The notes beneath the pieces were generated by a model that had not been told where the DNA came from, did not search any database, and worked only from the letters and a program-made list of their open reading frames with translations. 44,012 bases of DNA from positions 1 to 44,012 of the forward strand of contig JANBQS010000054.1 of assembly GCA_027577415.1 (NCBI GenBank), given 5' to 3'. Every line of letters begins with the position of its first letter. Within the stretch, counting starts at the first letter, position 1. Below, piece by piece: positions 1 to 44,012 of this stretch. The DNA comes from Coemansia sp. RSA 922. Taxonomy: Eukaryota > Kickxellomycota > Kickxellomycetes > Kickxellales > Kickxellaceae. Position numbers and translations under genes: made by a program.

Positions 1-514
1 TGACGCCCGCAGTCCAGACCTAAAATTACCAGCTTCTGCATGGGGCGGCAGACCGGTGCTCGTTTCTGCGTGTCCCTTTGATTTCTCCCACTGTCAAAAC
101 GGGCCCGTTAGCCAGCGTCACCCCAACCACCAGGCTGTGCCCTGGGAGGCAATGGGTGGGGGAGGGTAGGCAATTCATTGTCAGATGCCCATCGTTCCAC
201 CTCTCCATGCACGCTTTGTTCTTCCAGGCCCAATCGGGCGGAAGTGCTCGCTCTGCGGTAGAAGCCTCTTCTGAGCGGAGGCATTCCCTCCCCCCCACGT
301 TCCTGCCAAATAGCTTGCTCTCTCCTCCTCCCCCCTCTTCATGTTCCAAAAGCGCAGCACTTGTGTTTCCTCTTCCCAAGCTCTCGTGTACTAATTTTTC
401 TTTACCACCTATTTATCTCTAATCTTTTTTTATTGGACTGCGTAGACCGACTCTGCATCAACTTTATTGGCTGAACACACCAGACCGCCACTACACGCAC
501 ACCTAGGTCGCCCT
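1..514. other. Upstream region of the SEC2-like gene; no supported gene
   Basis: Open frames exist on both strands here but overlap each other, begin at non-ATG codons or have no recognisable protein features, so I do not call them. The part from about 285 to 430 is strongly C/T-rich on the + strand, as are the leaders of several other genes in this window, and probably belongs to the promoter or 5' leader of the gene starting at 515. The left edge could contain the flank of a gene outside the window. Confidence 0.5.
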
Positions 515-2974
515 ATGGCCAAAACACTACAACGCACAGCGGCTCCTGCTGCTATAACTGTATCGAGCACAACACCCACTAACTCCGATGGCGAGGCGTG
601 CGACAGACTACTCCGATCACCGTCAGCTACACTGGCGGATGCTGACGAAATCGCAGCAGCGTCGATGGGCGCCGGGTTCCATGAGGCGCTGATCAAGCGG
701 CAGGGGATCATTATCCCAGGCGAGTTTGACCAGGCAGCCACTGTCGACTCTAGTGTCACATCACCAGCGCCAGCAAAGGAGGCGCAGGTCACAACAGCTC
801 AACCACCAGCCTCGGACGATTGGCTGCCGCCGACTCCAACAGACAGTAGCCCGGCCACGGCCCGCAGCGCGTCAGAGGACGGAGCATCTTCGGCCCTTTC
901 GCTTGTGTCACTAGACACCGTCGAGGCGACAGCAGCAGCAGCAGCGGCCCCAACGTTTGCGCGCCGTAGAGCTCCGTTTAAAATAGCGTCGGCAATGAAT
1001 TACTGCGCTGGCAATGGCGGAGCGCCAGGCCCGGCGACGTCAAAAGAGTCCCCAGCTCCGGGCAGCGACGTGCGGTTGCGCAAGACTCGCTCGCAGTCGC
1101 CCCAGCTCCAGCCGCAGACGGGCGCTTCGAGCGTGTTTTTGTCGCCACAGCTGCACGCCGATGACCTGTTACGGTTATTGCCGCCGCCGCCCTCATCAGC
1201 ATCATCGTCAACTTCTTCCTCCTCAGCCACGCAAGACGACAACAAGCCTCCTTCCACAAGCAAGCCTCTCTCCCCATGTGCCTCTTTCCCGGCGTTGTCT
1301 GAAGGAAGCGGCCACAGGTCGACAATATTCATGGTTGCCGCCACCGATGAAAACTCTCAAGGCATGAAGCCTAATTGGTTCAAGCGCCAGACCACGTGTT
1401 TCACTGACAGCGGTCCACCACAAGAGCCTGCACCAGTACCTCCGCCGCCGCCACCACCAGCTGTGCCAAAAGATAGGCCGTCGCAGGAGAGCCGGCGGCG
1501 CAGTAGCAGCACGACGTCGACGACTGTGTCAGCAGCGACGTCGGAGCAAGTGGCGCACTACGAGGCGCTGATGCTGCGGGCGCAAGAGCAGCGCAATGTG
1601 GCCATGGCTGAGGCCAACACGCTGCAGCAGCAGATGGACGACTTGCAGCGTGCCAGCGGCAGCGAAATCGCTCAGCTACGGGCTGAGCTGGACGTGGCGT
1701 CGCGCAAGCTGCGCATCGAGTACGAGCTGCGCACGGCGGCCGAGACCAAGTGCGCGCTGATGGAGTGCGAGCTTGCCGAGCTCAGCTCCAATATCCAGTA
1801 CGAGGCGCAGAACCTTGTCGCCGTTGAGCGTCGCGAGCATCGCGCAGAGGCTGACCGTATGGCACGGTCCCACGCCGAGGTACTCCAGCTGATGGAAATG
1901 GAGCGTGCGCAGGTGGCATCATTGAAGCTCAGCCTCGAGACCGCCAACGTGGCCCTGGACCGTGAGCGGGCTGAGGCGGACCGCTTGCGTTCGGGTATGG
2001 TGGCGTTTGAGCGGCAGGTCAGCACGTTGATTGCGCCGACGTCAGCGCCAGTCTCTCCAACCGATGCTTCTTCCGAAGGCCTGCCGCCGCTGTCGGCGCG
2101 TAGCTTCTCGGCGAGCGTGCTCAGCAACGGCAGCGGGCGGCTGGCTCGCTCGGCCCCGCAGTCGCTGGACTGCTTGGTGCTGGCCAACAACAACAACAAC
2201 AACGCCTCGGCGGCAGCCGTAGCACCCATGGCGCCCGAGCCGCACATCGTCGGGAGGCTGTTCTTTGGCAACGACGCCACGCGGCCCGATACGCGGCTGG
2301 CTGAGTTTCTTGGGTTCATCAACGTGACATCAGATAAGGAGGCGCAGAACTGTGCGTTTATGCAGCGCAGCATGCGCGAAGACGTCGGGCCGACGCTGGT
2401 GGCTGACTCTGCGACGTCATCGGCCGGCATGCCGTCGCTGTCGGCCTGGAGCAAGGGCCGGCGCCTGGTGCATGGCGTGCAGGAGAACACGCTGATCTTG
2501 GAGTCGTTCTCGCCGCGCGTGCAGCTCTCGCGGGTGCTATCGCTGGGATGCTACCTGTGTGGGTGCTCCATCAGCCGCCCGCTGTCGTCGGCGCTGTCGG
2601 CATCGTCGCTGTCCATGCCGTTGTCGCCGCCTCCGTCATCAGCATCGTCCAGCTCTGACCAGCACCGCGTGCAGTCGCTGTCGAGCAGCACTGCGGCGGA
2701 TCCCTCGGGCGGAGGCCAGGGCCGCGGGCGGTGCGAGATGTATCGGATGCGGTTCAATGACAACGACGACGAAAACAAGCCTCTGTGCCACCACTGCCAT
2801 GGCCGCATGGTTGCTGTGTGCAGCTTCTTTGCCTACCTCAAGATTGTCCGCAAGGGCCTCATCAAGCGCCCTATCGCCGACATTTGGCTGGAGGTCAACA
2901 GGGCTCGCCTGCAGATGTGGCTGGCAAGATCTGGCGCCTCGCCCGACAGCCGCATAGCCATAGCCATGACTTGA
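515..2974 (+). CDS. Sec2/Rabin8-like Rab guanine nucleotide exchange factor
   Basis: Predicted exchange factor for a Sec4/Rab8-type GTPase, acting on secretory vesicles in polarised exocytosis. The first ATG is at 515, giving 819 aa; the frame is open upstream to a TTG at 467, but no ATG lies there. The N-terminal 340 residues are Ser/Pro/Ala-rich and low-complexity, including a PPPPPPPP run. Residues about 342-505 form a long coiled coil carrying the Sec2 signature (ELAELSSNIQYEAQNLV, like the family's ELEELTxSLFEEAN). The C-terminal part resembles Rabin8/GRAB: a CYLCGC cysteine cluster near residue 680, a CHHCH cluster near 760, then a segment of the type VCSFFAYLKIVRKGLIKRP. This C-terminal region is lacking in my recollection of yeast Sec2, so the protein looks more animal-like. 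The family call is firm; the Rab partner is inferred. Confidence 0.85.
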   Translation: MAKTLQRTAAPAAITVSSTTPTNSDGEACDRLLRSPSATLADADEIAAASMGAGFHEALIKRQGIIIPGEFDQAATVDSSVTSPAPAKEAQVTTAQPPASDDWLPPTPTDSSPATARSASEDGASSALSLVSLDTVEATAAAAAAPTFARRRAPFKIASAMNYCAGNGGAPGPATSKESPAPGSDVRLRKTRSQSPQLQPQTGASSVFLSPQLHADDLLRLLPPPPSSASSSTSSSSATQDDNKPPSTSKPLSPCASFPALSEGSGHRSTIFMVAATDENSQGMKPNWFKRQTTCFTDSGPPQEPAPVPPPPPPPAVPKDRPSQESRRRSSSTTSTTVSAATSEQVAHYEALMLRAQEQRNVAMAEANTLQQQMDDLQRASGSEIAQLRAELDVASRKLRIEYELRTAAETKCALMECELAELSSNIQYEAQNLVAVERREHRAEADRMARSHAEVLQLMEMERAQVASLKLSLETANVALDRERAEADRLRSGMVAFERQVSTLIAPTSAPVSPTDASSEGLPPLSARSFSASVLSNGSGRLARSAPQSLDCLVLANNNNNNASAAAVAPMAPEPHIVGRLFFGNDATRPDTRLAEFLGFINVTSDKEAQNCAFMQRSMREDVGPTLVADSATSSAGMPSLSAWSKGRRLVHGVQENTLILESFSPRVQLSRVLSLGCYLCGCSISRPLSSALSASSLSMPLSPPPSSASSSSDQHRVQSLSSSTAADPSGGGQGRGRCEMYRMRFNDNDDENKPLCHHCHGRMVAVCSFFAYLKIVRKGLIKRPIADIWLEVNRARLQMWLARSGASPDSRIAIAMT

Positions 2975-2975
2975 G

Positions 2976-3058
2976 TGCTCCCACTTGGTATAAAGCTCAG
3001 CGACTTGACTGTTCCCACTTGATATAAAGTTTAGCGACTGTACTACTCTCACTTGTCC
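2976..3058 (+). repeat. 34-bp tandem repeat in the SEC2 3' flank
   Basis: Two full units begin at 2976 and 3010 and a partial third at 3044, all sharing a core like TCCCACTT followed, in the first two, by G(G/A)TATAAAG and AGCGACT. The repeat begins two bases after the stop codon of the upstream gene, so it lies in its 3' UTR or terminator. Confidence 0.7.
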
Positions 3059-3103
3059 ATTACAAATACACTAATGATAATGTACATGTGTGCTTTTTTA
3101 TGG

Positions 3104-3292
3104 ACGCGTTGATCTGCTTTCAAATCACTGACGATTTACGCGAAACACGCCCGTTGACGCGCTGTGGAGAGCAGTACGCGTCATTTTTCACACTGCATAA
3201 GCAACGGAAACGCTGTCATTCGCTGGCGCCAAAATAGCCCAAAATTTTTCTTCAGCGTGCATTATTTTGGGCGATTCCACGCAGGTATAAAA
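3104..3292 (+). promoter_or_regulatory. RNR1 promoter with cell-cycle elements and TATA box
   Basis: ACGCGT (the MluI cell-cycle box bound by MBF in yeasts) occurs at 3104-3109 and 3176-3181. Related ACGCG cores lie at 3138-3143 (TTTACGCGAAA, also E2F/SBF-like) and 3157-3162. An E2F-type GGCGCCAAAA is at 3225-3234. TATAAAA at 3286-3292 is about 150 bp before the start codon. Ribonucleotide reductase genes are classic G1/S targets, so the cluster is likely functional; binding is inferred. Confidence 0.65.
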
Positions 3293-3440
3293 CAAAGGCC
3301 GGCGCGCTCGGGAGGTACCTTCCTCCCTTTCTTCTCCACTCTCTTTTTGTTATCATTATTATCATCAAACCTATACATATTCTTCTTCTTTTCTTCTTCT
3401 TACAACCCTCAAGCGCAAAACCTTCTGTTATCATACTACC

Positions 3441-5870
3441 ATGTTTGTCATCAAGAGAGACGGCAAGAGCGAAAAGGTCCAGTTCGACAAGATCACGGCG
3501 CGCATCAACAAGCTCAGCTATGGCCTGGACACGAACTACGTCGACTCTGCGGCGGTTGCGCAAAAGGTCATCAGCGGAGTGTACCAGGGCGTGACTACTG
3601 TTGAGCTGGACAACCTAGCAGCCGAGACGGCAGCGTACATGACAGTGCAGCACCCGGACTATGCGCAGCTGGCGGCGCGCATTGCAATCTCGAACCTGCA
3701 AAAGGAGACGCACGACAAGTTCTCTGACATCATCAAGGACCTTCACGAGTATATCAACCCCAAGACCAACAAGCACTCGCCCATGGTCTCTGACGAGCTG
3801 GTGGCCATCGTGGCTGCTAACCGTGAGCGCATCGACTCGGCGGTTGACTACTCGCGTGACTTTGGATACAACTACTTTGGATTCAAGACTCTTGAGCGGT
3901 CGTACCTGTTGCGTATCAACGGGCGCGTGGTTGAGCGCCCGCAGCACTTGCTGATGCGCGTGTCGCTGGGTATCCACGGCAACGACATTGATGCGGCGCT
4001 GGAGACGTACGACCTCATGTCGCGCAAGTACTTTACTCACGCCAGTCCCACGTTGTTCAACTCTGGCACTCCCCGGCCTCAGCTGTCGTCGTGCTTCCTC
4101 ATTGCCATGCACGACGACAGCATTGAGGGCATCTACGATACGCTCAAGGTGTGTGCGCAGATCTCCAAGAACGCTGGCGGCATTGGCCTGCATGTGAGCA
4201 ACATCCGCGCTACGGGGTCGTATATTGCGGGAACGAATGGCACTTCCAACGGGCTTGTTCCTATGCTGCGGGTGTTTAACAATACTGCGCGGTATGTCGA
4301 CCAGGGCGGGAATAAGCGGCCGGGCGCGTTTGCTATTTACTTGGAGCCATGGCACGCGGACGTGTTTGCGTTCCTTGACTTGCGCAAGAACCACGGCAAG
4401 GAGGAGGTGCGTGCGCGCGACCTTTTCTACGCCCTGTGGATCCCCGACCTTTTCATGCAGCGTGTTATTGACGGCGGCAAGTGGTCGCTGTTCTGCCCGC
4501 ACGAGGCGCCTGGCATGCAGGACGTGTGGGGAGCCGAATTCGAGGCTCTTTATGAAAAGTATGAGGCGACTCCGGGGCTGCCTCGCCAGACGATTGACGC
4601 GCAGAAGCTGTGGTATGCCATCCTGGACGCGCAGATCGAGACCGGCAACCCGTTTATGCTGTACAAGGACGCGTGTAACCGCAAGTCTAACCAGCAGAAC
4701 TTGGGCACCATCAAGTGCTCGAACCTGTGTACCGAGATCGTCGAGTACTCGAGCCCCGAGGAAGTCGCTGTGTGCAACCTGGCGTCCATTGCGCTGCCCA
4801 CCTATGTCAAGTCGGCGATGGAGTACGACTTCCAGACGCTGCACGACGTGACGAAGGTCATCACGAAGAACTTGAACCGCATCATTGATATTAACTTTTA
4901 CCCGGTTCCTGAGACGCGCACGAGCAACATGCGTCACCGGCCTATTGGCGTTGGAGTGCAGGGCCTGGCGGACGCGTTCCTCGCTATGCGGATGCCGTTT
5001 GACTCGGCTGAGGCGCGCGACCTGAACCGCGATATCTTCGAGACTATCTACCATGCCGCGCTGGAGGCGTCGTGCGAGCTGGCCCGTGTCCATGGCACCT
5101 ATGAGTCGTATGCGGGGAGCCCCGCGTCGCAGGGCAGGCTGCAGCCGGATATGTGGGACTATGCGACGAGCGATCGCTGGGACTGGGCTACGCTGCGCTC
5201 GGATATTGCGCGCTGGGGCCTGCGCAACTCGCTGCTGGTGGCGCCGATGCCGACGGCGTCGACGTCGCAGATCCTCGGGTTCAACGAGTGCTTTGAGCCG
5301 TACACGTCCAACTTGTATACTCGGCGTGTGTTGGCTGGCGAGTTCCAGGTCGTTAACCCGTGGCTGCTGCGCGACCTTGTGTCTCGCGGCTTGTGGGACG
5401 ACGGCATGCGCCAAAGACTGATTGCTGCTAACGGGTCTGTGCAGGCACTGCCAGATGTGCCTGAGGACCTGAAGCGGCTGTATAAGACTGTGTATGAGAT
5501 CAAGCAGAAGGTCATTATTGACTTGGCGGCGGACCGCGGAGCATTTATTGACCAGAGTCAGTCGCTTAATATCCATATGGATGGGCCTAATTATCAGAAG
5601 CTGACTTCCATGCATTTCTATGGATGGAAGAAGGGTCTCAAGACTGGTATGTATTATCTGCGTACTAAGCCCGCTGTCGACGCTATCAAGTTCACCGTTG
5701 ATGCGGAGACTGTCGCGGATGCTGTCAAGAAGGCTGCTTCTTCGGCCGCTGCTGCTTCTGCCGCTGCTGCTGTTGCTGGTGAGACTGTGACAGTGGAGGA
5801 TGAGGAGGAGTTGGCTCGCTTGCAGTGCTCCATTGACAATCGTGACGCGTGTATGATGTGCTCGGGTTAA
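3441..5870 (+). CDS. RNR1: Ribonucleoside-diphosphate reductase large subunit
   Basis: Catalytic subunit of class Ia ribonucleotide reductase, making dNDPs from NDPs in the cytosol with the Rnr2/Rnr4-type small subunit. The 809-aa product starts at ATG 3441 with an N-terminal ATP-cone (residues 1-92: [17 protein letters not shown]). Catalytic residues are visible: the redox cysteine pair C218 (LSSCFL) and C445 (AVCNLAS), and the active-site N428-L-C430-T-E432 triad. The radical-transfer tyrosines are in [10 protein letters not shown] near the C-terminal end. The C-terminal tail carries CxxC (C804-MM-C807), the swinging arm that re-reduces the active site, after an Ala-rich linker (about residues 754-778). 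Length and order match the yeast enzyme closely. The promoter has cell-cycle boxes (see 3104-3292). No intron is needed. A 666-codon antisense open frame inside it is only a shadow. Confidence 0.98.
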
Positions 5871-5995
5871 TTTAGTAATTTTTATTATCGTATTACACTA
5901 TACCTAGGCTCCCTTTTTTCTCTATCAGTGTCAATTAATATCATTCTTCTACTATTAACACTACTTTATTTTTATTTTTTATTTTTCATCACGAA

Positions 5996-7534
5996 ATGAC
6001 CTCATCTGGCGACATCTTTGCGGTCAACTCTGCTGCCGCTATCAATGCGTCGTCTATTGTTCAGGACTACCGTGTCAAGCCGACTATTGACTACCGCACA
6101 GTGTCAGGTATCAACGGACCCTTGGTGATTCTGGACAATGTCAAGTCGCCCAAGTTTTCAGAGATTGTCACATTGACTCTACCCGACGGTTCGAAGCGTG
6201 CTGGCCAAGTACTCGAGGTGCAAGGGAAGCGTGCTATCGTTCAGGTGTTTGAGGGGACGCCGGGAATAGACACGAAGCTAACGCACGTGGAGTTTACTGG
6301 CGACACTTTGAAGATGCCAGTGTCTGAGGATATGTTGGGACGTATTTTCAACGGCTCCGGAAAGCCTATCGATAAGGGACCCAAGGTATTTGCTGAGGAC
6401 TATCTGGATATCAACGGTATGCCTATTAACCCGTATTCGCGTATCTACCCTGAGGAGATGATTCAGACGGGTATCTCGGCTATTGATACCATGAATTCGA
6501 TTGCGCGTGGACAAAAGATACCAATCTTTTCGGCGGCAGGCCTGCCGCATAACGAGATTGCGGCGCAGATTGTGCGTCAAGCGGGACTTGTTAAACCGCA
6601 GAAGGACGTGCACGATACTCATGAGGAGAATTTCGCTGTGGTATTCGCTGCTATGGGAGTTAATATGGAGACGGCTAGATTCTTTAAACAGGACTTTGAG
6701 GAGAACGGATCATTGGAGCGCGTTACTTTGTTCCTAAACTTGGCTAATGACCCGACTATTGAACGTATTATTACTCCACGTTTGGCTCTGACTACCGCCG
6801 AGTATTATGCTTACCAGTTGGAGAAGCACGTATTGGTTATTCTCACTGATATGAGCTCTTATGCTGATGCTCTTCGCGAAGTTTCGGCTGCTCGTGAGGA
6901 AGTTCCCGGTCGTCGTGGATACCCTGGATATATGTATACTGATTTGTCTACTATCTATGAGCGTGCTGGTCGTGTGGAGGGACGTAATGGATCGATTACT
7001 CAGATTCCTATCTTAACTATGCCGAACGACGATATCACTCATCCTATTCCTGATCTAACTGGGTATATTACCGAGGGACAGATATACGTGGACCGTCAGT
7101 TGCACAACCGTCAGATCTACCCGCCTATTAACGTGCTACCGTCTTTGTCTCGTCTCATGAAGTCGGCTATTGGCGAAGGACTGACGCGTAAGGACCACGG
7201 AGATGTGTCTAACCAGCTGTACGCGAAATACGCAATTGGTCGTGATGCAGCAGCTATGAAGGCGGTGGTCGGTGAGGAGGCGTTGTCACCGGAGGATAAG
7301 CTTTCGTTGGAGTTTTTGGAGAAATTCGAGCGTACTTTTATCGCTCAAGGCGCGTATGAGAATCGTACTATTTATGATTCTTTGGATTTGGCTTGGTCTC
7401 TTTTGCGCATCTTCCCAAAGGAAATGCTTAACCGTATCCCGCAAAAGATCATTCAGGAGTTTTATGCTCGTAGGGAAATCGCTCATGGTACTCCTGAACT
7501 AGATGATGTCGAGTCTGACGATGATGAGGAGTAA
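5996..7534 (+). CDS. VMA2: V-type proton ATPase subunit B
   Basis: Non-catalytic nucleotide-binding B subunit of the V1 sector of the vacuolar H+-ATPase, which acidifies vacuole, Golgi and endosomes. The product is 512 aa, about the yeast length, and starts at ATG 5996. Conserved blocks include the N-terminal beta-barrel ([17 protein letters not shown]), the region [38 protein letters not shown], and [20 protein letters not shown]. The GKT P-loop of the catalytic A subunit is absent, as expected for B. The C-terminal tail is acidic ([10 protein letters not shown]). The gene lies 125 bp after RNR1 in the same direction behind a T-rich leader. Its right flank is the first accessory island, only about 200 bp from an orphan copy of an upstream repeat. 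Confidence 0.98.
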
Positions 7535-7734
7535 TTTTTTTTTATCTTTCTCTACTTTTCTTTATATATTCTACAATATGCTATTTCGAAAGAAATAATT
7601 GAAACTAATTAGTCCTTGGACTTTTATAAATTAACAAACCTCGCTATTAAAAGCATCTTGAGATGAATCATTTGTCTTCCACCATCCCTTTTTTCCCCTT
7701 TCTTCTTTCTATAGCATTTAGGTTTCCCATCCTC

Positions 7735-8148
7735 CGACTCTCCAGTCAAGCACTCTGCACTTGAATAAGGAAAGCAGGGTTGATTATTGGAGCCGCAGTT
7801 TTCTTTTACTAAAGGCAATCAACGCAAGTGGAAACTTGCACAATAGTGCAGCGAGTTGAGAAAAGTGCAAGAAAAGTGCAATTTTTGCATGAAATGCCCA
7901 ACTTTTGCTGTACTTGAGTAGCTCTTCAAAGAAGGTGGGGATTGTGTTTGTAATCTTTGAAATCCTAGCTATCCTTAGTAGCCTGCATTTCAAAAAAGAG
8001 ATTTTGCCAACTTCAGCACTCTTTGAAGCTGCTTTTGGAACAATTTCCACTACCATTTCTTCGAAAAAAGAATACACATTCTTTCTACTCCTCATCTCAT
8101 TGGTGCTCATCATAATGCCCGCTGACAGCGAGACTTGAGCAGCAGAAA
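7735..8148 (-). repeat. Upstream repeat P1, copy 1, with no gene attached
   Basis: The core 7793-8148 matches 10331-10690 (copy 2) nearly end to end, at what looks like 85-90% identity with small indels, and more weakly matches copy 3 at 8922-9250. Bases 7735-7751 are identical to 8922-8938. Copies 2 and 3 lie upstream of minus-strand small genes. Copy 1 faces the VMA2 3' end with only about 200 bp left and no open frame there, although TATA-like sequence is still present near 7706-7715. It therefore looks like an orphaned promoter whose gene was lost, or a solo duplication. Contains the imperfect inverted repeat TTGCAC-AATA-GTGCAG at 7836-7851 and two further GTGCAA motifs. Confidence 0.75.
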
Positions 8149-8361
8149 AAAATGGCGGAAGTATTGGGGGTACTACGCAGTAAGCAGCAACCTCACACAA
8201 TTAGTTGTCTCGCACTTTGAACAAAAGGACAAATTCTGCTAAATAGCTATATTGAAAATATATTTTTTGCTACGAGAAAGCAAATACTTTATGAACTACT
8301 AACAGCGCAAACACAAACAGCCAACAAGGCGAAAACTCCTTTCTATACAAGGCAGTGTCCC

Positions 8362-8790
8362 TCAGGCCATTTCATATGTCCACTTGTTTTGTTTCACAAC
8401 CACCCAAGTATCTGTTGCTGGGAGAGTGTTATTGCTTCGAATGATGTTGAGATCCTGGTCAGAAGAAAATACAGCATAGTTCCAAACTTGTCCATTTTCA
8501 AGAGTATCAAGGGTGTATCCCATTCCAGGAATGTAAGCAGTAAATGTTCTGTTAGCCTTAACAAGTGCATCTAAAAGACCCTCGATACACGGGCCAATGT
8601 ACAGTACGCGAGTTACACCTTCACCTAGACCCGAGGGCCGTCCACCTATTTTAGACTTTATTTTGCTCAACATATCATTGGGCTTGTCATAGTCCAAGTA
8701 TATTAGTAGACTATCGCGATTACTCGTGCTATCATTAAATGTATCCCACGTCGTGGCTACTATAATATCATTAAAGTGATCTTGACCCAT
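8362..8790 (-). CDS. Small orphan protein, alpha/beta group (142 aa)
   Basis: Function unknown. I choose the ATG at 8790; the frame is open to another ATG at 8907, but the extra 39 residues include TATA-like DNA and an unconvincing hydrophobic run that is probably 5' leader. The protein alternates predicted strands and helices: LLIYLDYD, TRVLYIGPCIEGLLDAL, TFTAYIPG, then a C-terminal WVVVKQNKW strand. The segment IGPCIEGLL matches LGPFIEGLL in the neighbour at 9782, and a similar pattern occurs in the gene at 34795. No signal peptide, cysteine cluster or known catalytic motif is seen. Its upstream DNA is a copy of repeat P1. A thioredoxin-like or other three-layer fold is conceivable but unproven. 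Confidence 0.6.
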   Translation of the reverse strand: MGQDHFNDIIVATTWDTFNDSTSNRDSLLIYLDYDKPNDMLSKIKSKIGGRPSGLGEGVTRVLYIGPCIEGLLDALVKANRTFTAYIPGMGYTLDTLENGQVWNYAVFSSDQDLNIIRSNNTLPATDTWVVVKQNKWTYEMA

Positions 8791-8921
8791 TGGCTGGATT
8801 TTGCAAACAGAAGTACGAAAAATATTATAATAGAGAAATATGTATAAATGTAGAGGAAAGAGAAAAGGTTGATATTCCTTTGCCATCCACCCTGCGTTAA
8901 ATACCATCTATCTTCCCCCTT

Positions 8922-9250
8922 CGACTCTCCAGTCAAGCGCTCACCGACTGAAGAAGCAAAAGGGGGAATTGATGATTGGAGTGCAGCTGTCTTTTTAAGA
9001 AAGGCAATCAACGAAAACGGATACTATATTGCGAATATCTGAAAAAGAGCGCTAGAAAGCTGCCATTTATTTTTTTGGCTGAAACGCCCGTCTTTTGCTG
9101 TACTTGAGCGGTTCTTCTAAGATATTGTTTTCAACTTTTTAAAACCACTTACTATTCTTGGTTGCTTACTTGATCGAAAGAATTTGAAAAAGCTGCACGC
9201 TGCTCTAAACAAAGTGCTGTGGCTGTCTGTCTCCTTTTCTCCAGAGAGAA
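8922..9250 (-). repeat. Upstream repeat P1, copy 3
   Basis: A more diverged P1 copy lying upstream of the small gene that starts at 8790. It shares the 17-bp block CGACTCTCCAGTCAAGC (8922-8938) with copy 1, the motif AAAGGCAATCAACG (9000-9013) with both other copies, and TTTTGCTGTACTTGAG near 9093. The TTGCAC inverted repeat of the other copies is not preserved here. Confidence 0.65.
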
Positions 9251-9450
9251 ATTATTCCCTTTTTCGTTGCAACATTGGCTTTGTATGGCAAGTACCGGGG
9301 ACTGTTGGAATTGGAGAGGACATAATCAATGACAATTAAACACAGTTCCTCTGTCTAGCTAGAGTATAAAATTGTGAACAATAAGACACCACTCAATTCT
9401 TGGAGAGGCATTGCCTGTAGAGCCCCTATTCCGACATTTGTTTATAGCTG

Positions 9451-9621
9451 CTAACAGATCTTTCCCGGCCAATTCAGTGTTGAGGTATTGAGAGCGCCAA
9501 CAAATGGATTCTGGAACACCACTGCAGCATCTGTTAACAACTGACGGCTTACCTTTAGATTCTTGAATGTACCAGCAGATTCCGCCAAGCTCAGGTTGGC
9601 TATGGACCTTTTCTTCAACAT
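9451..9621 (-). pseudogene. Possible fragment of a small orphan gene (56 codons)
   Basis: An ATG-initiated open frame from 9621 encodes 56 aa; the frame stays open to 9669 only with a TTG start. The segment AVVFQNPFVGALNTSTLN is faintly similar to IFVIGRNTWNPASSANTN of the 31036 gene. It lies between two better-supported family genes on the same strand. It lacks the rest of the family pattern and an obvious TATA box, so it may be a remnant or chance. Confidence 0.25.
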
Positions 9622-9781
9622 ATATTGTCTTGTTGTTCCCCCAAAGACATAGCCGAGAGCCAAACTCAAGCCATTTCTACTTAGCCCCTTCTTGCATAGC
9701 TTTTCCGCCTGAAATTCTCAAAAAACAGCATTTCCATTTAACATATGTTATTTTAAAGTAAACCTAATGTGTTTGTTCTAA

Positions 9782-10132
9782 CTATTCTGTAAAATAGGTA
9801 AACCCTTCTTCTGAACAGTTGACAGAGTAACCATTATTTGTGGTATTCCAGTTTCTAATCAGGTCGTGTCCTGTACCTGGCGAAGGTAAACTGGGCTGGA
9901 TATCATCAGCCTTGGAATCTATAAAATCCCGAATCTCTTGGGTATCATCTCCAGTATACACAATAAATACCTTGGATGGCAAATCTGTCGTCAATAGTCC
10001 CTCGATAAAAGGACCTAATTCCGCAACAGTCAAATCGGTCTTGTTGAAGGCTTTAATTATGCAGGGATTGGGATACTGTGCTAGAAATGCCTCTAGGCCT
10101 TTCTTACTATTGGTTTTAAATACTTGGTCCAT
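9782..10132 (-). CDS. Small orphan protein, alpha/beta group (116 aa)
   Basis: Function unknown. The start is the ATG at 10132; upstream in-frame sequence is low-complexity leader. Predicted elements are an N-terminal helix (KKGLEAFLAQY), a strand (CIIKAFN), the LGPFIEGLL helix shared with the 8362 gene, a strand (KVFIVYTG) and an acidic helix (DDTQEIRDFID). The KVFIVYTGDDTQEI region aligns with SFCIFIGGADDYKEL of the 34795 gene, grouping the three. A consensus TATA (TATATAAAG on the minus strand, 10242-10250) lies about 110 bp before the ATG, and repeat P1 copy 2 follows farther upstream. No signal peptide or membrane segment is seen. Confidence 0.65.
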   Translation of the reverse strand: MDQVFKTNSKKGLEAFLAQYPNPCIIKAFNKTDLTVAELGPFIEGLLTTDLPSKVFIVYTGDDTQEIRDFIDSKADDIQPSLPSPGTGHDLIRNWNTTNNGYSVNCSEEGFTYFTE

Positions 10133-10241
10133 GGTCCTTGCAATAATACACTTGTGTGATGTTACTATAAGAGATATGTATAGGGAAAATGTTGGTGAAA
10201 GAAAAAAAAAAAGTGGCATGCCCTCCTTGCCCCCTTTCCTT

Positions 10242-10690
10242 CTTTATATAGTGGTTTTGAAGCATTGACCTACTTTTAAATCCAGGCACTTTGCAATGGA
10301 TAAAGACAAAAAAGGAGGTTGGGGATAGAACCGCAGTTTTCTTTTACTAAAGGCAATCAACGCAGGTGAAGACTTGCACAATAGTGCAACAAGTTGAGAA
10401 AAGTGCAATTTTTGCATAAAATACCCCATTTTTTTGCTGTACTTGAGCAGCTCTTCAAAGGAGGTGGTGATTCTGTTTGTACTCTTTTACTCTTTGCTAT
10501 CCTCAGTAGCCAGCATTTCAAAAAAAAAAAAAAAAGACTTTGCCAACTTCAGCTCTCTTTGAAACTGCTTTTGGAATATTTTCCACTGCCATTTCTTCCC
10601 AAAAATAAAAAGAAGACACGTTCTTGCCACTCCACATCCCATTGGCGCTCATCATAATGTCAGCTGACAGCGAGACTTGAGCAACAGAAG
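10242..10690 (-). repeat. Upstream repeat P1, copy 2, including TATA box
   Basis: Core 10331-10690 matches 7793-8148 nearly collinearly (360 versus 356 bp). It contains a perfect inverted repeat TTGCAC-AATA-GTGCAA at 10374-10389 and AAAGGCAATCAACGC at 10350-10364. The TATA box at 10242-10250 precedes the small gene starting at 10132. The distal end abuts the 5' region of the ADCK1-like gene on the other strand, so this block may influence both genes. Confidence 0.75.
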
Positions 10691-10886
10691 AAAAGGTGTT
10701 GAAAAATTGATCTCAGGCTTGTAATTCCCTGTCAGGTAATAAATCAGTTGATTGATTAGTGGAGGGTTGGCACGAAAGTCAATGCTGACAGTAAAATGGT
10801 CTCACGGGCTCCAGCGAATTGCCTCTTTCTTTAGTAATTTCTTTATTTTCAATTTCTTGCATTTCAAAGTCGACTCTGTTTGTAGT

Positions 10887-12635
10887 ATGTGGAGCTACAT
10901 GAGCCACGCTTGGCGGCAGCCAAGGCACAAGTGGGCGACACGAGCGTGTGTAGCATCGGCAGTAGTTTTTGCAGGATACGAGTATGACCGACACCTTCAA
11001 GCGTCGGCAGTAGCTAGGACATTGCGAACGTTTGCCGATATAGCAATAATATGTGCTGACTACAAGTTAAACTTTCGATCTGAGCGAGGAATCGAGCACC
11101 TAAATATGATCCACGAGCGAGCCGCACGACGTCTCCTTTTGTGTTGTAAGGAAAACGGCGGGTTGTTTATAAAGTTTGGACAATCTATCGCCGTCCAAAG
11201 CTCTTTGCTACCACCGCCCTTTCGCAAAGAACTCAGCGTACTATATGATAATGCACCTTCTGTGGCTGTGTCGGAAATAGTGCCGGTTATTGAGCGTGGG
11301 TTTCCTGGTCGTACTCTTGACGATTTGTTTGTTGACTTTTCGCCCGAGGCCGTTGCCTCGGCTTCTGTCGCTCAGGTGCATACTGCTAGACTACGCAGTG
11401 ACCCGTCACAGGTTGTTGCTGTCAAGGTGCAAAAACCAGAGATCAAATTGCAGATTGGCTGGGATCTTTTCGCATTCCGAGCGTGTGCGCATCTTATTGA
11501 GTATGCGTTTGATGTGCCTATAATGTGGTCGGTGGATGAGATCGAGCGGCGCTTGCGCGAGGAGCTTGACTTTGAGCGGGAGGCTGGGAACAGCGAGCTG
11601 GCTGGCCGAGACTTGGACACGCTGGCTGACCGGTGGCTGAGAAGGGTCGTGTATATACCAAAGGTGTTTTGGGAGGCGACTAGCCGGGAGGTACTGACTA
11701 CAGAGTGGGTGGATGGTACTAGTCTAGTGCACCCGCAGAAGCTGGCTACTGAGGGGTGGTCGAACAAGGAGATTATGCAGCAAATGGTGGCCCTGTTCGC
11801 GTTCCAAATATTTGTTGCTGGAAACGTCCACGGCGACCCGCATCCAGGGAATTTGCTAGTACGTCAAAACCCCAACAACTCTTATTGGCGCGAGCCTCAG
11901 CTTGTGCTTTTGGATCACGGGCTTTACGTTCGAGAGTCGAGGTTATTTCGGCGTCAGTATGCAGAGTTTTGGCGGTCAGCTATGATCGGGAATAAGCAGA
12001 GTATGGCAAATATTGCTGAGAGCTGGGGAATTTCCGATGCTGGTATGTTTTCTTCCATGGTATCGCTTAAACCGCCTATTCTGGGCGGTCACCATAGAGT
12101 TCCTACGGATAGTGATAAGGGCGAGTCGAAGCGTGCTTATGAACAGCAAATGGAGGTCAAGCGGCGCACTATTGCTGCACTGCGCGAGTCGAGCAGCTTG
12201 CCGCCAGAGTTGGTGTTTGTCACAAGGAATATGAACATTGTCAGGGCCAATAACCAAAGCCTTGGAACGCCGGTTAATAGGGTGCAGATCTTGGGTCAGT
12301 ATGCGGCGCTGGGCTTGCGTCGAATGCTTATTGACGAGGCGTTGTCTTCAGACAGGCGGTATAGTGGAGCTCGGGGCGTCCTACCTTCTCGCGACACATT
12401 GCTGAGTCGAGTGGTGGGTGTTGTGGCGGGCGAGTGGAGCTATGTTACTTTCAGACTGGCTCTGTGGGTTGCTGGTGCGGGTATGGCTGTGTATGGCGTG
12501 TGGGCTCGTATTTGGTCTGCTGTCACGGGCATACCTAGGATAAAGGACCTCGATGGCGTGATGGACGAAGCCATGCGGCGTGCAATGGAAAAGAAATTGG
12601 GCTACCAAATCGACACCAGTCTTTTATACGCATAG
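10887..12635 (+). CDS. ABC1/ADCK1-family mitochondrial atypical kinase
   Basis: Member of the UbiB/ABC1 atypical kinase family, closest to the ADCK1/Mcp2 branch linked to mitochondrial lipid and coenzyme Q homeostasis. Signature motifs are in order (numbered from ATG 10887): KxGQ (GGLFIKFGQS, near 92), the Ala-rich loop with VAVKVQKP (near 178), EELDFEREAGNSE, HGDPHPGNLLV (near 315) and LDHG (near 342) replacing the kinase DFG. An N-terminal hydrophobic stretch (RACVASAVVFAGYEY) fits a mitochondrial membrane anchor. Start choice is uncertain: the frame is open to ATG 10782, but residues before 10887 look like leader, and ADCK1 homologues begin near this point. ATG 10899 is an alternative, giving 578 aa instead of 582. 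A hydrophobic segment lies near the C-terminus (LALWVAGAGMAVYGVW). Confidence 0.88.
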   Translation: MWSYMSHAWRQPRHKWATRACVASAVVFAGYEYDRHLQASAVARTLRTFADIAIICADYKLNFRSERGIEHLNMIHERAARRLLLCCKENGGLFIKFGQSIAVQSSLLPPPFRKELSVLYDNAPSVAVSEIVPVIERGFPGRTLDDLFVDFSPEAVASASVAQVHTARLRSDPSQVVAVKVQKPEIKLQIGWDLFAFRACAHLIEYAFDVPIMWSVDEIERRLREELDFEREAGNSELAGRDLDTLADRWLRRVVYIPKVFWEATSREVLTTEWVDGTSLVHPQKLATEGWSNKEIMQQMVALFAFQIFVAGNVHGDPHPGNLLVRQNPNNSYWREPQLVLLDHGLYVRESRLFRRQYAEFWRSAMIGNKQSMANIAESWGISDAGMFSSMVSLKPPILGGHHRVPTDSDKGESKRAYEQQMEVKRRTIAALRESSSLPPELVFVTRNMNIVRANNQSLGTPVNRVQILGQYAALGLRRMLIDEALSSDRRYSGARGVLPSRDTLLSRVVGVVAGEWSYVTFRLALWVAGAGMAVYGVWARIWSAVTGIPRIKDLDGVMDEAMRRAMEKKLGYQIDTSLLYA

Positions 12636-12693
12636 AAATATATTAGATCTGTTGTCTTTAAAAGGTTTCATTTGTTTTTTTTATTAGTTCCAA

Positions 12694-13929
12694 TTATCTC
12701 AAGTACTGCTTGTTGAGCTCACGGCCAATAAGCATACGACGGATCTCGCTAGTTCCGGCGCCAATCTCGTAAAGCTTAGCGTCACGAAGGATGCGTCCAG
12801 TCGGGTAGTCGTTGATGTAGCCGTTTCCACCCAAACACTGGATAGCATCGAGGGCGACTTCGGTGGCACGCTCAGCGCTATAGAGAATAACGCCGGCACA
12901 GTCCTTGTTACTGATCTGGCCTAAATCGCATGCTCTGGCGACAGCATAAACGTAAGCGCGGGAGGCATTTAGTTTCGTATACATGTCGGCCAATTTGCCC
13001 TGCATCAGCTCAAAGGTGCCAATGGGGGCGCCAAACTGGTGACGCTCATGCACATAGTCGGCAGTAACATCCATGGCAGCTTGCATCAGACCCAGGGGGC
13101 CGCCCGAAAGAACCAGGCGCTCGAGGTCCAGACCTGACATAAGCACGTATACGCCGCGACCGACTTCTCCCAAAACGTTCTCTTTGGGTACTTCGCAGTC
13201 TTCAAAGACTAGCTCGCAGGTGTTGGATCCGCGCATGCCCAGTTTATCAAGTTTCTGGTGGGTGCTGAACCCCTTGAACCCCTTTTCGATAATAAAGGCA
13301 GTAATCTTGTTCTTCTCCATATCAGTCTTGGCATAAACGACCAGGGTATCTGCATCGGGTCCGTTGGTGATCCACATTTTGTTGCCGTTCAGGATATACC
13401 GATCGCCCTTCAAGTCAGCACGCAGTTTCATCGACACCACGTCAGAGCCTGAGCCTGGCTCGGACATGGCTAGGGCTCCGACATGGTCACCAGAAACCAA
13501 CTTGGGCAAGTACTTTGCTTTTTGCTCTTTGGTTCCGTTGCGGTTAATCTGGTTCACACACAGGTTCGAATGAGCACCGTAGCTTAGGGCCACCGACCCC
13601 GAGGCACGCGAGATCTCCTCCATGGCTATGGTGTGCGCAAAGTAGCCCATGTTCACGCCGCCGTATTCCTCAGGCACGGTCATGCCCAGGAGCCCCATGT
13701 CGCCGAACTTTTTCCACATGTCCGCGGGGAACGCATTGTCACGGTCGATTTGCGACGCGCGGGGAGCCAGCTCGCGCTGAGCAAACGACGAAACGGCTTC
13801 ACGGAACTCCTCTTGCTCAGTTGACAGCCCAGCTATAGCCGTGTTGTAAGTGCTCAGACGAGAGAGCTGCGTGGTAGGACGGATAGTGACGCTGGGGCGT
13901 AGCGCCCGTGCAAACTGACGGCAAAACAT
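12694..13929 (-). CDS. IVD: Isovaleryl-CoA dehydrogenase, mitochondrial
   Basis: FAD-dependent acyl-CoA dehydrogenase of leucine breakdown, oxidising isovaleryl-CoA to 3-methylcrotonyl-CoA in the mitochondrial matrix and passing electrons to ETF. The 411-aa product has an Arg-rich presequence ([18 protein letters not shown]) and the family blocks [30 protein letters not shown], and [22 protein letters not shown]. Glu270 within [12 protein letters not shown] is at the position of the isovaleryl-specific catalytic base in helix G, distinguishing it from short/medium-chain enzymes whose base is near the C-terminal end. It is tail-to-tail with the ADCK1-like gene, only 58 bp apart. The gene is missing from S. 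cerevisiae, which helps the taxonomic inference. Confidence 0.96.
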
Positions 13930-14132
13930 GGCTAAAGAGAGAATAAAAAAGGTACGAGTTTGTTCTGACAGATAAAAAAAAAGAAGTAGCAGAAACGAAT
14001 GGTGAAGAATGGTGGCACAACACCACCCCGGGACTCTTTATTACATGCTATTATCTTTTTTTCACAAAAACCCGTGGGAAAATAAATTAACGTCGATCAT
14101 TTTGGCCATGTGATGCTCCTTATCCAGCGTTG

Positions 14133-16328
14133 TCAGTTCGTGGTCCACACAGCGCGCTTGACAGAGTCTTGGGTCTTTAAGCTCTGGGCCTCAATGCGCT
14201 CCTTGGCTTTCTTCAAGTCGCTCCATGCCTTGGACGAACCATGAGTCAAGCGCAAGATCAAGTTCATAGCCGACCCTCGAGTAATCAGCCCCTTATCAGC
14301 CATGTCAACAACAGGCGGGGCATCACTGCGAAGAGCAGAGGATATCTTGACTACCGTGGTAGAGGTCCTAGTGCGCCTGGTTTTCGGCTGCGCAGCGGCT
14401 TCTGACGACGCCCAGGCATGCACAGCCTGCGGTATATCCATGCCTAACTTGGACAGAGTAGCCAGCTGACGCACAGTCGGAGGTTTGGATCGCCATGAAG
14501 CCCGACGGTTCATCAGGCAGAGCTCGAAATGCTGCATGTTGGACATTGCCAATGTATCCATACCGCGAATAGCGCTCTCAAGACACTCAGAAGACAAGTC
14601 AAGAATCGCCTCCTTTGTATAGCTCATTACCTTACTCGCCTTCTTATTTGTATCTGTAGGACGCGAGACAGAAGCGGTCTTGTATGTCTTGGCTTTGCGA
14701 TGGCTGCCATACCACATTTCTTTTTCTCGGTCCTGGTGGCGGTTGACAAAGTACAGGTTATTGCCGTGAGACAAAAGATATCGGTCGGGAGTCAGGCAAA
14801 CCCAGGAGAACGGACTATGTTGGAGCAACCGCATGTCGCCGCTCGAAATAGCCTCAAGACATTGGTTTCGCGAATCCCTGGCCATAAAAGTAGCTGAAGT
14901 ATTAGTTGACGCTGAGAAAAAATCCAGCGGGCTTAGATGTTCGACTGCGACAAACCCGAGCTCCTTGAGCGATCCCAGGGTATCCGGCATATTAAACCGA
15001 GGCTGCTGACCGGCCATTTCTTCGAATCGACGTACCATCTCGGCGTCCTTTCCCAACCGAGTAAGGCCGGTGGCAGCCTCGTTTTCCAGCTCCTGGCGTT
15101 GCTCTTCCAGCTGTTGCATCATGGCTTCTTGATCCAAAACATTGGTATCGTTGAGAACCAGAGCAGGGTCCAACCCCAGCAAAGTGGGGAGCGTGATGAG
15201 CGACACGGAGCGTCGAAACGAATCGACAAAGTCAATAACCAAGCAGTCCTGTTTATTGGGGCTCTTGCGCATGCCGCGGCCTAGCATCTGCTGGAACAAC
15301 ACTGAGCTGCGAGTGGGCCTCGCCATCATCACACAGTCGATATTGGGAATATCCGTACCTTCAGTCAAGATACCGCAGTTGACGAGTACGGGCAATGTGC
15401 CTGACCTAAAGTCGCTCAAAATGCGCTCGCGCTCGGCTGTCGCCGTCATACCAAACACTGCCTCGGCCTTCGTTCCATAATGTATAAAAGAGGCAACCAG
15501 CTCCCGAGCATGAGCGACATCGACGGCAAACACCAAAGTAGATTTACGCTTCTCCGCCAATGTGGCATGAGCCCTAACTATAGCCAAATTGCGAGTATCC
15601 ACGTTGACTACCTTGGATAACGCTGCGGTGGCAAAGTCACCGGCTTGACTACGTACTCCATCGATGCTACAGGTAGTACGTACGGTGGTGATTCGCATGG
15701 GGCAGAGCCAGCCCTCGCGAACCATATCGAGGAAGGGCTTTTGGTAGACGATTTTATCAAACACATCAGTCAACCGTAGTCCATCGTGGCGATGCAATGT
15801 AGCTGAACAGCCCCAAACAAATGGCGCTTGGTCGCCTTGGAAATGCTCCAGAATACGCGTGTATGACGATGCCGCTGCATGGTGCGCCTCATCAATGATA
15901 ATGCACTTGTATCGGCTCGCATCGTATCTTTGCAATCGTGAGCTATGAGCCCGGCCTAAAGTAGCTACACTGGCTACTATGACGTCGGCGGCTGGGTTGG
16001 CTTGTCTGGTGCCCTGATCGATTGCTATACGTAGTTGTGGGGACGCTGCTTGGATCTGTCGTGCTGCCTGCTCTAATAGTTCTTCGCGGTGTGCCAGTAC
16101 CAATGTCTTGGTGGCTAGTTCTGTCGGCGCGGGTACCTGTTGTATGAGGTTCGAGAATACTACTGTCTTGCCACTGCCAACAGGCAATGACACTGCCTGA
16201 CGTCTGACTCCAGCGCGTAGTAAGGACAGACAAGTGTCTATGCATTCTTGTTGGTACGGCCGCAGCGTATGTGCAAAGCGACACAACAGTCGAGGTGGCT
16301 GTCTGGTAGCTATTGTTGCTGATAGCAT
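14133..16328 (-). CDS. IRC3: Mitochondrial SF2 helicase, Irc3-like
   Basis: Superfamily 2 DEAD/H-type helicase resembling yeast Irc3, a branch-point DNA helicase that maintains mitochondrial DNA. The 731-aa product starts with a basic presequence-like N-terminus (MLSATIATRQPPRLLCRFA). Helicase motifs are clear: LRPYQQECI (Q-motif-like, 22-30), Walker A GSGKT (51-55), DEAH (146-149), SAT (175-177), TEGTDIP (about 322-328) and the arginine-finger motif QMLGRGMR (347-354). The C-terminal 350 residues lack recognisable domains, as in Irc3. Start at ATG 16328; no intron needed. Downstream 203 bp separate it from the IVD start codon. Confidence 0.88.
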   Translation of the reverse strand: MLSATIATRQPPRLLCRFAHTLRPYQQECIDTCLSLLRAGVRRQAVSLPVGSGKTVVFSNLIQQVPAPTELATKTLVLAHREELLEQAARQIQAASPQLRIAIDQGTRQANPAADVIVASVATLGRAHSSRLQRYDASRYKCIIIDEAHHAAASSYTRILEHFQGDQAPFVWGCSATLHRHDGLRLTDVFDKIVYQKPFLDMVREGWLCPMRITTVRTTCSIDGVRSQAGDFATAALSKVVNVDTRNLAIVRAHATLAEKRKSTLVFAVDVAHARELVASFIHYGTKAEAVFGMTATAERERILSDFRSGTLPVLVNCGILTEGTDIPNIDCVMMARPTRSSVLFQQMLGRGMRKSPNKQDCLVIDFVDSFRRSVSLITLPTLLGLDPALVLNDTNVLDQEAMMQQLEEQRQELENEAATGLTRLGKDAEMVRRFEEMAGQQPRFNMPDTLGSLKELGFVAVEHLSPLDFFSASTNTSATFMARDSRNQCLEAISSGDMRLLQHSPFSWVCLTPDRYLLSHGNNLYFVNRHQDREKEMWYGSHRKAKTYKTASVSRPTDTNKKASKVMSYTKEAILDLSSECLESAIRGMDTLAMSNMQHFELCLMNRRASWRSKPPTVRQLATLSKLGMDIPQAVHAWASSEAAAQPKTRRTRTSTTVVKISSALRSDAPPVVDMADKGLITRGSAMNLILRLTHGSSKAWSDLKKAKERIEAQSLKTQDSVKRAVWTTN

Positions 16329-16937
16329 GTGAGGGGGAAAGATGCAAAAAAAAATTAGAGTTGAAAGGGGGAGTGACTATCCAAAAAAAAAAAAAAACAC
16401 CCCCAGCCAGTGAGTGTGAATACCGTTTGTGTCACTTTGAACTGAATACGGTTATGGTACAGTTTATATAAAGACCCTGGATTCGTAATAGTGCTTCTGG
16501 ATTGGTCCGTGTTAGTGCATGACTGAGGAACTCACACATGCGGATTTCAAGTGTACTTGCACTATACCGTTTCTATCGATAGCTTTGGGAGGGCTGAACT
16601 TGCAAGCTTGCTCCCTTTGGCCCTGACATTGGAGTGGAGCGTCTAAAAGAAGCAATAAACCAAAAATAAACCTGCTCTAATCGTACAGTATTGTTTACCT
16701 CTTTTTTTCTTTTTCTTTTTTTCATCCGTCCCTCCCTTTGCCAAAGAAAGTCGTATAAAAAAAGGGGGGAGAGTTTCCACCACAACCGCCACAAAAAAAA
16801 AAAGAAATAAACCTCGTTCACGTGCGTGTACCTAAGAGAAAAAAAAGGTAACTCAGTTCCTCTTTTTTTTTTCTCCTTTAATTTCACTTTTTCTTTATTG
16901 TAAATACTTTTTTCTTTTATTTTTCAATTCGCCTCAA
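16329..16937. other. Divergent promoter region between IRC3-like and DHHC genes
   Basis: No gene is seen. The region has poly-A and poly-T tracts, a TATA-like GTTTATATAAAG near 16461-16472, and a long T/C-rich leader from about 16690 to 16937 preceding the + strand start. It presumably serves both divergent genes. Confidence 0.6.
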
Positions 16938-18854
16938 ATGCCGACCAATGCTGGCGGCCCGACGTCGCCCACGCAACCACAGCCGCACCGCCAGACAATA
17001 GTACGACTATCGCCGCCTCTGTCACCGAACCGCCATACTAGTCGCACCTCTGGCGACGCATACGATGATGAAGGTCGGGTGTATACGCCGCGTACACTGG
17101 TCGAGTCAGCAGCGAAAAGAGCTACCAACAACCAGCCTCCGTTGGCTCAGACCAGAGACCACATTCGAGAACACATTAAATACCAAACACCAGCGCAAGA
17201 GTCAGGACAAGAACAAAGTTACAAACGAGCCCAGGCCTCACCGCCGTCAAACCCCGAACAAGGCCGCGACTCTTCGGATGGCGGTCAGCGGCACTTTAAG
17301 CCCTTGTCCTCTTTTCCATCTCCACTTCCACCTATATTGGCACTGCCGCCTGCTGGCCACAGTAGTATTCAGTTTTTGGGTCCGCAGCGCCAAACTGTTC
17401 TGCGCATGACTATGGATGATAGCGCTCCGACCTCACCGCATACACGCAACAGTAGTAGCGACGGTACTGCTACTAATAGTCAGGACACGCCCGAGCACTC
17501 GCAGGCCCTACAGTCTCGACGTCTGCCGCCGCAGCGACCCCAGCCTATTGGCGTTTATGAACCAGTTGAGGAGAAGGTGTTGAGTCGGCATCCCGAGCGC
17601 TACACTAGCGACGGTCTGCGGCGAAAAGAGCCCATCTACCGGCTCTATGACCATGACAACTGCCATCCGCTGTGCGGTCGCACTGTCACGGGCGGGCGTC
17701 CGGCACCGTTTGCCATAGCACTGGTTATGATGACCACGCCCATCGTGTTGTTTGCCGTCTTTGTGTGTCCCTACCTGTGGAACGATTTGCACAAAGCCGC
17801 TGTCATTGTCTTTATCTACTTGGCTGCCTTGTCCTACGCCTCGATGCTCATGGCCTCATTCACCGATCCGGGTATTATCCCACGCAACCTCGATGCTATT
17901 ACTTTGCCCGATGGCTATGCCGTTGACGTAAACCCCAACGCTCAAGAGCCCAGTCGTCCTCAATCTTTGCCACCTATGCCGCCCGGTGATATTACAGTGC
18001 CTGGAGGGAAGAAGCGGCGTGGGTCAGAGCCACGTGAGTCTCAGAAACAACGTCCACCGATGCAGTATTATGACCGGCTACCGCCACCTTGGATTCACGT
18101 AGGAGCTCCTGGACGTCACAGCGGCCCACTAAGTGTCTACGATCCCGTAGCACCGCCTGGAAGCGCGCAACGGCCGGTATCGGATTCTTACCGGATGTAT
18201 CCGCCGACTACAAAGCTAGTGACTATCAACGATGTCAGCGTTCGACTGAAATACTGCGACACATGTCGTATCTACCGGCCACCCCGCGCCTCACACTGTC
18301 GTAGTTGTGACAACTGTGTTGAGAACGAAGACCACCACTGTATCTGGCTTAATAACTGTATCGGTCGACGGAATTACCGCTACTTTTACTCGTTCCTCTT
18401 TACAATCTCTGTACTGGCGCTCTACATTATCGCATTTTGTCTCGTCAGACTCATTCGTCCTATCCATCAGCATTATGACGGTGGGGGCGAAGTGCCGACG
18501 ACATTTGGTCAGAGTGTCAAGCATCATCCTATGGTTCTCGTGTTGTTGCTCTATGTCTTTGCTCATACGGGGATGGTTGGTGGCTTGTTTGTCTATCATA
18601 CTATCTTGATTAGTAGGAATATGACTACACACGAGTTGCTTGGCGCTAGACACGCTCAGCAGAATGACCCGGATTCTTCTTCGCGTCAGTTCCGATCCCC
18701 CTTTTTCTTTTCTGCTACTAGTCCCTACTCTAAGGGCTCTTGCTTGAGTAATTGGGCGGTTGCTCTTTGTAGTCCTATGGTTCCAACTAACGTACAGTGG
18801 CGCGCTCGTGTGGATCCTGAGGGAATAGAGGAACTGGTTCCTCTCCGCCGATAA
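16938..18854 (+). CDS. DHHC palmitoyltransferase, Erf2-like
   Basis: Protein S-acyltransferase of the ER/Golgi membrane, likely the Erf2/ZDHHC9 type that palmitoylates Ras-like proteins with a partner subunit. The 638-aa product has a 220-residue disordered Pro/Ser/Gln-rich N-terminus, two membrane segments (APFAIALVMMTTPIVLFAVF and the one ending SYASMLMASF), the DPG motif (TDPGIIPRNLD), then a cysteine-rich domain (LKYCDTCRIYRPPRASHC ... CDNCVENEDHHCIWLNNCIG) with catalytic C468 in DHHC. Two further membrane segments follow, then the TTxE motif (TTHELLG). All family landmarks are intact. The extended N-terminus and the roughly 100-residue linker between DPG and the CRD are longer than usual. 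Start at ATG 16938. Confidence 0.93.
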   Translation: MPTNAGGPTSPTQPQPHRQTIVRLSPPLSPNRHTSRTSGDAYDDEGRVYTPRTLVESAAKRATNNQPPLAQTRDHIREHIKYQTPAQESGQEQSYKRAQASPPSNPEQGRDSSDGGQRHFKPLSSFPSPLPPILALPPAGHSSIQFLGPQRQTVLRMTMDDSAPTSPHTRNSSSDGTATNSQDTPEHSQALQSRRLPPQRPQPIGVYEPVEEKVLSRHPERYTSDGLRRKEPIYRLYDHDNCHPLCGRTVTGGRPAPFAIALVMMTTPIVLFAVFVCPYLWNDLHKAAVIVFIYLAALSYASMLMASFTDPGIIPRNLDAITLPDGYAVDVNPNAQEPSRPQSLPPMPPGDITVPGGKKRRGSEPRESQKQRPPMQYYDRLPPPWIHVGAPGRHSGPLSVYDPVAPPGSAQRPVSDSYRMYPPTTKLVTINDVSVRLKYCDTCRIYRPPRASHCRSCDNCVENEDHHCIWLNNCIGRRNYRYFYSFLFTISVLALYIIAFCLVRLIRPIHQHYDGGGEVPTTFGQSVKHHPMVLVLLLYVFAHTGMVGGLFVYHTILISRNMTTHELLGARHAQQNDPDSSSRQFRSPFFFSATSPYSKGSCLSNWAVALCSPMVPTNVQWRARVDPEGIEELVPLRR

Positions 18855-19012
18855 ATAACCTATGGCATTATTATCCCAATTATTGTTATTCTTATTGATA
18901 TAGCTAGCTAAATAAAAAAAAAAACACTATTGTCTCTTGATGGTCAACCATTATCAGTCTTTATCGCCCCCCTTGACTTGGAAATATCTTGTTGAAGGAG
19001 CAAGGGTAGTTG

Positions 19013-19351
19013 TTAACTGGGGACAACGCCGTCATCGCCATAAATTGCACGCTTGTTTATAAGTTTCAAATAAACATAAATTGGGACTTCTTCTTGAGTC
19101 ATATCAGGACATCTTCCATCACCAGAGATGGTGAACAAGTCCACAAAAAGGTTACCACTTTGGCCAGAACCTCTTACATTACATCTTTTCAAATCAAACA
19201 TAAAATCCATCACCTTTACGTTGAGTTCTTTGGCAATTTTTATTTCAGCCAAGGCCAGATTATCATCGTAATTTAGAATGACCTTTTTGGCTTGTTTCTC
19301 GTCTGTAAACGTTGCGTGTATATAGAACTCGTTTGCTGCAAGGTCACTCAT
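19013..19351 (-). CDS. Small orphan protein, beta-grasp-like group (112 aa)
   Basis: Function unknown. The start ATG at 19351 lies exactly where near-identity with the paralogous upstream region ends. Predicted order is strand (EFYIHATF), strand (KVILNYDD), helix (LAEIKIAKELN), strand (KVMDFMFD), loop with GDGRCPD, strand (IYVYLKL), then a conserved tail AIYGDDGVVPS. This beta-beta-alpha-beta-beta layout resembles ubiquitin-like beta-grasp domains such as the header of Crinkler-type proteins, but no sequence signature proves it. It is about 42% identical by hand to the gene at 20169, and more distantly related to 20973. No signal peptide. Confidence 0.72.
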   Translation of the reverse strand: MSDLAANEFYIHATFTDEKQAKKVILNYDDNLALAEIKIAKELNVKVMDFMFDLKRCNVRGSGQSGNLFVDLFTISGDGRCPDMTQEEVPIYVYLKLINKRAIYGDDGVVPS

Positions 19352-19571
19352 TGGTCGGAAGTTTGTTCAAATAGGGGTGCCCAAAAAAAAGTAAAGAAGC
19401 AAAAAATATAAAATAGTTAGGAAGAGGAGAAAAGGAGGGCAAATCGTCGCAGTCATTAGCACACCCTCTTCTAGCCGTTAGCAGACAACTGTTTGGGGAA
19501 GGGGGAAAATAGAGTGTCCTTTGAAAAAGCTTGGCCACGTCATGTTTTACAGTGGTTCTTTGACTAAAGAA
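19340..19571 (-). repeat. Duplicated promoter/leader, copy 1
   Basis: About 97% identical to 20496-20725, with roughly six differences over about 230 bp including one or two single-base indels. It begins just inside the start codons of the two small genes and runs upstream. It contains an A/T-rich TATA-like stretch (ATTTTATAT on the minus strand near 19405-19415) and A/G-rich tracts. Identity stops abruptly on both sides. Confidence 0.88.
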
Positions 19572-20168
19572 AAAGTACTCATCCTTAGAAAGAGTGTGTC
19601 GTTTGGTTGTCCGTGCAATTGGGCATTATCCTTTTATTGGCCATTATCAGGGAGAGCCCAAAGGCATGGCGGACATTTTTACTATTTTGGGCCTGCCATG
19701 TTTGTACTAGTCTGGGCTAGGCAGGAGACACTTACATAGAGCGAAATGCGGGGTTTTAAAGATAATTGGAAGCTTAAGAGCGTCGGAACAACTGTCGCAT
19801 TTTTAAAAAAAGCTGTTCTACAAAGACTGTTCTTCCCCTTACAGCGTCCTTTGGCGCTGTTTTTTTTCTTCCTCAAAGAAGCCCCCAACACCTTTCAACA
19901 AGAATAATTATTGGAGGACAAAGGAGGGTGACGTCTAAAGTCACAGTGGTGCTCTGAACAAGGGGCAGCGTTTTTTGTCAGCCTTCTGCTGAATTATAGT
20001 TGGGCTTTTTCTGTAATTGTTGTATTTCTAGGATGTTTATTGAATAATGTAATAAAGGCGACCTAAAATGCTAAGCTAAGGTTCTGTATTCAAAACTTAA
20101 TGTATGGTTACTACACGGGTATCCAGACAAAACGCACTATACTGTGCAAATATTCAAAAACTGAATTT
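19572..20168. other. Spacer between duplicated small genes; no supported gene
   Basis: No gene with supporting features. It contains the short inverted repeat GTGAC-GTCTAAA-GTCAC near 19928-19944. The region is unique within the window, so the tandem duplication did not include it or it has diverged beyond recognition. Confidence 0.4.
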
Positions 20169-20507
20169 CTAACAACTGGGTACAATACCGTCATCGCTAT
20201 AAATTGCAGGCTTGCTTGTACGTTTCAAATAAACATAAATTGAGTCTTCTTCTTGAGGCTTATCAGGGCATCTTCCATCCTCCAGGTCAGTAATACGCCC
20301 GTTGAAAACTTTCTCAACTATTTTACTCTCTGGATTTTTTTCTTCATCAAAAATGAAATCCCACACTGTTAATTTGAATACATCGGTAATTGCGTTTTTA
20401 ATACCTTGTAGAGTAGCATTATCGTAACTGAGAATAATCATTTTGGCTTGCCCCTCGCACCCAAACGTTGCATATATAAAAAACTCGCCATCTACAAGGT
20501 CACTCAT
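20169..20507 (-). CDS. Small orphan protein, beta-grasp-like group (112 aa)
   Basis: Paralogue of 19013, same length. Shared segments are the start MSDL, EF-I-ATF, the QAK-IL strand, DFIFD, DGRCPD, QEE-IYVYLK, and the tail AIYSDDGIVPS. The central part (residues about 30-75) is almost unalignable, including the helix and the loop following DFxFD. At the nucleotide level the 3' quarter of the gene is also clearly similar, so divergence is concentrated in the middle. Function unknown; no signal peptide, and a ubiquitin-like fold is only inferred. Confidence 0.72.
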   Translation of the reverse strand: MSDLVDGEFFIYATFGCEGQAKMIILSYDNATLQGIKNAITDVFKLTVWDFIFDEEKNPESKIVEKVFNGRITDLEDGRCPDKPQEEDSIYVYLKRTSKPAIYSDDGIVPSC

Positions 20508-20725
20508 TGGTCGGAAGTTTGTTCAAATAGGGGTGCCCAAAAAAAAGTAAAGAAGCAAAAAATATAAAATAGTTAGGAAGAGGAGAAAAGGAGGGCAAAT
20601 CGTCGCAGTCATTAGCACACCCTCTTCTAGCCGTTAGCAGCCAACTGTTTGGGGAAGGGGGAAATAGAGCGTCCTTTGAAAAAGCTTGGCCACGTCATGT
20701 TTATAGTGGTTCTTTGACCAAAGAA
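20496..20725 (-). repeat. Duplicated promoter/leader, copy 2
   Basis: Partner of 19340-19571. Near-identity starts at the first four codons and extends about 220 bp upstream of the start codon, then is lost at about 20725. Confidence 0.88.
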
Positions 20726-20972
20726 GAGAATCCAAAACTTGAAAGGCACCACAATTAGATTTACTATTCACTCAAGAAATTACCTCTGGCCCACTTTCAG
20801 TAAGCCATTTAGTTTGGGGCGAAGCCTTTGAAAACACAAATTCTGGCCATGGTAAATCTAACCACGTTGAGTAGTTTATGTATTTGAAATAAAAAAAACA
20901 ATGTTAAGGTGGCCGTATGCTAGTCTTTAGAAACAAATGCACGTCAATAATAAGCGTAGTTCACGTATTTGT

Positions 20973-21317
20973 CTATAGTTGCGGTACTACACCAAAATCT
21001 ATCTTTGGAACAGCCTTGTCGTTTGTAAGTACAAGATTTATTTCAACAATATCAATCTTCTCTCCCTCTTCCAACCTACAGGAATCTCTGTAGTCTAAAC
21101 CAATGTCAGTAATCAATTCATCGGCACTATTCGGGTCATTAAGGCTTTTGTAAGCCTCTTCAAATTCAAAATCATCGACACTGATGCTAAAATCCTTTGC
21201 AATTTCTTTTTTAACCTCGCTCACTGTACATGTGGTTGAGTCAAGAAGAATAGGAGAGTGGTGCAAGTTTGGAAATTTGGCATGAAGCAAAAAATACGGA
21301 GCCGCTGGGTTGTTCAT
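20973..21317 (-). CDS. Small orphan protein, beta-grasp-like group (114 aa)
   Basis: Third member of the local group. FLLHAKF, SEVKKEIAKDFSISVDDFEFEE, the late strand IVEINLVL and the tail DFGVVPQL align with FYIHATF, the helix and DF-F(D/E) block, IYVYLK and DDGVVPS in the two neighbours. It does not share their near-identical upstream repeat, so it is an older paralogue. No signal peptide or known motif. Start at ATG 21317; an A-rich leader with ACTATAGGG lies just upstream. Confidence 0.68.
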   Translation of the reverse strand: MNNPAAPYFLLHAKFPNLHHSPILLDSTTCTVSEVKKEIAKDFSISVDDFEFEEAYKSLNDPNSADELITDIGLDYRDSCRLEEGEKIDIVEINLVLTNDKAVPKIDFGVVPQL

Positions 21318-21699
21318 AGGGGTTAAAAATTAAAATAGAGAAAAATAACTATAGGGAGAAAAGAACGTGGATTTAGGCGTTGTTAATGTCTTACTCTGAA
21401 GGGAGGAGAGGGGGGAGACGGAAAAAGGTGGCCTTTTAATCAAAAAGAAATTGCCATGACTTTTCCACTCACATGATCCCTTCAGTCAACGCCTGGGTGC
21501 AGGCAACACTTGGCTACAGTCATCGCCATTCTGATCACTGCGCGAAAGAAAAAAATGTGATCAACGCTTCCAGTCAACCAAAAACACACATTATCGACGG
21601 GAGAAAATAATGTGACAGGCTGTACATCTGTCGCGTGTTGAAATTAGATTGTAAGTGCATGACAAAGCACATTAGACTGAAGGGCCCACTCATTGGGAG

Positions 21700-21707
21700 T
21701 ATAAAAG
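21700..21707 (+). promoter_or_regulatory. TATA box of the 21788 gene
   Basis: TATAAAAG, 88 bp upstream of the ATG at 21788; this spacing is close to that of the minus-strand small genes (about 100-120 bp). Confidence 0.6.
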
Positions 21708-21787
21708 AAAGCAATACTGCGTTCAGGATATTTGCTTCTTTCTCTTCACCAACACACATTTATTTAATTTACTACTTTGTTATCATC

Positions 21788-22102
21788 ATGGCCATTCTTG
21801 TACTCAAACACGGAGTCTCCACTGTAATCCATCCAGACCAAATTGATTCCAAAGACAATATTGAAGAATTGGCACTAAAGAAGTATACAAACAGGTTTGG
21901 CCATGGTAGCTCTGAGCCGTCAGTTTATGCAGTTGATATGGACAACTCAGTCATGAAGCTGACAAAGGTCAACAGCAAGATCTCTAATACCACCGAGTTT
22001 GTTTGTGTGGCTGTAGATGGCGTGATTCAGTATTACTTGGATAGCGGCTCACTCTACTCCCACCTCAGAAGTTGCCTTGCGGTACATAGAAAGTCAGAGT
22101 AG
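21788..22102 (+). CDS. Small orphan protein, beta-grasp-like group (104 aa)
   Basis: The only family member called on the + strand. The open frame reaches upstream to 21635, but the TATA box at 21700 makes the ATG at 21788 the likely start. The segment VYAVDMDNSVMKLTKVNSK...EFVCVAVDG aligns with CFAFEKTGLTRLTKSNARS...EFFHLLMVVGE of the 27271 gene and with ITRITEANVGS...NVYVWFDK of 28816, placing it with that group. Function unknown. The C-terminal tail found in the 27-31 kb members is missing or replaced. No signal peptide. Confidence 0.65.
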   Translation: MAILVLKHGVSTVIHPDQIDSKDNIEELALKKYTNRFGHGSSEPSVYAVDMDNSVMKLTKVNSKISNTTEFVCVAVDGVIQYYLDSGSLYSHLRSCLAVHRKSE

Positions 22103-22270
22103 AGCACCACCCCCCAAGATGAGAAGCGTAGCCAGCATTTTCGTAGTTACCACTTCGTGTGTGTGTTTTTTCTTCTTCTATCGTAGCACTTGTCGATTAC
22201 AAAGCAACACATCATTCAATTTTTAAATATAATTAACCAAATCACTCTGGTAGAGTTCATTGTCTTAGTC

Positions 22271-23605
22271 CTAGTCGTCCGAGTCCTCAGCCGAATCCTC
22301 GTCAACCAAGTTATAGCCGGCGTCTTTCACCATCCGCTTGGTAGCCAGCTTAGTGCAGTACTTGAAATCGAGCTCCGTATTGTCATAGACATCAGTATAG
22401 CTCGATGGCCGAACGTATCCCTCGGGGTAAACAAAGGGCGGGGTGAGGTGCTTGGTGTTGATTGGGCGCGAAATCATACGCTTGTCCTTCCAGGGCTTCA
22501 AATAACCAGCGTTGAACTGGAAAGCATCGCGCTCAGCCTTTCCAGAGACCCTGAACCTAGTAACATGAATGCGGCCACCGCCCAAGCAGGAAATCTCAAT
22601 GTAGGGCACCTTTTTAGCGTGGAACACGGAGCCAGGCGGAAAGTCAGCGAACTGCGGGTTTAACGGCGGGATACTCTTAGGAGCGGCTGATAGTTCCAAG
22701 AACTGAACCCATTTGATCTTGTTTTTAATGCGCATACAAGTGTGCATGGGCTCCTTTAGGTAAAAGGTACGGTGAACGCGGAAAATATCCTCGGCGGTCA
22801 TCTCTTCCCAAACAATGACAGAGTCTTCTCTGTCAAACAGCCTGGTGTGAGATACTTTGGTCTCATCCTGCTCGATCGACTTTTCTCGCGCAAAATCTAG
22901 GTCGCGTAGCACCTTTAACGTCAGTTGTCCGCCCAGCGTACCCATTTCCTCAATCAGCTGAATGGAAGGTGCAGTAGGTGGGATCGGATAGGGCGCCTGT
23001 GCTAGTACTTTGCCGCCGTCGATAACCGATGGGTGAATCTCTTGAATCGTAACTCCAGTTACAGAGTCGCCATTCAATATAGCTGTTTGTATCGGCGATG
23101 GGCCACGATATTTGGGAAGCAAGGACGGGTGGACGTTTATCATGCCGCTCTTGAATCCGTTGATAATGCGGGGTGGCAAAAATCGACCAAAACTCGCCAC
23201 GACGCCAATATCAAACTGACCACTAATATTGCCTCCATCGACCATTGGAAGCATCCAGCTGGACATAGAGGCGGGGAAAGGATGGTGCGCAATGAGACCC
23301 TTTTTCGTGGCATGCTTATCGACTGGTGACTGGTACGTATAAACTTTTTTCTCTCGCTTCATGTAGTACTGCGCCTTTGGACAGACTACTTCCAGGTGGT
23401 CGATGCATGGTTGTGTGCCAACTCGGTTGCCTTCGAGCTCGCGTAGGACGCGTTCGGCAAACTCATCGCTGCCGAAAAATAAAACTTTGAGTCCCGATAC
23501 TGACGCCGATACTGATAGGTTGCGACGACACGTAGGCGACAGCGAAAGCCTGGCTGGGCAGCGTGCCATTTGCCTGGCTTGCATGTACATTGCCGCCACC
23601 GCCAT
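22271..23605 (-). CDS. FMT1: Methionyl-tRNA formyltransferase, mitochondrial
   Basis: Formylates initiator Met-tRNA in mitochondria using 10-formyltetrahydrofolate. The 444-aa product starts at ATG 23605 with a basic Ala/Arg/Met-rich presequence, then the Rossmann start LKVLFFGSDEFAERVL (43-50 core), and the catalytic region NVHPSLLPKYRGPSPI (157-172) followed by GDSVTGVTIQEIHPSVIDGG, which matches the formyltransferase SLLPxxRG and D-G motifs. An unusually acidic C-terminal tail (DEDSAEDSDD) follows the Fmt C-terminal domain. The open frame continues to a TTG at 23659, but no ATG exists there. Downstream it faces the small gene ending at 22102. Confidence 0.93.
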   Translation of the reverse strand: MAVAAMYMQARQMARCPARLSLSPTCRRNLSVSASVSGLKVLFFGSDEFAERVLRELEGNRVGTQPCIDHLEVVCPKAQYYMKREKKVYTYQSPVDKHATKKGLIAHHPFPASMSSWMLPMVDGGNISGQFDIGVVASFGRFLPPRIINGFKSGMINVHPSLLPKYRGPSPIQTAILNGDSVTGVTIQEIHPSVIDGGKVLAQAPYPIPPTAPSIQLIEEMGTLGGQLTLKVLRDLDFAREKSIEQDETKVSHTRLFDREDSVIVWEEMTAEDIFRVHRTFYLKEPMHTCMRIKNKIKWVQFLELSAAPKSIPPLNPQFADFPPGSVFHAKKVPYIEISCLGGGRIHVTRFRVSGKAERDAFQFNAGYLKPWKDKRMISRPINTKHLTPPFVYPEGYVRPSSYTDVYDNTELDFKYCTKLATKRMVKDAGYNLVDEDSAEDSDD

Positions 23606-24090
23606 TTTTGAGACAAGCGTGGATAAAGGAGATAGAGCTAGAAGCTGACAAAGACGCAAAGTAAAGCCTTGCTTGCGTCGATTTAAAATTGTTTTTTGTA
23701 CATGTACTCTTCGATGAAAGCCAAGTAATCTGACTTGCTTACGGGGATCACTTCTGATCGGGCACGTATTTTTTTTTTATTTGAGGGTGTTATTTGGGAG
23801 GCCACGAGTTCCTTTAGCGCCTAAATGTATATCCCTCAAAAAAGACCGCGTGGTGCAAGTGGCGGGATAAAATAAATGACAAAAAACAACTCAGGAACTT
23901 TTCCTCGCTAGATTGCGCGTGCTTGCGGATGAGAGAAACGGTCAGCTGAGCCCAGACAAGCTTTAATAAAAAGGTCATGTCGCTCCATCTTAGATAACCC
24001 GAAAGAGATAGAAAGCATCGCCTTTCTGCTTCGCTCTCTACCTTTTCTTCTTATTTTTGCTACACCGCCTACTACTATCATTTTAAAGAA
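23606..24090. other. Divergent promoter region between FMT1 and arrestin-like gene
   Basis: No gene is seen. It contains a poly-T run near 23768-23777 and a C/T-rich stretch before the + strand start at 24091. No clear TATA box for either gene. Confidence 0.5.
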
Positions 24091-25377
24091 ATGCGGCCAA
24101 CAACGCTGTCAATACTGTTGGACGCACCAGCAGTCCACTTATTTGGCGAGCGCACAACGTCAGCCGGCTTTGTACTCACTGGCGCAGTAAGGCTCAGTTT
24201 ACGCACAGCGACAAAGATACGCAAACTTCACCTGACGTTCAGTGGCGAACAAGCCATCAGCTACGTTCCTCGCCTCCAGCCATCCGCCCAAAAGCCACCA
24301 ACAGCGAGTCCAGTTACTCGCAACAAAAGCCTTGCCGTTATGACCCAAGACTTGATCCTACCGTGCGCTCCTGAGCTATACGCAGCGGGCACTCACGATC
24401 TGCCCTTTGCCTTTGTGCTTCCTGGCGACTTGCCTCCGACTGCCGAGCTTTTGTTTGGTCACATATCGTACTCAGTACAAGCACAGTTAGTACTGACTGG
24501 TCTACGATCCGGCTGTACTGCCAAAGTGCCCGTTGTTGTTCTGCGGTGTCCAGGCGAAGGCAGTCAATGGGCACACGCTGCCTTTGACGCCCTTAGTGTT
24601 GCCACACAGTGGGGAGACCGGTTGTCGGTAGAACTTGCCTATGGATCATGCTCGGTGCCAGCCGATACTCTGCTGGAGCTTAGCGTACAAGTCAGTCCGA
24701 GCGAAAAGGGGTTCAGCCTATTGGCACTCGAAGCAGTTCTCAAGGAGATCCAAAGCGTGCGGGCTTGCATCGACGACAACGACAACCACCAGGGTGCAGG
24801 CGAGAATGGGTCGACGGTGCACAGAGAGTCGCGACTGGTGGCTCGTAAGCGCATGGCCTTTGGAGCTATCGGCAAGCCACTTGATGGACAGGACGAGTTT
24901 GGCGTGGGGCTGCAGATTCCTCCGGCATTTGCTGGTGTTCAGTACGAGTGCGAGTCTGCAGACATTAAAGTGTCTCACCAGCTGGCTCTGACAGTTCTAG
25001 TGAAAACGCCCGAAGGTCAGACGATAGAAATGATGCTCCCCGCGCACCTGTTTGTGCTCCCGCAAGTCAGCATCGATGGCGTGGCTGATCTGCCGCTATA
25101 CGAGCTTTCGGGCGACGACCAGCTGGTTCAATCCGCTGAATCTGAAAACCAGCCAGAGGTCTACTCGCGTAATAGCAGCCACTCGTCACATACTGCCATT
25201 GAGTCACAATTCGATGTATTGCTCGCTGGATTACCGCCATACTCCTTGCCTGTGTGTCAGTCATGTGGCAAGGAGGATATCTCGGTGCTGCAATGTCGCA
25301 AGGCTATTGTGCACAAGAGCCAGATTCCGCCCAATGCCGAAATTGAGGATATGTGTGCCAATGTAGACCAAACATAA
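24091..25377 (+). CDS. Alpha-arrestin-like (ART family) protein
   Basis: Likely ubiquitin-ligase adaptor that directs membrane proteins to endocytosis. The 428-aa product has an arrestin-N-like beta-sandwich at about 5-150 (SILLDAPAVHLFGERTTSAG, then LHLTFSGEQ and DLPFAFVLPGDLPPT) and an arrestin-C-like part at about 185-345 (LSVELAYGSCSVPADTLLEL...VSHQLALTVLVKT). LPLY at 334-337 fits the LPxY variant of the WW-binding PY motif used to recruit Rsp5/Nedd4 ligases. A CxxC...C group (QSCGKEDISVLQC) near the C-terminus is unusual for the family. The fold assignment is by pattern rather than strong motif, so the exact subfamily is open. Start at ATG 24091. Confidence 0.72.
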   Translation: MRPTTLSILLDAPAVHLFGERTTSAGFVLTGAVRLSLRTATKIRKLHLTFSGEQAISYVPRLQPSAQKPPTASPVTRNKSLAVMTQDLILPCAPELYAAGTHDLPFAFVLPGDLPPTAELLFGHISYSVQAQLVLTGLRSGCTAKVPVVVLRCPGEGSQWAHAAFDALSVATQWGDRLSVELAYGSCSVPADTLLELSVQVSPSEKGFSLLALEAVLKEIQSVRACIDDNDNHQGAGENGSTVHRESRLVARKRMAFGAIGKPLDGQDEFGVGLQIPPAFAGVQYECESADIKVSHQLALTVLVKTPEGQTIEMMLPAHLFVLPQVSIDGVADLPLYELSGDDQLVQSAESENQPEVYSRNSSHSSHTAIESQFDVLLAGLPPYSLPVCQSCGKEDISVLQCRKAIVHKSQIPPNAEIEDMCANVDQT

Positions 25378-25459
25378 AGGGGAGTGTTATTTTTTTTTCT
25401 GTTGTACAAATATATTGAAATGAAAAAAAAATCGTATCTACATATAATTTGAATACTGA

Positions 25460-25612
25460 CTAGGGCCAGCCAAAGAAAGGTGGTGTGTCCCAGCCATGTG
25501 GCCCTAGGATCTGGCGTCGACGATGGCCCAGTGGGCTTCCGGGTCTCACGCAAGGCATGACAAAGGCGAGACTGACTGAGCTCAAGGCGATTATGATAAT
25601 GCCGGTATTCAT
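25460..25612 (-). CDS. Possible 50-residue single-pass membrane protein
   Basis: Small ATG-initiated frame: a hydrophobic N-terminal segment (TGIIIIALSSVSLAFVMP), a basic stretch (GHRRRQ) and a C-terminal GWDTPPFFGWP. It is convergent with the arrestin-like gene (83 bp apart). A TATA element (CTATAAAG, minus strand, 25693-25700) lies about 80 bp upstream of the start. GC content rises inside this frame relative to the A/T-rich flanks, which supports coding. Size and layout resemble small subunits or assembly factors of inner-membrane complexes, but I do not recognise it. A longer overlapping frame (25257-25673) runs into the arrestin gene and is less credible. Confidence 0.45.
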   Translation of the reverse strand: MNTGIIIIALSSVSLAFVMPCVRPGSPLGHRRRQILGPHGWDTPPFFGWP

Positions 25613-26184
25613 TAGTGACAAGCGATTTTAAAAAAGTACAAGTAGCGGGAAGAGAATGGAGAAAGCCACTCATGATTGTTTTGTTGGCAAGCCTTTATAG
25701 ACCATGAAAAATTTCGCATTGACAATTGTGTGGCAATTGTGATATAGCATACAATTGTAATTTGCTACGCAATGCCTCAATTACAGTCGATCACTCCAAT
25801 AGCTTCAATGCATGGCTCTTTAAAAGTCAGTTTGTTTGTGCCATTTTTTATTAATTTAGATGAAGAAAAGGAGACCGACCAGTGAATAATAAAAAGTGTC
25901 CGAGTACAATGGTCAAACCAAGCCACGCATGTACTACTTTGCCTGTGAAATGTTAACTTGTGTGTGGCGATAGTGACGATTGCTGAACAAAAACTAGACT
26001 TGGCAAACAATTAAGTAACCACTTCTGCTAGGCTAGTTCAGTAGGAGACAACCGAGGCTATGGACTGATAGAGTATGTAAAGCCACGGCTCTCTTACTTT
26101 GTTTCCCAATTCAGCCATAAACAAGAACCTCCGAATGTATAAAAACAAAGGTTGGGCTCCTCTTGTGGCCCAAATGAGATAAAT
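25613..26184. other. Intergenic region with repeated ACAATTGT palindromes
   Basis: No supported gene. It holds the TATA at 25693-25700 for the minus-strand small frame, and three CAATTG-centred palindromes at 25723-25730, 25734-25741 and 25751-25760 (the last TACAATTGTA). TATAAAAAC near 26138-26146 precedes the + strand hypothetical gene at 26185. Confidence 0.55.
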
Positions 26185-26775
26185 ATGCATTCTTTGCTTG
26201 ATGCAAGTCCACTCTTCAACTCGTCCTCACCGACTATAGACCGATTTAAACAATTTTGTTATTATTCTACTTCGAATTTTGTACCTATGCTCGTGACCAC
26301 ATTGGCGCGTATCACAGTTGCAGCGGCTACAGCAGGACTGACCATCGCTGCGTATATTGAGCCATATGCCGAACATACTGAAACAACATTGGAGTATCCC
26401 CCGTCAATTACTCGAGGACCCGGCACTGAGTGGGCACATGCGACATGGGCAGTAGTAACTGAGGGCCAGGCCGACAGCCGCACCCAAGAAGCACATGACA
26501 CTGCAGCAGGACGTCATAGTGAAGGCAGTGACAGCATCCTTGTTGTGAATGATTCGAGCGAACTTGGCGAGTTGTCAGCTGTTGAAGGCAACAACAACCA
26601 CAATAGTGAAGGAGAAGAGTCGAGTAGTCCTTCGCAAAACAGCGCCCAACATTCCTCACATGCAAATGCAGCCTCAACGCATAGTTTGGAGAGAAGTGGC
26701 AACAAAACATCGCCGTCTTTGATACTGGCAATTGCTATGAGTGGCGTGACGTGTGCCTCGTATATGCTCTTTTAA
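26185..26775 (+). CDS. Hypothetical protein with C-terminal hydrophobic tail (196 aa)
   Basis: I do not recognise it. Start is the ATG at 26185, about 45 bp after a TATA-like TATAAAAAC; the frame is open to a TTG at 26152. A hydrophobic segment spans about 32-58 (FVPMLVTTLARITVAAATAG), followed by a hydrophilic Ser/Asn/Glu/His-rich middle (about 65-175) and a terminal hydrophobic stretch ending CASYMLF. This could be a two-pass or tail-anchored membrane protein, or a surface protein with an internal signal anchor and GPI-like tail. No cysteine framework or catalytic motif is seen. Codon use and absence of stops support coding, but without homology this remains moderate. Confidence 0.5.
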   Translation: MHSLLDASPLFNSSSPTIDRFKQFCYYSTSNFVPMLVTTLARITVAAATAGLTIAAYIEPYAEHTETTLEYPPSITRGPGTEWAHATWAVVTEGQADSRTQEAHDTAAGRHSEGSDSILVVNDSSELGELSAVEGNNNHNSEGEESSSPSQNSAQHSSHANAASTHSLERSGNKTSPSLILAIAMSGVTCASYMLF

Positions 26776-26861
26776 CAATGAGTCTCTTTGAAATGCATTT
26801 TTGTTTGTAATAACACATTCCACATTAAACAAATCTAGGCTGACAATCATCTATCTTCACT

Positions 26862-27158
26862 ATGACCCTCACTCAATCTAGCCGCGAGAGACCTACCCTT
26901 TTTGCTGCGGAACGAAGTACAAAGTTGCACATGGTGCTAGTATTGACATTCCCACATAACACTGGTGGCCGACACAAGATGCTAAACACGGCTATGGCCT
27001 GAACCATTGTTCGAGCTATCAAATTTGGTAATGTTTACACGGCCATAGCAGATAGTACATTGATAACACATGACAACAGTATCAATGTTTCGACACAGAC
27101 TGTGCGACATGTACTTAAAGCTGAAGGACTACAACTAAATGTGAAGCCAAACATTTAA
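26862..27158 (+). mobile_element. Decayed Tc1/mariner-like transposase fragment
   Basis: One + frame reads through a TGA at 27000-27002 and keeps the N-terminal DNA-binding pattern of Tc1-type transposases: a GGRHK segment like the GRPRK hook, TIVRAIKFG, then NVSTQTVRHVLKAEGLQ, matching the family's VSxQTVRRxLKxxGL. It ends at a TAA at 27156-27158; no DDE catalytic domain follows. No inverted terminal repeats or TA duplications could be defined. It lies immediately beside the small-gene triplicate. Confidence 0.65.
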
Positions 27159-27270
27159 TAGTATGCTTTAATAAATTTATTTATATATAAAAAGAAGGAA
27201 AAGTACATCCAAAAAAACCTTCTAAGCTAAAATAGGCCTAATAACTTTCTCTCTTACCCTCCTCGACATG

Positions 27271-27681
27271 CTAACAAAATAAACGAAAATAATCATACCC
27301 TGGAAGATCTGATACGATTTTAATGACATTATCAGTAGGAGGTTCGGTAAACAAGTAGTTCTCTCTCGATTCCACAACCTCTTTGAGAAGGTCTTTATAC
27401 TCCTTTGTACTGGCGGTAGCCTCAGCTTTCTGTCGCTTATCTTCACCTACTACCATGAGTAGATGGAAAAACTCCTCAGCGTGGCCAGTATGAAGACTAC
27501 GTGCATTGCTTTTCGTGAGCCTTGTCAGCCCAGTCTTCTCAAAGGCGAAACAATACCATTCTGGGTAATTTTCGACGACTCTTTCTAATAGAAGACCAAA
27601 ATTGTCGTAAGATGCATCTGATATTACTTTAGTAACACTGAACTTGTCATCGCAGTATCCAACTATAGCGTATTTCACCAT
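27271..27681 (-). CDS. Small orphan protein, beta-grasp-like group (136 aa)
   Basis: Function unknown. The frame is open far upstream to 27990, but conserved leader sequence and the TATA box at 27785-27796 show that the ATG at 27681 is the start. The N-terminus reads MVKYAIVGY (strand), KFSVTKVI (strand), NFGLLLERVVENY (helix), YCFAFEK (strand), then the shared motif TRLTKSNARS and strand FFHLLMVVGE. The C-terminal helix (KEYKDLLKEVVESRENY) aligns with the tails of 28816 and 31036. The N-terminal layout resembles ubiquitin-like headers of fungal Crinkler-type proteins, but no downstream effector domain is present. No signal peptide. Confidence 0.72.
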   Translation of the reverse strand: MVKYAIVGYCDDKFSVTKVISDASYDNFGLLLERVVENYPEWYCFAFEKTGLTRLTKSNARSLHTGHAEEFFHLLMVVGEDKRQKAEATASTKEYKDLLKEVVESRENYLFTEPPTDNVIKIVSDLPGYDYFRLFC

Positions 27682-28059
27682 TCTTGTTTGTACTATCTGT
27701 AGCGGTTGATCAATAAATATACTTGGCAAAGAAGATGTGTGTGGTGGATGTTTTGAAAGTGAGAATGGGGTAGCAGCAGCTTTGTTTTTATAGCAGAAGA
27801 AGGCAGTGTCTTTCTTGTTGAAGGGAAAGCTAGGCAGGGTGAAATCTGCTCTCCCTATCCCATTTTCCCCACAGGCAATCAGCAGTGAGTGGCAACAATG
27901 ACAACAACCCTTAGTATCAAAAGGAATTCGAGCTTGTTTCCAATATATTTGAGACTTTGAGAATGACGTATTTGTCTGCAAAAACGGCAAGCAGCGTACA
28001 TTTCCTCCCTATTTTCTCTTCTAGAAGGCAGCGAAGAAGCTGCATCATCATCCGCAGCG

Positions 28060-28074
28060 CCTTTGCCTCAAAGG
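28060..28074. promoter_or_regulatory. Palindrome CCTTTG-CCT-CAAAGG
   Basis: Perfect 6-bp arms with a 3-bp spacer; candidate binding site for a dimeric regulator of the small genes. About 380 bp upstream of the 27271 gene start. Confidence 0.6.
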
Positions 28075-28210
28075 ATGTCTACGTCATTTGTAATACTGTT
28101 GAGACTTGATAGAGCACGTGTTCCTCTGCATAAACGACGGACAGCGCACATTTCTTCTCCATTTTTTCTCTGAAAAGCAGGTGATACGTCATTATCCCTT
28201 GTTGCACTTT

Positions 28211-28225
28211 CCTTTGTTTCAAAGG
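28211..28225. promoter_or_regulatory. Palindrome CCTTTG-TTT-CAAAGG
   Basis: Same arms and spacer length as at 28060, 151 bp farther upstream. Confidence 0.6.
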
Positions 28226-28815
28226 AATAAAAAACATGACACAATGCACTCTGCCTAAAGAGCTCGGGATGCTGTTAACCACGCCTATCAAATCTCAACC
28301 CTCCTTAGTTGAATGTACAGAATCTGCTGGCTTGCCACTGTCAACCATTGCCTACTCTCCGTTAACAGGTTGTCCTGTAATATTTTGCACATCATTACAA
28401 ACCAAGCCTGTTTATTATTCTTTAGTGGCTCCTCCTTCTAATAGCTATGTCACTGGTAGCCTCCATCTAGTCGATACATGTCATTAACCTCGCCATTATT
28501 TTACATATTCTAGCTAATTATTTTTTTAGTAACATTTTTACTACAAATTGATTTACTAATAGAACATGTATTAGCTGTTGTGCTAGCTTCACATTTATAC
28601 GGACCTAGAAGGTTTGGGCCATGTTGGTGGTGGCTGAGATATTCGGCATAACATGGGAAGGTTCAAAGAATCTGGTCATCTTTTGCTTGACTATGGAATT
28701 TTCTATGAATTTATTTATATGAAGAGAAGGAAAACTACGTCCAAAAACCTTCAATGTGAAAATGGAGCTATTGACTATAACTGGATGACAACTACTGGCA
28801 GGGCTATCAAAATGA

Positions 28816-29211
28816 TTACATGGTAGCAGAGCGGAGACTTGCTGCCAAAATACATTTTTTATTCACATAGGCATGCCCTGCCACATAATCGTTTACTGCT
28901 TTCGAATACGACTGAAAAGCTTTTCATTTTTTTTTACTAAACCTTTTCTCCGCCTGCTCTAGAATTTCAATCTTATCAAACCAAACATAGACATTATCAT
29001 CTTTATCTGTATCCCTAACTGAACCAACATTAGCTTCGGTGATTCGGGTAATCTTGGTATTCTCAATGACTGAAACACCATAGCCTGATTTCTGTGCTGC
29101 TTTTTTTAATAGCGCCATTTCAAACGTTTTTATGTTCTCATTCTCCACTTTGATACTAAGATCAACTATAACATTTTCCCCATCAACATGAACATAACAA
29201 TAATTCGGCAT
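28816..29211 (-). pseudogene. Small orphan gene, beta-grasp-like group, with in-frame TGA
   Basis: From ATG 29211 the frame encodes 95 aa, then TGA at 28924-28926 (codon 96). Past it, the same frame continues for 35 codons to a TAA at 28816-28818. The total is 396 bp, exactly the length of paralogue 31036, and the post-stop residues KAFQSYSKAVNDYVAGHAYV align with its C-terminal region (VFFEDVVAKGNAYI). The TGA is therefore a premature stop, possibly recent. The retained part has the group pattern: strand YCYVHV, strand VIVDLSI, helix KTFEMALLKKAAQ, motif ITRITEANVGS, strand NVYVWF. The truncated protein could still be made and fold. Selenocysteine use is unlikely because no paralogue has Cys there. 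Confidence 0.7.
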
Positions 29212-29441
29212 TTCGTAAGTACTATTTGCAGCAGCGGTTGGTTAATAAATAAATGAGTAGAATATATGTAGTGGTGGTTGTTCTGAAAGTGAAAATAGGC
29301 GACAGCAGCAGCTTAGTTTTTATAGCAGAAAAAGGCTGAGCCCCTCTTGCTGAAGGGATAGCCAGACAAGGCGAAACCAGCGCTCCCCCTCCCCCATTTT
29401 CCTCTGGCAAGAAGCGAGGAGCGGCAACAACGACCACGGCC

Positions 29442-29454
29442 CTTTGTCTCAAAG
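29442..29454. promoter_or_regulatory. Palindrome CTTTG-TCT-CAAAG
   Basis: Proximal palindrome of unit 2; perfect 5-bp arms with 3-bp spacer, about 230 bp upstream of the 29211 start. Confidence 0.6.
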
Positions 29455-29581
29455 AGTATCCAAGTGCTTTTTTAATCGAAGAGTTTGTTTTCAAAGGCAA
29501 CACTCTTTGCACTCCTCCAATTTTTCTATTGGCAATCAACAAATAAAAAGCGCAATTGAAGCCCCATCTAACTGGTGTTTC

Positions 29582-29594
29582 CTTTGAAGCAAAG
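29582..29594. promoter_or_regulatory. Palindrome CTTTG-AAG-CAAAG
   Basis: Distal palindrome of unit 2, 140 bp from the proximal one. Confidence 0.6.
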
Positions 29595-29710
29595 AAACCA
29601 GACATCCTAATTGCAATATAATTTCCGAATTAAAGTGTTTCCATATAGGCAACTTGTTGGTCGGCTGCGTTTTCCAAAAAGGGCGCTGGAGGCCATTGAT
29701 TCATGCCTAT

Positions 29711-30189
29711 CCAACACCCACATTTCTCTTATTTTAATCTGCTTGATCTGCCGCCACCAACTATCGCCTGCTCATTTCGTGGTAGTAGCTTTGTAATTTG
29801 TGCTGAGCTTACAAGCTATGAATTTTATTGTTCTCAACTTTCAAAGTTTAAATTAGTAAAAACTAGAATAACGAAAGATGTGATTAAAAAACTACTCTTG
29901 GCCGCGCTCTCGCGGACCTTTAAGTATATCAGTTCACAAGGCGCTGGTAGTGTAATGTGAGTGACAAATAGTTTAATAGACAGCTGGATTTCTCATTCTG
30001 AGCTTTAATGGCTGCTCGAAATAAGCTCACACAGCAGACCTTGACACATTAGCAACTATCTTGCTTTTTTTTGACATCTAGATTACGCGTTTATATTGTT
30101 TCTCTTTAATGTACTTTCCCAATCTCTTCTCATTGCCATTATTTCTAATGAATAGATGAATGCCACCTTTGACAGCATAATTCACTATT
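29711..30189. other. A/T-rich spacer between cassettes; no supported gene
   Basis: Only short open frames without family features. I see no tRNA, CRISPR or further palindromes of the CTTTG type. Confidence 0.4.
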
Positions 30190-30360
30190 TTATTTTTGCC
30201 TATTATACCGAGTAACAGCCCAACCGTCCCCAAATATTATGATGGTAGCTCTTCCACTAGTTTTATTGCTTTTGTTATTTTCACCAAGATAGAAAACATT
30301 TGACAAAGTAGTCTCACCATTTGCAGAAGCACTTTGGGTAATTTTAAGCTCGCTCTCCAT
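30190..30360 (-). pseudogene. Possible small-gene remnant (56 codons)
   Basis: An ATG frame of 56 aa (starts MESELKITQSASANG). The part LSNVFYLGENN...ATIIIFGDGW loosely matches PIFVIGRN...NVYLFFG of gene 31036, suggesting a fragment of the same group. No TATA core or palindrome pair lies upstream; instead the start is 35 bp from a block (30395-30440) that is also repeated at 28632-28680. A chance frame is possible. Confidence 0.35.
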
Positions 30361-30440
30361 TAGATATTTTAAACGTTAGAGTGGCGTTTTTATGGTGGCT
30401 GAGATATTCAGCATACAATGGAAAAGTTTAAAGAACTTGG

Positions 30441-30601
30441 TGTCACGCAGAATTAGTCAAGATCACTGGATCGGCGGTTTGGACAAGGGTCTGTGGCTTA
30501 GCCGCAGTAGAACGTTGTTATTTAAAAAGAGTTTATTGTTGTTTATAAAATAGAACTCTTTATCTTCTCTTTTATTTATTGAATTACATTTTAGTATCAC
30601 A
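30441..30601. mobile_element. Solo LTR 1 (161 bp) with 5-bp target duplication CTTGG
   Basis: Begins TGTCACGCAG and ends AGTATCACA (TG...CA termini), flanked by CTTGG at 30436-30440 and 30602-30606. The paralogous site in unit 2 (AAAGAATCTGGTCATC, near 28666) is unoccupied, confirming an insertion. It contains a TATA-like TTATAAAATAG. No internal retrotransposon sequence is present. Orientation is undetermined. Confidence 0.8.
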
Positions 30602-30727
30602 CTTGGCCACTTGCTGGCTGGCAATGAATAATATATTATTTATGGATGCAATATTATAAGAAAAAAAACTCCTTCCATAAAACCTTCTCTGTGAAGTAGG
30701 AGCTACCAACTATAACTAGATGACTAG

Positions 30728-31016
30728 TGTTGAACGATGTCTCCATAGCGTGAAAACCCATGCTTAGCAACTCACTGTTCTGAACTTATATTCGTTAATA
30801 CGACAGTAAATAGAAAAGTAAATTGCTAATAAAGATAAAATAACCCCCAAGAAGAGGCAGGCTCAGGCTCCTGGGGTATGCCCTTGTGAGGGGTGTCAAT
30901 CCCTCCCCATGTTATGATCGCTGGAGCTGCATGCAGATACAGCTCTGAGCAGATCAACACACCCCTATGGACCTATGCCCAGTGGTAGTATTGCTAAAAC
31001 GCAACTAAATACCACA
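30728..31016. mobile_element. Solo LTR 2 (289 bp) with 5-bp target duplication ACTAG
   Basis: Begins TGTTGAACG and ends AATACCACA, flanked by ACTAG at 30723-30727 and 31017-31021. Removing it joins GATGACTAG to TACTGGCAAGACTATC, which aligns base for base with GATGACAACTACTGGCAGGG in unit 2 (from about 28783). Its sequence is unlike LTR 1, so it is a different family. It ends only 20 bp from the stop codon of gene 31036. Confidence 0.82.
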
Positions 31017-31035
31017 ACTAGTACTGGCAAGACTA

Positions 31036-31431
31036 TCAAATATATAAACCAGCCCTTTCACATGCTTTAGCCATAGTTATCGGGCCATGCTCTTCTATAT
31101 AAGCATTTCCCTTAGCCACAACATCTTCAAAAAACACTCCATCCCCCTTTTCAATGGCATTACGAGCTAATTCTCGATGACTCTCAATACCAAAGAACAG
31201 ATAGACATTATTATTGTCATCTCTTTCTATAGCATTAGTATTGGCACTCGAAGCAGGATTCCAAGTATTCCTCCCAATGACAAAGATTGGTTCCTTGGAA
31301 GATTCACAGGAAACTCTTAACATTCCATCTTCTGACAGATTGTTACCACCTCCATTCACTGGAAAGCAATTTAAAATGCCGATTTCGCCATTCACTTTAT
31401 ATGTAACATAGAAATAGTGAATAATTCTCAT
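31036..31431 (-). CDS. Small orphan protein, beta-grasp-like group (131 aa)
   Basis: Function unknown. The frame is 396 bp, the same as 28816 with its stop read through. N-terminal strand IIHYFYVTYKV, strand IGILNCFPV, then PIFVIGRNTWNPASSANTNAIE and NVYLFFG take the places of the shared ITRIT-x-N and NVYVWF elements. The C-terminal half is helical (RELARNAIEKG, EDVVAKGNAYIEEH). Protein identity to 28816 is only about 20% by eye, although leader DNA is about 80-85% identical. Solo LTR 2 lies just beyond the stop and may supply the 3' end. No signal peptide. Confidence 0.72.
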   Translation of the reverse strand: MRIIHYFYVTYKVNGEIGILNCFPVNGGGNNLSEDGMLRVSCESSKEPIFVIGRNTWNPASSANTNAIERDDNNNVYLFFGIESHRELARNAIEKGDGVFFEDVVAKGNAYIEEHGPITMAKACERAGLYI

Positions 31432-31648
31432 GGATACTATTAGAAGCAGCGTTTGGTCAATAAATAAATGAGTAGAATATGTGTGTGGTGGATGTTTTGA
31501 AAGCGAGAGTGAGGGCTACAGCAGTTTGCTTTTTATAGAAGAAAAGGGCCTAGTCCTTTTTGCTGAAGGAATAGCTAAACAAGTTGAAATCTGCTCTCTC
31601 CCCAATTTTTCTTCTGGCGAGCAACAATGACAACAACAATGACAACAA

Positions 31649-31665
31649 CCCTTTGCCTCAAAGGG
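31649..31665. promoter_or_regulatory. Palindrome CCCTTTG-CCT-CAAAGGG
   Basis: Proximal palindrome of unit 3, with 7-bp perfect arms, the longest of the set; about 220 bp upstream of the 31431 start. Confidence 0.65.
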
Positions 31666-31812
31666 AATTCGAATGTGTTTCCAGTGTTGTTGAGACTTTG
31701 AGAATGACATGTTCGTCTGCAAAAAAGGCAAACTGCCCGCATCCCTTCTCCATTTTTCTATTGGCAATTGACGAAGGAGCAGAAGAAAATTCCCAATCTA
31801 TTTTTGCACACT

Positions 31813-31825
31813 CTTTGATACAAAG
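31813..31825. promoter_or_regulatory. Palindrome CTTTG-ATA-CAAAG
   Basis: Distal palindrome of unit 3, 163 bp from the proximal one. Confidence 0.6.
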
Positions 31826-31938
31826 GAGCATGACGTGTAATTTACAACATAGTTTCCAAAGTGGACTACATACGTGTTGATGACATATCGTTCTGATGCA
31901 CTTTCCAAAAAGAGCACCAGAGGCTATTGATCATGCCT

Positions 31939-33190
31939 TTCAATCATCCTCATATGTCATTGTTTGAAATGTGACCAATCCGACAGCTGGCTTCCCACAT
32001 CCAAGCACTGCACGTTTGCAGTCTACAAGTTGTCCCATCAACGCTTCCAAATCATTTACCCAACGTGTACGTTATTCTGGAGTAGTTCGCCTTTTTCTTT
32101 AACTACACTTCTGGATATTCCTCAGTTTGCACACGGTCACCAGTACGTCTACCACATAGTTCGAACAATTGCTACCACCACATAGATGTGAAGTGATTAA
32201 TACAATGTTTCCACTCAAGGACAACATACAAAACCGTGGAAGAGAAATGTAAGGATAAAAGAATAATATGCGACTGGCGACACACGTAAGCCCCTTCATG
32301 CCTCAACTGTTACTCAGACACTTACTCTCAACAGGTCGCTGACTATGCGTGGTTAGACAGTTTGGAGGGCTTAGACCTAGCAGCGGCGTTTATAGCCAAT
32401 TGCACAAACACCTGGGGTTAGAGTGGCTATGTACAGTACGAGGTCAAATATAGAAAGTATATGTAGGGGTGCAGGGCAGTGCAGCAGCGTATCACGAGAT
32501 AGGCTTGCCTCGAGTGCCTCACAATAGCTGGGCGACTCATCTGCTCTTGAAAACAGAAGCAGTGACAAGGGCAGAGCTATGATGTGTGGCATTGAGTGCT
32601 CCACACAGGAAAGATGCAGCCGCAACTGCATGGCGCTAGGAGAAGCAGCGGCTAGCAGTTGCTATGCGCAACCGCCACAAGAGTCTCGTGTCTGTTCCAT
32701 TAGTACAATGTCACTGTGAAGCATTTCTACACCTTGTTTCAGTGTGGATTTTGAGGGAGCCTTGGGATATGAGATTGGCCGCTCACGTGATGCGATTTAC
32801 CTTTTGTCGAGATGGTTGGGGGCATCTAGGAACTGGTTTTTTTCCCGCTGAGCCGACTCGTGCGATAAGGACTGTCATTGAGTGTCAATTTTTTTTTTTT
32901 CGTCGGCGACTAGGCAGGGGAGAGTTAAAGCCGCGACCCTCCTCCCTCTTTTCTTTTCTTTTTTTCCTTCAGCCCAGACTTTTGTGTACTCTTTTAACTT
33001 TTGTATCGCTAGCTACGCACGCCTCTCACGAGCAGCATCGGCGACTCGGACCAGCCTCAACCCAGATAAATAAATTTTATTTGGACGGCTGCCTTATCTT
33101 CTTCACAGAGCTAACAACACAGTTTCGGACCACCAGCAACCTCGCTGCTAGGCTTTTAAAGCTCCCTTAACCCTCCAACTTTTTCTTTTG
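31939..33190. other. Long intergenic region upstream of the AdoMet decarboxylase gene
   Basis: No supported gene. A + strand frame at 32664-33170 and a minus frame at 32377-32631 have no protein-like features; the former contains long T-run translations. T/C-rich tracts at about 32888-32970 look like promoter or leader of the gene at 33191. I see no ATG in the last 180 bases before that start, so no close upstream ORF of the kind that regulates animal and plant AdoMet decarboxylase. Confidence 0.5.
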
Positions 33191-34717
33191 ATGACAGGAT
33201 TGTCCTCTTCGCAGAAGGTCGGTGACGCCCAGTACGCCGTGAGCGTCACCGATAATACCCAGGCCGAAACTATGCTATGTACCCCGACGTGCAGCACCAA
33301 CGGAACGCACAGCGACGGGTACACGGGAGCCTTTGAGGGCCCCGAGAAGCTTCTGGAGATGTGGTTTGCACCCACATGCAGCGCGGCTATTTGCGCTGGC
33401 CCCGGAGCTGAGCTCTGCGACGAGGACCAAGACCAGTGGTCCGAGTTGCGCAGTGGACTGAGGCTCGTGCCTCGTGCTGTCTGGCGCGACATGCTCGACC
33501 TCGTCCACTGCCAGGTGCTAAGCACTTTGTGCAACGAGCACCTCGATTCCTATCTCCTGAGGTAAGTAAGCAATCCACATTTTATATATTTTTCTGACGC
33601 AGACCCTCATGTAAGCTAAACAGACGCCCCCTTTTTCCTTTGTAGCGAGTCGTCGTTCTTTGTGTATCCGCACAAGCTGGTGCTCAAGACCTGCGGCACG
33701 ACGACCCTGTTGTACGCCATTCCGCGTATCTTGGAGATTGCGCACCGCTACTTGGGTGTGACTAGCGCGTATCAGGTCTTTTACTCGCGCAAGAACTTTA
33801 TGTTCCCCGATCAGCAAGTGGAATTGCACCGTTCGTGGGAGAAGGAGGTGGCCTATCTGGATACGCACTTCTCGGAAGGATCTGCCTACATGATTGGAAA
33901 GACCAACCGCGACCACTGGCACGTGTATCTCTGTGGACCCTACGAGACCTCGCTGCCTAGTGCGCTGGATGACGATACGACCGCCAACAACTCTGCTGAG
34001 GGCTCGCCGCTGGTTCATGCGCTGAGCCGCACCTCATCGCGCTCGACCGTGCACAGCCTGCTCGAGCCTTCGGGTGTTGGCTCTTCTGTCCCTCACTCTT
34101 CATCGGACACTACTGTGGAGATTCTGATGACTGGACTGGACCCCGACCGCATGCGAGCCATGTACATGGGAGGCGCCTCCTCGCTGGAGGGATCGTTGGG
34201 CGGCAAGGCCGTCGAGCGTGCTACGGGTATTGCTGACATTTACCCCGATTCTGCCAGCGACTCGTACCTGTTTACGCCTTGCGGGTTTTCGCTCAACGGT
34301 CTACAGGGCGACGGCTACTACACCATCCACGTCACTCCTGAGCCCCACTGCTCCTATGCGAGCTTTGAGACCACTGTGTCGAGCGACAGCGCTATTGACT
34401 TGAACTCGGCTGCTGGAGTCAAGAACTTGGTTGAGCAGGTTGCTGCCGTGTTTGGTCCGCGTTCCCTCACTGTCACCGTGTTTAGGGCTCGCTGCGACAC
34501 TGTCTCTGTCCTTGCTGGCTCTGAGCTGTCTGTCGATGTTGATGGCGTTGGCAAAGACTCTGCCATGGCCAAGACCGCGCTGCTGTCGGCGGCTACTGAT
34601 GAGGATACTGTCCCACCTGCTTTTTCTCCAGTTGCTGGCTACAAGACTGTTGACCGTGTGCTGTACGAGTTTGACCACTACTGGCTTCGCTATGCCTACT
34701 ATGTCAAGTCTGACTAG
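33191..34717 (+). CDS. SPE2: S-adenosylmethionine decarboxylase proenzyme (two exons)
   Basis: Makes decarboxylated AdoMet, the aminopropyl donor for spermidine and spermine. Coding is join(33191..33561, 33646..34717), 480 aa. The 84-bp intron has GTAAGT and TTTGTAG ends and splits the Ser124 codon. Joining restores LSESSFFVYPHK, the self-cleavage site (Glu125|Ser126, Ser126 becoming the pyruvoyl group); neither exon alone contains it. Other catalytic residues are visible: E49 and E52 (FEGPEKLLE), C140 (KTCGTTTLL), and the CGFSLNG Ser and TIHVTPEP His needed for processing. At 480 aa it is longer than the human enzyme, mainly from a 40-residue N-terminal extension and a Ser/Thr-rich insertion after GPYETSLPS. 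The frame is open to a TTG at 33188, but ATG 33191 is the start. Confidence 0.96.
33562..33645 (+). other. Intron of the AdoMet decarboxylase gene
   Basis: 84 bp, donor GTAAGT at 33562, acceptor TTTGTAG ending at 33645, with a candidate branch site GCTAAAC near 33615-33621. Phase 2. The protein-level join restores an invariant motif, so the boundaries are secure. Confidence 0.93.
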
Positions 34718-34794
34718 CTATTTATATATTTTTGCTAATATATTGAAGTAAATAAAAGCTAGCAAAACTATGTTGTCCACAATTAGTAGGGCGC

Positions 34795-35196
34795 TCAATG
34801 CAACCTCCTTTCACCAAGTCCCTGCATGTCCTTCATTAGTAAAACTGAGGCAGGAAACCTATCGGTAGCTTGTAATGCAGTGCGAATGTATGCGTCAATT
34901 TCTCCATCATCGGTGGCTGGCGATTCTAACAGATAGAAAACTTCAGAATTGCTCTCCTCTCTCATCGCTCTAAGCTCTTTGTAGTCGTCTGCGCCACCAA
35001 TAAAAATACAAAAGCTATGATTTCTTTCACACAGTTGTTTGGCAAATAACTGGTCGTTCTTATCCAATTCTACCTCTCCTACAAAGTCGGGAAAGGTAAA
35101 GACCACGGGTTTTTCCCTTAAACCTGCCGAAATAAATTTAAAAAGGACGTCTATGTCGCGTATCTTGACTATACCGGCGTGTTGTTCGATGCTCAT
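34795..35196 (-). CDS. Small orphan protein, alpha/beta group (133 aa)
   Basis: Function unknown. It groups with 8362 and 9782: strand KPVVFTFPDF, helix NDQLFAKQLCER, strand SFCIFIGGADD with helix YKELRAM, strand VFYLLES, and a terminal helix DAYIRTALQAT. The start ATG is at 35196. A core TATA TTTTTTATAGCAG (+ strand 35311-35323) is the same as in the 27-31 kb cassettes and lies about 115-125 bp upstream, so this isolated gene shares their core promoter although its protein belongs to the other group. No signal peptide. It is convergent with the AdoMet decarboxylase gene, 77 bp away. Confidence 0.65.
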   Translation of the reverse strand: MSIEQHAGIVKIRDIDVLFKFISAGLREKPVVFTFPDFVGEVELDKNDQLFAKQLCERNHSFCIFIGGADDYKELRAMREESNSEVFYLLESPATDDGEIDAYIRTALQATDRFPASVLLMKDMQGLGERRLH

Positions 35197-35940
35197 GTTT
35201 GGTACCTACGTTGGCGTATAAAAAATATTGCTAGGGTATAAGCAAAAAAAGGTTTAAAAGGAAGAGCTGAAGAGAAAGTAAAAAAAAAAGTGGGCACTCC
35301 TCTTCTTTTCTTTTTTATAGCAGTTGCAATGACAGTCAGAGGGTAGGAGAGAGCTAACCAAGTCACACACATGCGGCACTGAGAAAGAGCATAGCACAAA
35401 GACTATGTATCTGTTCTTGCTTAAAAAGCAACCGACAAACGATCGTGCTTTTGTAGAAAGGCCACAAGCAAACAAAGCCCCGCCTTGCCTTGCTCCGTCC
35501 TGGTCGTCGTCTTTCTCGCGCACACTTGGACTGCAAGGCAACAAGACTGTACTCTTTGAAGCCAGCCTCCTTCCAGCCAAGCAAAAGGCAAAAAGAAGGG
35601 GCGGACAGAAAGGACCTCGCTTCAGGGAGGAATTTCAGACAGATCAGTCTGTGGCAATACATATAGCCTCAATCGCATTAAATGTATTTGATTTCGACAT
35701 GTATTCGAATATCTATATATTAAGGTCGCTATTGGTACCAGATAATAACTAATATTGCAGCTGTTGGCATTAGAGCACACCTATCCCAGCATTCCTCTAC
35801 CAAAGTCATGTACTAATCTCCCATTAGTGCTGATTGGGAGAATAAAAAATGAACCTATCAGCGCTATAGTACACCCCCATTCAACATCATAATACGTTCA
35901 CTAACATCTTGTATAGACAATTTTTTTTTTGTTATTGATC
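35197..35940. other. Divergent promoter region between gene 34795 and glutaredoxin-like gene
   Basis: Apart from the TATA core at 35311-35323, I see no gene. Overlapping frames on both strands around 35250-35750 lack protein features. The region 35440-35640 is purine-rich and less A/T-rich and has a single ACTCTTTGAAGC motif like one in repeat P1. Confidence 0.45.
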
Positions 35941-36561
35941 ATGACTCGACATCCGTCTTTTGCCTTGCGCAAAATAATTCCACCTCCGGAAGCAAAACCA
36001 ATATGGAATAGATCCACACCCACGGCCCTCGAAAGAGCCGTAGCACTCATAAACAGCTCACCACTAGTACTATTCGCTCGACGCAAGTGCATAGATAGCA
36101 AGCGCGTACAAACAGAACTAGTAAAGCATAAATTGGATTTTCGGCTGGTATACTTGGACGATCTACCATTGGGAAACATTATCCAGCGTCGTTTACAGGA
36201 TTTAACAGGTCAGTGGACTGTACCAAACCTATTTGCCAAGAGCGAGAGCATTGGAGGATATCGAGATGTTATTGAGGCGTTACAACTGGGAAAAGTGAAC
36301 AGGATATTGGATTCGAACGAGTGGACAGAACTGGTCTATGCTGTCCGCCCTGATGCATGGGTCAGGGACGTTGTACTGAAGAAAAGGTCGGAGATGTCGC
36401 TCAATATGTCACTGCAGGACTCGCACAAGTTCAGTTATGTGCATAGAGAACGGTGGTCCAAAATCAAGCGGTACTTGGGCAAACATCCCGAAATTGAAGA
36501 GTTTTCTATGGTTCATCGCCGACGCCGACGCAAAAGTATACCCATGCAACCATTGGACTAG
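35941..36561 (+). CDS. Glutaredoxin-like protein with atypical active site
   Basis: Thioredoxin-fold protein of 206 aa starting at ATG 35941. Landmarks of glutaredoxins are present: helix ERAVALINSS, strand PLVLFARRKC, the cis-proline in WTVPNLF (Pro95), and the GSH-binding IGGYRDV (104-110). The usual CPYC or CGFS is replaced by C50-I-D-S53, leaving a single cysteine preceded by RRK. This suggests a monothiol-like or non-classical enzyme, perhaps glutathione- or Fe-S-related, or one that has lost activity. A 90-residue basic C-terminal extension (ending HRRRRRKSIPMQPLD) is unusual and could be a nuclear or nucleic-acid-binding segment. No signal peptide is evident. Confidence 0.72.
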   Translation: MTRHPSFALRKIIPPPEAKPIWNRSTPTALERAVALINSSPLVLFARRKCIDSKRVQTELVKHKLDFRLVYLDDLPLGNIIQRRLQDLTGQWTVPNLFAKSESIGGYRDVIEALQLGKVNRILDSNEWTELVYAVRPDAWVRDVVLKKRSEMSLNMSLQDSHKFSYVHRERWSKIKRYLGKHPEIEEFSMVHRRRRRKSIPMQPLD

Positions 36562-36613
36562 AGGAATGAATAAAATACTACCAAAAAAGTAAAATATCAA
36601 AAGTTTGAAATAC

Positions 36614-39600
36614 CTAACATAGGTGAGGAAACAGCATGTTTCTTCGAGGACCCAAAAATGGACGACTCACAACGATAGGCTGGATACGCAAAGCGGTAAT
36701 AAGTCGGTTAATGTACTGGGCGCCATCATGGTGATCAAGTGACATGGAGCTAGAGCGCGAACGAGAGTCGATAATAACCTCATCAACGTCCATTCCCGAG
36801 CCCGACAGCTCTGCAGACATTCTGCTTTCAAGGCCTTGGGTATTTGACTGGATTGACAACTGGGGGAACTTGAACAAGTTGAAAGTAGTCGAAGCGTCGA
36901 GAATCTGCTCACCGACCATACCCGCATGTTCCATATCGTGTACCAGCCACTCGGATGTGTACACTCCACCGAGACCCTCCAAGCCTACTGCCGTACCAGG
37001 CTCTGGTGTGCGCATGAGTCCCTTTGCTAGCGATGGTCTGACCGCCGTTGTCGCTCGTGTCAATGCAATTCGAACAGCGCCTGCTGGATTGCCCAACATC
37101 TCCACTACCTCAGCAATGTCCAGCGATGGGGCGAGCGGTATATTGTCCTCGCTAAGTTGGCAGGCGAATTCTGGTGTAGTCGCCTTGCTCAACTCAAGTA
37201 CTAGCTCAGCGACATTCAAAACGGGCACGCAAGCTTTTGCTTGAGGCAGTGGGACGTTATATGTGGCGGCACTGACGTCGCCCAGCTGCTGGATAATGAA
37301 ATCGACGTTTAGAACCGGCGCCAGTGGCAGCAAGGTAGCTAGCGCACTGGCATGCCCGAGCTCTGTGATAATTGCCGAGGCATCCACCTCAGGACACTCG
37401 GGCGTCTCGCGGCAAGTATCCTCCAACGGCGAGGTAAACGCAGATTCAGCTAGAGGCTCAATATTGGTCGTGTCAGCAATATTTGTCATAACACCGACAA
37501 ACGCGGCGGTATCTAGCAGAGCGGGGACATCCAGCATGCGCGACTTTCTCGTGGGTCGCTCGCAGTAATCCGCGCAACCAATACAACAAGCAGCGTGTGG
37601 GTGATCCAACTGCTCAATGAGCCTGTCGATCTCACGCAACGAGAGCACGTCAGCGTCAGCACTGGTCATAGCCGGAGGCAACAGCAATAGTTCCTCGGGA
37701 ATATCGATATCCGCGATAAACGCAGTGCCATCCACACCCAACTCTAGCAATAGGTCGTCGATACCACGAATGACAAACGGCGAACAGTCAGCGTCTTCGT
37801 TCAACGCAGCGATGAGAATAACGGTAGGGATGGCTGCCGCACAAACAGGTTCTGGTGCTCCAAGGGTGCGCACAATAGTGGACCACGTCTCTACTGGCGA
37901 TGCGGGGTCTAAACTCGACAGTACTCTGCTATGTAGACTGTCAGACGAGCAGTAACCACCGTCCAACGACTGACAATCGTCCGAACTCAAGTACTTTTGC
38001 TCACACGCCACTTGCAAGGGCGGCGAAATAGCCACCAAGTCCTCTGCCGATGACAAAAGCGAGCCCGGTGGCGAAGGACTAGGTGGACCTGAGGCGGCAC
38101 TTTCTGGCGACGAAGATGGTGGCAAGAAATCATGTACGGCACGCTCGTTGTATCCAAAATCCAACAAACTGAGGCCAAGGCTTTTGCTAGAAAAGGACAT
38201 TGGCGATTTAGTAGTGGCAGAGGGCGCAGCTGATGGAGGAGCAGAAACCTCGATAGAGGCGGAAATAGACACAGAGGCAGAGACTGTTGTGGGCGCAGAA
38301 TATGTGGTAGAGTGCTCGGGAGAAGTAACTGGTTGATACGCCAAAGGGATGTGGTGAATGGGCATGGGAGGACAACGACGCAGTTTTTGGACACTGGGGG
38401 CAGTCGAATGCCAATCGTCCTCGGCCGTTGAAAGGTGTTCGCCACCGTAGTCAATTGGATTGTTGCGTGCGCGCTCCGCCTTGATATTCGACTACACACA
38501 ATACAAAAAAAAATTTGTTTGACAATAGGTAAATGTGACAGATATGTATGCACCTTTTGCTAATTAGTACGGATTGTCGTAACTAAAGGTGTGGAGGGAA
38601 GGGGGGAGGAGGTGAGAGTGGAAAAAGAAAACAAGCTCGCATTAATGGAAGCTCTTTTATTTCTTTGGAATGGCAATGACATGTAGCAGGTACGCAGGTG
38701 CATAGAGATTGGAATGGCACAGCCGCATCAAGTTCCTAAAACGGATACCAGCAAGACCAATTGTAAAGACAGGAAAAGGAAAGAGCATTGTGTTCTTTCT
38801 CTGCGCCATTATCGCCCGCACATACACACACTTTCGCTAGGGCGCACATTTCCATGTCGCATATCGCAAGAAAGGAAGAACCAATGGCTCAATAGGATAA
38901 CAGCTGTCTATCAGACCATGGACAGAAGCAGGTAAGAACATCCATGTCTTTAGGAAAGAAAAAGGCAGTTCAAAAGAGAGGCGAGGGAATTGGAATGCAC
39001 AGAGAAATAGCCATGCATATTCCAAAAGGAACAAAAACAAAGGAAGGCGAATTTTTTTTTTTGGTAATACGTACAGCGTGGCGCATCCACTGGCCCATGG
39101 GCGGCGGCGGCGGTGGAGGCATAGGACTGCGATGTTGTTGCGGTCTGTTGCCAATATCGGTGGTAGTCGGCACGGGTGATGCAGGGCGCGCGTGGATGGC
39201 AGGCGATATGCGGGGCGATCCGAAAGAAGATCCGACATTAGAAGCCGGCGCAACATGTGGAGACTCTAGCATATCAGGTGTGTGTTTACGGAAAAGCGTT
39301 GAGGGACGCAGTGTAATGCGTTTAGCTGAGCTAAATATGGACCGCACACTTTTTGTAGAGCGTGCTGAGGGTGGGCGACAGTGCTCCACGAATGGTCGGT
39401 GAATGGCCTCTGAATGAAGAAGTGCAGTGGAGCTGGGCGGCGAGGGACTGTCAATAGGCTCTGCGGTTATGCCTTTCCGTGGGACTTCGCCGGCAACAGA
39501 GCTATCGGGTTTGCTACTGTGCTTAAATAAGCGCTTTATAGAGTTTCCTGTCGCTGTTTTGGCCCGGCGAATGCCCAGTCCAAACGAACGGGACTGTGGA

Positions 39601-39689
39601 GGCTGCTGATGGTGGTGGTCGATACCGCGAGACGATGTGTTGTGCTCAGACATTGGCCCATACGCACCAGGCGTAGAGGCAACAAACAT
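36614..39689 (-). CDS. Large Ser/Pro-rich protein of unknown function (two exons)
   Basis: Proposed join of exon 1 (39689..39075) and exon 2 (38491..36614), 830 aa. The frame upstream of ATG 38365 in exon 2 remains coding-like (NIKAERARNNPIDYGGEHL) to an AG acceptor, and exon 1 ends at a GTACGT donor; both are phase 0. Exon 1 is basic and Ser-rich (SRSFGLGIRRAKTATGNSIK) and ends with polyproline (PMPPPPPPPMGQW). Exon 2 is Ser/Ala/Pro-rich with many acidic and hydrophobic repeats and one cysteine cluster (HAACCIGCADYC). It lacks membrane segments and known domains, so a scaffold or regulator is possible. If the join is wrong, exon 2 would be a 583-aa gene starting at 38365. Confidence 0.55.
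38492..39074 (-). other. Proposed 583-nt intron
   Basis: Donor GTACGT, acceptor preceded by a T-run (TTTTTTTTTTGTATTGTGTGTAG on the minus strand is longer than needed; key parts are the T-run and TGTGTAG). A TACTAAT branch-like element lies about 80 nt before the acceptor. It is seven times longer than the other intron in the window, so an unseen small exon inside cannot be excluded. Confidence 0.5.
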
Positions 39690-40397
39690 TGAGCTTTATA
39701 ATAAAAAAGAAAGAATATAGATAGAAACTTGAGAAATATGGCCAGTATTTACCAGAAATAAAAGTACGTTGGGAGAGCAATATCGTTAAAAGGGCATAAG
39801 AGGAAGAACAGGTCGTTAAATAGTGGAGAACTAGAAGAAGAAAATACGCAAGAAGTGAAAGAGGAACTGAAGCGAGAAATTGAGATGAATAATTTGGTTT
39901 CGACTATTCCAAGCCTCCAGACAAGCAAAGAGGATGGCCCGATTCCAGGGTCTTTTATGCTCTCCCAATTTGGAATGGTCAAAGTTTTGTGGAATAAGCC
40001 ACCCCACCTTTTGTCCAAAATAGAAAACAAAAAAAAGCAAACTGTACAGCTCCCCAGGCATGTGGGCTGATGTGGTTCCTCACACATCGTCATTCTCTTG
40101 TGACATCTCATTGGCATCTTCCGGGGGATCTGGGCAGTCTGGTGATGATGGTGCAGGCGATTTATGCGCGAACATATGAGGGACCGTGGATCACGTGTGT
40201 CGTCTTTTAAAAATCGCCGGGTGTGGGGGAGAGATCTCACACCCACGCGGGTGTTACACGCCATCCTCTCCTTTATTGACTATCTCTTCTCTCTTTTTTG
40301 CACGCCAAATTCAAATTCATCTTGTACATTTTCTTATTTCTTTCTTTCTTTGGTAAATCGTGCTCTTCTTCTTCGCCTTTTTTTCTTCTTCTTTTCC
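39690..40397. other. Divergent promoter region before the mitochondrial carrier gene
   Basis: No supported gene. The frame of the carrier is open to an ATG at 40164, but the translation there is an F/S/L-rich product of the T/C-rich leader (about 40255-40397). Minus-strand frames at 39749-40264 are antisense to that leader. Confidence 0.55.
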
Positions 40398-41627
40398 ATG
40401 ACAACGCCTAGCAGCTCTGCCAGCGGCGTTGCTCACACAACAGACTTGGGCGGCAGTGTCAGTAGTACGACAGACTCTACAATAATAGCAGCAGCAGATT
40501 GTGTACACTATACGCGCGATCTGTTTGGATCTATGCGCAGCAGTAGCAACAATAGTAGTGAGCGAAGTCACTACTGGCCAGGTGCTGGAGGTATTCCGCC
40601 TCACCGTGAAGGAGATCTTGTGCGAAATATATCTGATCCAGGTCTAGGCGCAGCCCTAGCAGGCGAGTTCGAAGCCGTGGGAGATCAAGCGGCAACAACA
40701 GCAGAAGTACTAGTAACGGGCGACAGCGAGAGACAACAGCCACAGCAACGGTGGAAAAACTCCGTGGCAGGAGCAGGAGCCGGCTGCGTATCATCGGTAG
40801 TGACATGCCCGTTGGATGTAGCCAAGACTCGGCTACAGTACCAGGGAGTATTGCAGGAGCGGTACCGACAATTGGGGTATACGCCGTACAAGGGCACATT
40901 GAATACGCTGAGACGGATCCTGGCTGAGGAGGGCGTTCATGGTTTGTACCGTGGTCTGGCACCGATGATGATGGGGTACTTGCCGACGTGGGCGATATAC
41001 TTTGGCGCATACGAAGCACTGAAGGGCGAGCTATCGCATAGTCTGGGCAGCGAGGGAGGCGCCCTAGTGCATGTGCTATCGGCCATGGGAGCCGGCGGCA
41101 CGACGTCGCTAGTGACTAATCCCATATGGGTACTCAAATCGCGGTTCATGACGCAGAGCGCCTACACAGAGTACCGGTACAACAGCATGTGGCACGCCGT
41201 GCAGGTCATCCGGCGGACTGAGGGGTGGCGTGGGTTCTACAAAGGCTTGGGCAGTAGTCTGCTGGGCGTCACCCACGTGGCAGTGCAGTTCCCGCTGTAC
41301 GAGCACCTCAAGCGCTGGCTCAGCACGCCCGCGGACTCTGCTGGCTCGCCACGCCAGCTCGAGTCGTCGCGCATTCTCTTGGCGTCTGCAATGTCTAAAA
41401 TGGTCGCATCGACTGTCACATACCCGCACGAAGTCATCCGCACGCGCTTGCAGAACCAAACCACAATGCCCTACAAGTACCGGGGCATCTTCCACGCTGT
41501 CTCTCTGATACACGCCGAGGAAGGAATGCGCGCTTTCTACCGCGGCCTCTCCACCAACCTGATCCGCACTGTACCAGCCAGCATGATGACGCTGCTGACC
41601 TATGAGCTATTGATCCGCTTGCTCTAA
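40398..41627 (+). CDS. Mitochondrial carrier, NAD+/pyrimidine-nucleotide type
   Basis: Inner-membrane solute carrier of the SLC25 family. The 409-aa product starts at ATG 40398 with a 115-residue hydrophilic N-terminal extension rich in Ser/Thr, then three carrier repeats with the signature motifs PLDVAKTRLQ (near 138), NPIWVLKSRF (near 241) and YPHEVIRTRLQNQ (near 342). GYLPTWAIYFGAYEALK and the third-repeat YPHEVIRTR are typical of the yeast Ndt1/Ndt2 NAD+ and SLC25A33/36 pyrimidine carriers, so NAD+ import into the matrix is the best guess; substrate cannot be settled by eye. The upstream ATG at 40164 is rejected because its extension is leader-like. Confidence 0.88.
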   Translation: MTTPSSSASGVAHTTDLGGSVSSTTDSTIIAAADCVHYTRDLFGSMRSSSNNSSERSHYWPGAGGIPPHREGDLVRNISDPGLGAALAGEFEAVGDQAATTAEVLVTGDSERQQPQQRWKNSVAGAGAGCVSSVVTCPLDVAKTRLQYQGVLQERYRQLGYTPYKGTLNTLRRILAEEGVHGLYRGLAPMMMGYLPTWAIYFGAYEALKGELSHSLGSEGGALVHVLSAMGAGGTTSLVTNPIWVLKSRFMTQSAYTEYRYNSMWHAVQVIRRTEGWRGFYKGLGSSLLGVTHVAVQFPLYEHLKRWLSTPADSAGSPRQLESSRILLASAMSKMVASTVTYPHEVIRTRLQNQTTMPYKYRGIFHAVSLIHAEEGMRAFYRGLSTNLIRTVPASMMTLLTYELLIRLL

Positions 41628-41672
41628 AGCCTATAGATTGTTTGTGTATCACTAGAGAATGTATTGTTACGT

Positions 41673-43838
41673 TTATGTGCCTAGGGGCGCGATCAACTGG
41701 GCCAAGCTCTCGTAGTCCTCGTGTGTGGTGGCGTTGAGCGAATCGGTGATGATACGACCGGTCTCCATTACGTCTAGCCAGATCTGGCGGCGGATCTTAT
41801 CGTTATCCGAGGCGGGCGTCGTGCCTCGCAGGTCGACGCCAGGCGGCACTGGCAAGTCATTCGATTGATCCAGGTGGCTGGCGCGATTGGTAGTTTTGCG
41901 CAGCCGGTGTAGACTAGCCTCTGTCTTGCTGATTGTTGACAGGGCGTCAATGGATACTCGGGCGATTTCGCGGGATATGCCCAGACACACTTGTGTTCTT
42001 AGCATAGCCAGTGTGTCTTGGGAGGTGATTTTGAGTTCGACTGCAGAGAGCTCAGCAAACAATTTGCTTACAAAGGCAGATGGAGCTTTGGGGGCTGCGC
42101 GATTTGTGTGTCTGAACTGCGACGTTGTGCGGCGTAGCTGACTGGCTAAATTGGCGCAACTCGCAGATACTATAGTCGCTGATATGTGCTCGATAGCTCC
42201 GGCAGCCGAGTCGTCAGATGACTCGAATGCTTGGGATATGGCGTCCTTCAGACCATCTACAACCGAGATTGCATCGGGGGCCTGCTCTGTCGTGGGGAGC
42301 AGGGGTCGGATACTGTCGATGTGGTCGGAGCAGAGCTGCTTCAGGGCAAACATATCATGGACATGTGCCAGCAATTGGTCCACGGCTGTCAGCTCCCCAT
42401 CAGCATTGCTGCGGATCAGCAGCTTCAATGCATCGCTGGCTGAGTGTTGGTACCACAAAATGATCTGAATTGTCAGCTGCCAGAACCACGGCGCCAAGGG
42501 CTCCAAGTACACGTCTTCTGCCCAGCAACGACGAAGAGCCCATATAGCACGTGCGGCCAACTGAGTACTCAGACCCAGCTCTCCCAAGATCCCATCGACC
42601 GCCGCCTGGTCCAGCACAGACTCTGGCTGGCCACGCGGGTCAATCGCGTCGGTGAGCTGCTTTTTGCGAATAGAAAAATAAGCGGACAACTGCCACTTGC
42701 GGTGAAACTCCACATACGACTCGTCGGATGCCAGCAGGTCCGAGTATCTATCCGCGGTGTTGAAGAGCGCGCTGAACTGGCGAACAAAATCACAGGCTGC
42801 CAAGTAGTTTTTGTGGAAGCGGTCAGGCATCCCAGGAACGAACAGGAGCGGGAGCGCTGAGAGTATGGTGCCTGATATCTCGCGCCAAAACACGTGCGCT
42901 TCGAGCGTAGCCGCACAGCCCGGCAGGTGAGCAGAGATGCCGCGAGCGAGGGGTGCGCCCACTTGGCGGATGAAATCGAGCGTGGTTTGAAACATGGAGC
43001 CGAGTACAGCTGGGTCCAGGCCCATGCCCTTACCGGGCTGCCCGCCGAATGTCTCCGAGACCACGGGCCGGACCAAGCGCTCGCGGATCAGGGCCTCGGC
43101 TCGATCGTACTCGCCTACCGTGGTGTATGTCCGGAGACACTGCGCCAAAAGCCCCATATGCGCACTATCTGGTTCCATGCGTCCTTTGCTCTGCGCCAAT
43201 ACGTACTCGTCAATGCGACTGACTAGAAACGCGTCCAGCGCCGCATGGAGCCGTTCTTCCTGCGTCTGCATACGCTCTGCTGCTTGTAGGATGAAAGGGT
43301 AGGCGCCTCCCTTTTCTATAAAGTACCGAGCCTGACTAAACTCTCCTGCCGCTCGCTCCAAGCTCTTCAGATACTCTGTCAGAGCCCCGACATTATCGCC
43401 GCCACGTAACTGTTGCTCGGCTTCGCTCAAAACAGCGTTGACGCGGTCCAAAAGTTGCGACAGATCTATGAACAGCCGGAGCATATGTTTCTTGTCTCTT
43501 ACGGCTTGTCTATAGGCAATGCGGGCGTCTATTCTCTCAAGTTTGGATGCCAGCTCAGTGTGTACTTCCGATATCTGTGCAGATAGATCTGTGAGCGGCT
43601 GCTTGATGTCATTGATGGTCATGTCTATGCCTGCTACGCTGCTGCTTAGTCCGAGAAAATCCTCGTACCGCAAGTCAATGAGGTTGTGCAATTCTCGCCG
43701 TACCTGTATGAGCTGCTGGCTGAGCTCCAAGTGCAGTGCGTCTAGGTCCTTGCCCTCTCCTAGTCGCGTCTCAGCAAACTGCTCTAGGTCAAATGCTGGG
43801 TGCTGGCTTTGCGGCTTGGACGACACATCTGCTCGCAT
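41673..43838 (-). CDS. COG2: Conserved oligomeric Golgi complex subunit 2
   Basis: Lobe A subunit of the COG tethering complex, used in retrograde intra-Golgi transport. The N-terminus matches the COG2 domain: FDLEQFAETRLGEGKDLDAL, then ELHNLIDLRYEDFLGLSSSV-AGID aligned with the family's ELINKDYADFVNLSTNLVGMD, followed by coiled coil (about 70-150) and RTYTTVGEYDRAEALIRERL. I start at ATG 43838 (721 aa); the frame is open to ATG 43931, but the extra 31 residues look like leader. It is convergent with the carrier gene, 45 bp apart. Sequence conservation drops after residue 300, as usual for this family. Confidence 0.88.
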   Translation of the reverse strand: MRADVSSKPQSQHPAFDLEQFAETRLGEGKDLDALHLELSQQLIQVRRELHNLIDLRYEDFLGLSSSVAGIDMTINDIKQPLTDLSAQISEVHTELASKLERIDARIAYRQAVRDKKHMLRLFIDLSQLLDRVNAVLSEAEQQLRGGDNVGALTEYLKSLERAAGEFSQARYFIEKGGAYPFILQAAERMQTQEERLHAALDAFLVSRIDEYVLAQSKGRMEPDSAHMGLLAQCLRTYTTVGEYDRAEALIRERLVRPVVSETFGGQPGKGMGLDPAVLGSMFQTTLDFIRQVGAPLARGISAHLPGCAATLEAHVFWREISGTILSALPLLFVPGMPDRFHKNYLAACDFVRQFSALFNTADRYSDLLASDESYVEFHRKWQLSAYFSIRKKQLTDAIDPRGQPESVLDQAAVDGILGELGLSTQLAARAIWALRRCWAEDVYLEPLAPWFWQLTIQIILWYQHSASDALKLLIRSNADGELTAVDQLLAHVHDMFALKQLCSDHIDSIRPLLPTTEQAPDAISVVDGLKDAISQAFESSDDSAAGAIEHISATIVSASCANLASQLRRTTSQFRHTNRAAPKAPSAFVSKLFAELSAVELKITSQDTLAMLRTQVCLGISREIARVSIDALSTISKTEASLHRLRKTTNRASHLDQSNDLPVPPGVDLRGTTPASDNDKIRRQIWLDVMETGRIITDSLNATTHEDYESLAQLIAPLGT

Positions 43839-44012
43839 TGTCGGAGAACTGATTTGAAAAAATATACTAATTTCGTAAAAAGTTGGAGGCAAGACACCAT
43901 CAGACTTTCGCAAGCACGCATATAAAGACATGTAGATCTAATTTGATTAACAATGGGCTTGATCGAGATATATCTCCTTTATCTTTTTTAGTCTGGCAAT
44001 TCGAGATTTCAA

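Follow-up and report, generated by a model that had tools for sequence, protein, structure and literature searches.

Near-identical upstream blocks above diverged coding cores in a Coemansia small-gene array point to local promoter conversion

The window, that is, the whole 44,012-nucleotide stretch of a Coemansia sp. RSA 922 contig analysed here, carries an array of small orphan genes, whose relatives we sought in the draft assembly (20.4 Mb, 960 contigs). Two array members, gene A (19013..19351) and gene B (20169..20507), both on the minus strand, are, as read from the genomic sequence, complete open reading frames (ORFs) of 112 codons from ATG to stop, to which further exons may belong. Gene A encodes the 112-amino-acid orphan P0001, which ends DDGVVPS and perhaps has a ubiquitin-like fold; gene B encodes P0002, an orphan of the same length. 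Beside them lie gene D (20973..21317, minus strand), an older paralogue encoding P0003 of 114 amino acids, and gene E (21788..22102, plus strand), a small orphan encoding P0004 of 104 amino acids. Genome-wide, gene A has three intact close homologues (B, and the M and B copies on a second contig, C828), together with a copy that is broken and D, a weak paralogue. Protein searches of the genome gave 7 matches for P0001 and 5 for P0002, all in the two arrays and D included; these counts are lower bounds, as short or diverged copies may escape such a search. The window also encodes a V-ATPase B subunit, with its best score against 3j9t_B, the yeast protein.

The DNA upstream of gene A (19352..19571, minus strand) and that upstream of gene B (20508..20725, minus strand) form a shared block, found both by BLAST (97%) and by alignment (98%): over 220 bp, 214 of 218 aligned positions are identical, with 4 gap columns, which agrees with the roughly 225-230 bp at about 97% identity first described here. 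Within it lies a perfect match of 146 bp (19339..19484, minus strand), from -133 to +13, that is, 133 bp upstream and the first 13 coding bases. Beyond -221, the two upstream flanks are unrelated (44%). Coding identity in 30-column windows from +20 runs 70, 73, 50, 60, 67, 26, 40, 73, 93 and 83%, so that it stands at 70% over +20..49, 50% over +80..109 and 26-40% over +170..229 before returning to 73% (+230..259), 93% (+260..289) and 83% (+290..319). The coding divergence is thus U-shaped, and the 3' end of gene A (19013..19111, minus strand) is 85% identical to that of B (repeat D5, 88%). The original prediction of an identity collapse just after the ATG holds in that the fall is abrupt rather than gradual, with sharing to +13; it overlooked the 3' recovery, and its strong protein divergence stands at a measured 47% identity rather than about 42%. 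Where the cores encode the same residue, 5 of 17 codons differ synonymously between A and B, against 4 of 218 promoter positions (Fisher p 1e-4), so synonymous divergence is not equal to promoter divergence. Because these codons differ so often, the cores appear to be older than the homogenisation of the promoters.

A palindrome, TTCTTTGNNCAAAGAA (19556..19571), sits precisely where the shared block starts and marks the distal edge of the A block with one mismatch; its exact counterpart TTCTTTGACCAAAGAA (20710..20725) marks the distal edge of the B block and is an N2 site. The pattern TTCTTTGN(0-10)CAAAGAA occurs 31 times in the 20.4 Mb, against 2 for the reversed control, with a spacing of 3 at 20 sites, 2 at 4 sites and other values at 7; a looser form occurs 11 times in the window, against a shuffle mean of 1.6. 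The four N2 sites lie in the B promoter, in the promoter of the A copy on C828, on contig C251 some 250 bp upstream of a ubiquitin-like paralogue, and on contig C816, which carries the probable allele of the C251 paralogue and where the site lies upstream of no identified gene. Among 19 distinct N3 sites (21 entries, covering all of the 20 in the genome except one on C708), 16 have an ORF of 90-150 amino acids pointing away at 200-750 bp, amounting to 13 distinct ORFs; random window positions satisfy the same definition in 42% of cases. This is a moderate excess, to be read with the related families among the ORFs not being independent. Several small orphans near the palindromes (among the L053-L069 ORFs) share, by eye, a loose 'NVYIFFGSEEEL'-like stretch and may form one superfamily. 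As a lead only, the palindrome resembles the Ste11 TR box TTCTTTGTTY (PMC3416868), a likeness from which an HMG-box factor might be guessed as its binding protein.

The 11.4-kb contig C828 corresponds to window positions 13742-23957, with an alignment identity of 95.3% in its left part (13742-19571) and 88.6% in its right part, across the array. Gene order follows that of the window: helicase, DHHC, three small genes (A, M and B), D and E, with D and E 95% and 93% identical in amino acids between the contigs. On this synteny we call the two contigs allelic, and C828 is probably the other haplotype. Copy number of the close small genes differs, with two in the window (A-B; hereafter wA and wB) and three on C828 (A-M-B; cA, cM and cB). 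Further right in the window, an arrestin-like gene has a single copy in the genome, which fits a draft that is partly collapsed. The cA copy (5277-5614 of C828) loses its frame through a one-base break roughly one third into the sequence; it is probably a broken allele. Between intact copies, coding indels are multiples of three, and promoter indels often are not. The cM promoter is distinct, at 62-65% against the other promoters of the array. In the spacer between A and B (19572..20168), the part adjoining A is 93% identical to the C828 spacer that lies upstream of M, and the part adjoining B is 90% identical to the flank on M's downstream side.

If C828 is allelic, as this contrast presumes, the promoters of the two paralogues on one haplotype are more alike than those of alleles. 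The wA and wB promoters agree at 214 of 218 positions (98%), against 175 of 207 for wA-cA (85%) and 183 of 210 for wB-cB (87%; Fisher p 2e-7 and 7e-6); cA-cB agree at 185 of 210. Upstream of -221, the sequence next to A is the M-type spacer (93%), and that next to B is B's own spacer (91%). The comparison indicates that conversion or unequal exchange within a single haplotype recently homogenised the A/B block, and so favours the promoter gene conversion that had been put forward as a candidate. Run statistics point the same way: the longest agreeing polymorphic run between wA and wB spans 70 of 267 sites, covering alignment columns -150 to +8, and was equalled in 0 of 10,000 column permutations. 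These presume that the rate is uniform along the gene, and the diverged core therefore supplies part of the significance. As several other pairs also gave low values (wA-cB.0012, cA-cB.0004, wB-cB.0055, cA-cM.011, wB-cA.019, and cM-cB 0 of 10,000 with a run at +13..+48), the run test evidently reacts to uneven rates, and it is weaker evidence for conversion than the contrast between paralogues and alleles.

We considered whether a heterozygous tandem array had been misjoined from short reads, giving wrongly paired or collapsed promoters. The locus is tandem and seemingly heterozygous, a 960-contig draft may misjoin such a repeat, and the perfect 146 bp stretch is near common short-read lengths; yet A and B both lie within the single 44-kb contig, the block has kept its four mismatches and its gaps, and the A-adjoining spacer is 93% rather than 100% like its C828 counterpart, which marks it as separate sequence. 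At the junction of the A promoter with the M-type spacer, moreover, the two promoter types share just short words. We regard an assembly artefact as improbable.

Strong purifying selection on a shared promoter, combined with relaxed or fast coding evolution, would need no conversion at all. It gains from the fact that the block begins at a genome-enriched palindrome and may be a real regulatory unit, and from a second orphan family, described below, whose conserved upstream DNA needs no conversion. Between the contigs, however, the promoters differ by 15.5% (A) and 12.9% (B), which does not fall below the divergence of the intergenic DNA around them. In five other intergenic pieces, window and C828 differ by 3-10% each, together 102 of 1,631 positions (6.3%; p 1e-5 against the A promoter and.001 against B); against the three pieces nearest genes (54 of 567, 9.5%), the values are.03 and.19. 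The A and B promoters therefore diverge between contigs at least as much as other intergenic DNA. Promoters as free to change as their surroundings cannot owe a 2% A-B difference to constraint alone, and we give this explanation little credence.

The homogenisation by conversion or unequal exchange that we favour seems to have reached beyond the promoters. The 3' end of wB is 85% identical to wA and 87% to cA, against only 77% to its own allele cB, a second sign of exchange. On C828, cM and cB resemble each other at 92% in codons 1-20, where their agreeing run at +13..+48 lies, and at 85% at the 3' end, and the core of cM is A-like (67-68%); the wA and wB cores are each closest to their own C828 counterparts (93% and 80%). 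Gene ends thus appear to have been exchanged on both contigs, with different partners. The same observations bear on cassette exchange, the original prediction's alternative in which complete coding cores move between fixed promoters as in antigenic variation: the A-like core of cM between B-like ends suits it weakly, but conversion of ends yields the same mosaic, the A and B cores stay closest to their own counterparts, and genome searches with P0001 and P0002, which may miss short or diverged copies, found no promoterless donors, making it a poor prospect.

Between the promoter and the 3' end, the cores (codons 21-80) have followed another course. For the B alleles, wB and cB, we counted 32.5 nonsynonymous differences over 143 sites and 2.5 synonymous over 37 (dN.27, dS.07; Fisher p.013, bootstrap.002), where 11.7 nonsynonymous changes would be expected at the synonymous rate of the flanks. 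Pairwise maximum likelihood (ML) gave an omega of 6.1 over 57 columns (p.0046) and 4.05 over 69 columns (p.014). The whole gene was not significant (ML omega 1.93, p.083; Fisher p.145; bootstrap.13), and the flanking genes show dS of.06-.12 and dN/dS of.05-.59 between window and C828. Core codons for the same residue differ synonymously in 2 of 30 cases between the B alleles, against the 5 of 17 between wA and wB (contrast p.08). The latter count is a safer guide than the wA-wB core dS of.95 (NG86), which is inflated by multiply changed codons. Between wA and the broken allele cA, 8 of 36 and 9 of 73 residues are changed in the two alignable pieces. Averaged over the four intact sequences (wA, wB, cM and cB), omega comes to.85, which does not differ from 1 (p.43). 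Statistically, then, two sequences indicate diversifying selection on the B-allele core, and the diversifying selection first proposed for the genes is borne out there but not in the family average.

Two further clusters of small orphans lie in the window. Cluster 3 (27171-31968) contains three, with ORFs at 27271-27681, 28924-29211 and 31036-31431, all on the minus strand. Their upstream DNA is 74-77% alike over 235-290 bp, ending about 20 bases or less from the ATG, and their proteins are nearly unalignable (identities range from 14 of 126 to 24 of 93 residues). One of these promoters was searched against the genome and found 15 matches; 12 of the 13 inspected head an ORF of 128-136 amino acids starting at -22 to +13 of the expected position, and the thirteenth is the window's own gene at 28924-29211. 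One of these ORFs, L030, begins at a later ATG than that of its near twin L032. Cluster 1 (7724-10694; ORFs 8362-8907 and 9782-10219, both minus) has upstream segments 71-82% alike. Copies of these are dispersed, with 9 matches genome-wide, and the matches with listed ORFs have two or more small-protein types downstream.

The cluster 3 family E3a (129 codons) gave an omega of 1.81 (p.0003) across eight copies, which comprise paralogues and probable alleles (L030/L032 and L039/L040), as estimated with recombination left in. The most different pair shares 49 of 129 residues, with 5 of 46 same-residue codons synonymously different, and pairs down to about 40% protein identity have 6-11% of shared-residue codons synonymously different. 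Promoter identity across the 28 pairs is 66-98%, and in 21 of them promoter divergence equals or exceeds synonymous divergence, so that positive selection alone suffices there. This result counts against conversion as a general cause. Among the 7 exceptions are L039 and L040, whose contigs align at 92.5% over 2.2 kb; upstream, 11 of 14 50-base windows are at 96-100%, and the eight coding windows range over 62-96%, with three below 80%. L073 (1565-3753) and L040 are probably an allelic E3a pair, with near-identical upstream DNA and diverged coding regions.

The earlier reading of such a pattern as typical of antigens or effectors finds no support in the proteins themselves. We saw no hydrophobic signal-like start in the A/B proteins, reading the sequences by eye, and a profile search with 16 family members as input found 11 relatives, all in named Coemansia isolates. 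Weak Pfam ubiquitin matches in relatives, together with a predicted strand and helix order like that of the beta-grasp, suggest that the A/B proteins perhaps have a ubiquitin-like fold, with modest model confidence for A (pLDDT 66.5). The array proteins end VVPS, VPSC, VVPG and VPQL, without the C-terminal diglycine of a conjugatable modifier. Neither P0001 nor P0002 matched a Pfam family at E<=1, and no wtf homology was seen; Pfam contains the WTF family. Elsewhere in the genome, a tandem ubiquitin-like paralogue on L023 (about 2329-3054) is apparently interrupted by a stop, and its counterpart on L026 is open.

Taken as a whole, we think the following account probably correct. A and B are old tandem duplicates in a Coemansia-like fungus. 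Their promoter block, which reaches from the palindrome near -220 to around codon 5, was, if C828 is allelic, recently overwritten from one copy to the other by non-allelic conversion or unequal exchange. The coding cores escaped the overwriting and diverge, in B through diversifying selection between alleles, and all copies would retain one common switch. The small intracellular, perhaps ubiquitin-like proteins might then track a changing partner in an internal conflict. The part of this account that concerns sequence change, local conversion of the promoter block in one haplotype with diversifying coding cores, is well supported. As to role, we infer that internal conflict (allorecognition, killer/antidote or mobile-DNA defence) is most likely, ahead of host interaction, because no secretion-like start was seen by eye, the relatives found are confined to Coemansia, copy number differs between the contigs and, of the documented patterns considered, that of wtf is closest.

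More broadly, these genes could belong to a genome-wide Coemansia arsenal of small intracellular beta-grasp proteins, in several families unrelated in sequence but with a common palindromic switch in the promoter (N2 for the A/B type, N3 for others), spread as tandem units, with promoters kept uniform by ectopic conversion and positively selected bodies, and serving as an allorecognition, killer/antidote or anti-parasite system; we put this forward tentatively and consider it doubtful. If true, this would place a conflict system in a fungus of an early-diverging lineage. Yeasts and filamentous Ascomycota offer well-known examples of such systems, whereas none is known to us from Kickxellomycotina. 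An omega above 1 for the whole gene across eight E3a copies, with few synonymous changes, is unusual and points to conflict, and the palindrome-bounded promoter tract offers a handle for finding the regulator. The evolutionary claims could be tested on existing isolate data, as a review mentions a project that has low-coverage genome data for over 100 isolates and that looked into the diversity of Coemansia as well (PMC10386755).

Three known systems invite comparison. The predicted strand-helix order and the weak Pfam ubiquitin matches in relatives recall ubiquitin-like, beta-grasp proteins; unlike these, A and B lack a C-terminal diglycine and are otherwise orphan in sequence. The var genes of Plasmodium have typed upstream regions, encode large exported surface antigens and are expressed in a mutually exclusive manner. 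They likewise combine a small number of promoter types with many different coding regions and differ in their products, as the A/B proteins are small and probably intracellular. By analogy, the A/B system works like the wtf family of S. pombe, with no membership in that family implied. The wtf genes, according to PMC6526906 and PMC9562144, are likewise multicopy, lineage-restricted and fast-evolving fungal genes whose copy number varies between isolates, and their non-allelic conversion includes promoters, with an upstream region of 133-289 bp conserved (PMC6526906). The majority of wtf genes contain five or six exons, whereas A and B read as single ORFs of 112 codons; wtf drivers produce poison and antidote transcripts; and wtf conversion is not restricted to one part of the gene, whereas here the core appears to be spared.
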